DNA of 64,000 nucleotides from Pseudomonas tritici. Its GTDB lineage: Bacteria > Pseudomonadota > Gammaproteobacteria > Pseudomonadales > Pseudomonadaceae. Shown here piece by piece: positions 1 to 64,000 of this stretch. Both the position numbers and the translations under genes were made by a program. How positions within the stretch are numbered: the stretch's first letter is position 1; each line of letters starts with the position of its first letter. The stretch is from positions 3,348,001 through 3,412,000 of the forward strand of contig NZ_CP077084.1 of NCBI RefSeq assembly GCF_014268275.3. The letters are read 5' to 3'. Under the pieces are notes generated by a model. The model was not told the origin of the DNA. It did not search any database and worked only from the letters and a program-made list of their open reading frames with translations.

Positions 1-16
1 ACGCACGGCACTCTGG

Positions 17-223
17 ATGAAAAAGAACAAGGTTGAATTGCGCAAGTGGGTTCTGGCAATGATCATGATCGAACCCAACTCGGCAAAACGTCTTGGCTTT
101 AAAGCATTTGCGGTCGTTTTTGCCAAGTTCTGGGGCCACCCTCTGCTTCTTGCTGCTACACGTGATGAGGCAATGAAGATGGCAAGAGAACTGCTTGCAA
201 AGGCTGGACACCCATCTCACTGA
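17..223 (+). CDS. Small hypothetical protein (68 aa)
   Basis: Short open frame with a basic N-terminus and a predicted helical C-terminus ending in an ARELLAKAG-like stretch. I do not recognise a family. No clear Shine-Dalgarno precedes the ATG, and the frame lies at the window edge, so it could be the tail of a feature that starts to the left. It is about 260 bp upstream of antA and probably not part of that operon. Confidence 0.3.
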   Translation: MKKNKVELRKWVLAMIMIEPNSAKRLGFKAFAVVFAKFWGHPLLLAATRDEAMKMARELLAKAGHPSH

Positions 224-485
224 TGGCCCACTCTGCCATCTGATGGCCCCTGAAACTCTGCCGCCGCGCACTGTCGCGGCGAGCACCTAATCTAACCTTC
301 GCTCGATCTTCGGCTTCCAAGGGTTTTACACACTCATGGCCACTTCGAGATGTTCTTAAGCAGCCATTTCGAGTGGCTGCCGGCAGCGCGACGCAATGGA
401 TAGACTCCGCGCACGGAGCGGATATTGCGACGGGCCCGACTGGCGTTTAATCCTCTGAACCGTCATCAGCTCAGAGGTCCTCGTA

Positions 486-1886
486 ATGACCCAGAAAACC
501 ACCGCGCAATGGCAGCACTTTGTCGAAGGCTGCCTGGATTTTCGCCCTGCCGAAGGCGTCTATCGCATCGACCGTGCGATGTTCACCGAACCCGACCTGT
601 TCGATCTGGAAATGGAGCTCATTTTCGAAAAGAACTGGATCTACGCCTGCCACGAAAGCGAAATCGCAAACAATCACGACTTCATGACCATGCGCGCCGG
701 ACGCCAGCCGATGATCATAACTCGCGACGGTGAAGGCAAACTCAATGCCCTGATCAATGCGTGTCAGCATCGTGGCACGACCTTGACCCGAGTAGGCAAA
801 GGTAACCAGTCGACGTTCACCTGCCCGTTCCACGCATGGTGCTACAAAAGTGACGGTCGCCTGGTCAAGGTCAAAGCGCCAGGTGAATATTCCGAAGGTT
901 TCGACAAGGCCACCCGCGGCCTGAAGAAGGCCCGGATCGAGAGCTACAAGGGCTTTGTCTACGTCAGTCTCGATGTCTACGGCACCGACAGCCTTGAGGA
1001 TTATCTGGGCGACGCCAAGGTGTTCTTCGACATGATGGTCGCGCAGTCGCCCACCGGTGAGTTGGAAGTGCTGCCAGGCAAGTCGGCCTACACCTACGAC
1101 GGCAACTGGAAGCTGCAGAATGAAAACGGCCTGGACGGTTATCACGTCAGCACCGTGCACTACAACTACGTGGCCACCGTGCAGCATCGCCAGCAAGTGA
1201 ACGCCGAAAAAGGCGTGGCCAGCGGCGACACGCTGGACTACAGCAAGCTCGGCGCTGGCGACAAGGAGACCGACGACGGCTGGTTCTCTTTCCACAACGG
1301 TCACAGCCTGCTGTTCAGCGATATGCCCAACCCGGCAGTGCGCCCCGGCTACGCGACAATCATGCCGCGTCTGCTGTCCGAATATGGCCAGGGCAAGGCC
1401 GAGTGGATGATGCACCGCCTGCGTAACCTCAACATCTACCCGAGCATGTTTTTTCTCGATCAGATCAGCTCGCAGCTTCGCATCATCCGCCCGATTGCCT
1501 GGAACAAGACCGAGATCAACAGCTTCTGCCTGGGCGTGAAAGGCGAGTCCGACGCCGACCGGGAAAACCGTATTCGGCAGTTCGAAGATTTCTTCAACGT
1601 CTCAGGCCTTGGCACTCCGGACGATCTGGTGGAGTTTCGCGAGGCCCAGCGCGGCTTCCAGGCACGCCTGGAGCGCTGGAGCGATATCTCCCGTGGTGAA
1701 GGCAAATGGGTTGAGGGGGCGACACCTAACAGCGAAACCATCGGCATTTCGCCGGTGCTGACCGGTACCGAGTTCACCCACGAGGGGCTCTACGTCAATC
1801 AGCACGGCAACTGGCAGCGTTTCCTGCTTGAGGGCCTGGCCCGTAAGGCTGAGCAAGAACAATCCCTCAAGCTTCAGGAGGTGTGA
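486..1886 (+). CDS. antA: Anthranilate 1,2-dioxygenase, large (alpha) subunit
   Basis: Oxygenase alpha subunit, 466 aa, that with AntB and AntC converts anthranilate to catechol with release of CO2 and ammonia. A Rieske centre is visible at Cys93-x-His95 and Cys113-x2-His116. The mononuclear iron site follows in the motif around Asp217, His220 and His225. The N-terminal half resembles AntA of Pseudomonas as I remember it (EGCLDFRPA near the start, IFEKNWIYACHESEI) rather than BenA, whose N-terminus differs. It heads a three-gene operon with antB and antC. Assigning anthranilate over benzoate is inference from this resemblance and from the AntR-like regulator nearby. Confidence 0.93.
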   Translation: MTQKTTAQWQHFVEGCLDFRPAEGVYRIDRAMFTEPDLFDLEMELIFEKNWIYACHESEIANNHDFMTMRAGRQPMIITRDGEGKLNALINACQHRGTTLTRVGKGNQSTFTCPFHAWCYKSDGRLVKVKAPGEYSEGFDKATRGLKKARIESYKGFVYVSLDVYGTDSLEDYLGDAKVFFDMMVAQSPTGELEVLPGKSAYTYDGNWKLQNENGLDGYHVSTVHYNYVATVQHRQQVNAEKGVASGDTLDYSKLGAGDKETDDGWFSFHNGHSLLFSDMPNPAVRPGYATIMPRLLSEYGQGKAEWMMHRLRNLNIYPSMFFLDQISSQLRIIRPIAWNKTEINSFCLGVKGESDADRENRIRQFEDFFNVSGLGTPDDLVEFREAQRGFQARLERWSDISRGEGKWVEGATPNSETIGISPVLTGTEFTHEGLYVNQHGNWQRFLLEGLARKAEQEQSLKLQEV

Positions 1887-1888
1887 AC

Positions 1889-2380
1889 ATGAATGCCGAA
1901 CTGCAATATCGCGTCGAACAGTTCTTCTACCAACTGAGTGCGCATTGCGACAACAAGGATTGGGACGCCTACTTGGCAATGTTCAGTGATGACAGCGAGT
2001 TTCACTTGCCGCAGTGGGACTCCGAGCACGTGTACACCACCGATCCAAAAAAAGGCATGTCGCTTATTTACTACCCCAATCGCGGTGGGCTGGAAGATCG
2101 CGTTTTTCGTCTGCGGACCGGCAAGGCCGCCTCGGCCACGCCACTGCCGCGTACCCTGCACCTGATCAGCAACGTCAGGCTGCAAGCGCTGCCTGATGGT
2201 GAGCTGCAAGCCACAGTGAACTGGCACACGCTTTACCATCGCTTGCAGATCAGCGAGCAGTTCTTTGGGTATGCGACCTACACGCTAAGACCGGCCGCAG
2301 ATAGCTGGAAGATCAGCCGCAAGCATGCAGTGCTGCTCAACGACACCATCAATTCCGTACTTGATTTCTACCACCTGTAA
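1889..2380 (+). CDS. antB: Anthranilate 1,2-dioxygenase, small (beta) subunit
   Basis: Ring-hydroxylating dioxygenase beta subunit, 163 aa from the chosen ATG. The beta subunit has a cystatin-like fold, supports the alpha subunit and has no cofactor of its own. A GTG two codons upstream is in frame, but the AGGAGGTG ribosome binding site directly before the gap favours the ATG at 1889. The stop of antA is two bases away, which points to translational coupling. The motif TTDPKKGMSLIYY and the paired EDRVFRLRTGKA are typical of BenB/AntB proteins. Confidence 0.92.
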   Translation: MNAELQYRVEQFFYQLSAHCDNKDWDAYLAMFSDDSEFHLPQWDSEHVYTTDPKKGMSLIYYPNRGGLEDRVFRLRTGKAASATPLPRTLHLISNVRLQALPDGELQATVNWHTLYHRLQISEQFFGYATYTLRPAADSWKISRKHAVLLNDTINSVLDFYHL

Positions 2381-2398
2381 ACCCGTGGATGCCTAACC

Positions 2399-3418
2399 AT
2401 GACGTACAAAGCCGCCCTTAGTTTCGCCGACGGCAAGACCCTGTTCTGCACGGTTCAGAAGAACGAACTGCTGCTGGACGCTGCGTTGCGCAGCGGTATT
2501 ACGATCCCGCTGGACTGCCGCGAAGGCGTGTGCGCCACCTGTCAGGGGCGTTGCGATTCCGGGCAATACAGTCAGGACTATGTCGATGACGAGGCGCTGT
2601 CAGCCGACGATCTAATGGAACGCAAAGTCCTGGCCTGTCAGACGCGCCTACTGTCGGATGCGGCGTTCTATTTCGACTACGACTCAAGCCTGTGCAGCAA
2701 GGCCGGCCCCAGCACACACTCGGCTCGCGTCAGCCGCGTTGAGCGGCCGTCGGACAGCACCGCCATCGTGCACCTCACGCTCGAAGGCGAGGCTGGAATC
2801 GAATACCTGCCGGGGCAGTACGCGCGGTTGCAGGTGCCTGGCACCGAGCAGCGCCGCTCGTATTCGTTCGCCAGCGTACCGGGGACTGAGGCGCTGCAGT
2901 TTCTCGTGCGGCTTTTGCCCCAGGGAGTCATGACCGATTACGTGCGTGATCGCTGCCAGGTCGGCGACGTGATCGCTTTTGAGGCGCCGCTGGGTACGTT
3001 CTATCTGCGCCACATCGACCGGCCTCTGGTGATGGTGGCGGGTGGCACCGGGCTGTCGGCGTTCCTGGGGATGCTCGACGAGATCGCCGAGCGCGGTGGC
3101 TGCGGCCATCCGGTGCATCTGTATTACGGGGTGCGCAATGCGGCAGACCTGTGTGAGCTGAAGCGGATCGAAAGCTACGCGCACCGTATTCCCGGCTTCA
3201 GGTTCGTGCCGGTGGTCAGTGAGCCGGACACGCAGTGGTCGGGTAAGAGCGGCTTCATCGCCGAGCACCTGAAACCGTTGCAGTCGGCCGATCAGCCGTT
3301 CGACCTCTACTTGTGCGGGCCGCCGCCGATGGTAGAGTCGATCAAGACCTGGTTGCAAGACCAGCGCGAAGGTCTGGCGCGGCTGTATTTTGAAAAATTC
3401 ACCGAGAGCAATGCTTGA
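2399..3418 (+). CDS. antC: Anthranilate 1,2-dioxygenase, reductase component
   Basis: Electron-transfer component, 339 aa, passing electrons from NADH through FAD and a 2Fe-2S cluster to AntA. The N-terminal plant-type ferredoxin domain has Cys40, Cys45, Cys48 and Cys80. The FAD-binding RRSYSFAS motif is at 152-159. A nicotinamide-binding segment with AGGTGLSAF follows near residue 215, and the C-terminal CGPPPMVES motif is present. This domain order (ferredoxin, FAD, NAD) is that of BenC/AntC/XylZ. It lies 18 bp after antB and closes the operon. Confidence 0.93.
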   Translation: MTYKAALSFADGKTLFCTVQKNELLLDAALRSGITIPLDCREGVCATCQGRCDSGQYSQDYVDDEALSADDLMERKVLACQTRLLSDAAFYFDYDSSLCSKAGPSTHSARVSRVERPSDSTAIVHLTLEGEAGIEYLPGQYARLQVPGTEQRRSYSFASVPGTEALQFLVRLLPQGVMTDYVRDRCQVGDVIAFEAPLGTFYLRHIDRPLVMVAGGTGLSAFLGMLDEIAERGGCGHPVHLYYGVRNAADLCELKRIESYAHRIPGFRFVPVVSEPDTQWSGKSGFIAEHLKPLQSADQPFDLYLCGPPPMVESIKTWLQDQREGLARLYFEKFTESNA

Positions 3419-3599
3419 ATCGGAAAGGCTATTGCGTCGCCATATCCAATTGCAACCGTGAGCTGAAAAGGATCAAAGCGCCGTGACGGCGCCGGCAGTT
3501 TCAAGGGTTACCTGGCGTTGCCTTCTGGCGGCAATGGCTACGGCTTCACCTTTCGGCGCTTCTTGCGAGAAAGTTGAAACCTGCTGACGCTGCCGTTTT

Positions 3600-4610
3600 T
3601 TATGACTGTAGACCTCCAGATGCGCGCTGGCGACGTGGCGCATGGCGCGCCAAAGTCCCCGAAGGGTATTCGCCGAACGCCTGATGGTAATCGCTGGAAA
3701 ATCTGCCCAGGTGGTTGAAGCCCCAGCTCATGGCCACCTCGGTGACGTTGCAGCAGGCGCGGTCCTCCAGCAACGTGCGCCGTGCCGCTTCAAGGCGCAC
3801 GTGCTTGAGCATCTGCATAGGGGTGCATTGGTAGTGCTGACGAAAACCATCGAACAGCCTGGCGCGGCTGACATCCACGGCGTAAGCGATTTCTTCCGGG
3901 CGCAGATCCTCGCGCGCGTGGGTCTCGATGAATTCGCGTGCGCGCTTCAGGTAGTGGGGGATTCGGCCCTGGCTGACGTTGCGCAGGTCCTTCGAGTAGT
4001 TGCTCGGCTGGCTCAGCAGCAACGTCTTGATCAAGGTCGTCTCCAGGTCTCGAGCGACGCCCGGGAGGCGATAGAGCGCGTCACCAACGGCCAGCTCGCG
4101 CAGGTGAAAGTCTACTAGCCGCCACCACCCCGCGCTCGTGCCGTTAAGGGCATCCATGAGCGGCTCGAAACGTATGGGTGCGTCCAATGGACGCTGCAGC
4201 ATGTGCTCGGCGACGCTGTTCATGGCGGCAACGGTGATCGCGATTTGAACCTTGCGGCAGTTCCCGGAAATGCTCAACTGCTGACTGTCTTGAGGGGAGA
4301 TGATCAACGCTTGCGAGCTATCCGATAACAGCGCGCGGCCCGCAGTGAGTAGCTCTTGGCTGCCAGTTAGCGGCAAGCTGAGGCTATAGCTGCTGAGGTG
4401 CTGATGCGGTTCGACACCAACGGTAACATCGGTCCCATATTCGATTTTCCCCAGCGTGGTCGCCAGTGCGCCCAGACGGTGCCCACTGTGGGCAAAGGCG
4501 ACCTTGCCCGGGCTTGCTGCCCGCAGTGAGTGAGGTCCGCAGATAGCGCACATCCAGTGCTGCGCAGCGGTTATGGGCTGCCCGGAGGTATATATGTGGT
4601 CCAAGTGCAT
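3600..4610 (-). CDS. antR: AraC-family transcriptional activator, AntR-like
   Basis: AraC/XylS regulator of 336 aa. The N-terminal two thirds is a ligand-sensing domain, and the last about 100 residues hold two helix-turn-helix units (EEIAYAVDVSRARLF and the NVTEVAMSWGFNHLGRFSSDY segment, with the usual F-x-x-x-F-G-x-x-P tail). A GGGAG ribosome binding site precedes the ATG. It converges on antC, and adjacency to antABC suggests that it senses anthranilate and activates antA, as AntR does in other pseudomonads. That role is inferred; the ligand cannot be read from the sequence. Confidence 0.75.
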   Translation of the reverse strand: MHLDHIYTSGQPITAAQHWMCAICGPHSLRAASPGKVAFAHSGHRLGALATTLGKIEYGTDVTVGVEPHQHLSSYSLSLPLTGSQELLTAGRALLSDSSQALIISPQDSQQLSISGNCRKVQIAITVAAMNSVAEHMLQRPLDAPIRFEPLMDALNGTSAGWWRLVDFHLRELAVGDALYRLPGVARDLETTLIKTLLLSQPSNYSKDLRNVSQGRIPHYLKRAREFIETHAREDLRPEEIAYAVDVSRARLFDGFRQHYQCTPMQMLKHVRLEAARRTLLEDRACCNVTEVAMSWGFNHLGRFSSDYHQAFGEYPSGTLARHAPRRQRASGGLQS

Positions 4611-4804
4611 GGCGATCTCCCGTCGTTTGTGCAGTCAGGATCTATCGTTAGGCAGCAAATTTTGTGCCGAACTCGCTACGGGCGCCCGAGGGGTCGCCTT
4701 GAGTGGTTCTGTCCTCCAGTTTCAGCACAGTGGCACTGGCTGTCGACCCGACTTGATCCGGTTGAAGATCAAGCGGTCAAATCCTCTGTGATGAGGTGCT
4801 AGCG

Positions 4805-6382
4805 TCACTCGGCAAGCTTGTCGAACGCCTTGTCAAGCGCGGTGCTCGCATCGGCCAGCCGTTGGCGGCGTTCATTTAGCCACGTCTGATCACTTTCCAG
4901 CGATTGTCGCGCTTCGGCGAGCATGCGCTTGACCTCGTTCGGCTGCGGGCCGCCGGTCCCTACGCGCGTTCGCACCATGGATTCCGGGGAGAGGGTGGTA
5001 CGGAAGGCTTTCTCATCCAGTGGCAACTGGCGTGTTTTCCATTGGTACTTTTCTGCGGCCTGCGTGAACAGACGCTGCGCAGCAGAGTAGGGGAAGTTGG
5101 CTGGCTTGAAGTTGTTCTGTCGCGCCTCGCCCACAATCAGAGAGGCGAAGCTGTGGCCGATCCGGAAGGGGATTTTGTAATCGCGCTCCAGGGTATCGGC
5201 AAGCTCCATAGAGGTCGTCCAATCGTCACTGAGTTCTTCGGCAGCGCGCTGTGGGTCGATCACCAGGGCACGAAGCACTTGGTCCATCCGCGTGAACATG
5301 TCCTGCGCCGCGCCGAATACATCGTTGGTCTCGGAAGCGAACTTATAGTCGGTCATGCCAGTGGTGACATTATGAGCCCGCAGTGTAATGCCCTGAGAGC
5401 GACTCACCGTATCCGATGCCGATTCGCGAGTGCGCATAAGCAGGCCTGGATTACGCTTTTGCGGCATGGCGCTGCTGGTGTAAGTTGACCCTTCGTCGAG
5501 CAGGATCCAGGGCCGGGTTTGATGATACTGCGTATGGATATCACCGATCAGTGCACCCATGCGGATTGCCGAAGAGGCCGCGATGTTAGCCGCTTCAATG
5601 GGGATGTCGTAGGTGGACACTTGGCTGGCGTCGAGGGAGTTCTCCCGCACGCCGTCGAAGCCCAATAGTTCGGCCAGCCGCTCGCGATTAAGCGGCCAGG
5701 CCGAGTTGGCGAGCACGGCAGTGCCCATGGGGCTGAGGTTAAGACGTGCGTAGAGCTCGTGCAGGCGCTGTGCGTCGCGCTCCAGCGAGGCTTCGTAGGC
5801 AAGCAGGTAGTGAGCCAGGCTGATGGGCATCGCCTGCACGCCGTTGGTATAAGCCGGAATCCAGGTTTCGGTGTGCTTGGCAGCGATATCGATCAGGCGC
5901 GTGCGGATCAGGTTCACGCCGTCACCATACTGCAGGGTTTGGGCGCGTAGTTCCGCCAGCCGGTAAGTCGCGTAAATATCCTGGCGGCTTCGGCCGGAGT
6001 GAATGATCGAAGCATCCGGCCCGATGTCCTCGATCATAATATGCTCGATATCCAGCACGTCAGTCGGGCGCAGGCCATCTGGCTTCTGGCCCTGCTCGAT
6101 GACGTGCTTTACGCCAGTGGCAATCTTGCGCGCCATCTCAGCGGTCACGATGCCCTCTTCGCTGAGCATCACGATCGATGCTTTGTTGATGCGGTTGACG
6201 CCGTCAAACTCATCCTCCGATTGCGCGGACCTACCTGGCGTAGCGACCAGCGCAGTGGTGGTTTTGGGTTTCTCTACGCAGCCGGTCTTGCAGGCCTGCT
6301 CGGTGTTATTGGACGCAGTTGCAGCCTGGTTGATGCCTACGCAGCAACTGAGGGTGACTAAGAGTCTGACGAATGTGTGCAT
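4805..6382 (-). CDS. Exported argininosuccinate-lyase/fumarase-superfamily protein
   Basis: A 525-aa member of the argininosuccinate lyase/fumarase/aspartase superfamily. The superfamily signature SSAMPQKRNP sits at 303-312, and an ASL-like SGRSRQDIYAT motif is at 129-139. I start it at the ATG encoding MHTFVRLLVT, because this gives a hydrophobic signal peptide of about 20 residues and because the longer frame runs into the upstream porin gene. A lyase with a signal peptide is unusual, since the known enzymes are cytoplasmic. The ASL THLQ segment reads TNGVQ here (near 179-183), so the usual His is absent. It follows the porin gene by 17 bp and is probably cotranscribed with it. Substrate unknown; ASL activity is doubtful. 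Confidence 0.72.
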   Translation of the reverse strand: MHTFVRLLVTLSCCVGINQAATASNNTEQACKTGCVEKPKTTTALVATPGRSAQSEDEFDGVNRINKASIVMLSEEGIVTAEMARKIATGVKHVIEQGQKPDGLRPTDVLDIEHIMIEDIGPDASIIHSGRSRQDIYATYRLAELRAQTLQYGDGVNLIRTRLIDIAAKHTETWIPAYTNGVQAMPISLAHYLLAYEASLERDAQRLHELYARLNLSPMGTAVLANSAWPLNRERLAELLGFDGVRENSLDASQVSTYDIPIEAANIAASSAIRMGALIGDIHTQYHQTRPWILLDEGSTYTSSAMPQKRNPGLLMRTRESASDTVSRSQGITLRAHNVTTGMTDYKFASETNDVFGAAQDMFTRMDQVLRALVIDPQRAAEELSDDWTTSMELADTLERDYKIPFRIGHSFASLIVGEARQNNFKPANFPYSAAQRLFTQAAEKYQWKTRQLPLDEKAFRTTLSPESMVRTRVGTGGPQPNEVKRMLAEARQSLESDQTWLNERRQRLADASTALDKAFDKLAE

Positions 6383-6399
6383 GTGTTTGGGCCTTTTGG

Positions 6400-7635
6400 T
6401 TAGAGCAAAGGTAGGGTGTAGCTGATGATCAGGGCGTTCAGGTCGATATCCGACGCGCGGGCGCTGCGGTAAGTACCGTTGCGCCATTTCACCTGGACAT
6501 TCTTCAGCGGGCCACTTTGGAAGAGGTAGCCAAGATCGCTGTTGCGCTCCCATTCGCTGGCGCTGCGGCCGTTGCCAAGCTGGTAATTGTCGCCGTAGAG
6601 GTAGCGTGTCATAAAGCTCAGCCCCGGAATGCCGATGGCTGCAAAATCGTAGTCATAGCGGATTTGCCATGAGCGCTCATCAGGGTTGGCGAAGTTGGGC
6701 GAGAGCACCACAAAGTTGATCAGGTAAGACGAGGTGCCGTTGATCCGGGGAAAGCCGGTTTCGCCCTGCATCTTCTGTAAGCCAAGGCTCAAGGCGTGCG
6801 TGCCCAGGCTGTAGGTGAAGCGTGCACCTAAGGCGGTGTTGTCGACGTTGCTGCTGCCGTCGCCAGTGGAGCGGGCATAGCGTAGTTCGCTGCGCAGCGA
6901 CTGGTTGGCGGAAATGGGCAGCACATGAGTGGCTTCAAGCATGTGCTGGCGATAGTTGTCCTCAAGGTAGCCGTAGTCATAACTGGTGGTGATTGACTGA
7001 TTCCACCGATAACGCAGCCCCGCGAAGTCAAAACGGTCGGTCTCCCGACCACCGCGAATGCCTTCGCCCGCGACGATCATCAGCTCGTTGCCACTGACGT
7101 TGCGCTGCTTGTTGCGGTTGAGTCGGCCTGCATTAAAGGTGAGACCGTCCAGCTCCTGCGACGTCAGTTGAACGCCTTGAAAGGTTTGCGGCAACAGTCG
7201 CGAGTCGCTAGGGCTGACAATGGGTAGCGACGGGATTAGAGTGCCGGCCTTGAGGGTGGTTTTCGAGAAACGGACTTTTGCTGCGGCACCAAACGAGCCG
7301 TAGCTATCGGGTGCCTTGTCGTCACCGACCGGTAGCAGGCCGGTATTCTGGCGATCCGGGCCAGAGTCGAGCTTCAGGCCGAGGGAGCTGATCGCGTCTA
7401 CCCCGAACCCTAGTGGGCCCTGCGTATAGCCTGATTCGTACTTCAGAATGAAGCCTTGCGCCCACTCGTCACGTTTGGATTGCAGCGCTTTATCCTGGCG
7501 ATAATCGCTGTTGAAGTAAAAATTTCTGAATTCGAGATTGGCTTTACTGTCGCTCAGAAAATCAGCATTACTTACCAAAGGCAAGGCGAGGCCGAACATC
7601 GCAACCGCGAACGGAAGCAGTGCAGTTTTTTGCAT
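6400..7635 (-). CDS. OprD-family outer-membrane porin
   Basis: 411-aa outer-membrane beta-barrel with a signal peptide cleaved near residue 24 (SNA/DF), followed by the OprD-type mature start DSKANLEFRNFYFN and the C-terminal strand ending in LPLL. OprD porins take up basic amino acids, small carboxylates or aromatic acids. With the exported lyase downstream it forms a likely two-gene operon, so the porin may import the lyase substrate or product. The particular substrate cannot be read from the sequence. Confidence 0.88.
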   Translation of the reverse strand: MQKTALLPFAVAMFGLALPLVSNADFLSDSKANLEFRNFYFNSDYRQDKALQSKRDEWAQGFILKYESGYTQGPLGFGVDAISSLGLKLDSGPDRQNTGLLPVGDDKAPDSYGSFGAAAKVRFSKTTLKAGTLIPSLPIVSPSDSRLLPQTFQGVQLTSQELDGLTFNAGRLNRNKQRNVSGNELMIVAGEGIRGGRETDRFDFAGLRYRWNQSITTSYDYGYLEDNYRQHMLEATHVLPISANQSLRSELRYARSTGDGSSNVDNTALGARFTYSLGTHALSLGLQKMQGETGFPRINGTSSYLINFVVLSPNFANPDERSWQIRYDYDFAAIGIPGLSFMTRYLYGDNYQLGNGRSASEWERNSDLGYLFQSGPLKNVQVKWRNGTYRSARASDIDLNALIISYTLPLL

Positions 7636-8170
7636 GGAAGTGTCTTCTATATCTGTTGTTATTATTGTTGGAATGACGAAGAGGAAAGGGGCTCTGAGCG
7701 GGTTTCTGGCTTGACGGGGGCGGAGCTTATAGACCGGATATTGGAAAGTAAAATACCGATAAGGTCTTGATAATGTTCATTTCAGGTATCGGTAGTCCGC
7801 CGCTGCGCATGGCGCAATAGCCCGATCAGGGGATCCCTTGGTATTTAAACAGGGTGGTTCGGGCATGGAGTTTCGTTGGGCTTGTCGGCCCAGCAAGACT
7901 CATTGCTTGAGGTAGTCTTGCTTCGCCAAGCTAGAAGGGCTGGCCTCGCAGTTACACGCCAGCACGCTCACTGGCTATAGACAGAACATCAACCGCTGAC
8001 ATTGCTTCGTCTATCCAGTTAAATGCGTGTTGCGATATCCCTAGTCTAGCGGCTTCAGTATGAAAAAAGCTGAGGCCGAGTTTCATCGGCCTCAAGGCGT
8101 TGCATGAGGCTTGCTGCAGCAGTTGGATTATAAGGCTGGGCAGAAACCTGATGGTTTCAATAAATGGTTT
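7636..8170. other. Intergenic region
   Basis: About 535 bp without a supported gene. It should contain the promoter of the porin-lyase pair at its left end. The only structure I can support is the terminator at its right end, listed separately. Several short frames occur on both strands without a ribosome binding site. Confidence 0.6.
8063..8094 (-). terminator. Rho-independent terminator of the MetA-like channel gene
   Basis: A 9-bp stem (TGAGGCCGA / TCGGCCTCA) with a 6-base loop at 8071-8094, followed on the minus strand by a run of six T. It lies about 75 bp after the stop of the minus-strand channel gene. Confidence 0.85.
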
Positions 8171-9127
8171 TTAGAGTTCTTTTACTATTCTTAAAACAAG
8201 TGCGTCGCCCATGGCTTTGTTACGCCCATACGTGTCGTGCGTGTACGTTAGATTGACAGGAATGCTGTTTAAAAATAAATAGCGCGCTGCAAGGCCCACT
8301 CTGATGTTCTCGTACCGGTTACCATCCAACTGGTCTTTGACGAACTGATCCGCCTGTTCGTCGTCAACTTTATCATCGGTAAACTGGTAGGAGCCGACGA
8401 CAGACGTTGCTACAGAAAACTTTGGAGTAACGTTATAGGCGGTTGCAACTTCCAAGTGAGCCATTTGGCCTGATGTGTAAGAGGCCCCGGTTGGGTTGTA
8501 GTAGGTCACTAACCCGTCACGGTTTTTAAAATTCAGCTCGTACGACGCATGGATCGAAATGTCTCCTCGTCCCTGTGGGTCGAACCAGTTGTAGTAGAAT
8601 TGCGGATTCCAGCTCCAGTGGTTGGTTCCGAGATTGACATCACTGCGTCTGTCATACTCTCCTGTAGGAGCTGTAAACGTAGTGCCAAAACCGACGTTGG
8701 CATTGCCGACTTTCCAGGCTAATCCGAACGGATCGATGGCGAGGTCCGCAAAGCCTGTGTTAGTGGAGCTGTTCGAGCCGTTTTTAACCGTTGTGCTGAC
8801 GATGGTCGGAAATATTTCAAATGCCGTCCAGGTGGATCCCAGAATCCCAGTATTTGGGAGGAATTTTAAGGCGAATACATTGTACTCTGAGTGAAGTTTG
8901 GTGTTGGGCGCTGCGTCTTTACCGTCGGGGCCGTTGATTCGGGTTGAATTATAAACGCCGGTATAGTTTACAAGCCACGTACCGCCAGGTGGAGGAAGGT
9001 AGAAATGGCTCATTCCGTCAAGGCCAAAGGCAGCAGCTCCAGTAGAACCACCGTTTTCAGCAGAATAGCTGAAATTTGAAATACCTATCAAACTTGCAGT
9101 GACCAGAAACTTCGAAACGTTTTTCAT
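8171..9127 (-). CDS. Outer-membrane channel of the MetA-pathway (SphA/phenol meta-degradation) family
   Basis: 318-aa protein with a signal peptide (MKNVSKFLVTASLIGISNFSYSA) and a beta-barrel-like mature part. It contains the pattern GFADLAIDPFGLAWK...GTTFTAPTGEYD typical of the phenol meta-degradation/SphA family (PF13557-like). Members sit in aromatic-degradation operons and are thought to form outer-membrane uptake channels. The gene is divergent from an AraC regulator and a catabolic operon on the other strand, so it may import the substrate of that pathway. Confidence 0.82.
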   Translation of the reverse strand: MKNVSKFLVTASLIGISNFSYSAENGGSTGAAAFGLDGMSHFYLPPPGGTWLVNYTGVYNSTRINGPDGKDAAPNTKLHSEYNVFALKFLPNTGILGSTWTAFEIFPTIVSTTVKNGSNSSTNTGFADLAIDPFGLAWKVGNANVGFGTTFTAPTGEYDRRSDVNLGTNHWSWNPQFYYNWFDPQGRGDISIHASYELNFKNRDGLVTYYNPTGASYTSGQMAHLEVATAYNVTPKFSVATSVVGSYQFTDDKVDDEQADQFVKDQLDGNRYENIRVGLAARYLFLNSIPVNLTYTHDTYGRNKAMGDALVLRIVKEL

Positions 9128-9148
9128 GCTTTTCTCTCTAGGGAGTTT

Positions 9149-9391
9149 TTATTGTTTGGATAGCATTAGCCCCCTATTTTCATCTAGGTTTACGGCGTGG
9201 GCGTATTCCAAGTTTGCTGACAATTTTTGTTTTTCCTCTTTCATAAAACTGCTATTTTTTGTGCGTTGACCTGGGCAGCGCTCGCTCCCTAAAAAACGTT
9301 CACGTTCGCTGTCCTTGCGCATCGTGTCAGCGATAGGGTTGGAAGCTAATCTGGTCATGGCTTGTTCCATAAGGCGTTTCGGATGACTCAT
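9149..9391 (-). CDS. Possible small protein (80 aa) upstream of the channel gene
   Basis: Charged frame of 80 codons ending 21 bp before the channel gene on the same strand. No recognisable domain and no convincing ribosome binding site. It may be only the leader of the channel transcript. Confidence 0.2.
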   Translation of the reverse strand: MSHPKRLMEQAMTRLASNPIADTMRKDSERERFLGSERCPGQRTKNSSFMKEEKQKLSANLEYAHAVNLDENRGLMLSKQ

Positions 9392-9915
9392 CGATCAATG
9401 CGCCAAAGGTGGGGTAGTGGATTGACCAGGTGAGAATCAAATTCAACGGGAATGCCATAAAGCAAGTTCGAGCCGTCATGCGGTTCGCCCACTACCTATC
9501 CGTCAGGGTCATTTCCATTAAAGCTATTTGTGAGCAGCTTTTTGAAAGACTTTAATTTTATCTTTAAAAAAAACGAAAAAACGCCAGCCATCGCATTGCG
9601 GTCCTAAAATTGCTGATAGAGTCCTATAATCGAGCGAGGGCGACGAGCGGGCTTCAATGTGACGGCTCAAATGAGGTTAAGTGATTCAAGGTCTGTTTTT
9701 TAGAACAAAAAGCTGTAAGAGCCCGAAAGAGGGGGGCTAAGGCAGGATAAGCGGTTGGGCGTGGAGGTATGAGGGTGCTTCGTATAATAAGAAAATGGCA
9801 GTGACATTGGAGCGCCTAATGCGCTGCCTGAATATTAATGTGATTGAGGTCTGCCGAATGAACTTGGACGCTGTAGTCCTTATTTTTTTGGCTAGCTGTA
9901 CCCTGGGAGGCTTGT
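9392..9915. other. Intergenic region upstream of the AraC gene
   Basis: About 520 bp, AT-rich around 9530-9640, between the divergent channel gene and the AraC gene. Presumably it holds both promoters. I see no clear operator. Confidence 0.5.
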
Positions 9916-10815
9916 ATGAGTTCTTCAACATTTTCCCCTTGCGTGAAACGCGGATTAATAACCACGGACTTCAAAGACGACCGCGCAGACTACCGCCCCT
10001 TCACAGAAACCCCTTGGCAGGTTGCTTATGATTATGGGGAGATTTTTTATTGCACGGCTTCCAAGAAGGAAGAGCATCTCGAGCTCGCGCATCATATGAT
10101 TGGCGTCGAGTTAGCGCCCGGCATAGTCAGAACGAGACTGGACTCGGGTAGCTGGTCAAGCGATATCATGCTATCGGGGGCTCTTTACTACGTTGCCGCG
10201 GGATCGACTATCCATGTCAAGAAAGAGCAGCCTATTGATTTTGTATTGGCGACCATTTCACCGGAGTGCGCCGATCAAATGTTTCGAGAGGCTGGGTTAA
10301 ATGGGCCCGCGCCGAGCATGGCATTCAACATGGTTGACCCTGGTGTGCATTTGAAAGCTCGCGCACTTCGTCAGATGTTGCTCTGCCAGGATGAAGAGGT
10401 AGGCTCGTTTGCGTCTGATTTTGTAAAGTATGCCTTCAGGCAGATCGTCAAGTCTCACCATGGTGACCAGCGCTCTGTGAGGTATCAATTGGCCCCCCAT
10501 CAGGTTCGTACTGCACTCGAATTTATAGAAGAAAATTTATCGTCAACATTATCGGTTGAGAAAGTTGCTCAAGATGCGTTGGGTATAAGCAGTTTCTACT
10601 TTGCTCATGCCTTCACTGAGATGCTTGGGTGTTCGCCGCATAAGTATATTATGGATCGGCGGCTTTCGAAGGCTCACGAGCTTATATTGAGCTCAGTCTC
10701 TTCGCTGGCTGATATATCTTACCGGGTTGGGTTTTCCAGTCAGGCCCATATGACCAGTACTTTCAGTAAGCGTTTTGGTGTTACGCCGGGGCAGTTGCGG
10801 CAGCCTGCTATTTGA
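9916..10815 (+). CDS. AraC-family transcriptional regulator
   Basis: 299-aa regulator. The N-terminal half is a cupin-like sensing region. The C-terminal third holds two helix-turn-helix motifs (LSVEKVAQDALGISSFYFAHAF and SLADISYRVGFSSQAHMTSTF) and the F-G-V-T-P-G-Q-L-R end of AraC proteins. GGGAGG lies before the ATG. It is placed between the divergent channel gene and the LLM/amidohydrolase operon, so it probably controls them; this is inferred from position. It has its own strong terminator. Confidence 0.85.
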   Translation: MSSSTFSPCVKRGLITTDFKDDRADYRPFTETPWQVAYDYGEIFYCTASKKEEHLELAHHMIGVELAPGIVRTRLDSGSWSSDIMLSGALYYVAAGSTIHVKKEQPIDFVLATISPECADQMFREAGLNGPAPSMAFNMVDPGVHLKARALRQMLLCQDEEVGSFASDFVKYAFRQIVKSHHGDQRSVRYQLAPHQVRTALEFIEENLSSTLSVEKVAQDALGISSFYFAHAFTEMLGCSPHKYIMDRRLSKAHELILSSVSSLADISYRVGFSSQAHMTSTFSKRFGVTPGQLRQPAI

Positions 10816-10921
10816 AGCGTGACGGCATGACTAACCCTGCTTGAAGGTGCAGGCGGCGCTAACGGCCTATGATGTTTAGTAGGTCGGGGCGCCTATAAGC
10901 AGACACTCAGTAGTTGCTGTA

Positions 10922-10965
10922 AAGCAGGCGCGCTCTGGCAACCCAGAGCGCGCCTGCTTATTTTT
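10922..10965 (+). terminator. Strong rho-independent terminator after the AraC gene
   Basis: A 17-bp GC-rich stem (AAGCAGGCGCGCTCTGG with its exact complement at 10943-10959) and a 4-base loop, followed by TATTTTT. It separates the regulator from the downstream catabolic genes, which therefore need their own promoter in 10970-11296. Confidence 0.92.
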
Positions 10966-11296
10966 AATCTTTAGAATTGCTCTCGATACATTCTTGCTTC
11001 TACAACTTGTGCGATAGGCCGTTGGTCATTGCATTTACTCAGCTATTGCTTTTTTTTAGAAAGTAGTGACAAGCGGCGCTGCCGCTCCGAGTTCCACACC
11101 GCCTGGACGATTTCCCCCCGTTCGTCCAAGCACGAATAGGCCGTGTGGCAATCATCTGAAAGGGATTAAAAGTAATCACTCTACCGCAGGATTTTGAAAG
11201 GCTTCTTCTTCCTCCGTCGTTAGTCTTGTCAAGCGAGATCAGTACATTATCACAAGAAATTTTGCAATTAGTCGCTGAGGCGAGAAGAGAGATCTT
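10966..11296. promoter_or_regulatory. Probable promoter region of the LLM/amidohydrolase operon
   Basis: About 330 bp between the terminator and the first catabolic gene. No gene is evident and no promoter boxes can be assigned with confidence. By position it must contain the operon promoter and any binding site of the upstream AraC protein. Confidence 0.4.
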
Positions 11297-12427
11297 ATGA
11301 CCAACGAGCTGCCCGTTACCCAGAATCCAATGTGGGGTCCCAACCGATTGAAGCTTGGTGTCTTCGGCATCAACGGAGGCGCTGCCTTTACGAACCATCC
11401 TGATCGCTTCGTACCTACTTGGGATAATAATCTTCGTGTTGCCAAGATGGCTGATCGCTTGGGTATCGAGGCGCTTGTTTCAGCATCGCGGTGGAAAGCT
11501 TTCGCGAAAGACGGCCACTACTCCGGCGATCTATACGAAACGTTCACATGGGCAGCTGCCGCTGCGGCGGTGACCGAACGCATCTGTGTAATGAGTACCG
11601 TTCACCTGTCGGTTATGCATCCGATCATCGCGGCTAAGTGCTCTGCCACAGTGGACCTCATTTCGAAAGGCCGGCATGGCCTCAATCTCGTGTGCGGCTG
11701 GTATCGCGAAGAGATGGAAATGTTCGGTGACGCGATGTACGGGCACGATGACCGCTACGGTTTGGCCGACGAATGGGTCCAGACCTTCGACCGGCTTTGG
11801 GTAGAGAAGGAAGGCTTCGATTTCGAGGGGAAATTCTACAATCTAAAGCAGGCAATCGTTCAGCCAAAATCGCCGCATCCGCGCCCAGTCCTGATGAATG
11901 CGGGTGGCTCCGATCGGGGGCGAGAGTTCGCGGCGAAAAACTGCGATGTCGCCTTCATCATTCCACAGGACCCAAGACCTGCGTCTCTGAAGAAGCAGGT
12001 CGATCACTATCGTGATTTCGCACGTGAACAATATGGCAAAGAGATCCAGGTCTGGATGTCCAGCTATGTGGTGCAGCGCGACAGCGTTGAAGAAGCTCGT
12101 GCCTATGTTGAGGACTACGTGGTCACGCAGGGCGACGACGAAGGCGTTGACGCTTTCATCGCTAACAATATCGGGAACGCAAAGACCATGCCTGAGGGCG
12201 TGATGGAAAAAATGAAATTTGCCATAGCGGCGGGATACGGTGGCTATCCACTGTTGGGTACGGCGCAGGACATTGCTGCGACGCTTTCCTCAATCTCAGA
12301 CGCCGGTGTGGATGGTGTGCTGTTGACATGGTTGGACTATGAGGGAGGTCTGAGCAATTTCGGCGAGACAGTGTTGCCGTTGCTTGAACAGCAAGGACTG
12401 CGCAGCCCGGTTGAAGATTTCGACTGA
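11297..12427 (+). CDS. LLM-class (luciferase-like) FMNH2-dependent monooxygenase, RutA-like
   Basis: 376-aa bacterial-luciferase-family TIM barrel. Segments line up with RutA, the uracil-ring-opening monooxygenase, as I recall it: the MSTVHLSVMHP strand, ISKGRHGLNLVCGW (RutA: ISGGRFGVNLVTGW), MNAGGSDRGREFAAKNCD, and a C-terminal GVLLTWLDYEGGLSNFGE (RutA: GVLLTFDDFLSGIETFGE). Such enzymes use reduced FMN supplied by a flavin reductase, and one is encoded two genes downstream. GAGAAGAGAG precedes the ATG. First gene of a four-gene unit with an amidohydrolase, flavin reductase and nitroreductase. Substrate unknown; an N-heterocyclic amide or imide is the likeliest class. Confidence 0.8.
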   Translation: MTNELPVTQNPMWGPNRLKLGVFGINGGAAFTNHPDRFVPTWDNNLRVAKMADRLGIEALVSASRWKAFAKDGHYSGDLYETFTWAAAAAAVTERICVMSTVHLSVMHPIIAAKCSATVDLISKGRHGLNLVCGWYREEMEMFGDAMYGHDDRYGLADEWVQTFDRLWVEKEGFDFEGKFYNLKQAIVQPKSPHPRPVLMNAGGSDRGREFAAKNCDVAFIIPQDPRPASLKKQVDHYRDFAREQYGKEIQVWMSSYVVQRDSVEEARAYVEDYVVTQGDDEGVDAFIANNIGNAKTMPEGVMEKMKFAIAAGYGGYPLLGTAQDIAATLSSISDAGVDGVLLTWLDYEGGLSNFGETVLPLLEQQGLRSPVEDFD

Positions 12428-12651
12428 GGCTAGGCCTCATTCCGGGTGCTCTTTTAGCTGTGACGTACCTATCTTGGTTGCCCTTGGCCGTATGTACCCG
12501 GACCTCGTAATGGGGCGCGCCTGGAATTCTATCTGCCATAGCACGGGTACATAACCTATGCATTCGGTTTGCACGTCCGCTGTAATTCTGGCTGTTGCGA
12601 TGAATGAACCAAGAATGCCTCGATAAAGAATAACAAGTCAGGTGGCATAAA

Positions 12652-14046
12652 ATGCAAAGCGCAAACGTTGAACAGGTCGACCTTCTGATCTCGGCCGGAT
12701 GTATCGTTACCGTCGATCAGCAGCGACAAATCATCCGCGATGGCGCAATCGCTATCAAGGGAGGCGACATCGTCGCGATTGGGCCGCGTGACGCGATTGA
12801 GCGGGCGTATGTGGGGCATAAAACTATTCATGCCCCTCAGGGACTCATCACCCCAGGTCTCATCGATGCTCACAATCACCCAATCGATTATCTAATCAAG
12901 GGGATGGTTGACGATACGCCGCAAATTGTCCGACTCCGTGATCGGGTCATTCCTTACGAGGACCAGTTAACGGAGGAGCAAGCCTATGCCTCCTCCGCAG
13001 CAACCTTCGTCGAGATGATCCGCCAGGGTACGACATGCTTCGTGGACGGTGCGGGCCCGATGCCCCACGCGGTTGCTCGTGCGGCACTGGATCTGGGCAT
13101 GCGAGGCATTGTTGCGCGCAAACTCGCGGATGTAGCGGGACCTTTTGGTGGACTGATCCAGGACACTGATGAGGCGATCGCTCTCGCCAACGAGACGGTC
13201 GAACAGTTCAACGGGGCCGGTGACGGGCTTCTGCGCGCGTGCTACGACCTCGACATGCCTGCGGTTGTGAGTGATCGCCTGGCCGAGATGGTGTTAACCC
13301 AGGCTCTCGAGAGGGGAGTCGGTATTGTGGCTCACCTCATCGGGCGGCGCGCGCCTCCGGGGGAGCCTGAGGTGGTAGCCAATGCAGACATTGCGCGGCT
13401 GCATCGGCTGGGTCTATTAGGACCGCACTTGCTGCTGGCACACATCGGATGGATCCCAGCCAATGATGTGGCCCTATTAGCTGAGACTAAAACAAACGTC
13501 GTCCATTGCCCGGCATCAAGCCTCGTTGGCGGGAACGGCTGGGTCGCGCACGGTGTGATCCCCGACCTGGTTGCTGGCGGGGTCAATGTTGCACTCGGCA
13601 CCGACGCAGCAATCATTGCTCGAACGCTCGACATGGTCCGCATGATGAATCTGGCGTCATGTGTCCATAAGGATGCCAGACGAGATCCATTGATAATGGA
13701 CCCCTACACCGTATTTGAAATGGCGACCATACGTGGGGCCAAGGCGGTGCATTGGGATGACCGGATTGGATCTTTGGAGGTTGGAAAAGCTGCCGATCTT
13801 GCGATCTTCGACACAAGCTCCCCGCACTGGTGGCCCGAGCCACTGGGTAATCCTGTGCCGGACCTGGTTTACGGCGGCACCGGGCGCGACGCCCGTACAG
13901 TGGTGATCAACGGCAAAGTGGTGATGGAAGACGGCAATCTCATAGGGGTCGACGTGGCGTCGATCGCTTCCGCAGTACAGAGTGCTGCCGCTGCCTGTTA
14001 CGCGAGGCTAGGTGCAGTACCTTCCGGGGTTTGGCCCGTACGATGA
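12652..14046 (+). CDS. Amidohydrolase-superfamily metalloenzyme (TRZ/ATZ, aminohydrolase type)
   Basis: 464-aa metal-dependent hydrolase of the group that includes AtzA/AtzB, TrzN, cytosine deaminase and 8-oxoguanine deaminase. Metal-binding candidates are His74 and His76 (DAHNH), His228 (GIVAHLIG), His264 (LLAHIGW) and the catalytic Asp318 (LGTDAA). The motif SSLVGGNGW and the C-terminal GSLEVGKAADLAIFD are typical. These enzymes remove amino, chloro or alkylamino groups from triazine, pyrimidine or purine-like rings. Set after a RutA-like monooxygenase, it could convert an aminated heterocycle to its oxo form before ring opening. The substrate is not predictable. Confidence 0.8.
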   Translation: MQSANVEQVDLLISAGCIVTVDQQRQIIRDGAIAIKGGDIVAIGPRDAIERAYVGHKTIHAPQGLITPGLIDAHNHPIDYLIKGMVDDTPQIVRLRDRVIPYEDQLTEEQAYASSAATFVEMIRQGTTCFVDGAGPMPHAVARAALDLGMRGIVARKLADVAGPFGGLIQDTDEAIALANETVEQFNGAGDGLLRACYDLDMPAVVSDRLAEMVLTQALERGVGIVAHLIGRRAPPGEPEVVANADIARLHRLGLLGPHLLLAHIGWIPANDVALLAETKTNVVHCPASSLVGGNGWVAHGVIPDLVAGGVNVALGTDAAIIARTLDMVRMMNLASCVHKDARRDPLIMDPYTVFEMATIRGAKAVHWDDRIGSLEVGKAADLAIFDTSSPHWWPEPLGNPVPDLVYGGTGRDARTVVINGKVVMEDGNLIGVDVASIASAVQSAAAACYARLGAVPSGVWPVR

Positions 14047-14130
14047 ACAATGCTCTCAAGCAGATTTTTCGCTAGAGCAACCGCGATCAACGCGGCTCAA
14101 CACCTGAATTGAACCAGGCAGGATTTTATT

Positions 14131-14628
14131 ATGAACGAGAATACCGTGCACGCTGACTTCAAACTGGCGATGCGACGCCTGGCGGCGACGATCGCTGTGG
14201 TGACATCCGGTACTGAGGATGACTGGACGGGAATGGCGGCCACCGCCGTCACTTCCGTGACTGCCGATCCGCCGACGCTATTGGTGGCGGTAAACCGGAA
14301 CGCCAGCTTGTCTCCGGTCATGAAGCGCGAAGGCCGTTTCTGCGTAAATTTACTGTCAGAACGGCACGCGGATATCGTTGGGGTTTTTAGTGGACAGAAA
14401 AAAGGTCGCGAGCGATTCGAGACGGGCGATTGGAATCCTTCCGATGAAGGTTTGCCGATTTTGAGCGATGCGAACGCAGCCCTCGTCTGCACGATATCGA
14501 ATACTTTTGAGGTCGGCACTCATACACTCTTTATCGGTGAAGTAACGGCCGTTTATTGCCATTCGAAAATAGACCCTCTTATCTGGGTCGACGGAGGCCT
14601 CGCTCGCACGGAGGCTTTAAGTGTGTAA
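14131..14628 (+). CDS. Flavin reductase (RutF/HpaC family)
   Basis: 165-aa NAD(P)H:flavin reductase of the HpaC/NtaB/RutF type. It has the family segments LRRLAATIAVVTSG-like (here AMRRLAATIAVVTSG), AATAVTSVTADPP and FCVNLLSERH, and the C-terminal H-x-L-F-I-G-E strand. It would supply reduced FMN to the LLM monooxygenase encoded upstream. It lies 84 bp after the amidohydrolase gene. A direct substrate-reducing role is possible but less likely. Confidence 0.85.
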   Translation: MNENTVHADFKLAMRRLAATIAVVTSGTEDDWTGMAATAVTSVTADPPTLLVAVNRNASLSPVMKREGRFCVNLLSERHADIVGVFSGQKKGRERFETGDWNPSDEGLPILSDANAALVCTISNTFEVGTHTLFIGEVTAVYCHSKIDPLIWVDGGLARTEALSV

Positions 14629-14831
14629 CCCATCACCTATCGCACTTAGGTTAAAGGCCGCGCTCTCATAATTCCCAGTTATAGTACGGTCGATCTGCTG
14701 AAGTGAGTGTTAAAGAAACGTGCCCCTGGGGTTGGTTAATATTAAACCGGCTAAATTGTGTCCGTCGCCCTTTGGTTTCACTTAACAAAGTGGCGACGAT
14801 GACGCGCTCGCCGAGTATGAAAGGAACAGTT

Positions 14832-15443
14832 ATGAATACTAGAGTTGCAAACCATCCCATTTTGCCGCTGATCTTGGATCGCTGGTCTTCCCGAGCATAC
14901 GACACTACAGCCTCCGTCACGCGGGGAGAGCTGGCAATACTGTTCGAGGCGGCTCGATGGGCACCTTCATCGTTCAATATCCAGCCATGGCGCTTCGTTT
15001 TCGCATTGCGAGGTGACGCGGGGTGGGAAGGGATGCTTGACCTGTTGATACCCTTCAACAAGGGCTGGGCTGAAGCAGCGGGTGCTTTGATCTGCATATG
15101 CTCGGAAGTAGATACGCCGACCAAAACACCTGGGCAACGGCAACCGTCCTACAGCCACAGCTTTGACACAGGAGCGGCGTGGGCGATGTTTGCACTGCAA
15201 GCCTCCAGCATGGGCCTCGGGACTCATGCAATGACAGGGTTTAACATTGACGGCGCCAGAGATGTTCTGCAGTTGCCAGACAATGTTCGGCCGGAAGCGG
15301 TCATTGCAGTTGGCCGCCCGGGATCTGCTGCCGAGCTGCCAGAAGGACTTCGCGAGCGTGATGTCCCTAGCGATAGGCATCGAATTGATGCATTTGTATA
15401 CGAGCACACTTACGGAGCTTCCGCGTTTTTAGGTGGTGATTAG
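14832..15443 (+). CDS. Nitroreductase-family FMN oxidoreductase
   Basis: 203 aa from the ATG at 14832, which has AAAGGAA six bases upstream; a longer frame starting at a GTG (14703) lacks a ribosome site. The SSRAYD N-terminus, the FMN phosphate contact ARWAPSSFNIQPWRF and the ALQASSMGLGTHAMTGF segment identify the nitroreductase family. In rut operons a member of this family (RutE) reduces malonic semialdehyde after ring opening. A similar carbonyl- or nitro-reducing role is possible here, though the sequence does not closely resemble RutE. Confidence 0.8.
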   Translation: MNTRVANHPILPLILDRWSSRAYDTTASVTRGELAILFEAARWAPSSFNIQPWRFVFALRGDAGWEGMLDLLIPFNKGWAEAAGALICICSEVDTPTKTPGQRQPSYSHSFDTGAAWAMFALQASSMGLGTHAMTGFNIDGARDVLQLPDNVRPEAVIAVGRPGSAAELPEGLRERDVPSDRHRIDAFVYEHTYGASAFLGGD

Positions 15444-15844
15444 ATCAGCCAAAATTAAATACGGCCTTTTGTTGTGAATGCCTGTGAATAAGAGAGGAGC
15501 GATCACTTGCGAACCAAGTGATCGATATATCGAGTGCTTCGACGAGAACGGCGACCGCGCCGACGCGCTGGAACTGCGCCGCTGATCCAGTATTGGGCAT
15601 TGTCGAGCGCTTGAACCTCATGCAGATAGGCTACTCGGTCCGCAACGCGGTCGGCACGGTGCAGAGTGGATGAAGTATCCAGCGCGAACCACCGCTGCTC
15701 TGGTTCTACAGCTGCATCGCGATCTCATAGTGAGTTGTTCAGGCAGGCTTACCAGCGAGTAAGCGCGCCATATGGGGTTGTTGCGTAGGATGGCCTCAGG
15801 TTACATCCTTCGAAGGCGTAGCCCTCGCACGATGCGGGGTGACT
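15444..15844. other. Intergenic stretch with degraded sequence
   Basis: About 400 bp after the nitroreductase. Short broken frames of high GC suggest gene remnants, but I could not assign a family. No terminator with a convincing T-run was seen. Confidence 0.4.
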
Positions 15845-16207
15845 ATTTCTTTAGTCCGCTACAACGGCTGCTCGGCGTCTGCACCTTGCCATCTGCGCCC
15901 AACGTTTAGGCTTTGTGTGCTGGATCGCGCACGGTGAGTGCAATGGCCAGCGCCACCGGTACGCCGGGCAGACCGAAGAAAGAACGTTGCTTGCCATGCC
16001 CACGTTGCTCCGAGCAAAGGCAAAGTAATTATGTCCACGTGCGTGACCAGCCCAATCACGGAGTCGCCGAGCAGAAAGGCAGTCCGTTTATCGATGAATA
16101 ATCCACGCGAATAGACCGCTACGGCGCGACCCAGTTAATGGCGCTCGAACATCTCGCTCATCATGGAGTAGGGGCGGGCGACAGTGCGGCTTCGTCGATT
16201 GCGATCA
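15845..16207 (-). pseudogene. MFS transporter relic
   Basis: Reading the minus strand with frameshifts gives a clear major-facilitator core: EAALSPAPYSMMSEMF, then GRAVAVYSRGLF, DSVIGLVTHVDI, WAWQATFF, then FFGLPGVPVALAIALTVRDPAHKA. A one-base loss lies near 16175, a stop lies after MFERH, and another stop follows VRDPAHKA. Only about 120 codons remain. The piece is the middle of an anion- or aromatic-acid-type MFS carrier and may once have served the upstream catabolic cluster. Confidence 0.75.
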
Positions 16208-16442
16208 GCCTTTCCATAGTCTCATGGCTATGAGAAGGGCTGTTTATAACTATTGGAAAGTTAGCATAAGATTATTAAGAATCAGAAACTACAAAAATAT
16301 TAGCAGTGGTTTGCCTACGATGATAAAAAAAATTAGCAGATCGTTATGTGGTTTAAGGCTTCGCTTTAAGCTTGTCAGATGTAATCTCATGCGTGAAAAA
16401 ATAATAAAATAGCTATCGCTAAGGTTTCTGGAGATTTATCTT

Positions 16443-17408
16443 ATGCAAACATGCACGTCCATGCTGGCTGTTAAAGTAGCGCGTCGTAAGGTGGAGACTG
16501 ATCGGGTTATTTCCCTTGAACTGGTAAGTCTTACAGGCGAGCCTTTACCGCCATTTGAGGCGGGTGCACATATTGAAGTCAATGTCGGAGCAGGCGTTGT
16601 TCGGCATTACTCAATTTGCAATGACCCTCGAAATCAAGATCACTATACACTGGGTATATTGCGCGAAATGCCTTCTCGGGGAGGGTCGGAAACAATACAC
16701 AATGAATTCGATGTTGGCACTGTCGTTAACATAAGTGCACCTAGAAACAATTTTAGGTTAAACGAATCCGCTGGGCACTCGATACTGTTTGGCGGAGGCA
16801 TTGGAATAACACCATTGATTGCTATGGCGTGGCATTTATACGCCAACGGCGGATCATTTGAGCTGCATTATTGTGCGCGTGGTCGTGTTAACGCCGCTTT
16901 TTATGATCAGCTTCAGCAAACTCCTTTTTCTGCTAATGTCATTGGTCATTTTGACGAGGGTGATCCGGAAAAATTTTGTGATTTTTCCGTAGTTTTGAAT
17001 AAGCCTAATTCAGATCGCCATGTTTATATTTGTGGACCTGCCGGATTTATGGAAGCGGTTGCCAAGACGGCAAAGATTCAAGGGTGGATGAGCGAAAATA
17101 TTCATATTGAACATTTTGGTGCTCAGATAGATATGACGGGAGCCGAATTTACCGTACGCACCAAAAAAACAAATTTAACGCTTCAGGTACCTCCAGATAA
17201 ATCTATTGCACAGGTTTTAATCGATGCAGGTGTTGATGTTCCCATCTCTTGTGAACAGGGTGTTTGCGGTACTTGTCTTACTGGAGTGTTAGAGGGGTCG
17301 CCAGATCATCGGGATTTATTTATGACGGATGCTGAAAGGTCAAACAATGACCAAATGACGATATGTTGTTCTCGTTCAAATTCTAATTTTCTGGTCCTGG
17401 ATATTTAA
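16443..17408 (+). CDS. Reductase of a VanAB-type Rieske oxygenase (FNR plus C-terminal 2Fe-2S)
   Basis: 321-aa phthalate-dioxygenase-reductase/VanB-type electron carrier. The flavin-binding RHYSICN motif is at 54-60 and the nucleotide-binding FGGGIGITP at 116-124. A CGPAGFM motif begins at 197, and a C-terminal plant-type ferredoxin has Cys270, Cys275, Cys278 and Cys308. It would pass NADH electrons to the Rieske oxygenase encoded next. Base composition is clearly more AT-rich than the flanking catabolic genes, suggesting separate acquisition of this pair. CTGGAG precedes the ATG. Confidence 0.88.
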   Translation: MQTCTSMLAVKVARRKVETDRVISLELVSLTGEPLPPFEAGAHIEVNVGAGVVRHYSICNDPRNQDHYTLGILREMPSRGGSETIHNEFDVGTVVNISAPRNNFRLNESAGHSILFGGGIGITPLIAMAWHLYANGGSFELHYCARGRVNAAFYDQLQQTPFSANVIGHFDEGDPEKFCDFSVVLNKPNSDRHVYICGPAGFMEAVAKTAKIQGWMSENIHIEHFGAQIDMTGAEFTVRTKKTNLTLQVPPDKSIAQVLIDAGVDVPISCEQGVCGTCLTGVLEGSPDHRDLFMTDAERSNNDQMTICCSRSNSNFLVLDI

Positions 17409-17493
17409 AGCCAGCCTATTTGAAACGGTGTCATTACCTAATGAGTTGCGTGAATTATTTTTTTGCGTATTTCATGCAAAAAAGGAGAGGTCC

Positions 17494-18567
17494 ATGATAT
17501 TTCTTTACAATGCTTGGTACCCTGCGGGTTGGGCAGACGATGTAGAAGTTGGCAAGCTAGTTGCAAAAACATTTCTGAATCAGCGTGTGGTAATGTTCAG
17601 AGACAGCCAAGGTGCTATTAAAGGCCTGCAAGATCGCTGTCCGCACCGGTTCGTCCCGCTGCATCTAGGTGAGCTTAAAGGCGATACAATTCAATGTGCT
17701 TACCACGGGCTTGTGTTTGATTGTACGGGTGCGTGTGTTCTGAACCCTCATGGAAACGGTGCCATTCCGAAGGCTGCGAGGGTTCGAAGTTATCCTATGG
17801 CCGAACTGTACGGACTGATATGGATCTGGATGGGAGATGAAGCCAAAGCAGATCCCCAGCTCATATGTGACTTCAGTGAAATGGATCCTGTCAGGAAATA
17901 TGTGGGTAAGAGTTATCTTTCTGTCAACGCTAATTACGTTTTGGAAAACGATAACATTATGGACCTTAGCCATATCGAGTTTCTGCACAAGGCCTCGTTG
18001 GGTAGCAGTAAGGTCTCTGAAGGGAAAATAGATGTTGTTCAAGTGGGAGATACGGTTCATTCCAAAAGATCAACTGTTGGCGAAAAGCTGACTGCAGCTT
18101 TGGAAAAGATGCGTGGTATCCCAGCAGGTCAGGCGGTGGATCGGTGGCTGGATGTTCGCTGGAATGCTCCAGCAAGCATGTTGCTGACAACGGGCTATAC
18201 CTTTACAGGAAGACCAAAGGAGGAAGGGCGAGAGCTATTCGTTACTCACCTTTTTACGCCAGAGACGGAGTCAACTACTCATTATTGGTTTGGTATCGCG
18301 TTCCCTCGCTCCATGGGGCCGGAAGCGGAGAAACTGGCTGAACAGAACGTCCAGTGGTTGATACAACCTTTCTCAGAAGAGGACATGCCTATGTTGGAGG
18401 CTCAACAGCAGGAGATCGGTGATCGAGATTTCTGGTCACTCAACCCCGTACTTTTACCCAGCGACGGCGGGGCAGTACGAGCTCGCCGTGTATTGGACCG
18501 CCTCATAAAAGAGGAGCAAGAGGCTTTGATGGCCTCCGTCGCGCAATCCGGAGCAGGGGTTAGATAG
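17494..18567 (+). CDS. VanA-like Rieske non-heme iron oxygenase
   Basis: 357 aa from the ATG at 17494, chosen because of the strong AAAGGAGAGG just upstream; the longer frame (17428) lacks one. The Rieske cluster is Cys49-x-His51 and Cys68-x2-His71. The mononuclear iron site lies in NIMDLSHIEFLH (Asp157, His160, His165). Length and layout match VanA, which demethylates vanillate, and related ring hydroxylases or O/N-demethylases. The partner reductase is 85 bp upstream. The substrate is unknown. Its place beside a 3-hydroxyanthranilate operon makes a methoxylated, N-alkylated or unsubstituted aminobenzoate an attractive guess. Confidence 0.87.
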   Translation: MIFLYNAWYPAGWADDVEVGKLVAKTFLNQRVVMFRDSQGAIKGLQDRCPHRFVPLHLGELKGDTIQCAYHGLVFDCTGACVLNPHGNGAIPKAARVRSYPMAELYGLIWIWMGDEAKADPQLICDFSEMDPVRKYVGKSYLSVNANYVLENDNIMDLSHIEFLHKASLGSSKVSEGKIDVVQVGDTVHSKRSTVGEKLTAALEKMRGIPAGQAVDRWLDVRWNAPASMLLTTGYTFTGRPKEEGRELFVTHLFTPETESTTHYWFGIAFPRSMGPEAEKLAEQNVQWLIQPFSEEDMPMLEAQQQEIGDRDFWSLNPVLLPSDGGAVRARRVLDRLIKEEQEALMASVAQSGAGVR

Positions 18568-18650
18568 CCGTTACTTCTTCCTGAATAAAGTCAGCGCTTT
18601 TTTGGCTTCAAAAAAGTTATCGAAAACCGCTGGCTGCTTCAAGCCTCCGT

Positions 18651-19574
18651 TTAGGGTTTTTGTGTTGAGTCCAGGAGATGCTGAATAAGTACTGACTGAT
18701 ACGTAGAGAAAATCTTATCGCTACGATGTACCAAAAAAACGGGCATATTGAAGTGCAAATCAGGATGGTCAAGCAGCTTCAGAGAGCCTTGTTCAACCTC
18801 TGATCTTACTGATGAGTACAGCATGAAACACAAACCGAGGTCATTTTTTACAGCATGTTTAATCGCTTCCGGGTGAGCAAGCTCAAGAACGATATTTCTA
18901 TTTTCAAGGCCTCTTTTACGTAGAAGGTCGTCTTCAACCTTACGGTGAATAGTATTTAGCGGTGCGCTGACAAACGCTACTCTGCTCAGGCTTGCCAGCA
19001 AATTTTTCTCGTCCAGCCATCGAGTTTCGGGAGCACAAACCAGCACTAAAGGCTCATCCCAGAGGTGGTGCGTTGTCAATCGATTCAGGTCTTGGTTAGG
19101 CTCTAAAAATGTTACGGCGAAATCGCACCCACCGGCGCGTACCGTATCGATGGCTGCGGTAGTGTTGGAGACCTGAACAGTGACACGTCCTTCGTTATGC
19201 AAACTTGTAAACTCTGAAATGAGCGGCGGCAGGAAGTACGACCCAAGAGACATAAAAGTTGCTATTGTGGCTTGACCGCGGCAGCCAGACTCGACCACAG
19301 CTAACTCACGTTCCATTTCATGTGTAAGAGTAAGTACTTCCAGTGCCCAGCGATGGACACGGTGCCCAGCCTCTGTCAGTGCAATATTTCGTCCGACACG
19401 TTTGACCAGGACACAGCCTAATTTGGCCTCCATGCTTCGCAGATGTGCTGTCACCACTGGTTGGGTCACACAAAGCTTATCCGCAGCTCCAGTGACGCTG
19501 CCAAGCTCGGCAACAGTGCAAAAAACTTCGAGCTTTTGAAATGTAAGATAGGGGTCAAATCCGCGCATAAACAC
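18651..19574 (-). CDS. LysR-type transcriptional regulator
   Basis: 307-aa LysR protein. The N-terminal winged helix-turn-helix spans about residues 10-65 (LEVFCTVAELGSVTGAADKL, TQPVVTAHLRSMEAKLG), followed by a periplasmic-binding-like effector domain. It converges on the VanA-like gene and is a candidate regulator of the oxygenase pair, by position only. Effector unknown. Confidence 0.85.
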   Translation of the reverse strand: MFMRGFDPYLTFQKLEVFCTVAELGSVTGAADKLCVTQPVVTAHLRSMEAKLGCVLVKRVGRNIALTEAGHRVHRWALEVLTLTHEMERELAVVESGCRGQATIATFMSLGSYFLPPLISEFTSLHNEGRVTVQVSNTTAAIDTVRAGGCDFAVTFLEPNQDLNRLTTHHLWDEPLVLVCAPETRWLDEKNLLASLSRVAFVSAPLNTIHRKVEDDLLRKRGLENRNIVLELAHPEAIKHAVKNDLGLCFMLYSSVRSEVEQGSLKLLDHPDLHFNMPVFLVHRSDKIFSTYQSVLIQHLLDSTQKP

Positions 19575-19838
19575 CTTATTCGTTGTTGCCTGCTATGGCC
19601 CGGTGCTTTATTCGATATTAACCTGTTTGAGGTTACTCACAATTGATTTGGACGACAACCGCAGTGCGTGCCCTAAAACTATCGGTACGCCGGTTTTTTC
19701 TGACGCTGGTCCAAAGCGTGGGCGGGGCGTGAAATTGCAACCGTTGGTCGATGCTGCTTCCGCCGTGCTCTGGATGATTTGCGACATCCTGAATGGCCGA
19801 AAAAGCAAGATGGTCTGTGAAATATTTCGAGGCTTTAT

Positions 19839-20780
19839 ATGAAATTCACAACGATTTCTATTGCACGCAAGCTCAAATTTTATCAGTTAGTTGTGTTCGA
19901 CCAAGTGCTGGAGAGTGGCTCTTTAGTTCGTGCGGCTCAGACACTTGGCCTGACTCAGCCAGCGGTTACCAAAATCATCCATGATTTGGAAGAATATCTC
20001 GGTGCGCCTTTGCTGATCCGTGGCAATCGCGGGGTAACGGCTACGGAGTTGGGAGAGTTGGTGGTCCGTCGGGCCAAATCGCTGTTGGCGGAATTGCGTT
20101 CGCTCACGGACGAGGTGAATGCGTTTCAGGAGGGCATGTCCGGTCATGTCATGGTCGGCACGCTGATTTCAGCATCGACCTCCTTGCTGCCTCGCGCCAT
20201 GCAGTTGCTCAAGCAACAGGCTCCAGGCGTTTTAGTGTCTCTGCGAGTGGGGCAGATGGATCAGCTGTTTCCGGCCCTTGCCGTGGGTGAAGTTGATTTG
20301 GTCGTAGGACGGGTTCCCGACGATTGGTGCTGGCGTAACGAGACGCCCAGGCTTGATGTGGATGTTCTCTATGCCGAAGAGTTGAGTATTGTCGCTGGCG
20401 CCGATCATCCGTTGCATACCGGGGCACCGGTCAGGCTAGGAGATCTGCACCCATTCCCATGGGTGTTGCCGCCCCAGGACTCACTGTTACGCCGTACTGC
20501 AGACAAACTGTTCTTCGACGCTGCTTTACCTACCCCAGGCAACGTTGTCGAGTCGTTATCGATTCTGACCAACATTTCCCTGATGCAGGACCAGCAAACG
20601 GTAGCCCTGATGCCCTATGGAGCCGCGCAACAATTCATCGACGTGGGATTGCTCAAGGCCTTCGACTTGGGTGCACCGATGCAGTTTGGTGATATTGGCT
20701 GCTTTTTTTCCAATGCTCGGGCTCTTGGTCCTGCTGCGCGGCTGTTTCGTGAGTGTCTCTATGAGGCGCGTGCGGAGTAA
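19839..20780 (+). CDS. LysR-type regulator, probable regulator of the 3-hydroxyanthranilate operon
   Basis: 313-aa LysR protein with the helix-turn-helix in the first 70 residues (ESGSLVRAAQTLGLTQPAVTKIIHDLEEYLG) and an effector domain of the GbpR/PcaQ-like kind. It is 136 bp upstream of the dehydrogenase gene and in the same direction. In the nba cluster of P. fluorescens KU-7, as I recall it, a LysR gene (nbaR) lies at the other end, so equivalence to nbaR is not assured. GAGG lies just upstream of the ATG. Confidence 0.8.
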   Translation: MKFTTISIARKLKFYQLVVFDQVLESGSLVRAAQTLGLTQPAVTKIIHDLEEYLGAPLLIRGNRGVTATELGELVVRRAKSLLAELRSLTDEVNAFQEGMSGHVMVGTLISASTSLLPRAMQLLKQQAPGVLVSLRVGQMDQLFPALAVGEVDLVVGRVPDDWCWRNETPRLDVDVLYAEELSIVAGADHPLHTGAPVRLGDLHPFPWVLPPQDSLLRRTADKLFFDAALPTPGNVVESLSILTNISLMQDQQTVALMPYGAAQQFIDVGLLKAFDLGAPMQFGDIGCFFSNARALGPAARLFRECLYEARAE

Positions 20781-20852
20781 GACGTCAGGTATTGCCGGGC
20801 GTTGATGAGGCTTCACAGGTATTCCATTTAACAATACCCGGTCTCGATATCC

Positions 20853-20869
20853 TTATTATCCACTGATAA
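20853..20869. promoter_or_regulatory. Possible LysR operator
   Basis: An imperfect dyad TTAT-N9-ATAA in the gap between the LysR gene and the first gene of the operon. Size and symmetry suit a LysR site, but the match is weak and the call rests mostly on position. Confidence 0.25.
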
Positions 20870-20916
20870 CTACTCTCCCTAAACTTCCTCCAAATAATTC
20901 AGTTTCGGAGGTTGAT

Positions 20917-22383
20917 GTGTCTGAACCCTTGCAGTTGCTGCGTAATTATATCTCGGGTGAATTTGTCGCAAGCGACCAGACCTTCCCTAATATTTCGCCC
21001 GTCGACGGCCGGACTCTGAGCCAGGTTTGCGAGGCTGACAGCGTTTTGGTAGAGCGTGCTGTGGCGGCAGCGAAAGCCGCCCAGTCGGGGCCTTGGGCTA
21101 ATTTCAGCGCACGCGAACGAGCGCAGATGCTGCACAAGATTGCCGATGGCATCGAGCGCCGCTTTGATGATTTTGTCGCCGCCGAAGTGGCTGACACCGG
21201 TAGGCCTGTGCACCAGGCTCGCAGTCTCGATATCGCCCGTGGTGTCCATAACTTTCGAACCTTTGCCGAGCTGATCAATCAAGCTGGCAGTGAATGTTTT
21301 GAGATGCGTACGGGCGACGGCTCGGACGTGTTCAGCTTCTCGGTGCGTAAGCCTCATGGTGTGGTGGCGATCATTTCGCCTTGGAACCTGCCGATGTTGT
21401 TGATGACCTGGAAAGTTGCGCCGGCGCTGGCCTGTGGCAATTCGGTGGTGGTCAAGCCATCGGAAGACTCGCCATCCACCGCCACGTTACTTGCCGAAGT
21501 CATGCACGAAGTTGGTCTGCCAGCCGGCGTGTTTAACCTGGTGCATGGTTTCGGCCCAAACTCGGCGGGGGAGCTTCTAACGCGTAATCCAGACGTCGAT
21601 GCGATCACCTTCACCGGCGAATCACGCACCGGTGCAACCATCATGAAAGTCGCTGCCGAAGGCGTGCGTGACGTCTCGTTCGAACTCGGCGGAAAAAACG
21701 CCGCCGTGGTGTTCGCCGATTGCGATTTCGACGCGGCCGTAGCGGGTGTTCTGCGCTCCAGCTTCACCAATTCCGGGCAGGTATGTCTGTGCTCGGAACG
21801 GGTTTATGTCGAGCGCCCGATCTACGAGCGATTCGTCGCCGCCATGAAGGCCGGTGCCGAGGCGCTGAAGATCGGTTACCCGGACGAAGACGGGGTCAAT
21901 ATGGGCTCGTTGATCTCACATAAACACCGCGACAAAGTCCTCGGTTATTTCGATCTGGCTCTTGCCGAAGGCGCGACCGTGGTGACGGGTGGCGGCGTAC
22001 CTACCTTTGGCGATGAGCGTGATAACGGTGCCTATGTGCAGCCGACTATCTGGACGGGCTTGAGCGACGGTGCCCGTTGCGTGCGTGAGGAAGTCTTCGG
22101 TCCTGTGTGCCACATCGCGCCGTTCGACAGCGACGACGAAGTGGTGCGTCGAGTCAACGACTGTGCGTACGGTCTGGCTACTGCCGTGTGGACTCGCGAC
22201 TTGAAGCGCGCGCACACCGTCACGCGTCAATTCCGCGTCGGTATGGTCTGGGTCAATACCTGGTTCCTGCGCGACTTGCGCACGCCGTTTGGTGGCACGC
22301 GACTATCCGGTATCGGCCGTGAGGGTGGTCGGCACTCCCTGGATTTCTATTCCGAAATCACCACCATTTGTATCAATCCATGA
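20917..22383 (+). CDS. nbaE: 2-aminomuconate 6-semialdehyde dehydrogenase
   Basis: 488-aa NAD-dependent aldehyde dehydrogenase. Catalytic Cys290 lies in NSGQVC, the general base Glu256 in FELGGKN, and the oxyanion Asn157 in SPWNLP. The neighbours specify the substrate: 3-hydroxyanthranilate ring-cleavage product, after decarboxylation, gives 2-aminomuconate semialdehyde, oxidised here to 2-aminomuconate. Related enzymes act on 2-hydroxymuconate semialdehyde (DmpC/XylG). A GTG start is used, with CGGAGG five bases upstream. First gene of an eight-gene operon with overlapping junctions. Confidence 0.88.
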
Positions 22384-22403
22384 TCCGTCTGGAGTCATCG
22401 ACC

Positions 22404-23213
22404 ATGCATGAAGACCTTATTGAAGCCGCAAGTCGGCTGCGCCAGGCCGAACGCAGCGGGCAACCTTGCGCGCCAGTGCGCGACTTGATTGCCAGTGCGC
22501 TCGCTGCCGACCCGACGGCTGATCCTGTCGCGCTCGCCTATGCCGTGCAGCAGTACAACACCCAAGCGGCAATCGACGCTGGCATGCGGCCGGTCGGCCG
22601 CAAAATCGGCCTCACCTCGCGCGCCGTGCAGCAACAGCTTGGCGTGAATCAGCCGGACTTCGGTTTGCTGTTCGCCAGCATGTCCCGTGGCGACGACCAA
22701 CCCATCGCCTGGGCTGACACCGCACAGCCAAAAGTTGAAGCGGAAATTGCCCTGGTGCTGGAACACGACCTGTGCCACGAACAGCACACCATGGCTGATT
22801 TGATCCGCGCCACCGCATTTGCGTTGCCGGCCATCGAGATCGTCGGCAGCCGCATCGCCAACTGGGACATCCGCTTGGTCGACACCATCGCCGACAACGC
22901 GTCTTCGGGCCTGTTCGTGCTTGGCAGTCGCCCAGTGCAACTGGACAAGCTCGATCTGGTGCGTTGCGGCATGAGCATGACGCTCGCGGGCGAACCGGTT
23001 TCGGTCGGTGCTGGCGCAGCCTGTATGGGCAACCCGCTCAACGCTGCGTTGTGGCTCGCCGACACCATGACGCGTTTGGGCGTTCCGCTGCGCGCCGGGG
23101 ACATTCTGCTGACTGGCGCACTCGGGCCGATGGTCGCTGCGCGGCCGGGCAATGTGTTCACCGCGCATATCCAGGGCCTGGGCAGCGTCACTGCTGCTTT
23201 CGACCATCAATAA
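22404..23213 (+). CDS. nbaH: 2-hydroxypenta-2,4-dienoate (2-oxopent-4-enoate) hydratase
   Basis: 269 aa from the ATG at 22404, preceded by CTGGAG; an upstream ATG overlapping the previous stop is also in frame. It resembles MhpD in length and in sequence ([38 protein letters not shown]). The enzyme adds water to 2-oxopent-4-enoate, giving 4-hydroxy-2-oxovalerate for the aldolase. Metal ligand candidates are the Glu residues in VEAEIAL. Confidence 0.88.
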
Positions 23214-24169
23214 TGAGCGAGAACCGCAGCGTGAACAAAAAACTTAAAGTCGCGATCATTGGTTCCGGCAACATTGGCACCGACCTGATGATCAAGATCC
23301 TGCGTAACGCTAGGTACCTGGAAATGGCGGTGATGGTCGGTATCGACCCGGCCTCCGATGGTCTGGCCCGCGCGTCGCGGCTAGGCGTGGCGGTGACCCA
23401 TGAGGGCGTCGAAGGCTTGACCCGGCTGGACGTGTTCAAAGACATCGACTTCGTGTTCGATGCCACTTCGGCCGGTGCCCACGTCAAGAACGATGCCTTC
23501 CTGCGCTCGATCAAACCCGGCATCCGACTGATCGACCTGACCCCGGCAGCCATAGGTCCGTACTGCGTGCCGGTGGTTAACCTGGAACAGAACCTGGATC
23601 AGCTCAACGTCAACATGGTCACCTGCGGCGGCCAGGCGACGATTCCGATGGTCGCTGCCGTGTCCCGCGTGGCCAAGGTGCACTACGCTGAAATTGTCGC
23701 CTCGATCGCCAGTAAATCCGCCGGTCCCGGCACCCGCGCCAATATCGACGAGTTTACCGAAACCACTTCAAAAGCCATCGAAGTGATTGGCGGCGCCACC
23801 AAGGGCAAGGCGATCATCGTGATGAACCCGGCCGAGCCGCCGCTGATGATGCGCGACACGGTTTTCGTGCTTTCCGAAGCGGCTGACCAGGCATTGGTCG
23901 AGTCTTCCATCATCGAAATGGCCGCTGCAGTGCACGCCTATGTGCCGGGCTATCGCCTCAAGCAGCAGGTGCAGTTCGATGTGATTTCTGAAGGCGCGCC
24001 GCTGCATATTCCGGGGCTGGGCACCTTCTCGGGCTTGAAGACCTCGATTTTCCTCGAAGTCGAAGGCGCCGCCCACTACCTGCCAGCCTACGCTGGAAAC
24101 CTCGACATCATGACGTCTGCTGCCTTGGCCACCGCCGAGCGCATGGCACAGTCGATTTTGAGCGCCTGA
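23213..24169 (+). CDS. nbaJ: Acetaldehyde dehydrogenase (CoA-acylating)
   Basis: 318-aa enzyme of the MhpF/DmpF/BphJ family that turns acetaldehyde into acetyl-CoA with NAD and CoA. The Rossmann motif GSGNIG is at 17-22, and the catalytic Cys138 lies in VTCGGQA. Its start overlaps the hydratase stop (TAATG), so the genes are translationally coupled. It normally forms a channelling complex with the aldolase encoded next. Confidence 0.93.
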
Positions 24170-24179
24170 GGAGACGATC

Positions 24180-25211
24180 ATGGACATCAATAAAAAGCTC
24201 TACATCAGTGATGTTACCCTGCGCGACGGCAGCCACGCCATTCGCCACCAGTATTCGATCCAGAACGTCCAGGATATTGCCCGGGCGTTGGACGCGGCCC
24301 GCGTCGACAGCATCGAAGTGGCTCACGGCGATGGTCTTCAAGGTTCAAGCTTCAACTACGGCTTTGCCGCGCACACCGATCTTGAGTGGATCGAAGCGGC
24401 TGCCGACGTGATCAGTCATGCCAAGATCGCCACCTTGCTGTTGCCCGGTATAGGTTCTGTACATGACCTGAAGGCAGCCTACAACGCGGGTGCCCGGGTG
24501 GTGCGCATCGCCACTCATTGCACCGAAGCGGATGTGTCGAAACAGCACATCGAATATGCGCGCGAATTGGGTATGGATACCGTCGGTTTCCTGATGATGA
24601 GTCATATGATCGCCCCCGAGCAGTTGGCCGCTCAGGCCAAGCTGATGGAAAGCTACGGCGCCACCTGTGTGTACATGGCCGACTCCGGTGGGGCGATGAG
24701 CATGCAGGACGTACGCGAGCGCTTCCGTGCTTTCAAAGCCGTGCTCAAGCCAGAAACCGAAACGGGCATGCACGCCCACCACAACCTGAGCCTTGGAGTG
24801 GCCAACTCTATCACTGCGGTGGAGGAGGGCTGTGACCGTATCGATGCCAGCCTGGCCGGCATGGGCGCCGGTGCGGGTAACGCACCGCTGGAAGTGTTTA
24901 TCGCCGCGGCCGAACGCATGGGCTGGAACCATGGCACCGACCTCTACACCTTGATGGATGCTGCCGACGACATCGTCCGCCCCCTGCAGGATCGTCCTGT
25001 GCGGGTTGACCGTGAAACCCTGGCCTTGGGTTATGCCGGGGTCTACTCCAGCTTCCTGCGTCACGCCGAAATCGCTGCGGCCAAGTATGGCCTTAAGACC
25101 CTCGACATCCTGGTCGAGCTGGGTAAGCGCCGGATGATCGGCGGCCAGGAAGACATGATCGTTGACGTCGCCCTCGATTTGCTGTCAGCCCGCAAGGAAC
25201 AACGCCCATGA
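24180..25211 (+). CDS. nbaI: 4-hydroxy-2-oxovalerate aldolase
   Basis: 343-aa metal-dependent class II aldolase of the DmpG/MhpE/BphI family, cleaving 4-hydroxy-2-oxovalerate to pyruvate and acetaldehyde. The active-site [13 protein letters not shown] lies at 13-25, and the metal-binding H-x-H in GMHAHHN is present. The C-terminal domain that docks to the acylating dehydrogenase is complete. It begins 10 bp after the dehydrogenase gene. Confidence 0.94.
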
Positions 25212-25992
25212 ATACCCATATCGCGCATATCGCCAAGGCCCTTGATCACGCTGCACGAAAAGCCGAAGCACTGGCGCAGTTCAGCACGCAAACGCCATTC
25301 TCCCTTGAGGAGGCGTACCAGATTCAACGCGCCTCGATGCAGCATCGCTATGATGCCGGCGAACGCATGATCGGGCTTAAACTGGGCTTCACCAGCCGCG
25401 CCAAGATGATTCAAATGGGTGTTGACAGCTTAATCTGGGGCTGGCTCACCGATGCGATGCTCGAAGAGGATGGTGGCCTTGTCGATCTGAGTCGGTTCAT
25501 TCATCCGCGAGCCGAACCTGAGGTGTGCTTCCTCACGCGCAAGACCATCGACCGGCCCCTGACACAACTCGAGGCCATCGATTATCTGGAAGCGGTGGCA
25601 CCCGCCATCGAGATTATTGATTCGCGGTATCAGGCGTTCAAATTCACCTTGGAAGATGTGGTTGCCGACAACTGTTCGTCGTCCGGCCTGGTGGTGGGTG
25701 CATGGTCCCGTGACTTCGCGAACCTGGCCAACGCAGGGGTGCTGATGCGTATCAATGGTCGGGTGGTCCAGGCCGGTTCGACGGCGGCGATTCTCGGCCA
25801 TCCGTTGCGAGGCCTGGTGCAGGCTTCGCAGTTGCTGGCCAAGGCAGAAATTTCTTTGCCTGCCGGCAGCCTTATCATGGCCGGTGCCGCAACCGCCGCC
25901 GAGGCCCTGAGCCCTGGGGCCCATGTCAGTGTCGAAATTGCCGGTTTCGGTGAGTGCGGCTTCAATGTTCCGACAGTGCAAGGGGAGGCGCA

Positions 25993-25996
<4 letters not shown>
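25208..25996 (+). CDS. nbaG: 4-oxalocrotonate (2-oxo-3-hexenedioate) decarboxylase
   Basis: 262 aa, paralogous to the hydratase upstream (both in the fumarylacetoacetase-like hydratase/decarboxylase family). It has the decarboxylase-type segments [17 protein letters not shown] and RAEPEVCFL and [10 protein letters not shown]. It decarboxylates the 2-oxohexenedioate formed after deamination to 2-oxopent-4-enoate. It overlaps the aldolase stop by four bases (ATGA). Confidence 0.88.
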
Positions 25997-27987
<1,991 letters not shown>

Positions 27988-28249
27988 CCGAGGTCTGAAG
28001 GTCGCTGCGCAGGCATCACCGTGACGCGATGGTAGCTTGGGGCCGCTGGTACAATCGCGCATCAACAAATCGGTAAGCCCGCTGTCAGGCGCAGGGAAAT
28101 TTGTTCGTGAGTACCCGGTTCGGCTGTTCCTGAACAAGCAGTACACAGTGCCATTTCCTAGCAGTGGTCCGGTGTAAACCGCCCCCGAACCGCGGTTAGA
28201 CCTGAACGCAGTGAACAACAGCGCCTGGCTTGCTGACTTTAGCTAAATT

Positions 28250-28855
28250 CTAACCCCTATCCTTGATGCCTAGCCCCTTTACTGACTTGGCTCGATTCTG
28301 ATCCAGCGAGTTGTAATAGGTGTTTTGAGTTGTCGACATACTCTCGTGGCGTAAGTCAGCTTGAAGATCCTTGATGTCGCGAAATGGTGCGTCAAATGTA
28401 GCCGCCGTGTGACGCAACCAATGTAGGGATGCCGACCGAAGCTTATCCATCTCCAAGTCAGTTTGATCCTCGTCCTTCATGCGCTGAAGTGATTTATCAA
28501 ACACCATTTGAATGAGGGCACGAATGTAACGATCTGACAGGCCAGCCCGACCTCTGACCGTTGTGACCAGTGGAGTACTTTCCTTGTAAGACGGCAGCGG
28601 CGGAAGGGAAAGGGTGGTCCGATATCGCTTCAAGTAGTCTTCAATGTATTCGTCACGTACGCTAACTTTCGCGGACTTATTACCTTTACCCACGACGTTG
28701 AACCACCAATTCTCACCGTCAAATTCGAACGAACCCATTGTAGGTATCCAATTGTCCCGACCGACGAGATCAGAAATTCGGAGATAGAGAGAGAAGAGGG
28801 TGGCCACAATAAATAACGTTCGCTCGTGCCTAGGATCCTCTGCGGCCATGACTTC
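28250..28855 (-). pseudogene. Tyrosine recombinase (integrase), C-terminal fragment
   Basis: About 200 codons of a tyrosine-type site-specific recombinase. The catalytic set is intact: first Arg in YLRISDL, Lys in the GKGNKSAK hairpin, H-x-x-R in LHWLRHTAAT, His in LRHESM, and Tyr in NTYYN. The N-terminal core-binding domain is missing because an IS3-family element abuts the fragment. On the far side of the IS the sequence is an autotransporter gene, not the rest of the integrase, so insertion was followed by a deletion or rearrangement. Confidence 0.85.
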
Positions 28856-28917
28856 TGAATCGCCCCGGGTTTCGTAGACACCCCTTTGCCTTAAACTGAG
28901 GCCAATTAGGAGGTGCC

Positions 28918-29196
28918 ATGAGCAACCCGCGTTACCCCGAAGAATTCAAAATCCAAGCGGTCAATCAAGTGACCGAAAAGAAGCTTCCTGTTGCTGATGT
29001 GGCAACACGTCTTGGTGTGTCGACGCATAGCCTCTATGCCTGGATAAAGCGCTATAGCAAACGTTTAGAAGAACGACAGCAAGACGATGATCAACACGCT
29101 GAACTGCGTCGTCTGCGAGCAGAACTCAAACGCGTCACTGAAGAGCGAGACATCTTAAAAAAGGCCGCCGCGTACTTTGCCAAGGAGTGCGGCTGA
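28918..29196 (+). CDS. IS3-family transposase OrfA
   Basis: 92 aa with an N-terminal helix-turn-helix (FKIQAVNQVTEKKLPVADVA, RLGVSTHSLYAWIK) and a C-terminal leucine-zipper-like coil (ELRRLRAELKRVTEERDILKK). The slippery heptamer A6G at 29157-29163 fits the programmed -1 frameshift that joins OrfA to OrfB. AGGAGG precedes the ATG. Confidence 0.9.
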   Translation: MSNPRYPEEFKIQAVNQVTEKKLPVADVATRLGVSTHSLYAWIKRYSKRLEERQQDDDQHAELRRLRAELKRVTEERDILKKAAAYFAKECG

Positions 29197-30068
29197 AGTA
29201 CGCCTTTATCCAGCAGCGCGCTGGCGACTATTCGATTCGACGGCTTTGCCTGATGCTGAAAGTCCATCCCAGCGGTTATTACGCCTGGCTGTCTGAGCCG
29301 CAATCTTTACGCGCCAAAGACGACCAGCGACTGCTGGCTTTGATCAAGCATTCCTGGCTGGAGAGCGGCGGTGTTTATGGCTATCGCAAAATCCATGACG
29401 ATCTGCGCGAGGTCGGTGAGGATTGTGGTCGTCATCGTGTGGCGAGGCTGATGCGTCTTGAAGGTCTGCGTTCTCAGACAGGTTAGCGACGCCGCCCTGG
29501 AAAGTACGGCGGTAAGCCAGCGGTCGCCTCACCCAATTTGCTGAAGCGCCAGTTCGATGTCGTGAAACCCAACAAGGTTTGGGTCACCGACATCACCTAC
29601 ATTCGTACTTATGAAGGTTGGTTGTATTTGGCAGTGGTGCTGGATCTGTTTTCTCGCCAGGTCGTTGGCTGGTCAATGAAGGCGCAGATGACCAGTGATT
29701 TGGCTATTGATGCGTTGTTGATGGCGGTTTGGAGGCGTAAACCTAAGCAAGAGGTGATGGTTCATTCCGACCAAGGTAGCCAGTACAGCAGCTCCGATTG
29801 GCGCAGCTTTTTGAAGGCAAACAATTTGGTTGCCAGCATGAGTCGCAGAGGCAACTGCCATGACAACGCCGTGGCCGAGAGCTTTTTCCAGCTTCTGAAA
29901 CGAGAACGGATCAAGCGAAAAATTTACACCACGCGGGAAGATGCGCGTAGTGATGTGTTCGATTACATCGAGATGTTCTACAACGTAAAACGCCGTCATG
30001 GTTTCAACAATCAGCTGTCACCGGTAGAGTTTGAAAAGCGTTACGCAGCGAGCCTGGAGAGTGTCTAG
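29187..30068 (+). pseudogene. IS3-family transposase OrfB, interrupted by an amber codon
   Basis: Integrase-core (DDE) transposase. The frame is open from 29187 but meets TAG at 29484-29486, then continues in the same frame to 30068. The catalytic residues lie after the stop: Asp in VWVTDITY, Asp in HSDQGSQYSS, and Glu in NAVAESFFQLLK. In related transposases this position is usually Tyr (QTGYRRRPGKYGGKP), so a single base change explains it. Without suppression no DDE domain is made. Confidence 0.88.
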
Positions 30069-30101
30069 AGAACCAGGGGCGATTCAGCTTACTGGTGTCG
30101 A

Positions 30102-31439
30102 TTAGAAAGTGAGTTGATACGAAGCGGCTAGCCAGAGGTTGGGCATTTCACTCTTTGAGGTACCGTTGAGCATCAACGTAGCCTTTCCTGGCCCAATCAG
30201 TCCTTCGATACCCGCACCGGCCTTAACCCAGTCGTTGCGTACCTGTTCTCCTGGCAAACTGAAGTCAAATACACCAGTGACCTCGCCGCTGACGCCAGAG
30301 GTGCGGTCTTCGAAGCGATGGACCGCTTCTAGGTTGCTCACGAAGTTGAAGCCTGCAAGGGGTAGGGGTGTTTGCGTATTGAAGCCGAGGCGGGCTTCGC
30401 TGTAGTCGTCGCTCTGGCCGTCGAATCTGGCCGGAAAGGTGCCGCTCTTCTCGGTGTAGCCGTCAATACGCGACTGGGTGTAACTCAGGTCGACATACGG
30501 ACTAATGCCTGTTTCGTGCAGGGTGAGGGCGTCGACCCAGTCTAGACGAGCACGTACGCCCCAAATATTGGTGTTAGGGCTGCCTTTGGAGACTTCATTG
30601 CGACCCATGTTGATGTAGCCACGGCGGATGTCGCTTTCCCCCCAGTGACCGAAACCGCCCAGCGTTGCATAGATTCTCTCGGGCTCATAAACAGGCACGA
30701 TGGCTTCGAGCATGAGGTATTGGCCATCCGCGTCGACTCGCCCGTTGTCTGTAAGGTGCTGCCGTGCCCAAGTCTGGCCGAGCGTAGCATTAAGTTGGAC
30801 GAAGCCTAAGTTGTGGCCAATCCCAATTTCCGCCAAGCCGCTGGATCCTTCGCGACGCCCATGATCATCACGGCCCCAGTCGCCGCCGAACCAAACGGTA
30901 TTCTTGCCGGGTTCGACTAGGCGAGACAGCGGACGGCTATGGGCACCATTCATAAGCATGTTGATATTGCTGGTGATCGAATTCACGCCAGCTGCAGTGG
31001 AGGCCAGGGAGGAGGCCACCGAGCCCAGAGTCAGTTGGACCTGCTGAATGACTTCGCTGCTGCCGGTGGCGTAGCTGTAGCTGCCCGTTTTTTGCGGGCA
31101 GCCTTGAGGACAATCAGTAACTCTACCGCCGCTACCATAAGTAATGCTTACGTAGTTTCCACTCAAACCGTACGCGAACAGGACGAGCCCCGAATTTTGT
31201 GCTCGGTAATAGATCTCATTGAGTGAAAAAGCAAGGGACTGGTTTCCCCACCAAGGCTGGGACTCCAGCAAAGCGGAGGACGCGTTGTAGCTGGTGTTGA
31301 CCGAAGTGATGGTATAGATCGAACCATTAAGGCTGCCAGTAACGACCGGGGCTGGGAGGGCCTGAACATTCGAGATTCCGCTGATTAGCGTGCTGATGAA
31401 AATGCTGGCTGACAGGATTTTTTTATTGGCGTGACGCAT
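30102..31439 (-). CDS. Autotransporter-domain outer-membrane protein
   Basis: 445 aa with a signal peptide (ASIFISTLISGISNVQA), a short passenger of about 130 residues, and a C-terminal type V autotransporter barrel of about 270 residues ending in the terminal Phe strand (LAASYQLTF). The passenger contains one close cysteine pair (CPQGCP) and no recognised protease or lipase motif. The stop is just 15 bp from the IS end, so the IS sits immediately downstream. Function of the passenger unknown. Confidence 0.75.
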   Translation of the reverse strand: MRHANKKILSASIFISTLISGISNVQALPAPVVTGSLNGSIYTITSVNTSYNASSALLESQPWWGNQSLAFSLNEIYYRAQNSGLVLFAYGLSGNYVSITYGSGGRVTDCPQGCPQKTGSYSYATGSSEVIQQVQLTLGSVASSLASTAAGVNSITSNINMLMNGAHSRPLSRLVEPGKNTVWFGGDWGRDDHGRREGSSGLAEIGIGHNLGFVQLNATLGQTWARQHLTDNGRVDADGQYLMLEAIVPVYEPERIYATLGGFGHWGESDIRRGYINMGRNEVSKGSPNTNIWGVRARLDWVDALTLHETGISPYVDLSYTQSRIDGYTEKSGTFPARFDGQSDDYSEARLGFNTQTPLPLAGFNFVSNLEAVHRFEDRTSGVSGEVTGVFDFSLPGEQVRNDWVKAGAGIEGLIGPGKATLMLNGTSKSEMPNLWLAASYQLTF

Positions 31440-31543
31440 AGATCCCTCTCTTGTTTAGCGCCGCCAATGACCTATTGGGGGAGCGATTATGAAATCGACG
31501 CGTATATTGTACTGTGATGTGGCCATTTGCGACTCACCTATAT

Positions 31544-31741
31544 CTAACTCGTACTCTTTCCCTTCAGCTTGGCTAGCCCTAGCTTGATGTGCCCGGTCTT
31601 CTCGCCAGTCGTCCACAAGACTTCCCGAACGTTTTCTCCAACTTCGGTCGCGCCTTGCTTTTCAGCATGAAGCGTCAGCTCCATCAGGGCGGCCTCTAGC
31701 CCGAGCTGATTTTGGTACATCCTCTCCAACAAGTCCGACAT
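31544..31741 (-). CDS. Small Pseudomonas hypothetical protein (65 aa)
   Basis: Starts at MSDLLERMYQNQLG, a small acidic-basic helical protein (AALMELTLHAEKQGATEVGENV). I recall similar short proteins in pseudomonads, usually in accessory regions, without known function. The longer frame to 31792 adds only a proline-rich lead. It is the last of three small minus-strand genes. Confidence 0.5.
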   Translation of the reverse strand: MSDLLERMYQNQLGLEAALMELTLHAEKQGATEVGENVREVLWTTGEKTGHIKLGLAKLKGKSTS

Positions 31742-31883
31742 CGGACGCGGTGGGGAGGGCGGCTGCGGCGATAATAGGCTGCTTTCGGCCAATCCCCACC
31801 ACGCGGCCCACCACCGTTTCGCGGATCGCGTGCTGGCTGACCAAGGCGCTCAAGGTGTCGGCCTGGATCGCCTCTCCGTTCAT
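31662..31883 (-). pseudogene. Small hypothetical, probably truncated or frameshifted
   Basis: The first about 32 residues (MNGEAIQADTLSALVSQHAI onward) look like a genuine N-terminus. The rest appears to be an out-of-frame shadow of the next gene, which begins at 31741. I read this as a small gene whose 3' part has been lost. Its start overlaps the stop of the upstream small gene. Confidence 0.35.
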
Positions 31884-32125
31884 GGCGCCAGCTCCCGCCG
31901 GCGGCGTGCGGCGGCGTCATCAACGGCGATAAACAACCCCTCAATCGTAGCGGGGGTTAGCGCGCGTGCGGCCTCCACCCCCTCCACAAAACCTTCTGCG
32001 CGCTCTTGGACCAGTGCCAAGGAGTGCACATCTGCTGCGCGGCCGAGGCGTGCCAGGTGATTGGCGAGTTTGGTGCGGACCAGATCGGGCATGCTGACAC
32101 CATTGCGCGAGAATACGACGCTCAT
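31880..32125 (-). CDS. Small Pseudomonas hypothetical protein (81 aa)
   Basis: 81-aa helical protein (NGVSMPDLVRTKLANHLARLG, ALTPATIEGLFIAVDDAAARRRREL). It resembles short uncharacterised proteins often found beside the MSDLL-type protein in pseudomonads, by memory only. First of the three small overlapping minus-strand genes. No function can be assigned. Confidence 0.55.
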   Translation of the reverse strand: MSVVFSRNGVSMPDLVRTKLANHLARLGRAADVHSLALVQERAEGFVEGVEAARALTPATIEGLFIAVDDAAARRRRELAP

Positions 32126-32261
32126 TCTTTCACCTATTATTGTTGAGGTGAGGGATAACGCCAGGAAGGCGCTTCCTGATCGAATTAGCGGTCACTGCGT
32201 AAAACCACCGCTGTGGGGGTTGGTCTACCAGCGCAGGGGGGGCTGGTTTTCACCGGCCCAC

Positions 32262-32300
32262 AAAAAAGCCCCCACACTGGCTTCAAGTGTAGGGGCCTTT
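32262..32300 (-). terminator. Rho-independent terminator after the diguanylate cyclase gene
   Basis: GC-rich stem around GCCCCCACACT and its complement, with a short loop (32268-32298), followed on the minus strand by six T. It also insulates the three small genes downstream. Confidence 0.85.
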
Positions 32301-32409
32301 TGAACATAAGCGGCGTTATTCGCATTGAGTAGCACGCCGCTGACCTGAGGAAACCTGCACTGTTGATTTAAAAGGACCTGCGGGGGATTCGATCTGTAGC
32401 AGCGACACT

Positions 32410-33957
32410 CTATGTTTCGAGGACTTCCCGCTCCTGATGTTCAACTCGATTGCGCCCCAGTTTTTTTGCGCGATACAGAAGACCGTCGGCCTTTTCCAGC
32501 AAATCAGTCGAGACAATTACGCCATCTTGATGGTTGGAAGCGACACCTGCGCTGATGGTGACAATACCTGCTGCATTGCCCCGGTGTTCAATTTTTGCAG
32601 CTTCTATTACTGATCGCACTTTATCAGCGACCTGTATGGCACCTGCCAGATCCGTCTCTGGAAGTAGGATTACAAACTCCTCCCCGCCATACCGGGCAGC
32701 CAAGTCGGCAGGGCGTCTTATATGGTCTCCTATTAACTGTGCGATTTGCCTCAAACATTCGTCACCAAGAACATGGCCATAATGGTCGTTGTACTGTTTG
32801 AACCAATCTATATCGATCAGTATAAGTGCTACGCTATTTCCAGTGCGGCATGCTCTTGACCACTCTTGTGCCAGAGCAGCGTCGAAACACCTACGGTTAG
32901 GCAACCCAGTCAGGCTATCTGTTTTAGCAATATGCTCTAAATCACATTGCGCAAGACGCAGTTCCTCTTCTGCCACCAACAAACGTTGAATTTGTCGGTA
33001 AAAGAGAAACCCCAGGCTGGTCAGCACAAAAATTATAAGCACAACCATAATGGATGCTTGATAGACGTAGGTCCACCATGTTGAAAATACCGATTCTAAC
33101 GACAATCCTGCTGCTGCGACTATCGGGAGGCCCTTTATACGGCTATACGCATAGATTCGCTCTACTCCATCCACGACCGACGTCCAGTTTGCTGTTCCCT
33201 CGTCGCTGCTTTTTAAATATCGACTAAACAGCTCTCCCTTTGCGATATTAGTCGTCATTAGCGCGTCAATCATTGGTCGGCGGGCCAGCAAATCGCCGTT
33301 ATCCAGTGCAAGCAGTATCACTCCTTGTTTGTCGACGTCTAAGCGATCAAAGAAACTTTGAAAGTAGGCGACGGACAACGTCGCCAAAACCACGCCGCTG
33401 AAGCTGCCATCTGGGTATTGGGTGCGGCGGCTTACAGGAATGATCATGTCGCCGGTGGTGCGGCTCAAAATGACCTGGCCTATATGAATGGCCGAGCCAG
33501 GATGGTTCTTGTGGTAGATAAAATAAGAACGATCGCTATTGTTCTTTGCGACAGTCTCTGATGAGAACGAATTTACTAACCAGTCGCCATTTTTGTCGTA
33601 AATGAACAACCCTTGAATTCCGTCGGTTGCCTCAACGTTTTTGGCCATCACTTTCGATAACCGAAGTCTCTGTTCGGCGTCAAGTTTGTCATTTTCAACG
33701 CGCTCTGCAAGGTTACTGAGAATACTTTCAGCCTGACGCAAGGTATCTTGAGCCTGCTGATCAGAAGCGCGAACAATGTTATGGACAGCGATTTTGGCAT
33801 TCGTCAATCGTTCGTCCGCCGACTGCTTTAACTGCCAAGCAATTGCGGACACCAGCATGGCACATACCAAAAATATGAAAGCTACCAGGCCCACAGAAAG
33901 AGCTTTAGGTGTTAATCGACCAGACACGAACGTAATGGTTTTAATGGACCTCTTCAT
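32410..33957 (-). CDS. Membrane diguanylate cyclase with periplasmic dCache sensor
   Basis: 515-aa protein making cyclic di-GMP. A first membrane helix at about 20-41 is followed by an extracytoplasmic PAS-like dCache region (45-295), a second helix at 301-320, and a GGDEF domain from about 335. The active-site motif is GGEEF at 424-428. A product-inhibition site RxxD (Arg415-Asp418) lies five residues before it, so feedback control is expected. The signal sensed is unknown. Single transcription unit with its own terminator. Confidence 0.92.
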   Translation of the reverse strand: MKRSIKTITFVSGRLTPKALSVGLVAFIFLVCAMLVSAIAWQLKQSADERLTNAKIAVHNIVRASDQQAQDTLRQAESILSNLAERVENDKLDAEQRLRLSKVMAKNVEATDGIQGLFIYDKNGDWLVNSFSSETVAKNNSDRSYFIYHKNHPGSAIHIGQVILSRTTGDMIIPVSRRTQYPDGSFSGVVLATLSVAYFQSFFDRLDVDKQGVILLALDNGDLLARRPMIDALMTTNIAKGELFSRYLKSSDEGTANWTSVVDGVERIYAYSRIKGLPIVAAAGLSLESVFSTWWTYVYQASIMVVLIIFVLTSLGFLFYRQIQRLLVAEEELRLAQCDLEHIAKTDSLTGLPNRRCFDAALAQEWSRACRTGNSVALILIDIDWFKQYNDHYGHVLGDECLRQIAQLIGDHIRRPADLAARYGGEEFVILLPETDLAGAIQVADKVRSVIEAAKIEHRGNAAGIVTISAGVASNHQDGVIVSTDLLEKADGLLYRAKKLGRNRVEHQEREVLET

Positions 33958-34525
33958 AGTGTCGATGTGCTGAACCTTACTGTGAATTTTCTACATTCAA
34001 CAATTTCCAGGTTAAGCATACCCACAGCGATCTGAATACCGAATCAATATGGGCTTAATAAGCCCAACATGCACGCTATGAATCTACGCAAGGTCAAGGT
34101 TACGCAACCGCTGTGATGGGCGCGCCCGGTGCGAGGGACCAAGGTCGGCGGCCAAATGAAATGCCCACCGTACACTCAGTGACGGGATCAACTTTACGCA
34201 CCAAAACAGAGCACCAGTCCCATGGTGGTCCCATGGGGCTATTTTTCGGACACCAAAAACCACAAACCCCCGACTTTCTCTAGGAAAATCAGGGGTTTGC
34301 GTTTTGAGAATGTGGCGGTGAAGGAGAGATTCGAACCCTCATCACTTCAGGCGTCGACAGCGTCCGATTCAGCGCCTGCAATGACTGCTATTGGCCGATT
34401 TCCGCCGGTGCTGACCGGCTGCAATGGGTAGATTGCTACCCGTCTCCACCGCCACCGGCAGTAACCGGCCAAAAGTGGTCGCCCAATATCTGAGAAAACC
34501 GGAGTGGATTCACACATCTGCAACC
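33958..34525. other. Intergenic region with a tRNA relic and hairpins
   Basis: About 570 bp without a protein gene. It contains a tRNA-Ser 3' relic (34313-34340) with a terminator-like hairpin beside it (34264-34298). A stem-loop repeat of the 'ggccgatt...gcaatgg' type common in this window lies near 34380-34480. Confidence 0.6.
34313..34340 (-). pseudogene. tRNA-Ser 3' end relic (possible att site)
   Basis: On the minus strand the 28 bases form a T-arm (GAGGG, TTCGAAT, CTCTC) and the 3' acceptor strand CTTCACCG followed by CCA. The discriminator G and the sequence fit tRNA-Ser. No 5' half is present. A hairpin with an AAACCCC stem follows as in true tRNA genes. Such 3' fragments are left where elements integrate into tRNA genes, so this could be an attachment-site remnant. 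Confidence 0.7.
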
Positions 34526-36154
34526 CTACATATGGAACTGCTTAACCAGCCGATTCAATTCGACCGCAAGCTTAGTAAGTTCAGAAGTTGCGAGAGCTGT
34601 TTGACTAGATCCCTCTGACGCTTGATTTGACAGGTCCCGTATGCTGACCAGGCTGCGATCCACCTCCCTGGCAACCTGAGCCTGCTCTTCCGACGCAGTT
34701 GCGATCAAAACATTGCGCTCGGTGATATTATCAATTGACTCAGTGATCTCCACCAACGCACTCCCTGCGCCTTGGGCCGTGTCAAGAGTTCTCTGAGCTT
34801 GGGCGTTAGTGTGAGTCATTGCCGAAACAGCCGCACCAGATCCTTTCTGAATCGAGCTGATCATCTGCTCAATCTCACTGGTTGATTGCTGCGTACGATG
34901 AGCTAAAGCCCTCACTTCATCCGCCACTACTGCGAAGCCTCGACCCGCCTCACCGGCTCGAGCAGCTTCGATAGCAGCGTTCAAAGCAAGAAGGTTGGTC
35001 TGTTCGGCGATAGCCCGTATCACATCCAAAACTTTGCTAATGTCGGTTGCCATAACTGCGAGCCCTTGTACCTCTAGGGATGCGTCTTCAACATTCGCGA
35101 CCATTAGACTGATGGCCTGAACGGTTTCATCTACTCGTGCACGACCTGCCAGCGCGGCAGAATTGGATCGATTGGCTGCTTCCGATGCTGCTGAAGCATT
35201 TCTGGCTACTTCCTCTACAGCTGCGCTCATTTCGGTAACGGCAGTAGCAGCCATCTCAACTTCGTTATTCTGACGCTGCATACCTTTATTAGCGTCCTCA
35301 GTGACTGCATGCATTTCTTCAGAAGTCGACGCTAGCTGGTTAGACGAGTCAGATATCAAAGAAAGCGTACTTCGAAGACCATGTTGCATAGCTTTCAACG
35401 CTTGCATGAGCTTGGCAAATTCATCGTGTCCCTGCACTCCGATGACCTGGCTAAGATCATTTTTGGCAATACGCTCGGCAATAGCCAGTGACTGACTAAG
35501 CGGGCTAGTAACACTGCGGGTATACATCAGGGCGAGAGTAGTGGCAGCCAATATGCTGACCAAGATAAAGCTGCCAACAATCAGTTGTGCGTGCTCGTAG
35601 ATAAGAGTAGCTTCTTCGCCTGCCTTTTTAGCTTTATTGTTGTTCAGCGCAATCAGCTTTTCTATGTCGCGTTCCACAGTGTCTGCAGACTGCTTCATTG
35701 CTTCGTTGGATAACTTGACAGCCTTATCCAAGCTGCCAGAAGAAATGAACGATATGTACTCATCCTGTACTTTCTGAAAACCGGCGTAGCTCTGGGATAG
35801 CTCACCAAAAAACTGTTTTCCCATTGGCGTCACTATAAGCTGCTCAAGCTTCGAAAGCAGTCCCTGGACGTTAGCTCGGGCCTCCCTTACATCATCAAGT
35901 GCTTCAGTTTTACGATTTTCTGGCTCTACGGGATTACGCAACCGCGCATTGCTGCCTCTAATACTTACAAACTCCCTGTCAATCATTCCCAGCAGAGATA
36001 TGCTAGGCACGACATTGGTTTCTACGAATTTTTCAGAAGCATTCAAACTTGCAACCTGCTTGAGAGCGATTACCCCCAACGCAATAATCATCAGGCAGAA
36101 GAATCCGAAGCAAAGCGCCGAGCGTGGAGCAAGATTTAGCCTGCGCAATATCAT
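34526..36154 (-). CDS. Methyl-accepting chemotaxis protein
   Basis: 542-aa transducer from the ATG at 36154, chosen because GAGGAAC lies just upstream and the protein then opens with the usual short basic lead ([11 protein letters not shown]) before the first membrane helix. Next come a periplasmic four-helix-type sensor, a second membrane helix, a HAMP domain ([20 protein letters not shown]), and the cytoplasmic coil with the tip [16 protein letters not shown]. Ligand unknown. Confidence 0.9.
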
Positions 36155-36588
36155 AGTGAAGTTCCTCATGGTTTTATCTGTCTCGACGCTTCCGATCAGT
36201 CCTGAAGCCACCATTCGTCACCACAAAGAAAGCACCCAATGAACGCGCGGTTTCAAACGCAAAAAACATGTGTCTGAATGTGACCGCTGCAAACTCTGGA
36301 AGGCTCAAGCGATTCAGATTTCGGAGATGCTCGTGTTGTCCGCTTTTGGCCGGTTTCGGTCTTTCGGGACTGGCTACAATCGACCCAGAGCAGCCCTTCT
36401 GGGAGGGCAAAAAAACGGCCTCCAGGAGAGTTCTATTAATTTCTGACGCGAACGTCCAAGCCTTTACGGTAATGCTTTGTTCTAATTATCCGTTTCTTGA
36501 CCGCCATAAATATTATTGCGCGAGATCAATGATGTCTGCGGCCATTGGATGCCGCACTGACGCAATGCGACCTCCAGCGGTTGCTTCA
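36155..36588. other. Intergenic region with a hairpin repeat
   Basis: About 430 bp. Around 36335-36405 is a copy of a dispersed Pseudomonas-type sequence (TGTCCGCTTTTGGCCG...CAATCGACCCAGAGCAGC). No gene with a ribosome site is evident, though a long frame on the plus strand overlaps the next gene as a shadow. Confidence 0.5.
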
Positions 36589-36858
36589 CTACATATGCTC
36601 CAAATATTCTATGGAGACCTCTCCGCCGATGTAAGGGCCGTCACCACTACAATCCATTACCGGCTCGTCAAAATCAACCCAGACACTCGTGATAACTCTT
36701 TCTTTGCCAGCAATCGTTCGCTGAGTACTAGTGAATGCCACCTCGCCATCCAAAGCTTCTTTTACAAATTCTGGCGGTAACGAAACCACTCCAACTCCAC
36801 CATTCGGCCACCACAAGTGCGGCTTAATTTTTATTCTATCACCATCTTTAAACTTCAT
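36589..36858 (-). CDS. Hypothetical protein (89 aa)
   Basis: 89-aa acidic protein opening with MKFKDGDRIKIKPHLWWPNGG, which suggests a small beta-barrel (SH3-like) fold, and ending in EVSIEYLEHM. Composition looks real, but I recognise no family and the ribosome site is weak. Small proteins of this kind in such regions are sometimes immunity proteins; there is no direct sign of that here. Confidence 0.5.
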   Translation of the reverse strand: MKFKDGDRIKIKPHLWWPNGGVGVVSLPPEFVKEALDGEVAFTSTQRTIAGKERVITSVWVDFDEPVMDCSGDGPYIGGEVSIEYLEHM

Positions 36859-37091
36859 TTATTTTGGACCATGTTGCCGACTTTGATTTTCCATTTACCA
36901 TTCGGTTAATGGGCTGGCTTTATCCGTCCCAGTGAGCATGGCCAACGATTTTAGCGCATTTTTATGTCTTGCTGTTTTCCGCTAATCTTGCTGGTCAAAA
37001 ATGGTGCGCATGAATGGTTAAGTCGAATGCACAGGAAGGCGAGCCCGTGCAATTCCCAGCCGGGGATCCGAAAATGGCGGAGAGAAAATTC

Positions 37092-37154
37092 TGAATCGCC
37101 CCAGATTCTCTAGACACCTTGCAAGCTCATTGCGTAACGCTTTTCAAACTCTAC
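37092..37154 (-). mobile_element. Right-end relic of the same IS3-family element
   Basis: 63 bp starting TGAATCGCCCC that align, with a few changes and reversed orientation, to the right end and last about 12 codons of orfB of the element at 28856-30086 (shared GCGTAACGCTTTTCAAACTC). The match stops sharply at 37154, where a PIN-domain gene fragment begins. Confidence 0.85.
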
Positions 37155-37257
37155 GGTCATCCTGGACTAGGTGCTTCAAGGCGGTAGCCATAGGAAACAC
37201 AACGTTTTGGGACGACATATCAAGCCAGACGCAGGTGTCCAGCATTACTAAATGCAT
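37155..37257 (-). pseudogene. PIN-domain protein, N-terminal fragment
   Basis: An ATG at 37257 with AAGGAA upstream opens a frame MHLVMLDTCVWLDMSS, the first strand and acidic residue of PIN-domain ribonucleases. After about 34 codons it runs into the IS relic. The rest of the gene, including the remaining catalytic acids, is gone. Probably once a PIN-domain or VapC-like protein. Confidence 0.65.
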
Positions 37258-37340
37258 TGAAGCTTCCTTTCAGTTTGCCGATTGCTAGACTTGACCGTAG
37301 CCATCACCGGATAATGGCTATCAACATACAGGAGCGTAAA

Positions 37341-37706
37341 ATGTCTCGTCTCGCAGAATTCCGTCAGCTTGAAAAACACCTATCTGAGCAACTGGCCGCT
37401 CTTGAGGCTATGAAAAGCGACGAAGGTCTAAAAAAAGAGGTCGAGTTCGAAACCAAACTTCGCGCACTGCTCGCTGAGTACAGCTACAGCCTGCGCAACG
37501 TGATCGCTATTCTCGATCCTCAGGCATCCACACGCGTTGCTACCGCAGCAGCTCCAAAGGCTGTGCGCAAGGCACGTGACGTCAAGATCTACAAGAATCC
37601 GAATTCCGGTGAGCTGATCGAAACCAAGGGCGGTAACCATCGTCAGTTGAAAGAATGGAAAAACGAGTTCGGCGCTGACGTTGTTGAGTCATGGCGCACT
37701 CAGTAA
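37341..37706 (+). CDS. H-NS-like xenogeneic silencer of the MvaT/MvaU family
   Basis: 121 aa from the ATG at 37341, preceded by CAGGAGCG; upstream frames lack a ribosome site. It has the MvaT/MvaU layout: an N-terminal coiled coil (MSRLAEFRQLEKHLSEQL, EVEFETKLRALL, SLRNVIAILDP) and a C-terminal DNA-binding domain (KNPNSGELIETKGGNHRQLKEWKNEFG). The start resembles MvaU more than MvaT. These proteins bind AT-rich foreign DNA and silence it. Its place among mobile relics suggests an accessory paralogue rather than the core gene. Confidence 0.9.
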   Translation: MSRLAEFRQLEKHLSEQLAALEAMKSDEGLKKEVEFETKLRALLAEYSYSLRNVIAILDPQASTRVATAAAPKAVRKARDVKIYKNPNSGELIETKGGNHRQLKEWKNEFGADVVESWRTQ

Positions 37707-37728
37707 GACTGTTTGAGTAAAAACAATC

Positions 37729-37750
37729 AGGGCCCTGCGGGGCCCTTTTT
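37729..37750 (+). terminator. Terminator of the mvaU-like gene
   Basis: Stem AGGGCCC / GGGCCCT with a short loop, followed by TTTTT, 23 bp after the stop. Confidence 0.9.
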
Positions 37751-37792
37751 CATGAGATATATAAATGTTCAATTGTAAGCGGATGGGGTCGG

Positions 37793-37873
37793 GGTAGGGA
37801 TGGCAGTTACCTGACACCCCCCGCTCAGATCCGTACGTGCGGAACTACCGCATACGGCTCTTGCCTCGGGTAC
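37793..37873 (-). mobile_element. Group II intron 3'-end relic, copy 1
   Basis: On the minus strand 37828-37860 reads as a group II intron domain V (33 nt, GAGCCG...CGGATC with the catalytic AGC near its start). It is followed by a domain VI-like hairpin around GGCAGTTACC (37802-37811 on the plus strand). No reverse transcriptase or other intron part remains. A second copy at 44305-44385 differs at five of 81 positions. Confidence 0.8.
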
Positions 37874-38015
37874 CACAGCAGCAATTGTCGGCCAGGTGGC
37901 GGGGGCGTATTACGGTGTGCAGGGGATTCCAGAGGACTAGTTGGGCAAGGTGTGGATGGGTGAGCACATTCGGACGGTTACGGATGAGCTGATGCAAACG
38001 GGGCCAAGATCGTGA
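37869..38015 (+). pseudogene. ADP-ribosylglycohydrolase, C-terminal relic
   Basis: The plus strand reads AAIVGQVAGAYYGVQGIPED, a stop (TAG at 37938), then LGKVWMGEHIRTVTDELM and a final TGA. This is the C-terminal helix pattern of ADP-ribosylglycohydrolases (…AGAYYG…IP…W). TAG probably replaces the Trp codon. The 5' part is lost at the group II intron relic. Confidence 0.65.
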
Positions 38016-38047
38016 GCGAACATTGAAAGCCGTGACGCTGTGTTGTA

Positions 38048-38659
38048 TTAGTCCTCCCATAACCAGCCGATGATACCGCCAACCACTGCACATGCCGCAA
38101 CTACGGGTAGCACAATCGGTGCTGCACTCAGCCCCACAGCAGTTGCTATCCCGACGGTTGCCCCCCCTGCGAAGGTCCCCGTCTTCGCCCCTACGAATCC
38201 ACCAGCAACGGCTCGAGATAGGGCATGTTTCACTACAGCCTCGGCTGGTTTCTGCATAGCCTGTCGTGCAGCATAGTGAGCGCCGCCGGCCGCCAATGCC
38301 TTACTGGCCGAGTCTTGCACCTGCTCGCTCGTCGCGCACCCCGTCACGCACCAGGTAGCAAAGTGTTCGCAGTTGCTGAAAATTAAATGATATTTGACGT
38401 TGCCGTCTTTGAGTCGCTGGCGAGCGCGTTGCACGATACGAGGTTGCGAGTAGCGGGGGGCTTCGTAGCGCCTGATTGAGTAACCGTTGCCTGCACAAAA
38501 CTCCTTCAGCGAGGTATCTTCGATAGATCCCTTTTTGAAGGCCTCACTGTATCCGGCGTGGTGAATCACACGGTCAAGTCCGACATAAATGCCATGGTGT
38601 TCGTAGCCAAACCTAGGCGAGTGAAGATGTGCACCAAGAGGGATCCAGTCTTTACTCAT
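38048..38659 (-). CDS. LRAT-domain (NlpC/P60-like) protein with hydrophobic C-terminus
   Basis: 203 aa. The N-terminal half is a lecithin-retinol-acyltransferase-like domain, a permuted NlpC/P60 cysteine fold: His22 in HHGIYVG and Cys97 in FSNCEHFATW are the predicted catalytic pair. The last 70 residues are a glycine- and alanine-rich hydrophobic tail (two likely membrane spans) ending in GWLWED. Bacterial LRAT proteins are poorly understood and may act on lipids or peptides. It stands alone between relics. Confidence 0.75.
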   Translation of the reverse strand: MSKDWIPLGAHLHSPRFGYEHHGIYVGLDRVIHHAGYSEAFKKGSIEDTSLKEFCAGNGYSIRRYEAPRYSQPRIVQRARQRLKDGNVKYHLIFSNCEHFATWCVTGCATSEQVQDSASKALAAGGAHYAARQAMQKPAEAVVKHALSRAVAGGFVGAKTGTFAGGATVGIATAVGLSAAPIVLPVVAACAVVGGIIGWLWED

Positions 38660-39171
38660 AGCTCGTCAAACCGATTGTTTGATGGAGTGCGCTTTTCAGC
38701 GGGTTTTAAATGGTTTTACGGTGAAATTGAGGCGGTGTCCATATCTCAGGACATCTTCCGAGAGGTCGCCTGCCAGAGCGTTTCTATGTCTCAAGGTTCT
38801 CCGCTCGTGCCTTCATGCGGCGCAGCCTTCGCCCCTAAAACAACCGACTCCACCCGATATGGCAAAATCCCCACTCGCCGTGCCTCAACCTTAAATGTCA
38901 CCTGCTCATTCTCATCCTGATCCTCCCACGTATCCCTCACCGTGCGCCCCTCCATGTGTTCAGTCTCGGAAAGTCATGGTGACTGCTTTCGGCCGATTTT
39001 GTTGAAAAAATGGGGTGTGGCTTTAAACAGAACATCTGGCTAGTTGAATAGGCCGCTCCACATTGTGTGACCACCGATGCGGCACGGGGTATCTTCAAAG
39101 GCACTTTCTTGTGCCCTCGATCTGGATACGCAATATTGCCGGTAAATCCAGCCTGCATTTAAGGCCATACG
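38660..39171. other. Intergenic stretch with gene debris
   Basis: About 510 bp between the LRAT gene and the DUF4145 gene. The only supportable content is a 54-codon minus-strand frame (38791-38955) listed separately. Confidence 0.5.
38791..38955 (-). pseudogene. Unidentified protein tail (54 codons)
   Basis: The frame reads MEGRTVRDTWEDQDENEQV, then VEARRVGILPYRVESVVLGA and ends GTSGEP. It has coding-like composition but no ribosome site, and an in-frame stop lies just upstream of the segment. I take it as the 3' end of a lost gene. Family not recognised. Confidence 0.35.
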
Positions 39172-40695
39172 ATGAACGATATTGAGTTTGCGCACAGCGT
39201 CAGCCCTCAGTTGGGCAACTTGTACGAACAGGCAAAGAACCTGGGTGCTTCGACGCCGGGTTATGCCGTTACTTTCTTGCGAAGCTTCGCCGAGGCGTTC
39301 TGCGAAACTCTGGTTCCGAATATGGATCGGGATCTGAATCTGGATCGCAAGATCGCGTACCTGCGAGATAGACGTTTGGTAGACCACAGGGTGCTGAGCC
39401 CGTTACGCACCCTGCAAAAAAACGGAAATGTTGGCGCTCACCCCAAGGCGTTTAGCTATACCTCCCACGACGCAACTGAAATGCTTAACGAGGCGCTGCC
39501 CGCTGCCCTCGAATTGCTTGAGTATCTACATTCCCGAAGTTCAGTGCTCGGTGAGTCCCCTGAATACGCGGTCACGCCGCTCACACAGCATAACCTTCAA
39601 GCGTTGTGCTACAGCGCTGTTTTCGAGGAAGACGCTGAGGCACGCTATACGCTCGGAATCCATTTCAAAGAAAAAGCTGATGCTCTAAAAACCGCGGAGG
39701 TTGTGTTCAGAACTGATGACGGCTACGGTTTTGAATCCCGTAAATCTATTGATCAAGCCACTATGTGGTTCCAGCTCGCTGCTGACAGTTCGCATGTCGA
39801 GGCAATGTACGAGTACGGGATTTACCATGCGCATCTCCAGGGGGATGAGTTTAAAGAACAACGCCAAAAAGGTGAGCATTGGGTTTGGCGGGCAAGTGCT
39901 GGAGGTTATGCCAATGCAATAGCTTTTATTGGTGACTGCCATTTTTGGGGGTCGGCTCGATACGAGCAAGACCTCGAGTATGCAAGAGATTTGTATCAGC
40001 AGGCTGCCGCCCAGTCTCACCCAGGAGCACTTGCTCAGTTGGGGGAGATGCATGAGCGGGGGCTCGGAGGTCCGATAGATTTCAACGCTTCATTCGAATG
40101 CTCTCTACAGTCTGCTGAGGCTGGATTTCCGCAGGCACAATTTCACTTGTACACGCTGCATAAACAGGGTCATGCCTTCGCCAGTGACCGCCTGAAAGCT
40201 ATTGCCTGGCTAGTCGAAGCGGCAGAACAAAAGTACCCGGAAGCGATGCTTGAGCTCGGCAAACTGATTAGCCAGAAGCTCATTCCGGGCCGAAGCGAAA
40301 TTGATGCACAAGCGCTTTATGAACAATGCATCAACAGCGAAAAAACTCGAATAAAAGCCCGGTATGCACTGGCTCACAGCCTGGTAAAGCAACTAGACGA
40401 TCTGGACGCATTGCAATCAGCGTTGGCGCACATTACTAACTGCCAGGATGAGATCACTGCAACGTCACAACATAAGGATCTGCTTCCAGCGTGCCGAAGG
40501 CTTGCCGTATATATCTGGGACAAGATGCAGACAGCCATGGCTAACGCATTTCCTCAATTTGCTTTTCAAATAAACAACCCACCGGCCGCAGTCACAACCG
40601 AACCGTCCCCACGGGCCTACCTTGGCTCGCCGGTAGGCCGGAACGAACCATGTCCCTGCGGCTCTGAGAAAAAATACAAGCACTGCTGCCGTTGA
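39172..40695 (+). CDS. DUF4145 - Sel1 repeats - SEC-C protein
   Basis: 507 aa in three parts. Residues 1-125 resemble DUF4145 (TFLRSFAEAFCETLV, then the R-x-L-x-K-x-G-N-x-G-A-H motif at about 84-93), a domain also found at the N-terminus of restriction subunits. Residues 140-400 are tandem Sel1-like repeats (AMYEYGIYHAHLQ, GALAQLGEMHERGLGG, AMLELGKLIS). The end is a SEC-C zinc motif (GRNEPCPCGSEKKYKHCCR). No nuclease motif is visible. This combination suggests a scaffolding or sensing role, possibly in defence; function is unproven. Confidence 0.8.
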   Translation: MNDIEFAHSVSPQLGNLYEQAKNLGASTPGYAVTFLRSFAEAFCETLVPNMDRDLNLDRKIAYLRDRRLVDHRVLSPLRTLQKNGNVGAHPKAFSYTSHDATEMLNEALPAALELLEYLHSRSSVLGESPEYAVTPLTQHNLQALCYSAVFEEDAEARYTLGIHFKEKADALKTAEVVFRTDDGYGFESRKSIDQATMWFQLAADSSHVEAMYEYGIYHAHLQGDEFKEQRQKGEHWVWRASAGGYANAIAFIGDCHFWGSARYEQDLEYARDLYQQAAAQSHPGALAQLGEMHERGLGGPIDFNASFECSLQSAEAGFPQAQFHLYTLHKQGHAFASDRLKAIAWLVEAAEQKYPEAMLELGKLISQKLIPGRSEIDAQALYEQCINSEKTRIKARYALAHSLVKQLDDLDALQSALAHITNCQDEITATSQHKDLLPACRRLAVYIWDKMQTAMANAFPQFAFQINNPPAAVTTEPSPRAYLGSPVGRNEPCPCGSEKKYKHCCR

Positions 40696-40764
40696 CGGCA
40701 ACATGGGCTATTGAACGGTATCTCCCAATTTTCGTGAGCGCCATCAGCTCTGATTGAGATCGAT

Positions 40765-40872
40765 TAGGCTGCTGAAGGCCGTGCGCTTCTGGCCGAACGC
40801 CACCGCTCACGGCCTACGGCATTCGGCCAAAAGGAGCCAGTCGGATGCCTCCAGGAAATCAGGGGCGACTCA
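40765..40872. repeat. Short hairpin element with an IS3-type end (copy B)
   Basis: Read on the minus strand it begins TGAGTCGCCCCTGATTTCC, a near match to the terminal repeat of the IS at 28856. It continues into GACTGGCTCCTTTTGGCCG and then a hairpin of paired GGCC-rich arms. The same order is seen at 44643-44740 and, more diverged, at 41654-41735. The inner boundary is approximate. Confidence 0.7.
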
Positions 40873-40926
40873 GGCGGGCTTAAGGCATTTCAATCTAAAT
40901 TTTCTGACTTTGTTAAATGGTGAGTA

Positions 40927-41169
40927 ATGGATATTCTGAAAAAAGAGTGTATTGCCAGTGTAACGTTGTTTGATTTGCGCCTGTCTGAAGGGGAGCTAAT
41001 GGTTTATGCAGATTGCATGCGCATTATCAAAGAACGCCTTTGTGATTCGGAAATAGCTTCTCTAACAGCTTGTGAATCTAAAGAGGAGCTAACTCACTTC
41101 TTGGAAAATATGTTGGATGCGCTAAAATTAGTTGAAAGGCAAGAGTACGTTCCAGATAGGTTTAAGTAG
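40927..41169 (+). CDS. Hypothetical protein (80 aa)
   Basis: 80-aa protein with a mixed N-terminal strand (MDILKKECIASVTLFDLRLS) and a helical C-terminus. GGTGAG precedes the ATG. No family recognised. It lies between two hairpin elements and has lower GC than the catabolic genes. Confidence 0.5.
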   Translation: MDILKKECIASVTLFDLRLSEGELMVYADCMRIIKERLCDSEIASLTACESKEELTHFLENMLDALKLVERQEYVPDRFK

Positions 41170-41314
41170 TTTTTAAGTCTGTGTCCTTTTCAAGGTTGTC
41201 TCTTCAGCAGGGTACATTGTGTGTCTTTCTGTGGACAGGTGAAAGGCAGCCCTTGGCCGATTTCTGCCCACCATCACAGGCGAGAATCGGCCAGAAGCGG
41301 TAATATAGAATGCC

Positions 41315-41653
41315 GTGACCCATGATCAATTAAATGCAGCCGACGCCATGCCTCAGCCCACAAGCCATCTGTTCGCTTATGTAAGGACAGTCAGTGATTT
41401 CCGGCCTGACGTTACCGCTATCGTGCTTTTCGGCCTGGAGGTAAAAGACGATGACCCGGTGTATCTGCTAATACGTTTTGAGGACTACGGAAAACTCCAG
41501 ATTGAAGGCGACCACTTGATACTTGGATTGGATGAGGCCCTGGAAAGCGCTGAGTTCGAGTACGGTATTTTGCCAAATGATTGGCGAGTAATGAGCGAGG
41601 CGGAAATTCAGCGAATCGATTCGAACATCCGTTCTAGCGATTTACCCGCTTAG
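41315..41653 (+). CDS. Hypothetical protein (112 aa)
   Basis: 112-aa acidic protein (TVSDFRPDVTAIVLFGLEVKDDDPV, LILGLDEALESAEFEYG). Composition is coding-like. The start is uncertain: the ATG eleven codons further in (41348) is an alternative. No family recognised; could be an orphan immunity protein, which is a guess. Confidence 0.45.
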   Translation: MTHDQLNAADAMPQPTSHLFAYVRTVSDFRPDVTAIVLFGLEVKDDDPVYLLIRFEDYGKLQIEGDHLILGLDEALESAEFEYGILPNDWRVMSEAEIQRIDSNIRSSDLPA

Positions 41654-41735
41654 GGTCGATTGCCACCCCTTACGATGGAAAGCAATCGGCCAATAGGAGT
41701 GATCCGAGAACGCCTAGGAATAGGGGTGATTCAGT
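41654..41735. repeat. Short hairpin element with an IS3-type end (copy C, diverged)
   Basis: Minus-strand reading starts TGAATCACCCCTATTCCTAGGCG, then ATCACTCCTATTGGCCGATTGC and a complementary arm ending GGTGGCAATCGACC. It matches copies at 40765-40872 and 44643-44740 in order and spacing. It follows directly on a hypothetical gene's stop. Confidence 0.65.
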
Positions 41736-41833
41736 TTTATGAGGGCAGCAGTGTCAGAATATCTTTTAGACGCCAGCGGGGTCCTGCACTTAGAGGCGAG
41801 TGTTTCCCAGCCTGGTAATAAACACGGAGAAAA

Positions 41834-42220
41834 GTGAGAGTGAGGTCGAAATTTATAACTTGGCTTGCGGTGCTATGCCTTGCAGGTTGTGCCTCACAAG
41901 ACCCAGCGTTGGTAGGTCGATGGCAAGGTGAGCGCGGCGCTACTCTCGAATGCCATTACGTCGCGTGGACGACGACTATGACAGCTGACGGTAGATTTGG
42001 AGAAGTTTTTTACGAGGATGCTGCCAGGTCGAAACCTATAACTAAACGCGGAGGTTATTGGGTGACTAATAAAAGCTTTGTGCTGTTCGATGCGGTTGGC
42101 TCCAAAAAGTACAACACTTACCACTACCAATTCATTGATGCGGATACTGTGTATTACAAGTCGATCACCCCGGACACCGGGTGCAGGTTCGTCGTTTACA
42201 CGCTCCACCGAGTGCCTTGA
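41834..42220 (+). CDS. Lipoprotein
   Basis: 128 aa with a type II signal peptide: basic start, WLAVLCLAGC lipobox with Cys19 as the lipidated residue. The mature part is short and beta-rich (VGRWQGERGATLECHY, GRFGEVFYED), of the kind seen in small lipocalin-like proteins. Start is GTG at 41834 or 41840 after GGAG. Function unknown. Confidence 0.7.
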   Translation: MRVRSKFITWLAVLCLAGCASQDPALVGRWQGERGATLECHYVAWTTTMTADGRFGEVFYEDAARSKPITKRGGYWVTNKSFVLFDAVGSKKYNTYHYQFIDADTVYYKSITPDTGCRFVVYTLHRVP

Positions 42221-42224
42221 TATC

Positions 42225-42420
42225 TGCCCAATCCGCAATAGCGTCAGCTGTTTCCAGCGGTTTTTCTGCTGGCAGTGCGTGACTGGCATTGAGTATTACC
42301 TTGACGATGACGCGTTCGCCGAGCTCCTCCTTGACTTCCATTCTTGAACTCACCGGGCGGAATGGATCGGCTCCACCTTGCAGATTGAGAATCGGCGCAT
42401 TGCCAGCCGCCCACCACACT
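42225..42420 (-). pseudogene. Alpha/beta-hydrolase C-terminal relic
   Basis: The minus strand reads APILNLQGGADPFRPVSSR, EELGERVIVKVILNASHALP and ETADAIADW. These are the acid (Asp in GGADPF) and His (NASHAL) region of an alpha/beta-hydrolase. No start and no nucleophile elbow are left. It abuts the lipoprotein gene tail to tail. Confidence 0.6.
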
Positions 42421-42423
42421 CTT

Positions 42424-42639
42424 CGAAGAGATCTCCGAGGCTTGACTGCAGATCTCAAGTGGTCGGCAGTCGAGCTTGTCAGAATTGCTGATCGGTTGAG
42501 TCAGGCAGGTAACGATCCTTACGCCCAAGCGCTTCATCGCATGATCGTGATGTTTCAGCAAGAGGAGAGCAAGCTCAGTTCAATCGTGACCGAAATTGTG
42601 GCTGAGCGGATAGTTCAGATAGACGAAGCATCTGTTTGA
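42424..42639 (+). CDS. Possible gene fragment
   Basis: The 3' part of a longer plus-strand frame, reading LRRDLRGLTADLKWSAVELV, then helical to the end (IVTEIVAERIVQIDEASV). The 5' part overlaps the hydrolase relic and is unlikely to be real. Family not recognised, and its end overlaps the following minus-strand gene by 25 bp. Confidence 0.25.
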   Translation, partial: RRDLRGLTADLKWSAVELVRIADRLSQAGNDPYAQALHRMIVMFQQEESKLSSIVTEIVAERIVQIDEASV

Positions 42640-42866
42640 GATGCGGGATTGAGCCTGCCGGCGTTCTCGTCGTATCGAGCAGCTAGTTGTACGATCAGTC
42701 TGTTCACTTGGGCATTGAATTGCCCCAGCATGCATAGCACCTCATCGATATCACCATCGGATGCTCCTTGCGTCGTCTGGCCGGAGACGTGGGACTCAAT
42801 TGTTGAAGTCAGCTCGACTTGGTCTTGAACTACGTCTGCGAGGGCAGCGGTGAATACGTCCTTCAT
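42615..42866 (-). CDS. Hypothetical protein (83 aa)
   Basis: 83-aa mostly helical acidic protein (MKDVFTAALADVVQDQVELTS, MLGQFNAQVNRLIVQLAARYD). No domain recognised. It lies downstream of the solute-binding protein gene on the same strand... but in the order of transcription 62 bp after it, so cotranscription is possible. Confidence 0.4.
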   Translation of the reverse strand: MKDVFTAALADVVQDQVELTSTIESHVSGQTTQGASDGDIDEVLCMLGQFNAQVNRLIVQLAARYDENAGRLNPASQTDASSI

Positions 42867-42927
42867 CAGAAACCCTTTTTCAACCCGCAGAGTTTGAGAC
42901 TGGTTGGACGGTCAGCTGCCGATGCGT

Positions 42928-43710
42928 TCAACGTAAAGGATCTTGGAGCCATTTTTTGACGATAGCGTGATATGTGCCATCTTGCTTGATCCGATCCAAT
43001 TCTGCCCTGAACCGTTCTACGGTTGCGTCTGGCGTAGCTGGACTGAAGGCCATGTACAGTCCTTCTTCACTTGATAGCTCGGGTAACGGCAGTGAACGCA
43101 CCATCGTCATTTCAGGATCATCCCCATTCTTGCGCATGAGGTGAATGGCGTTGAGCTCATTGGAGATCCACAGCTCAACGTGATCGACCTTGAGCTTGCG
43201 GTAATTGTTCTCGTACATGCTGCTAGACTGTAACTCTTTGCCGACCTGGAACCCGTGGGCCATCATGTACTGCTCACCAACGTCCTGTTTCACAGTCGCG
43301 ATGTGATACTGACGTGCATCGTCGAGTGAATTCAGCCAAATAGGTCTTTCGGACAGGCTGAACAGAAACCACCTCGTCGGTGCGATGGCTCCGACCCATT
43401 TGAAGAGATGTTCCCGCTCTTGGGTTCTTGCCATCGAATAGATCAGGACGTTGTCGGAATGTTGCGCTAAATCATAGGCGCGAGCCCAAGGCAGAATCTC
43501 AATCTTGGAGTTGAGCCCGAGACCGGCCATAACTGCTTGCACGATTTCCGTACTCAGGCCTGTGACCACTCCGTTTTCTGCCGTGTTGTATGGCGGCAAT
43601 TCCTCAGTGACAACCCGAATCGGCGCTGTAGCCGGATCTGAGGCGACGGAGATGCCTGAGGCAGCGAGTAAGAGGAAAGCGCACAACTGCCTTAAAAGCG
43701 GGGAGAACAT
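42928..43710 (-). CDS. Periplasmic solute-binding protein (family 3, orphan)
   Basis: 260 aa from the ATG at 43710, preceded by CAGGTG. This start gives a proper signal peptide (LCAFLLLAASGISVASD), whereas the longer frame would bury it. The mature part is a family 3 amino-acid-type binding domain (LPPYNTAENGVVTGLSTEIV, AVMAGLGL, LPWARAYDLA). No ABC transporter genes adjoin it, so it may serve as a receptor partner or be an orphan. Confidence 0.8.
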   Translation of the reverse strand: MFSPLLRQLCAFLLLAASGISVASDPATAPIRVVTEELPPYNTAENGVVTGLSTEIVQAVMAGLGLNSKIEILPWARAYDLAQHSDNVLIYSMARTQEREHLFKWVGAIAPTRWFLFSLSERPIWLNSLDDARQYHIATVKQDVGEQYMMAHGFQVGKELQSSSMYENNYRKLKVDHVELWISNELNAIHLMRKNGDDPEMTMVRSLPLPELSSEEGLYMAFSPATPDATVERFRAELDRIKQDGTYHAIVKKWLQDPLR

Positions 43711-44304
43711 TTTGCACCTGTGTACGCGCCGAATCCTGTGGGTAAGTCGGACTTCATGAACCTTAGGTATATTGTCTGTCTTATATGCATTAAGGCTCGT
43801 TCTCACCTTAGGAGTTCATCCACATGAAACCTGAGTGTTGGCTTGCACGTACCTTTGAGGGCTGTCGCTGTATGTACGTAAGGGGAGTAACAAAAACGTA
43901 GATGCTTGTTTTCATGTGTGCTGCTACCCCATCGCGAGAGAGCGTTGTTACGAGCCCCCCATCCCTTGTTGAAAATATCACAAGTCGCGCGGGTTGAGCA
44001 CCTACGCGCAAGATTATGCACCGTTACTCGCGGGATGAGCTAGAGGAGTGAGCTAAGTGGGCACGCCAATAACCGCACTCACCAGCGCTGCCGCCATGTT
44101 GTCTTTGTTGACTATGGCGTCGGGATGGTCTCGCTGAATGATACTGATACGCTGGCTACAACTGCATCCTGTGGTTCCTGAACCAAGCACTTACCACCAG
44201 CTGCTGCCACTGTGTTGGTGTCCCTGGACGACGCCGCAGTCTCCGCCTGAAAGAACAACGCAAATAACGCGTGGCCCAAATACCTCCGCCGCCGTAGTGG
44301 TCGC
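43711..44304. other. Intergenic debris
   Basis: About 590 bp, without a gene I can support. Many short frames on both strands and no homologies recognised before the group II intron relic at 44305. Confidence 0.45.
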
Positions 44305-44385
44305 GGTAGGGACGGCAGTTACCTGCCGCCCCCCGCTCAGATCCGTACGTGCGGAACTACCGCATACGGCTCCTGCCTTGGGTAC
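44305..44385 (-). mobile_element. Group II intron 3'-end relic, copy 2
   Basis: Same 81-bp unit as 37793-37873, in the same orientation. Domain V lies at 44340-44372, and a domain VI-like hairpin (GGCAGTTACCTGCC) is intact here, whereas copy 1 has changes in it. No upstream intron part is present. Confidence 0.8.
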
Positions 44386-44426
44386 GTGACGCGAAGCGAT
44401 CCTCAGGGTAAGGATGTGCATTCTTA

Positions 44427-44540
44427 GCGATCCCGCGCTCAACACTGGCCCAATGGGTCGGACAGACCGGTGTACAGCTTCAGGCACTGGTTGATGCTTT
44501 GCGAGAAGCGGTTCTAGCGCAACGAGTTCATCACACGGAT
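44427..44540 (+). pseudogene. IS66-type transposase relic
   Basis: The frame reads IPRSTLAQWVGQTGVQLQAL then VDALREAVLAQRVHHTD. This matches the segment before the first catalytic Asp of IS66 TnpC (…STLAxWVGxxGVxLQPL…VLHADETPV). The match ends at HTD; the rest of the transposase is missing. Confidence 0.65.
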
Positions 44541-44558
44541 AGAAAAAAGGAAGATGCC

Positions 44559-44645
44559 ATGGACACAGTAATCCGGCTTGCCAAACTTGCCGATATCGAT
44601 GCGAGTTTAAGATTCGACCCAGTGTTCGGGAAAATCACTTATTGA
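44559..44645 (+). pseudogene. N-terminal fragment of a GNAT-like gene
   Basis: ATG with AAGGAAG six bases upstream opens MDTVIRLAKLADIDASLRFD, the usual first strand and helix of GNAT acetyltransferases. After 28 codons it meets a TGA that is the first three bases of the hairpin element beginning at 44643. The rest of the gene is lost. Confidence 0.45.
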
Positions 44646-44740
44646 ATCGCCCCTGATTTTCTAGACGCCTTTGACTGGCTCCTTTTGGCCGGTCGCTGCC
44701 CGCCACAAACGGCAGAAATCGGCCACAAGCGATTTATCAC
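44643..44740. repeat. Short hairpin element with an IS3-type end (copy A)
   Basis: Begins TGAATCGCCCCTGATTTTC, then TAGACGCC, GACTGGCTCCTTTTGGCCGG and a hairpin (TCGCTGCC...GGCAGAAATCGGCC). The first 26 bases match the IS terminal repeat closely. Best-preserved of the three copies. The right boundary is approximate. Confidence 0.75.
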
Positions 44741-45016
44741 GCCCCAACAAAAACTGGAGCGATTCACTGCACCGAATACTGCTCTTGGAAATAGAGAAGT
44801 TCGAGCGCTGATAAAACTGTGAGCAGCAGGTCGTCCTCGCCTGTGATCTGCAAGGAAATCTGCGCAGTCGGGAGCAGGTGCAGCCGGCCAGGGACATTGC
44901 CACCGAAACCTGCCTGGAGCACCGGCCGACGTCGTATAGGCTGAGTGTGGCCGACATTTACAGGCGTCGCGTCATGCTCGGCCACAGTCTTCTGCGCCGC
45001 CGTAAGTCGATGTTTT

Positions 45017-45670
45017 TTAGACGTTCAAATCGGCACCGCTAAAACCGTTGCGTTGATAAAAGCGCTCCAGCTCACGGGCTTCCGGCTCCCTGCCGGTGAA
45101 AATTTTCAGGTACTCGGGCATGTAGCGCATGCGCTGGGCGAAAGGCTCCTGGGTTTTCATGCTGATGTAGCCGATCTGTGTGAGGTAGATCGAACGGGCA
45201 CGGGTAATCGCAGCATCGTGTTCAAAGCCGAAACGGGCGAACATCTGCCGCAATGCCTCGACGCGCTGCACGTCAGCCTGGCCGATTTCCTGCGCCACTT
45301 CCGGTGATTGCAACGCCCAACTGCGCATGGCGAACTCAAATTGCGAGTCGAACAATTCGCTGTTCATCCAGCAGTCAAAGACATTGAGAATCGCCTCGGT
45401 GATGGACTCGGCATAGGCCTGGGATTGGGTCACCAGGTTGAAGGTGTTCTTGTTTTTCCATTGTTCGATCAAGGCTACGAGCAAGGCATCGCGGTCTTCG
45501 AAAAACCAGTAGAAGCTGGTGCGCGACAAATTCAGTTTTTTTGCCAGCGGCATAACTCGCACGGAATCGACGCCTGACTCAGTCAGACTTTCGTAGGCCG
45601 CATTAAGCCAGCCTTCCAGTGAACCTCGGCTTGCCGGTTCCGCCTTTGAGGTCGTTGCTTTCATGGGCAT
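45017..45670 (-). CDS. TetR-family transcriptional regulator
   Basis: 217 aa with an N-terminal helix-turn-helix (SLTESGVDSVRVMPLAKKLNLSRTSFYWFF shortened to its core VRVMPLAKKLNLSRTSFYWF) and an effector-binding C-terminal domain. GAAGG precedes the ATG. It is divergent from the catabolic operon beginning at 45788, and the 117-bp gap must hold both promoters. Likely represses that operon until its substrate is present; this is inference. Confidence 0.88.
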   Translation of the reverse strand: MPMKATTSKAEPASRGSLEGWLNAAYESLTESGVDSVRVMPLAKKLNLSRTSFYWFFEDRDALLVALIEQWKNKNTFNLVTQSQAYAESITEAILNVFDCWMNSELFDSQFEFAMRSWALQSPEVAQEIGQADVQRVEALRQMFARFGFEHDAAITRARSIYLTQIGYISMKTQEPFAQRMRYMPEYLKIFTGREPEARELERFYQRNGFSGADLNV

Positions 45671-45787
45671 TTCTTACCTTCTCAATTTGCTTTTCCAGGC
45701 TGACTGTACACTAGCGTTAATATCGTTGACACCTATGTACATTGGGCATATTGTCGGGTTGCCTGATGACCTGTTTGCGAGACCGAT

Positions 45788-47824
45788 ATGAAAAACGATC
45801 CGCTACTTCAGCCTTATCGCCTCAAGCATTTGACCCTGCGCAACCGCATCATAACCACTTCCCACGAACCGGCTTACCCGGAAGACGGGATGCCGAAAAA
45901 ACTCTACCGGGCCTACCACGTTGAACGTGCCAAAGCCGGTGTAGCCATGACCATGACCGCAGGCTCCGCCGCGATATCCCGTGACAGCCCGCCCGTGTTC
46001 AACAATATTCTGGCCTACAAGGACGAAGTAGTTGGCTGGATGAAAGACCTGACCGACGAGTGCCACGAACATGGTGCGGCGGTGATGATCCAACTGACTC
46101 ACCTGGGCCGGCGTACCCGCTGGGACAAAGGCGACTGGCTACCGGTGGTGTCGCCCTCCCACAACCAAGAACCCGCACACCGCGCCTTCCCCAAGCAGCT
46201 CGAACACTGGGATATCGACCGCATCATTGGCGACTACGCCGATGCCGCCGAACGCATGAAAGCCGCTGGCCTGGACGGCATCGAGCTGCAAGCCTACGGC
46301 CACTTGATGGACCAGTTCTGGTCGCCACTGACCAACGAACTGGACGCGCCGTATGGCGGCGCGCTGCCAAACCGCCTGCGCTTTACCTTCGATGTGCTCA
46401 CAGCCATTCGCAAACGCGTGGGCTCGGAATTTATTGTCGGCATTCGCTACACCGGGGACGAGGTTCTCGCGGGCGGCCTGCAAAAAGAGGAGGGCTTGCA
46501 GATCTCCCAAATGTTGAAAGAAAGTGGCATGGTCGACTTCCTTAATGTGATTCGCGGCAACATCGCCACCGACGCAGGGCTGACCGATATCATCCCGATC
46601 CAGGGCATGCGCAATGCCCCGCACCTCGACTTTGCCGGTGAAATCAAGGCGCTGACCGGCTTCCCGACCTTCCATGCAGCGAAAATTCCCGATGTGGCCA
46701 CAGCGCGTCATGCCATTGCCTCGGGGTTGGTGGACATGGTCGGGATGACCCGCGCGCACATGACCGACCCGCACATCGTGCGCAAGATCATCGAAGGCAG
46801 TGAAGACGATATACGCCCTTGCGTTGGCGCCAACTATTGCCTGGACCGCATTTACAACGCTGGCGCTGCCTACTGCATCCACAACGCCGCGACCGGGCGT
46901 GAAACCACCATGCCTCATGAAATACCCAAGGCTGCGCAGAAGCGCAAAGTGGTGATTGTCGGCGCCGGCCCTGGCGGCCTGGAAGCGGCACGTGTGGCAG
47001 GAGAACGCGGCCACGAGGTGGTTGTGTACGAGCTGGCGGACAAACCCGGCGGACAGATTCGCCTGACCGCGCAGTCCGAGCGGCGCAAAGAAATGATCAG
47101 CATCATCGATTGGCGCATGGCGCAATGCGAACGCCTTGGCGTGACGTTTCACTTCAACACCTGGGCAGACACCGCGATTGTTCTCGATGAAAATGCCGAC
47201 GTGGTGATCGTGGCGACAGGGGGCATGCCGCACACCGAAGTGCTGGAACACGGCAATCAATTCCTGGTTTCAAGCTGGGACATTATTTCCGGCGACGTGA
47301 AGCCCGGGCGCAATGTGCTGGTGTACGACGATGCGGGCGATCACGCCGGCCTGCAAGCCGCCGAGTTCATCGCCCGCAGTGGCGCCAAGACTGAAATCAT
47401 GACCCCCGACCGCTCGTTCGCGCCGGAAGTCATGGGCATGAACCTGGTTCCCTACATGCGCTCGTTGCAGCAACTGGACACCACCTTTACCGTCACCTAC
47501 CGGCTCAAGGGTGTGGAGAAACAAGGCGACCAATTACTGGCTACGATCGGCACCGATTACAGTGACCTGACTAGGACACGCCTGGTGGATCAGGTGGTGG
47601 TCAACCATGGAACCCGGCCGCTGGACGAGCTGTATTTCGAACTCAAACCCTTGGCCAGCAACGAAGGCGCCGTGCAGTACATGGAACTGATCGCCGGCAA
47701 GCCGCAAACCGTTATGAGCAACCCCGAAGGGCGCTTTCAGCTGTTTCGCATTGGTGATGCAGTGGCATCGCGCAATACCCATGCGGCTATCTACGATGCC
47801 CTGCGGCTGGTCAAGGACCTCTAG
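45788..47824 (+). CDS. DgcA-like OYE/FAD fusion oxidoreductase (demethylase type)
   Basis: 678-aa protein with an N-terminal FMN TIM barrel of the old-yellow-enzyme kind (1-340) and a C-terminal FAD/NAD-binding half (VVIVGAGPGGLEAARVAGE at about 380). Between them is a cysteine cluster. Dimethylglycine and proline-betaine demethylating proteins (DgcA, HpbA) look like this as I recall. The Fe-S site reads C-x2-A-x3-C-x11-C, so one usual Cys is Ala, as also in DgcA. It probably N-demethylates or oxidises a methylamine-type compound. Substrate unproven. Confidence 0.82.
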   Translation: MKNDPLLQPYRLKHLTLRNRIITTSHEPAYPEDGMPKKLYRAYHVERAKAGVAMTMTAGSAAISRDSPPVFNNILAYKDEVVGWMKDLTDECHEHGAAVMIQLTHLGRRTRWDKGDWLPVVSPSHNQEPAHRAFPKQLEHWDIDRIIGDYADAAERMKAAGLDGIELQAYGHLMDQFWSPLTNELDAPYGGALPNRLRFTFDVLTAIRKRVGSEFIVGIRYTGDEVLAGGLQKEEGLQISQMLKESGMVDFLNVIRGNIATDAGLTDIIPIQGMRNAPHLDFAGEIKALTGFPTFHAAKIPDVATARHAIASGLVDMVGMTRAHMTDPHIVRKIIEGSEDDIRPCVGANYCLDRIYNAGAAYCIHNAATGRETTMPHEIPKAAQKRKVVIVGAGPGGLEAARVAGERGHEVVVYELADKPGGQIRLTAQSERRKEMISIIDWRMAQCERLGVTFHFNTWADTAIVLDENADVVIVATGGMPHTEVLEHGNQFLVSSWDIISGDVKPGRNVLVYDDAGDHAGLQAAEFIARSGAKTEIMTPDRSFAPEVMGMNLVPYMRSLQQLDTTFTVTYRLKGVEKQGDQLLATIGTDYSDLTRTRLVDQVVVNHGTRPLDELYFELKPLASNEGAVQYMELIAGKPQTVMSNPEGRFQLFRIGDAVASRNTHAAIYDALRLVKDL

Positions 47825-47950
47825 CTGCCGTGTGTCGCCCACAATAATAAAGACAGCCGTCACCTGATTTAGACGCCTTTAGTTACTGCCCCGAACGTTG
47901 GTCTGATTGAATTTGATGAACATCAAACTCTTCCTGGCGGAGGTTGTTGC

Positions 47951-49258
47951 ATGCATACGGGTTCTGATTCCATTGAGCTGCTCACTGCGTTAACCGAACG
48001 CGACCTGCGCTTTCGCAGCGATGCTAAGGTCACTGAACATGCCCTGGCACCGGTCGACACGGCGTTACTCGATGCGTATATCGCCATCGACCGCAAAGCC
48101 CTGCGCCATTACCGCTTGGAGCGCATTCGCGAGCAACTGCGCGCCCATGATTACGCCGGCATTCTGTTGGCCGATCCGATCAATATTCGCTATGCCACCG
48201 ACACCAATAACCTCGGGTTGTGGGTGATGCACTCGCCCAGCCGCTATGTGTTCGTGGCCACCGACGGCCCGGTGGTGCTGTTCGAGTTCACCAGCAGCCG
48301 GCACAACAGCGAGCACGTTGAAACCATCGATGAAATTCGCCCGGCGATTCCCTGGCTGTATTTTCTCGCCGGCCCCCGCGTGCAGGAAAAAGCCGAGCGT
48401 TGGGCACAGGAGGTGGCGGACCTGATGGCCCGCCACGGTGGCGGCAATCGCCGCCTGGCGGTGGACCGCTGCGACCCTTGGGGGGCGCAGCGCCTGACAC
48501 ATAAGGGCATTGAGCTGTTCGATGCGCAGCCATTAATGGAGCAGGCACGCTTGATCAAATCGGCTGAAGAAGTGGCCAGCCACCGGGTGTCCATGGGCGT
48601 GTGCGACCTGGCTATTGCCCGGATGCGCACAAGCCTGGTGCCGGGGGTTACTGAAAACCAGCTGTGGAGCATCCTGCACGGCACCAACGTGGCGCACGGC
48701 GGCGAGTGGGCCGAAAGCCGCTTGCTCAGCTCCGGGCCACGCACCAATCCGTGGTTTCAGGACGCCACCGACAAGGTCATCAAGGCCGGTGAAATGGTCT
48801 GTTTTGACACCGACATGGTCGGTCCCGGTGGTTACCTTTCAGACATCTCGCGCAGCTTCATCTGCCCCGGAAAGGCGCCGACAATGGTCCAACGCGACTT
48901 GCTGGACATCGCCTCGCAGCAGATCAACCACAACGTCGAACTGCTGCGCCCGGGCTTGTCCTTTCGCGAATTCGCCGAACACTGTTGGCCGGTTCCCAAG
49001 CGCTATGAGCACAACCGCTACATGATGATGTTGCACGGCGTCGGGCTGGTGGACGAGTACCCCAGCGTCGCCTACGCCGTGGATTTTGCCGAGTGGGGTT
49101 ACGACGGCCTGTTCGAGGAAAACATGGTGGTGTCGGTGGAAAGTTACATCGGTGAACAAGGCGGTGGGGAAGGGGTGAAGCTCGAAGAACAGGTGCTGAT
49201 CAGCGCCAACGGGCCGATCAAACTTTCGCGCACGCCCTTAGTCGACGGCGATCGATAG
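47951..49258 (+). CDS. M24-family (creatinase fold) enzyme resembling DMSP lyase DddP
   Basis: 435-aa creatinase-fold metalloprotein. Metal ligand candidates are Asp286, Asp288, Asp298, His362, Glu397 and Glu412. Asp368 and Tyr357 sit where DddP has its catalytic Asp377 and Tyr366; the whole set is DddP numbering minus nine, as I remember DddP. Segments like DPINIRYATDTNNLGLW and GGEWAESRLLSSGPRTNPWF also resemble DddP. It is preceded by GCGGAGG. Actual substrate could be DMSP or another zwitterion; X-Pro peptidase is less likely. Confidence 0.78.
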   Translation: MHTGSDSIELLTALTERDLRFRSDAKVTEHALAPVDTALLDAYIAIDRKALRHYRLERIREQLRAHDYAGILLADPINIRYATDTNNLGLWVMHSPSRYVFVATDGPVVLFEFTSSRHNSEHVETIDEIRPAIPWLYFLAGPRVQEKAERWAQEVADLMARHGGGNRRLAVDRCDPWGAQRLTHKGIELFDAQPLMEQARLIKSAEEVASHRVSMGVCDLAIARMRTSLVPGVTENQLWSILHGTNVAHGGEWAESRLLSSGPRTNPWFQDATDKVIKAGEMVCFDTDMVGPGGYLSDISRSFICPGKAPTMVQRDLLDIASQQINHNVELLRPGLSFREFAEHCWPVPKRYEHNRYMMMLHGVGLVDEYPSVAYAVDFAEWGYDGLFEENMVVSVESYIGEQGGGEGVKLEEQVLISANGPIKLSRTPLVDGDR

Positions 49259-49271
49259 CTGGAGCAAAACC

Positions 49272-50081
49272 ATGAGCAGTATGACCGTGACCGAAACCAG
49301 ACCCGCCTTGGCGCCGCGCCCGGTGGCCAGCGCCGAACCGTTCTTGCGCCTGGAGGGCATTCATAAACAGTTTGGCCCTTATCCCGTCTTGCATGACGTG
49401 TGTTTTGAAATGAGCAAGGGCGAGGTGGTGGCCATTATCGGCCCCAGTGGTTCGGGCAAAAGTACCTTGCTGCGCTGCATCAACCAACTGGAGCCGCCGA
49501 CCCGCGGTCGGGTCAGTATGGATGGCGTGCACATAGAAGCCGGCAAGGCGTTACCCCGTACAGAGCTGCTTAAGTTGCGCCGGCGCATTGGCATGGTGTT
49601 CCAGTCGTTCAATCTGTTTCCGCACCTGACGGTGCTGCGCAATGTCAGCCTGGCGCAAATCCGCACCTTGGGCCGCAGCGCCAAAGAAGCCGACGCCCGC
49701 TCCATGCAACTGCTTGAACGTGTCGGGCTGGCTGACAAGGCCGGGCACTATCCGGCGCGCTGCTCCGGTGGACAGCAGCAACGGATCGCCATCGCCCGCG
49801 CCCTGGCATTGGACCCTGAGCTGATGCTGTTCGATGAGCCGACCTCGGCGCTGGACCCCGAGCTGGGCCTGGAGGTGCTGACCGTGATGAAAGAGCTGGC
49901 CTGCGAAGGCATGTCGATGATTGTCGTTACCCACGAGATGCACTTCGCCGAAACCGTGTCCGACCGCGTGGTGGTCATGGCCGACGGGCGCATCATCGAA
50001 CACGGGCCGAGCCAACAAGTGATGCGCCAGCCCGAGCACGAACGGGTGATCCAGTTCCTCCAGGCCGTGAGGAATCGCTGA
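49272..50081 (+). CDS. ABC transporter ATPase, polar amino acid type
   Basis: 269-aa ATP-binding subunit of the GlnQ/HisP family. Walker A is GPSGSGKST, the signature is CSGGQQQRIAIARAL, Walker B is LMLFDEPTSALDPE, and the switch His is in VVTHEMHFAE. About 20 residues of N-terminal lead precede the domain. It drives uptake with the two permeases and binding protein that follow. Confidence 0.93.
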   Translation: MSSMTVTETRPALAPRPVASAEPFLRLEGIHKQFGPYPVLHDVCFEMSKGEVVAIIGPSGSGKSTLLRCINQLEPPTRGRVSMDGVHIEAGKALPRTELLKLRRRIGMVFQSFNLFPHLTVLRNVSLAQIRTLGRSAKEADARSMQLLERVGLADKAGHYPARCSGGQQQRIAIARALALDPELMLFDEPTSALDPELGLEVLTVMKELACEGMSMIVVTHEMHFAETVSDRVVVMADGRIIEHGPSQQVMRQPEHERVIQFLQAVRNR

Positions 50082-50722
50082 TGCAAGACATCCTGATGAT
50101 GCTGTTGAGCGGCGTACCGTGGACCATCGCCGTTACCGTGCTCGCATTCTGTGTCGGCGTAGTGCTGGGGTTTCCGATCTTTGCCCTGCGGATGTCCAGG
50201 GTCAAGGCGCTGAGTATTCTGGCGGCCATGCTGGTACTGACCCTGCGCTCTATCCCGCCGATTGTCTGGCTGTTTTTCATCTTCTTCGGCATCGGTGGCG
50301 GCTATATCAGCCTGTCGCCGTTTGCAGCAGCAGTGGTGGGCCTGGGGCTGATTACGGCCGCGCACATGTCCGAGGTGTATCGCGGTGCGTTCACGGCTAT
50401 TCACGCCGGCCAATTCGAAGCAGCCTATGCGCTTAACCTGTCAGCGCTACAACGGTTTTTCGATGTGGTGTTGCCGCAGTTGGTGCGTATCGCCATTCCC
50501 ACCTCAGCCACCTACGCCATTGGCCTGCTCAAGGATTCGGCCGTGGCCTCGACTATTGGCGTTAGTGATATCAGCTTTCAGGCTTATCAGGTTTCACAGC
50601 AAACCTTTCAGGGCCTGAGCGTCTACAGCGCGGCGGCGGTGGTTTACCTGGTGCTCAGCGTGCCAGTGGCCTTGTTCTCTCGTTGGCTGTCGGCCACGTT
50701 GAAACAGAGGATTGCCCGATGA
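50081..50722 (+). CDS. ABC transporter permease 1 (polar amino acid type)
   Basis: 213-aa inner-membrane permease (HisMQ type) with about five membrane helices. The EAA loop (EAAYALNLSALQRFFDVVLPQ) contacts the ATPase. It starts at the last base of the ATPase stop codon. Confidence 0.9.
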   Translation: MQDILMMLLSGVPWTIAVTVLAFCVGVVLGFPIFALRMSRVKALSILAAMLVLTLRSIPPIVWLFFIFFGIGGGYISLSPFAAAVVGLGLITAAHMSEVYRGAFTAIHAGQFEAAYALNLSALQRFFDVVLPQLVRIAIPTSATYAIGLLKDSAVASTIGVSDISFQAYQVSQQTFQGLSVYSAAAVVYLVLSVPVALFSRWLSATLKQRIAR

Positions 50723-51378
50723 GCGAACTGCTGACGATGTGGGCCCAATGGTTGCCGGAGTTGTGGAAGGGCTTTGTGCTGTCGATGCAGGTCACGGCGG
50801 TGAGCCTGGGCCTGGGCATTGTGCTGGGGCTATTGCTGGCACTGGGCGTATCGGCACCGAGCCGCTGGTTGCGTTATCCCTCTCTGGCTGTGGTGGAGCT
50901 GGGGCGTGGTGCACCGGCGTTGATCCTGCTGCAGTACTTCTACTTTGGCCTGCCCAGCGTCAACCTTACCTTGACCTCGTTCTGGGCCGCTGCGCTGGCC
51001 ATGGCTTACTGCACGGCGGCCTACACCAGTGAAATCATTCGCGGTGGCATCGAGGCGGTGGCCCTTGGGCAAGTCGAGGCCGCCGAAGTGATCGGCCTCA
51101 ACCGGTTCGACGCGCTGCGTTTTGTGATCCTGCCTCAGGCCTTGCGGGTGGCGTTGCCATCGCTGTTGGGGTTCTCGATCATGATGTTCCAGGCCTCGTC
51201 GCTGTGTTTCACCATCGCGCTGCCAGAAATTGTCAGCCGGGCGTCCTCGATTGGCTCTTCCACGTTTGAGTACATGCCGGTGCTGATACTGGCCGGTTTG
51301 ATGTATGCCGCTGTCTGTGCCCCGGCGACCCTGGGTGTGGCAGCGCTGGAAAAAAGACTGGCACCCAGCCAGCCATAA
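50719..51378 (+). CDS. ABC transporter permease 2 (polar amino acid type)
   Basis: 219 aa from the ATG at 50719, which overlaps the previous stop (ATGA). It has the EAA loop VEAAEVIGLNRFDALRFVILP and five predicted membrane helices. Paired with permease 1. The longer frame is rejected because it lacks a ribosome site and overlaps more of permease 1. Confidence 0.9.
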   Translation: MSELLTMWAQWLPELWKGFVLSMQVTAVSLGLGIVLGLLLALGVSAPSRWLRYPSLAVVELGRGAPALILLQYFYFGLPSVNLTLTSFWAAALAMAYCTAAYTSEIIRGGIEAVALGQVEAAEVIGLNRFDALRFVILPQALRVALPSLLGFSIMMFQASSLCFTIALPEIVSRASSIGSSTFEYMPVLILAGLMYAAVCAPATLGVAALEKRLAPSQP

Positions 51379-51436
51379 CAACAAATGCCACTCACGCCGA
51401 TTTCGGCTGCTGCTCTCTTATTGCAAAGGTGACGTC

Positions 51437-52270
51437 ATGACTCGCTCATTCAAGCGTTTTACCCGTTGGATGTTCTTGTGCTCGACCCTGGCCGGCGCCC
51501 CGTACGCTCTGGCCGACTGCACCCCGGCGAACCAGTTTGAAACCATCACCCCTGGAGTGCTGACCGTGGCGGCGTATGTCTTCCCGCCTTATTCGATACC
51601 GGGGCCGAACAACCAGTTGAGCGGCGTGGATGGCGAGATCATCAAGCGCATCGCCGAGCGCGAATGCCTGAAAGTCAAAACCATGGTGGTGGACACCGCA
51701 GCCGTGGTCCAGGCGGTGGTGGCAAAGCGCGCCGATGTCGGCATCGGCGATTGGTATCGCACGGCAGAGCGCAGCAAGGCGTTGGGGTTGTCGGCACCTT
51801 TGTACCTGGACGTGATGGGCATTATTTCGGATGAGGGTTACACGAAAATTGCCGAACTGGACGGCAAGCGTATCGGCACCGTGCAAGGCTACCTGTGGGT
51901 GGATGATTTGAAGAAGGCCTTCGGCGATAACGTGGTGCTCTACCCGAACCCGGTGGCCATGGCCCAGGACTTGGCGTCCAAGCGTATCCAGGTCGGCGCG
52001 GACAGCTTCGCGGTGGCAGCGTCTTCGCAGCAGAAGGGCGGGTACTCCGGCAAAAACGTCAAGGTGTCCGAGCCCGATCAACGGGTCAAGGCCACGCTTG
52101 AGCCTGGGCAGAGCGCCTTCCTGTACACCAAGTCCAACGCAGCCTTGGGCGAGGCGCTGGGCAAGAACATCCAGGCCTTGCATGGCTCGGGCGAAATCGC
52201 TGAAATCCTCGCCTCGTTTGGCCTTGACCGCCAGGCTGCGCAGGTGGGTGAGCCGAGGATGATTCAGTAA
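51437..52270 (+). CDS. ABC transporter solute-binding protein
   Basis: 277 aa from the ATG at 51437 with AAAGGTGA upstream. Signal peptide ends near ALA/DC. Family 3 solute-binding domain (VAAYVFPPYSIPG, GVDGEIIKRIAERECLK, DVGIGDWYRTAERSK). It should define the substrate of the transporter, most probably a zwitterionic amino-acid-like compound given the adjacent enzymes. Confidence 0.9.
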   Translation: MTRSFKRFTRWMFLCSTLAGAPYALADCTPANQFETITPGVLTVAAYVFPPYSIPGPNNQLSGVDGEIIKRIAERECLKVKTMVVDTAAVVQAVVAKRADVGIGDWYRTAERSKALGLSAPLYLDVMGIISDEGYTKIAELDGKRIGTVQGYLWVDDLKKAFGDNVVLYPNPVAMAQDLASKRIQVGADSFAVAASSQQKGGYSGKNVKVSEPDQRVKATLEPGQSAFLYTKSNAALGEALGKNIQALHGSGEIAEILASFGLDRQAAQVGEPRMIQ

Positions 52271-52295
52271 AAATAATTAACTGAACGACACAAAT

Positions 52296-52390
52296 CCTGT
52301 AGGAGCGGCTTAAGCCGCGAATGAACGCACCGCGAATTTTCAGGAAGTACGCGTTATCGTTTATTTGCGGCCAAAGCCGCTCCTGCAGGT
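52296..52390. repeat. Pair of inverted REP sequences (REPIN-like)
   Basis: TCCTGTAGGAGCGGCTTAAG and an inverted partner (TTGCGGCCAAAGCCGCTCCT) about 45 bp apart. This is the Pseudomonas-type REP hairpin pair. It lies between the binding-protein gene and the Ldh gene, and may stabilise or end the upstream transcript. Confidence 0.85.
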
Positions 52391-52435
52391 TCTCAAGTTG
52401 CGGCATACCTACAGTCCGAGAACACTGAAGCGACC

Positions 52436-53443
52436 ATGGACGACGACAAACCCTACAAACGCCTGTCTCTGGCCGATGCCACCTCCTTCGCCCAACAGCT
52501 CTGCCTGGCCCACGGCGCCAGCTACTCCGTGGCCTCGGCGCTTGCCAACGCCACGGTATCAGCCCAGGCCCATGGCCAACACGAAGTCGGTTTCGGTCAC
52601 TTGCCTGACTACCTCAGCGGCTTTGCCACCGGCCGAATAGCCATGGCTGCCGAGCCCATCGTTACCCAGGTCGCGCCGGCCATGATCCGTTGCGACGCGG
52701 CCCAAGGTATCGCGCAACTGGGGTTCGATCGCGCTTTCCCAGTGCTGTGCAGCAATGCGCATCAACTGGGTGTCGCCCTGTTTGCTCAGTCCAACGCTTT
52801 CACCTGTGGCGAGTTAGGCTATTACACCCGTCGCCTGGCGCGCGAGGGACTGGTCGCGTTGGCCTTCACCAATGGCTCACCGCTGCTAACCGTGGCAGGC
52901 CAGAGCCGGCCACTGTACTCCACCAACCCCATCGCCTTTGCCGCCGCCAGTGCTGAGGGTCTTTTATTGGCGATTGACCAGGCCAGCAGCGCCACGGCCT
53001 ATGTAAACCTGCTTCGGGCCGCTGAAGCGGGAGAGGCGATACCGGCAGGCTGGGCGGTTGACGCACAAGGCAATGAAACGCGCAGCGCGCGGGAGGCACT
53101 GCACGGTACGTTGCTGGCATTCGGGGGGGCGCGCGGCGCCAACATCGCGTTGATGGTCGAGGTGCTTGCGGCAGGTTTGACAGGGGCCCATTGGTCGTTG
53201 GATGCCGCAGATTTCCGTAGCGGCAGCGAATCCCCAGGAGCTGGCATGCTGGTGATTGGCATTGCTCCCAGGTTGCTGGACGAGTGCTTTGCCTTACGGT
53301 TGGGCAAGCAGATGACGCGGCTTGAAGCCTTGGGCGTTTATCTGCCGGGCAAAGCTAAAGAGCAAGCCTATGCCCGTGCGGTCCGAGAGGGTATCAGCCT
53401 GCCGTTATCGGCATACGATGCCTTTAAGGCGCAGGTGCAATAG
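52436..53443 (+). CDS. Ldh-family oxidoreductase (malate/L-lactate dehydrogenase fold, imine/keto acid reductase)
   Basis: 335-aa NAD(P)H-dependent enzyme of the Ldh2/MDH2 fold, which includes malate/lactate dehydrogenases and the cyclic-imine reductases for Delta1-piperideine- and Delta1-pyrroline-2-carboxylate. Family segments include GHGQHEVGFGHLPDYL near 38, NAHQLGVALFAQ, and PLYSTNPIAFA. Next to a demethylase-like flavoprotein and an amino-acid-type transporter, a cyclic imino acid such as a proline or pipecolate derivative is plausible. This is inference. It follows the REP pair. Confidence 0.82.
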   Translation: MDDDKPYKRLSLADATSFAQQLCLAHGASYSVASALANATVSAQAHGQHEVGFGHLPDYLSGFATGRIAMAAEPIVTQVAPAMIRCDAAQGIAQLGFDRAFPVLCSNAHQLGVALFAQSNAFTCGELGYYTRRLAREGLVALAFTNGSPLLTVAGQSRPLYSTNPIAFAAASAEGLLLAIDQASSATAYVNLLRAAEAGEAIPAGWAVDAQGNETRSAREALHGTLLAFGGARGANIALMVEVLAAGLTGAHWSLDAADFRSGSESPGAGMLVIGIAPRLLDECFALRLGKQMTRLEALGVYLPGKAKEQAYARAVREGISLPLSAYDAFKAQVQ

Positions 53444-53572
53444 TCAAACCCTTCGCCACTGCCGGCCGCGCCAGAAAACGCTCAAGCGCAGCCGTGACGT
53501 AGGGCCGTGCCTGCCGGGCTGCTGGCTCTCCAGGCACTGGCTGAAGATCCATCAGAATTGGCTCGCGATTGT
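53444..53572 (-). pseudogene. Possible glutathione S-transferase C-terminal relic
   Basis: The minus strand reads LDNREPILMDLQPVPGEPAA, then ARPYVTAALERFLARPAVAKGL. The ARPAVAKGL tail is typical of GST-fold proteins. No more of the gene is present; the IS1182 relic begins soon after. Confidence 0.4.
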
Positions 53573-53633
53573 CCAGCAGGATGGGGGCGTTAGGTTATCG
53601 CCAAACGGACTTTCAGGGATGTCCGCTTTTGGC

Positions 53634-55127
53634 CCAGAGTGTGTAAAAACGCTCAAGGCCTCATCGTCTTGGATCATTGACGTTCGTGGCTGAACGATCG
53701 CATGGCAAATGCTGCGTATTGCATCAGTCGCGACCTGGAACACGTCAACGCTGTTTTTACAGCCTCTGGGATGGGCCAAAATCAGCTTTTTTATGCCGAT
53801 AGCGCCTTCATCAAACCGTGAGCACCGATGATTTTCATGACCCGTTTCATGTTGTAGGCGAGCACATTTAAAATCATCTCCGCGCCCACCCCGGCCAGCT
53901 TTCGCGTCAGGAAGTGCGTCGCACCCATCCATTGTTTGAGCGTCCCGAAGGGATGCTCAACCGTCCGCTTTCGGACTCGCATCATCTCCGGTGCTTTGCT
54001 CAGCCGAAGCTGCATCTCCTCCAATACGGCTTCATGCTCCCAGCGTCGAACCCGCCGTTGTGTACTCGGTGTGCACTGCGGCTTCATTGCGCAGCCCCGG
54101 CATTTCGAACTCCAGTAACGGTGCAACGTCAGGCCTTTTTCAACGTTGGTATAGCGCCAGATCAGCGCCTCTCCAGCCGGGCAAATGTATTCGCTTTTTG
54201 CCGCGTCATAGATAAAGGCATCGTTATTGAAACGCCCGTCTGCCTTGGCTCCAGAGGTCATCGGCTTGGGCACATAGGCGGTGATACCTGCATCGTGACA
54301 AGCCAGGATTTGTTCGCTTTTGAAGTAACCTCGGTCAGCCACTACCGACAACGTATCTGACGCCATCGCCTCGCGGGCCTGCTTGGCCATTGAGCTGAGT
54401 TGATCCCGGTCGGAACCGACGTTGGTCACCTCATGTGCAACGATCAAATGGTGCTGAGTATCGACCGCTGTCTGCACGTTGTAGCCGACGATTCCTGTGC
54501 CGCGCGTCATCATGGAACGGGCGTCTGGATCGGTCAGTGAGACCTGTTTATCCGGCGATTCATTGAGCTGGATTTCGATCGCTTGAAGCTCCTTCATTTG
54601 AGTTTTGAGCTTGGCGATTTTCTCTTCCAGCCGCCCGGCACTGGGCTCGGAAGCTGTGGGTTCTTGCCGATCGGCAGCATCAAGTGCCGCTAGGTAACGG
54701 TTGATACTCGATTCAATTTCTTCCATGCGCCGCTTCAGTTTGGCGCTGGAGAAATTGCGGTCGCGGTTGTTGGCTGCTTTGAATTTACTGCCATCAATGG
54801 CGACCAGATGTTCTCCGAACAGTCCCAATTGCTGACATAGCACAACGAACTGGCGACAGACGCCTCTGATGGCCTTGCTGTTGTCTTTTCGGAAGTTGGC
54901 GATGGTCTTGAAGTCCGGCATCAAACGCCCGGTCAACCACATCAGTTCGACGTTGCGCTGGGCTTCTCGCTCCAAACGTCGGCTCGACTGGATGCGGTTG
55001 AGATAGCCGTAGATGTAGATCTTCAGCAGGATCGCGGGGTGGTAAGCCGGCCGGCCAGTATCAGCTGGAATGGCACCTTCAAAACCCAGATTGACCAGGT
55101 CGAGTTCGTCGACGAAGACGTCGATTT
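53634..55127 (-). mobile_element. IS1182-family element, truncated
   Basis: Transposase plus 3' flank. The right end is placed near 53634 where AGAGTGTGTAAAAACG appears, as in the ends of Pseudomonas IS1182 elements I remember. The left end is lost at about 55127, cutting the transposase N-terminus. Without both ends and a full transposase it cannot move alone. Confidence 0.75.
53791..55125 (-). pseudogene. IS1182-family transposase, N-terminally truncated
   Basis: The frame is open from just after an in-frame TAA at 55127 (IDVFVDELDLVNLGFEGAI) to 53791, so about 30 N-terminal codons are missing. An internal ATG at 54975 would give 394 residues. Conserved parts include HLVAIDGSKFKAANN, TDPDARSMMTRGTGIVGYNV, VVADRGYFK and the tail VEHPFGTLKQWMG, which hold the DDE residues. 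A functional product is unlikely. Confidence 0.85.
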
Positions 55128-55167
55128 AGCGCGGCAGTCACGGCTTTGACGGCGCGATCCCAGCATG

Positions 55168-55443
55168 TCACCTGGAAGCTTTGTCGGCTGCAGCGCAAAT
55201 GAACGGGGTGTGGTAGCTGCTATCGATTGCGGAGCTGAAGACTGGGCCCATCGGGGATACGTCAGTATCTGACGCTTCTTCAATCCGTCCTGCCAGCAGC
55301 ACCTGAAACTGAGATGGATAGTGACGCAGGAGGAATTTGGCGTCACGGCGTACCCTTTCTGGCATCGATAAGTCCTGGGAGAGCTCGAGCAGAAACTCCC
55401 CCGTTTGGATGACTGCCCGGGTACGTTCAATCGGCATGGTCAT
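55168..55443 (-). CDS. BPSL0761-family small protein (91 aa)
   Basis: 91-aa protein (MTMPIERTRAVIQTGEFLL, then MPERVRRDAKFLLRHYPS). It matches the uncharacterised BPSL0761 family as I remember it, found in mobile regions of Pseudomonas and Burkholderia. AGAGGG precedes the ATG. The tail after SSAIDSS may be altered by the IS1182 junction. Function unknown. Confidence 0.7.
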   Translation of the reverse strand: MTMPIERTRAVIQTGEFLLELSQDLSMPERVRRDAKFLLRHYPSQFQVLLAGRIEEASDTDVSPMGPVFSSAIDSSYHTPFICAAADKASR

Positions 55444-56283
55444 GTTTAGGCCCTCTTAGTCCTCGTGCTGCCGTAGTTAGGTGCTCACGCTTGGCGAGTG
55501 CTTCCCATTGTGTCTTGACCTGCAGTTATTCGACGTGCCGTATCGGCCAAACAGAGATCATGCTACTCGGTTCCTTAGACTACGGCCCCCATGCGTGAGT
55601 GCTTGGACGAAATCAATCCGGCTTTATGCTGCGCAACGGATTCCTGTGCAGAACACGTTAGCCATGCCCCAAGTGAACCCAACGAAACCTGACAAATAGC
55701 CAACATCGCCCACCATCAGCGGTCCAAGGTTACGTGTTTGAAAACATCCATTGACTTAGTGAGAGTCAAAAGATCCATGGTATTTCTTACTGAAGCGTTA
55801 TCCCTAGATGCGTGGATCAGCCGGCGAGCCTTCCAACTGGTTCTAGTTCGCATCCGTCTAACAGGGCGCGGTCCAGAAACCTGTTCTGTTTATCAGATCT
55901 GTTCCGAAGCAAGGCCTGAGCATGCTCTTCAAAATCTGCTTTCATTTTCCACTTGAGTGTCTTTACTTTTCGTCTACCCTTCATTCTCCCCCCTTTTGAA
56001 TTTCAAAAGTCATAGTAATACTAGGTGCATCAAGCACTGCTGGAGACTATCTCCAACGCAGAAAGCGAGTAACTCGTCTTGATTTTGCCGAACACGCGGT
56101 GCGCGGCAGGGCTGTTGTGCGCTGGAGAAATTTCCTCACTCTGGAAGCGCTGTGGTCAAATCCGATGCAGATCGGTGCTTGAATCGCATTCGACCGCCTG
56201 GCGAAGTCTGATGCGAACGAGTGCTCTGTGAAACCACATCATCTCCATGTTTGGTATCCATGCGGTTATTCAGCCAGCGCTGT
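55444..56283. other. Intergenic region, no supported gene
   Basis: About 840 bp with short frames only. Base composition is lower in GC than the catabolic operons. I find no family match, terminator or repeat I can defend. Confidence 0.5.
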
Positions 56284-56915
56284 CTAGTCAGCGCAGTAGC
56301 CGAGTAGGTCATTCAGGTCGGAGTCGTTGCACCAGCGGTGACTACAACGGTATAGCAAGCTCACCTGTCTTGGCTGACCTGTAGCGGCCAGCAGGCCTGA
56401 ACATGCAAAGTACTCATAGAGCGGTTGGTGGAAGCTTATATTTTTTACTGTCTCCCTAAGGGTCCAAAAAGCTGGGTATTGGATGCTGCCGAATAGTTCT
56501 CTGATAGCTGAAAGTTCTGTTGTTGAAGGTGCCTGGGGCAATACAGCACCCGTGATTTCTTTTTCCGACGAAGATCCAGGTCACCCAGTTTGTAACTGGC
56601 TGAAGCAGTTCGGTAAACGACCGCGCTTTGATCAGTAGAGATGCCGTTGAAGACGGTAACGCTCTCTAGCTCCTCTAAAGTCCAGTGGGTGCGACCGCTG
56701 ATGGACGGTGGGCACATCATGTGAACATGTCTAACCTCTACGTCCGTGACTGCAGCTAGGTAGTACTGTAATTCGTAAGCACAGTTGAGTATGGCTGCAC
56801 GATTGGTCTGCCCCGTGTGCAGGGAGATGATAGTGGCAACAAAGCATAGTCCCTCCATTTCGCCGTGAGTCCAATTCCGTACCTCACGCTGAGCTGGGTC
56901 ATAAACAAAAATCAA
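56284..56915 (-). pseudogene. Unknown gene, apparently frameshifted
   Basis: The N-terminal part (MIFVYDPAQREVRNWTHGEM, ISLHTGQTNRAAILNCAYEL) is open from 56915 to 56445. A second frame (LPQAPSTTELSAIRELFGSI, YPAFWTLRETVKNISF) is open from 56541 to 56284. Coding-like composition crosses over near 56560, so one gene with a frameshift is likelier than two genes. No family recognised. Confidence 0.45.
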
Positions 56916-57053
56916 TTAGGGCACCCTGACTGGTAGAAGGCATCGGTTTTGGAAAATGCACTGCTTGCGGTGGATAGAAAAAAGGCCCGCGGCAGCCCCA
57001 AGAAATTTCCCTTGCAGGTTGGCGCCGACTCAACGCAATTCTACCGAAATGAA

Positions 57054-57078
57054 CACTATAGATTGTAGCCCTATAGTG
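57054..57078. promoter_or_regulatory. Perfect dyad, probable operator of the XRE gene
   Basis: CACTATAG and CTATAGTG, an exact 8-bp inverted repeat with a 9-base spacer, 40 bp before the start of a small helix-turn-helix regulator. Size and position suit autoregulation by a dimer. Confidence 0.55.
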
Positions 57079-57117
57079 AGCAAAAAGGCTTCATCGTTCC
57101 TTTTGCGAGGAACGGTC

Positions 57118-57399
57118 ATGGAAGTGAAGCAGGCGTTCGGGATTGCGCTCCGAAATGCCCGGGTTCGTCGGGGCTTAACGCAGGAAGATTTCCACGATAT
57201 CAGCAGTAGGACCTATATCAGCACGCTAGAGCGCGGGCTAAAAAACGTTACCATTGACAAAGCAGCTGCATTGGCCGAGCGCACTGGTGTTCATCCTCTC
57301 ACTCTGATAATCGAGACTTTCCTGATCCTCGACCCAACCATTAATCTAGCCTCCCTGATCAGACAGGTGCAGGAAGAAATGGAAGCGGCTTCTAAGTGA
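57118..57399 (+). CDS. XRE-family helix-turn-helix regulator
   Basis: 93 aa from the ATG at 57118 with GAGGAAC upstream; earlier in-frame ATGs lack a ribosome site. Helix-turn-helix (FGIALRNARVRRGLTQEDF, SRTYISTLERGLKNVTIDKA) is the whole N-terminal two thirds. It is of the controller or phage-repressor size. No restriction or toxin gene adjoins it. Likely binds the dyad just upstream. Confidence 0.8.
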   Translation: MEVKQAFGIALRNARVRRGLTQEDFHDISSRTYISTLERGLKNVTIDKAAALAERTGVHPLTLIIETFLILDPTINLASLIRQVQEEMEAASK

Positions 57400-58240
57400 G
57401 AGGCGGTTGGGGTCACATTTTTAGGGGGGTAGAGGAGAGGAGCCACACAGCAGCCTAAGGAGTCGAGCTGCTGAAAGTCGCGTGCATCAGCGCGAGCACG
57501 GACGATCCTAAAGACTTCAAGGATACGCAGAGGACGTTTGCAAAGTGGCCAGCCAACTAGCTTAAGCTGGAGTTCATAAGGGCTGCCAAGCATTGCCTCA
57601 TTCTGATGGAGTCCAGGCTTGCCTGGCGGATATCCATCCATGAGAGCCTGAGTTCATGGTCGCCAATGGTGCTGGCAACTCCGATCAGACCTGGTCGGCC
57701 TGCGTGCGCAGTGCGAAGCTGGCCGTCCGACCGCTCCCGGATCAGCCCTTCGTACCTGTAGAACTACTGCAGGAGCTGGGCGCCCTGAGAGGTGTGAACC
57801 TGATGGCTCGCGAAAGCAGGGTCTCACGCCTGTGACAGTGCGAGTAAGTGGGCAACGTGTGGTTTCTTTCCAAAAGTCCGCGCCTCACCGGTCTTCATTG
57901 GAAGGACCGGTTGAGGGATCACGGATCATAAGTTGCGCGGTTCGCGTATGTGGCGAGTTCCAGGCTACAGCACATATTGATTTCGTCGGTGAAAAAGCTC
58001 GAAGACAAGGATCGGACTGTGCTGTTACAGCTGGGGTTCAAGGTGCTTAGATCACCTATATATAAGACCCTCTGCGACCCAAGTCTTCCAGGCGAAAGCG
58101 GGGGCGCGCCAGCTCTCGAATTTCCGCCAATCCTCAAAGGCGGAAATCGTGTATTGGGAGGAGGGCGGAAGTCATGCTCAAGCTACTGCAATAAGTTAGA
58201 GTTCTTTCGACAGTGGTTGCAGCATTTGAAATGCTAAAAT
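57400..58240. other. Intergenic region with hairpin
   Basis: About 840 bp. A TTTCCGCC-AATCCTCAAA-GGCGGAAA hairpin lies at about 58120-58148. Several short frames occur without a ribosome site. Nothing else is supportable. Confidence 0.45.
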
Positions 58241-59488
58241 TCACAACCCACTATGATCAGTAAATTGATTGCCTTGAAAATTATCCGCGTCCCCACTGAA
58301 CGGCTCAACGAAACTGAAAGTGCGCTTAATTACCGACCACACACTTTCATTCCCTAGTCGCTGCTGGGTCTCGTAAAGTCCTCGTTCCGCCAAGCAACTC
58401 CTGATACTTGCATCCCTAAGCGAGTAAAGTGTTGCAGTTCTTAGGATCGCTGCGTCCGACCTCGAATGTCCGGAGCGGACCATCATCAGTTCTGCGTGTA
58501 GCAAAACGTCTTTCACAATATTTCTAATTTGTCTCTGCGAAACACCCGAACGACCGTGCTTTGTTATGAGCAGAGGCTCTCGATCCAAATTATGCGACGA
58601 CGAAAATATCTGTCTACTAATACAGTAACGCTCAAGGTAGGGAATGAACTCTAGCGGTAATTTTGATCTGCGAGATGTAGTTTGATCATTCCCTTCATAA
58701 TACCAACAATCCTCTTTTACAAAACACCCCATAGAGGGTACGTGCTTTTTGGTCGCTGCCAACTTCCTCATTGGAACTAGCAAGTACCTTGTCATTGCTA
58801 TGATAAAAAGTGCTCTCTCAAAATCTGCGTCTTGCTCACATAAATCTGCAGCTGATAAGACAGCAAAGTTTAGATGAATCGCTCCAACACCTCTACCAAT
58901 TGCACCACTATCTCTTGACAACTCTTCCAAAAATAATGGAGCTAGACCCTTGGTTGGATTGTGAGTCCGAATTTTTCGACTAATCAAAAATTCAAAAAAA
59001 CGCGAACATATCGAGCGTATAACTTCTAAATTAAATCTTGTAGGCAGCGTCGAGCCATCTGGCTTAACGCAAAAAGAGCGCCATTTATTATTTATTGAAT
59101 ATTCCTCATCATCATCGTTATACACAAACCGGTGGCGAGGCGATGTTCCAACCCATGCAGAAGGAGGAAAAGAGTTAAAACGTAGAAAAGATTTAAACTC
59201 GTCAGAACCCATTGCACATACGGAAATTTTCTGTATTTCCCAACACCATAGAAGCAAGCGCTCAACAATTACTCTGCTGGCGCCAAACAAGGCTGACGAT
59301 TCGACTGTAGTATTCGCAGTTATAAACTCAGAGATAAATTCTCGACCTAATTCAGCATAGCGAGGCGCTTCAAGTGACTCATCAAAATCCAAAAGATAAC
59401 GTCGAACATCAGGATGCCCAAGATAATAGGATTCGGCATCCTTCATAATCTTATCGAATCCTGAGTAGATAGGGCTCGGCGACCGCAT
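58241..59488 (-). CDS. Tyrosine-recombinase-like protein with degenerate catalytic site
   Basis: 415 aa. An N-terminal core-binding-like half is followed by a C-terminal half laid out like the integrase fragment at 28250: YLLVPMRKLAA in place of YLRISDL, CWYYEGNDQTTSRRSK in place of the WWFNVVGKGNKSAK hairpin, and LYSLRDASIR in place of LHWLRHTAAT. Of the catalytic residues, His of H-x-x-R is Tyr, the later His is Asn (RLGNESV), and the nucleophile Tyr is absent (KRTF). GC is low. It may be a DNA-binding partner or a decayed recombinase. Confidence 0.65.
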   Translation of the reverse strand: MRSPSPIYSGFDKIMKDAESYYLGHPDVRRYLLDFDESLEAPRYAELGREFISEFITANTTVESSALFGASRVIVERLLLWCWEIQKISVCAMGSDEFKSFLRFNSFPPSAWVGTSPRHRFVYNDDDEEYSINNKWRSFCVKPDGSTLPTRFNLEVIRSICSRFFEFLISRKIRTHNPTKGLAPLFLEELSRDSGAIGRGVGAIHLNFAVLSAADLCEQDADFERALFIIAMTRYLLVPMRKLAATKKHVPSMGCFVKEDCWYYEGNDQTTSRRSKLPLEFIPYLERYCISRQIFSSSHNLDREPLLITKHGRSGVSQRQIRNIVKDVLLHAELMMVRSGHSRSDAAILRTATLYSLRDASIRSCLAERGLYETQQRLGNESVWSVIKRTFSFVEPFSGDADNFQGNQFTDHSGL

Positions 59489-60089
59489 TCCAGTTCACAT
59501 CCCAATATGTTTGGTCAAAGGCTAGTCGTTTAATCTAATTTTAGCAAGAGAGCTGGCGCGTCTAAAAAGCCAAGCTGCTATCATTTTTATTGTCTTCAGA
59601 AACTATCATTTTTGGTTGTCATCAACAGTTTATAAGTCATTGAATTAGAGAATTTTTTTTAAACACTGAAAAAACCTTATCTTTATTTAAGTCAGCATTT
59701 TTCAATATAGAAATTCGGATATTATCTTTTATAGGTTCCAACAGTGGAGACCGAATAGAGACTGAAATGCGCAGCCCTATGAAAGTATTGGATTTTTTTT
59801 AATGTCCTTGATTCTCAAAATTTCAGACTCGTCACAGCTGAGATACAGGGATTAACCACCCACAGCATAATACACAATTTAACATAATATACATTATGCG
59901 AAGTGTTATCTATAGAGCTGGGCAGCCCTGAAGGCTGCTTTTACCAGCTGACCAGGCTGACCAAGCCGAACTTCTCGCATCAGAGCAAACGCCACCCACA
60001 AATATCCAGCGACGCCTCACTCTAAATCTGGCGACGCCAAAAAAGCCCTGCGACGGTTAACTCGATACGGCCCAGCTCAGCGACGCTGA
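59489..60089. other. AT-rich intergenic region
   Basis: About 600 bp, strongly AT-rich from about 59570 to 59920, with no gene. AT-rich runs in Pseudomonas are favoured sites for MvaT/MvaU binding. No terminator or operator defined. Confidence 0.5.
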
Positions 60090-60509
60090 CTAACTGGCAA
60101 CGTGCTTGGAATCGTAATAGCCGCAAGTACGCAGTTGCAGGCTGTAAATCCAAATGCCGAACACCAAGGCGTACTCCTTGAATACTGGAAGCGACAACAC
60201 CTCTCCGAAGGAATTACTGCTCAACAGGCTCAGTGTAGAAACCGCACCCAACGCCAACGCCAGAATAAAACACAACGAGTTGCTCTTTTTCCTGCACAGC
60301 AGCATCAAGCCGCCTGCGAAGGTCAGCAGCGTGACGGCACAGACATTGATAAAGAGCAAGATCGACATGTCGCCCATCCGGACCATTGGAAATCCTACGT
60401 ATCCCACCCAGAGACCGGCTTGCAGCAAGACAATAGTGCAGTAGAAAACCGTCATGAAGACCGGCGCGGGACGTGTGTTGTACCAAGGTTGGGAGGTGCT
60501 TGTTTCCAT
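60090..60509 (-). CDS. Inner-membrane protein (four predicted helices)
   Basis: 139 aa from the ATG at 60509 with AGGAG eleven bases upstream. Four hydrophobic spans are visible (around residues 20-43, 50-75, 80-102 and 108-130). No family recognised. The longer frame from 60770 adds a sequence without a ribosome site and is rejected. Confidence 0.7.
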   Translation of the reverse strand: METSTSQPWYNTRPAPVFMTVFYCTIVLLQAGLWVGYVGFPMVRMGDMSILLFINVCAVTLLTFAGGLMLLCRKKSNSLCFILALALGAVSTLSLLSSNSFGEVLSLPVFKEYALVFGIWIYSLQLRTCGYYDSKHVAS

Positions 60510-60837
60510 AGCGATGTTGCTCCTAAGTGTTGGGCATGGTCGGGAATTATAGGGCAATGAACTGGTTACCCCAACGCTTGTACCCTGCTCTTTATTAATG
60601 CAATTAAGGTATAACTCAACTAAATAGTCATTTAGTTTAGTTATATATATTGACCAACAAATGGGTGAGAAAAGGTCAGCGAGACAAAGGCGGTTGTAGA
60701 CCGCCGCCTGAGCTAAGGAGATTCGTGGAAAGTCGGAGGCAGCCCGGTGTGCAGTGTGCCAAAGGGGCACGGAACCTTAAGTCCCCTGCCCTGATAGCAA
60801 ACACAAAAATAACCATTAAAATTAAATAGTTAAGCGC
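60510..60837. other. Intergenic region
   Basis: About 330 bp, with an AT-rich promoter-like stretch near 60600-60660 serving the membrane protein gene. A small GGCGGT...CCGCC hairpin lies near 60689-60706. Nothing else seen. Confidence 0.45.
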
Positions 60838-62451
60838 CTAAAGCGTGAAGCGATCAACTGACTGCGACAGCTTGCCCGCCAACGACGACAACTCGTCCGT
60901 GGTTGACGCCGTCGTTGCGATGACCCGGCTATTACCCTCCGACATACCCGCAATCATCTCGACCTGATGCGCAATTTCATTGCTGGCCAGGCTTTGTTCC
61001 CCGATCGTACGGGAGATATCGTTGACCATTTCCGTGGTGTTCAAGGTGGCCTGGAGAATTTCGCGAATCGCCCGCTCCACCTCGGCGGTCACCGCCATGC
61101 CTTTATCCACTTGGGCTACGCCCTCCTCCATGCTGGTCACCGCTTCCCGCGTGCTTTGCTGGATACGCCCGACCATGCTGGCAATCTCCTGGGTCGAAGC
61201 ACTGGTGCGTCCGGCAAGGCTGCGTACTTCATCGGCGACGACAGCAAAACCACGCCCTTGCTCACCGGCGCGTGCGGCCTCGATTGCGGCATTCAGGGCG
61301 AGCAGGTTGGTTTGATCGGCGATCCCTTTGATCACCTGGATAATGCTGAAAATCGCCTCGGACTCCTTGTCCAGCGTGCGGATAACCTGGGCGGATTGCT
61401 GCGCGGAACGGGCAATGCCGTCCATGTCACTGACCACCTGATGAATCACCCGGCCGCCGTCCTTGGCCAAGGTTTCAGCCTGGTTGGCCATGTCCAATGC
61501 GCGCCCGGCGTGCCGAGTGATTTCTTCAATGCTGGCGGTCATTTCACTCGCGGCAGCAGCCATGGTACTGGCCGCTGCGCTTTGTTGCTGGCTGCTGCCA
61601 GCCACTTCATGACAACCGTGGCTCAATTGCTCGCTCATGTCATTCACACCATGAGCGTTGCTGCGCACCACTTCGATCATGCCGCGCAAATCCCGCTGCA
61701 TGGTGGCGAGGCTGCGAATCAATGAACTGGCTTCGTCCTTGCGTTTGGGCTCGACAATCGGTTCGCTCAGGTTGCCACTGGCAATGCTGGCAGCAATGCG
61801 GCTGGCCGTCTGCAGCGGCCCCATGATGCTGAGGATGACCCAGCGGCCCTGAGCCAATAGCAATAAAAGGCTGGCGATCAGCACGGTGCCCAGGGTGAAG
61901 TTGGCGTTGCTGATGGTATGGTGAGTGCCAACGCTGGTCTGTTGGGTGTTGGATTCAATCAGCTCACTCAGGGTTGCCATTTGTTCTTCAAGCCGGGTGA
62001 AAGCGGTGTTGAACGTATCCAGTTCGCCGCGAGCGGCTTCCGGATTGTCCAGCGCCAGGGCGACGATGCGCTCGCCTGCACCTATATAGCTATCGAGGCT
62101 CGGGCGGATTTTTTCCAGGTTTGCCTTGAGCGTATCGTCCAGTGGCAGTTTCAGGTTGTCCGCCAACACTTGGCGAAAATGCTCGGCGTGTTCCTGCAGC
62201 GAACTGTTGACCTCGGCCTTGGTGCTGGTGCTTTTACCCAAGCCCACCAGCATGGCCGATAACACATCGGCGCGCAGGGCGTCGTGCATCATGTCGGCTT
62301 CCATGTGGTTGCGCAGCACCGTCATGCTGACTTCATTTTCCTGCACGGCGTCACCCATCCGGGTATTTCCCAGGTAACTGACAAAGCTCATGATCAAGGC
62401 GGTAAGCAGTCCTGTCACAATCAACAGAATCAAGCGTAATTTGATCGTCAT
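60838..62451 (-). CDS. Methyl-accepting chemotaxis protein
   Basis: 537-aa transducer. First membrane helix at about 5-25, a periplasmic four-helix-type sensor to about 185, second helix (FTLGTVLIASLLLLLA), HAMP, and a cytoplasmic coil with the tip [20 protein letters not shown]. Complete and typical. Ligand unknown. It has no chemotaxis genes nearby. Confidence 0.92.
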   Translation of the reverse strand: MTIKLRLILLIVTGLLTALIMSFVSYLGNTRMGDAVQENEVSMTVLRNHMEADMMHDALRADVLSAMLVGLGKSTSTKAEVNSSLQEHAEHFRQVLADNLKLPLDDTLKANLEKIRPSLDSYIGAGERIVALALDNPEAARGELDTFNTAFTRLEEQMATLSELIESNTQQTSVGTHHTISNANFTLGTVLIASLLLLLAQGRWVILSIMGPLQTASRIAASIASGNLSEPIVEPKRKDEASSLIRSLATMQRDLRGMIEVVRSNAHGVNDMSEQLSHGCHEVAGSSQQQSAAASTMAAAASEMTASIEEITRHAGRALDMANQAETLAKDGGRVIHQVVSDMDGIARSAQQSAQVIRTLDKESEAIFSIIQVIKGIADQTNLLALNAAIEAARAGEQGRGFAVVADEVRSLAGRTSASTQEIASMVGRIQQSTREAVTSMEEGVAQVDKGMAVTAEVERAIREILQATLNTTEMVNDISRTIGEQSLASNEIAHQVEMIAGMSEGNSRVIATTASTTDELSSLAGKLSQSVDRFTL

Positions 62452-62609
62452 GCAGATATCCCCGTATCTGGTGAGCCGGTTGGAAAGTCAACCGCAGAAG
62501 CGCCACTGGTCACGTTATCGGCCGCCACCACGAGTTATTGAAGCCCACGTTTGCGGTTTTGTACGGATCCCTTAAGCTGATCGACCTTTGCTTCGCCCGG
62601 AACTGCCCC

Positions 62610-63818
62610 ATGCCTCAACGTATCGCCCACCTTGCCTTGCTCCTTGGCTTGATCACTGCCGTCGGCCCCTTTGCCATCGACATCTACTTGCCGGCCCTGC
62701 CAACCCTGGGCGCCAGCCTGCACGCCTCGCCGGCGCTGGTACAAATGAGCCTCACGGTATTCTTTGTCATCATTGGGGTTTGCCAGTTGTTCTACGGGCC
62801 GATCAGTGATGTGTTCGGGCGCAAGCCACCGATCTATGCCGGCCTGGTGATTTTTGCCGTGGGCAGTGTGGGTTGCGCGCTGGCGCCCACCATCGAAAGC
62901 CTGATCGCCTTTCGCGCCGTGCAGGCGTTCGGCGCGTGCGCGGGCATGGTGATTCCCCGGGCTATCGTGCGTGACCTGTACACCGGGCATGAAGCCGCGC
63001 GACTCATGGCGCTGCTGATGCTGGTGATGAGTGTCTCGCCCATCCTCGCGCCGCTGGCCGGCAGCCTGGTGATCTCGCTGTGGAGCTGGCGTGAAGTGTT
63101 TGCCGTACTGGCGGTGGTCGCCGTGGCGTGCCTGATAATGACCATCGTGCAACTGCCGGAAACCCATCCCGCCGAGCGCCGGCTGGGCAAAACCCTGGGC
63201 AACGCATTCAGCAGTTATGGGGCGTTGCTGCGCGATCCGGTGTTCATTGGTTTATCGGTGGTCTGCGGCTTCGGCCTGGCCACATTCTTCGTGTTTATCG
63301 GCAGTGCGCCGTTCGTGTACATCGAGTACTTCGGCCTGACACCTACGCAATTCAGCCTGTGCTTTGCCCTGAACGCCGCGTCGTTCTTTGCGATGAGCCA
63401 ACTGACCGCCCGCCTCAGCGCGCGTTTTGGCCTGGCGCCGCTGATTCGTTGGTCGGTAGTGGCCGTGGCGGCGGTCATGGTGCTGCTGGCAATCACCACG
63501 TTGTGGGTCGACAGCCTGGCATTGATGATGACGCTGCTGTTTATCGGCTTCGGCTTTCTCGGCCTGTTGCTGCCGGCGGCCGGCGTGTTGTCCCTGGAGG
63601 ATCATGGTGCGATAGCGGGTTCGGCGTCGGCCTTGCTCGGAGCGATCCAGATGATTACCGCCGCGCTGTCCATGACCCTGGTCGGCGTGTTTGCCGATCA
63701 CACGCCCGCGCCGATGTTGGTCGGCATCGCACTGTGTGCCATCGCGGCGATGCTCACCACGTGGTGGACGTTGCGACGCTTGCCCGCGCACCTGGCAAGC
63801 GCCCCGCCCTCCGCCTGA
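62610..63818 (+). CDS. Bcr/CflA-family MFS drug efflux transporter
   Basis: 402 aa from the ATG at 62610 (MPQRIAHLALLLGLIT); the longer frame begins with a stretch that has no ribosome site. Twelve membrane helices of the Bcr/CflA drug-exporter group, with DIYLPALP at the end of helix 1 and GPISDVFGRKP in the loop between helices 2 and 3. It should export one or more drugs or sulfonamide-type compounds; substrate not known. Confidence 0.88.
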   Translation: MPQRIAHLALLLGLITAVGPFAIDIYLPALPTLGASLHASPALVQMSLTVFFVIIGVCQLFYGPISDVFGRKPPIYAGLVIFAVGSVGCALAPTIESLIAFRAVQAFGACAGMVIPRAIVRDLYTGHEAARLMALLMLVMSVSPILAPLAGSLVISLWSWREVFAVLAVVAVACLIMTIVQLPETHPAERRLGKTLGNAFSSYGALLRDPVFIGLSVVCGFGLATFFVFIGSAPFVYIEYFGLTPTQFSLCFALNAASFFAMSQLTARLSARFGLAPLIRWSVVAVAAVMVLLAITTLWVDSLALMMTLLFIGFGFLGLLLPAAGVLSLEDHGAIAGSASALLGAIQMITAALSMTLVGVFADHTPAPMLVGIALCAIAAMLTTWWTLRRLPAHLASAPPSA

Positions 63819-63932
63819 TAGGCTCAGGCCCGACGTAAACCATTCGTCGGGCCCAACCGGCATCCATTACAACTATCGCCGGCCTGCTCATTACTAATCC
63901 CATAGCACCTTTGGAAACCTATGGAGATTGAA

Positions 63933-64000
63933 ATGACTGACTACCCTCGCCCGCCCTTCACCCCGCAGGCTCAATCCGTGCCCGGCTCCCAGAAAAAAAT
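63933..64000 (+). CDS. Short-chain dehydrogenase (SDR), 5' end only
   Basis: Begins MTDYPRPPFTPQAQSVPGSQ and runs out of the window. This start is typical of the YhdF/YghA-like short-chain dehydrogenases with a proline-rich lead before the GADSGIG motif. GGAG lies seven bases before the ATG. Identity rests on the N-terminal lead alone. Confidence 0.65.
   Translation, partial: MTDYPRPPFTPQAQSVPGSQKK

What the first reader, a model, noticed from the sequence alone, without database searches (positions are those of the whole stretch)
11297..15443. Rut-like cluster led by a deaminase or dechlorinase-type amidohydrolase
Four genes in a row encode a RutA-like LLM monooxygenase, a TRZ/ATZ-type amidohydrolase, a RutF-like flavin reductase and a nitroreductase-family protein. 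The rut pathway combines the first, third and fourth types to open uracil. Here the isochorismatase, RidA and other Rut proteins are absent and a metal hydrolase with an intact metal set (His74, His76, His228, His264, Asp318) takes their place. This would suit a pathway that first deaminates or dehalogenates an aminated heterocycle and then opens it. An AraC regulator, an outer-membrane channel and a decayed MFS carrier flank it. I do not recognise this combination as a described pathway.
Basis: partly seen in the sequence, partly recalled or inferred. Interest (0 to 1): 0.75.

Follow-up and report, generated by a model that had tools for sequence, protein, structure and literature searches.

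The report
Cluster for opening fused nitrogen rings
A Pseudomonas-like bacterium carries a rare set of genes, with related sets in Duganella, Variovorax, Sphingomonas and, partly decayed, Streptomyces, that likely frees 3-hydroxyanthranilate from a still unidentified nitrogen-ring compound, beside genes predicted to break that product down for food; it would be an undescribed degradation route.

Summary
In detail: four open genes encode a RutA-side LLM monooxygenase, a TRZ/ATZ-type amidohydrolase, a RutF-like flavin reductase and a nitroreductase-family protein. The interpretation needs two changes. First, the hydrolase keeps its metal set, but the Glu of the aligned deaminases is absent (0 of 121 sequences), which weakens "deaminase or dechlorinase"; NatAM, a benzoxazole-forming amidohydrolase that binds 3-hydroxyanthranilate, has the same zinc set and also lacks that Glu. 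Second, the cluster is only the front of a locus: a Rieske pair and an nba-type 3-hydroxyanthranilate meta-cleavage set follow. In Duganella, Variovorax and Sphingomonas, with other gene orders, the 3-hydroxyanthranilate dioxygenase lies on the same contig; in two Streptomyces it is a broken remnant there; Burkholderia has none. Isatin-hydrolase genes are linked too.

Best explanation: RutA-type oxidative amide cleavage plus one hydrolysis releases 3-hydroxyanthranilate from a benzo-fused lactam (oxindole- or quinazolinone-like). Genes and linkage are shown; both reactions and the substrate are inferred. No described operon with this gene set was listed in my ten answered literature searches (open-access papers only). 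Known families in a new, recurring combination.

The parts
8171..9127 (-). Outer-membrane protein (Phenol_MetA_deg, PF13557), probable uptake channel of the cluster
   Evidence: Pfam 7.8e-39; 67% homolog beside the nitroreductase gene in Burkholderia sp. L27
9916..10815 (+). AraC-family regulator of the cluster
   Evidence: HTH_18 1.6e-20; homologs 65% Burkholderia, 56% Variovorax, 34% Sphingomonas in the same neighbourhoods
11297..12427 (+). LLM flavin-dependent monooxygenase, RutA side of the family, own subfamily
12652..14046 (+). TRZ/ATZ-fold amidohydrolase without the Glu of the aligned deaminases
14131..14628 (+). RutF/HpaC-like flavin reductase, probable partner of the LLM enzyme
   Evidence: Pfam 1.1e-40; TIGR03615 RutF 128 bits, below cut-off 254.75; 68-78% in Burkholderia, Duganella, Variovorax
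14832..15443 (+). Nitroreductase-family FMN oxidoreductase (ORF open from 14703)
   Evidence: Pfam 1.2e-21; 2fre flavin oxidoreductase 1.7e-40; 66-79% in Burkholderia, Duganella, Variovorax
16443..17408 (+). VanB/phthalate-type reductase of the Rieske oxygenase
   Evidence: Fer2 1.1e-12, NAD_binding_1 2.5e-5; 43% homolog beside VanA in Duganella
17428..18567 (+). VanA-type Rieske oxygenase
   Evidence: VanA_C 1.7e-43, Rieske 1.1e-18; dicamba O-demethylase 1.6e-62; only about 34% to the Rieske genes of the other clusters; G+C 46.6%
19839..20780 (+). LysR regulator, probably of the nba-type genes
   Evidence: Pfam; 48% homolog beside the nba genes in Duganella
20917..22383 (+). Semialdehyde dehydrogenase (nbaE-like)
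   Evidence: TIGR03216 864 bits, above cut-off 693
22368..25996 (+). Hydratase, acetaldehyde dehydrogenase, aldolase and oxalocrotonate decarboxylase-like genes (nbaH, J, I, G-like)
   Evidence: Pfam and NCBIfam; the two FAA-type genes are below their NCBIfam cut-offs
25954..26436 (+). RidA-family protein, probable 2-aminomuconate deaminase (nbaF-like)
   Evidence: Ribonuc_L-PSP 3e-25; gene position next to 3-HAO
26429..27001 (+). 3-hydroxyanthranilate 3,4-dioxygenase (3-HAO, nbaC-like)
   Evidence: NF009763 251 bits, cut-off 220; TIGR03037 240 bits, cut-off 146
26998..27987 (+). ACMS decarboxylase-like amidohydrolase (nbaD-like)
   Evidence: Amidohydro_2 2.3e-31; no NCBIfam family at 1e-15; gene position

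Best explanation
The four genes are the front end of a longer catabolic locus and likely free 3-hydroxyanthranilate from a benzo-fused, lactam-type nitrogen ring, which the adjoining nba-type genes are predicted to cleave and degrade. Inferred steps: (1) the VanA/VanB Rieske pair installs or unmasks the hydroxyl next to the ring nitrogen; (2) the LLM enzyme, fed with reduced FMN by the RutF-like reductase, makes a flavin-N5-peroxide in a RutA-type oxygen pocket and cleaves the ring amide; (3) the Glu-less amidohydrolase hydrolyses the remaining C-N bond (urea, amidine or cyclic imidate) at its metal site and releases 3-hydroxyanthranilate; (4) 3-HAO, ACMS decarboxylase, semialdehyde dehydrogenase, deaminase and the lower meta-pathway enzymes take it to pyruvate and acetyl-CoA. 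The nitroreductase-family protein is a second flavin or intermediate reductase. Shown: the genes, their families, conserved residues, and the recurring linkage. Inferred: every reaction and the substrate, most likely oxindole-, isatin- or quinazolinone-like because isatin-hydrolase genes are linked to the same loci.
For: Linkage: full-length 3-HAO homologs lie on the same contig as the amidohydrolase in 5 of 8 genomes (window, P. cedrina, Duganella, Variovorax, Sphingomonas), and broken remnants lie beside it in both Streptomyces. Distances from the hydrolase: about 12 kb in the window, 17 kb Duganella, 10 kb Variovorax, 13 kb Sphingomonas, 1 kb in the Streptomyces, in differing gene orders; an ACMSD homolog (47-48%) is beside the hydrolase in both Streptomyces. 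In Duganella, nba D,C,F,G,I,J,H,E, both reductases, LLM, hydrolase and VanA/VanB form one block of about 22 kb. The Streptomyces and Sphingomonas LLMs sit on branches separate from the Pseudomonas one. The Sphingomonas populi assembly has no kynureninase over cut-off (43.6 of 246.4 bits), so the tryptophan route does not explain its 3-HAO genes. RutA residues needed for activity (T105, N134, V136; PMC7662398 passages) are kept in the 7 core, 6 sister and 10 distant LLM rows tested. Sister LLM genes at 53-58% identity sit beside a RidA-type gene (L016, L017, L021; L017 by Pfam), as RutA occurs with RutC. Hydrolase: same zinc set as NatAM (His75, His77, His253, Asp345, with His290) and NatAM has Ala256 where the deaminases have Glu; NatAM binds 3-hydroxyanthranilate (PMC7204872 parts 1-3). 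Isatin-hydrolase homologs on the LLM contig within 52 kb in 6 of 8 genomes.
Confidence: 0.48

Rival explanations
1. Benzoxazole catabolism: the amidohydrolase works as NatAM in reverse and opens a benzoxazole-4-carboxylate (caboxamycin or nataxazole type) to an acylated 3-hydroxyanthranilate, and the LLM enzyme then cleaves the amide.
For: NatAM has the same zinc ligands, lacks the Glu, and binds 3-hydroxyanthranilate; profile match 1.5e-49; 3-hydroxyanthranilate is the building block of these antibiotics (PMC7204872) and the linked pathway degrades it.
Confidence: 0.15
2. One reading: the hydrolase deaminates or dehalogenates a free heterocycle (pyrimidine, triazine, pyridine) and the LLM enzyme opens it as RutA opens uracil.
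Against: Glu at the HxxE place in 0 of 121 family members; the linked pathway is for 3-hydroxyanthranilate; no RutB- or RutD-type gene in the cluster.
Confidence: 0.13
3. Baeyer-Villiger route: the LLM enzyme oxidises a 7-hydroxyisatin to the isatoic anhydride and the hydrolase opens that to 3-hydroxyanthranilate and CO2.
For: Isatin-hydrolase homologs on the LLM contig within 52 kb in 6 of 8 genomes; two steps fit two enzymes; LLM-type Baeyer-Villiger enzymes are known (recalled).
Against: Isatin hydrolase itself would already open isatin; the RutA-type pocket speaks for amide cleavage; no assay.
Confidence: 0.1
4. Coincidental neighbours: the four-gene cluster degrades an unrelated compound and sits in an island that collects anthranilate-type pathways (antABC, nba, isatin module).
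For: Burkholderia lacks 3-HAO; the Streptomyces copies beside the hydrolase are broken; the isatin module stands alone in two other Pseudomonas genomes; island segments have G+C 46.6-59.4% against 59-63% at eight other loci of the genome.
Against: The same association recurs in five genera with different gene order, including remnants in Streptomyces.
Confidence: 0.14

Closest known systems
Rut pyrimidine pathway (rutABCDEFG, E. coli)
   Same: RutA-type oxygen pocket residues, RutF-like reductase, nitroreductase-family member; would use the same oxidative amide cleavage
   Different: LLM and reductase score below the RutA and RutF curated cut-offs; no RutB or RutD type, and the only RidA gene is in the nba part; a metal hydrolase and an aromatic ring-cleavage pathway instead
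nba/onb pathway for 2-nitrobenzoate via 3-hydroxyanthranilate (Pseudomonas fluorescens KU-7, Cupriavidus ST-14)
   Same: Same lower pathway: 3-HAO, ACMSD-like, dehydrogenase, deaminase, decarboxylase, hydratase, aldolase, acetaldehyde dehydrogenase. KU-7 is recalled; for ST-14 I saw a search listing only (PMC5817917)
   Different: Upstream part is LLM, amidohydrolase and Rieske rather than a 2-nitrobenzoate reductase and mutase (recalled)
NatAM, benzoxazole-forming amidohydrolase of nataxazole biosynthesis (6SJ0-6SJ4)
   Same: Fold, zinc set, missing Glu, 3-hydroxyanthranilate as ligand (PMC7204872 parts 1-3)
   Different: Biosynthetic condensation with an acyl-AMP ligase; here a catabolic context; not the closest relative by score
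Lumichrome catabolism (lum genes, Nocardioides simplex)
   Same: Degrades a fused uracil ring with hydrolases, and uses a Rieske enzyme (PMC12746152 parts 1-2 and passages)
   Different: Ring opened hydrolytically by LumH, LumI, LumM; P450, two-subunit TPP decarboxylase and xanthine oxidase; no LLM ring opener
iad auxin degradation (Variovorax paradoxus CL014)
   Same: Rieske enzyme, and IadI annotated as a kynurenine formamidase, lead to anthranilate (PMC12633357 section 5 and passages)
   Different: No LLM or TRZ hydrolase named in what I read; ends in anthranilate, not 3-hydroxyanthranilate

Membership tests
RutA (pyrimidine monooxygenase) | Score above TIGR03612 cut-off (498 bits) | tested here: not met
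   154 bits; no match of the own genome passes it
RutA (pyrimidine monooxygenase) | O2-pocket residues Thr105, Asn134, Val136, Phe224 and flanking Trp139 | tested here: met
   T101, N130, V132, F220, W135; same in the core, sister and distant LLM rows tested; RutA Leu65 is Val61 here
RutA (pyrimidine monooxygenase) | Cleaves uracil N3-C4 | not testable with these tools
   needs assay
Rut pathway | RutB, RutC, RutD partners in the operon | tested here: not met
   Pfam scans of the 17 main ORFs of 9916-27987; the one RidA-family gene lies in the nba part
SfnG dimethylsulfone monooxygenase | Score above TIGR04021 cut-off and placement with SfnG | tested here: not met
   196 of 383 bits; SfnG clade separate and carries Ala at the Thr101 column
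TRZ/ATZ-type deaminase or chlorohydrolase | Metal ligands HxH, His, Asp and second-shell His | tested here: met
   H74, H76, H228, D318, H264 invariant in A2
TRZ/ATZ-type deaminase or chlorohydrolase | Glu three residues after the third metal His (HxxE; catalytic role recalled) | tested here: not met
   Glu in the 5 of 5 solved chains whose alignments were shown (two of them one protein), in 0 of 121 family members here
NatAM-type condensing amidohydrolase | Zinc set with no Glu at the HxxE place | tested here: met
   window residues against the text on NatAM
NatAM-type condensing amidohydrolase | NatL2-like acyl-AMP ligase partner | tested here: not met
   none among the window ORFs scanned; AMP-binding genes seen only in Duganella and Sphingomonas
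NatAM-type condensing amidohydrolase | Lys315 and Glu321 of the NatAM pocket | not tested
   NatAM was below the five alignments shown
nba-type 3-hydroxyanthranilate pathway | 3-HAO and semialdehyde dehydrogenase above curated cut-offs | tested here: met
   251 of 220, 240 of 146, 864 of 693 bits
nba-type 3-hydroxyanthranilate pathway | ACMS decarboxylase | tested here: inconclusive
   Amidohydro_2 only, no NCBIfam family

The most novel reading that the evidence does not exclude
The superlocus takes apart a two-part indole alkaloid of the tryptanthrin (indoloquinazoline) kind. The LLM enzyme cleaves the quinazolinone amide, the Glu-less hydrolase then splits the amidine into 3-hydroxyanthranilate and isatin; the nba genes burn the first and a linked isatin module (isatin hydrolase, IorAB, aminobenzoyl-CoA-type hydroxylase, gentisate-type dioxygenase, maleamate-type amidase, maleate-type isomerase) burns the second. 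It would be the first genetic route for such alkaloids and a benzo-fused counterpart of the Rut pathway.
Probability: 0.1. Interest if true: 0.82.

Novelty: new variant of a known kind. Interest (0 to 1): 0.6.

Why it matters
If right, RutA-type flavin-N5-peroxide amide cleavage would extend from free pyrimidines to benzo-fused rings, a group that includes plant alkaloids, antibiotics and drugs. It would give a gene set to look for in environmental bacteria, a role for a Glu-less TRZ/ATZ subfamily that sources now often name methylthioadenosine/S-adenosylhomocysteine deaminase, and an explanation for 3-hydroxyanthranilate meta-cleavage genes in a bacterium with no kynureninase over cut-off (Sphingomonas populi).

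Tried and rejected
Literature: ten answered searches on RutA chemistry, quinazoline and 3-hydroxyanthranilate, LLM plus amidohydrolase plus Rieske, phenylurea and molinate hydrolases, quinazolinone biodegradation, Rieske O-demethylases, NatAM, isatin hydrolase, tryptanthrin, 5-hydroxyanthranilate. None listed a described operon of this gene set; only the best-ranked papers of each search were shown and only open-access papers are held. Plasmid searches with LLM and hydrolase gave no record at or above 60% identity. Lumichrome catabolism was considered and rejected (different ring-opening enzymes). Molinate/phenylurea-type urea hydrolase: molinate hydrolase has a Lys and a changed HxH (PMC4407906 passages), so the urea-hydrolase idea is analogy only. 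The CN_hydrolase of Sphingomonas was first taken for an N-carbamoyl hydrolase; its best solved relatives are nitrilases. RNA families in 8000-29000: none at the gathering score. Rieske as an orthologous part of the conserved core: rejected, about 34% identity. Sister LLM genomes without the hydrolase nearby show no 3-HAO linkage: in G305 and G306 the 3-HAO matches are on other contigs, in G303 there is none. Only the best 120 of 588 and of 1267 protein hits were listed; 61 LLM loci came from the genome scan, of which 16 had their ORFs listed and 16 (L009-L024) are shown by protein comparison. That a family is not listed is no exclusion.


Full report
WHAT IS THERE. Each scores below the curated cut-off of its best NCBIfam model, so none can be called by a specific enzyme name. 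The window lies in one contig of 6.24 Mb; the closest public match is Pseudomonas cedrina subsp. fulgida, 99% for the LLM protein, with the same order. The amidohydrolase was found in 1 of 298 genomes sampled from the genus at E <= 1e-100, that of the window itself.

BEYOND THE GIVEN COORDINATES. Left of it lie an outer-membrane protein and an AraC regulator that recur with the cluster in Burkholderia, the regulator also in Variovorax and Sphingomonas. Right of it lie a VanB-type reductase and a VanA-type Rieske oxygenase, two LysR genes, and 20917-27987 with a semialdehyde dehydrogenase, hydratase, acetaldehyde dehydrogenase, aldolase, decarboxylase, RidA-type deaminase, 3-hydroxyanthranilate dioxygenase (3-HAO) and an ACMS-decarboxylase-like gene. 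Dioxygenase and dehydrogenase pass their cut-offs. This is the lower pathway known from 2-nitrobenzoate degraders (recalled).

CONSERVED LINKAGE. In the eight genomes examined (window, P. cedrina, Burkholderia sp. L27, Duganella phyllosphaerae, Variovorax paradoxus DS1452, Sphingomonas populi, Streptomyces ureilyticus, S. torulosus) the hydrolase is present in 8 of 8 and on the LLM contig in 7 of 8; in S. torulosus the two are on different contigs. Full-length 3-HAO is on the hydrolase contig in 5 of 8; both Streptomyces have a broken remnant beside the hydrolase, with intact copies on other contigs; Burkholderia has no match. An ACMSD homolog is beside the hydrolase in both Streptomyces. The order differs between genera, so the association has survived rearrangement. 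A VanA-type Rieske gene is near in Pseudomonas, Duganella, Variovorax and Sphingomonas, but the window's is only about 34% identical to the others, which are 40-50% to each other.

THE SECOND MODULE. In S. ureilyticus a gene beside the hydrolase is an isatin hydrolase by sequence (5nmp, 1.8e-67). Homologs lie on the LLM contig in the window genome (28 kb left of the window, 40 kb from the LLM gene; the only match of that genome at 1e-15), P. cedrina (32 kb), Duganella (52 kb), Variovorax (15 kb, one internal stop), Sphingomonas (21 kb) and S. ureilyticus (2 kb). In S. torulosus an intact copy is on a contig of the same length (37,304) as the LLM contig and a broken one is beside the hydrolase. 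Burkholderia has a 95-residue remnant in the cluster and an intact copy about 540 kb away. In the window genome it heads a set of permease, isatin hydrolase, FAD oxidase-like protein, AraC, IorA, IorB, a salicylyl-CoA-5-hydroxylase-type protein (1288 bits, cut-off 1078), a gentisate or 5-aminosalicylate dioxygenase-like cupin (below cut-offs), FAA hydrolase, nitrilase-family and arylmalonate-decarboxylase-like proteins. Most of the set sits on the same contig as the LLM module in Variovorax, Duganella and Sphingomonas. It is separable: two other Pseudomonas genomes carry it (cupin in 3 of 298 at 1e-150) and neither has the hydrolase at 1e-100; the cupin is absent from Burkholderia and S. ureilyticus at 1e-80. 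My reading, inferred only: isatinate to 2-aminobenzoyl-CoA, 5-hydroxylation, cleavage to maleamylpyruvate, then pyruvate, maleamate, maleate and fumarate.

INTERPRETATION. The shortest scheme that uses the conserved genes is amide cleavage by the LLM enzyme and one hydrolysis to 3-hydroxyanthranilate. Two substrate classes fit on paper, a quinazoline-2,4-dione (fused uracil) and a hydroxylated oxindole or indoloquinazoline; the linked isatin genes favour the second. The kynurenine route is an alternative source of aminobenzoates in most of these genomes (kynureninase over cut-off in 6 of 8, the window genome included) but not in the Sphingomonas populi assembly. The Burkholderia case, the broken Streptomyces dioxygenases and the divergent Rieske gene are the main points against.

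VERDICT. Observation confirmed, interpretation partly supported. Known enzyme families, a recurring combination that I could not find described in the searches run. The mechanism is a prediction until assayed.

Noticed in passing
L130:18863 to L131:14047 (own genome 3318863-3334047, left of the window): Isatin-hydrolase-led gene set with IorAB, salicylyl-CoA-5-hydroxylase-type protein, gentisate-type cupin, FAA hydrolase, nitrilase-family and Amdase/EutA-like genes; a candidate isatin to 5-hydroxyanthranilate to fumarate route, also standing alone in two other Pseudomonas genomes.
   Followed up: partly
window 4805-6553 (-): Argininosuccinate-lyase-like protein (TIGR00838 206 of 279.5 bits) with what looks by eye like a signal peptide after an inner start; 54% homolog in the Variovorax superlocus.
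   Followed up: no
L016, L017, L021: Sister LLM genes sit beside a RidA-type gene, in L017 also an NMT1-type ABC transporter: a possible second Rut-like route.
   Followed up: partly
window 16443-18567: The Rieske pair has G+C 46.6%, below the 51-59% of the neighbouring segments and 59-63% at eight other loci of the genome: probably a separate acquisition.
   Followed up: no
window 28250-28849 (-): Weak phage-integrase-like protein (below the Pfam cut-off) at the right edge of the nba genes, possible island boundary.
   Followed up: no
L012 13972-15183 and L013 3507-4688: RibBA (riboflavin synthesis) genes inside the Variovorax and Sphingomonas clusters, perhaps to supply FMN to the LLM enzyme.
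   Followed up: no
window 486-3418: Anthranilate dioxygenase antABC above cut-offs at the left edge, so the island holds a third anthranilate-type route.
   Followed up: no
L092:17580-17956 (-): 3-HAO remnant in S. ureilyticus whose N-terminal part is missing; transposase genes lie elsewhere in the same contig.
   Followed up: partly
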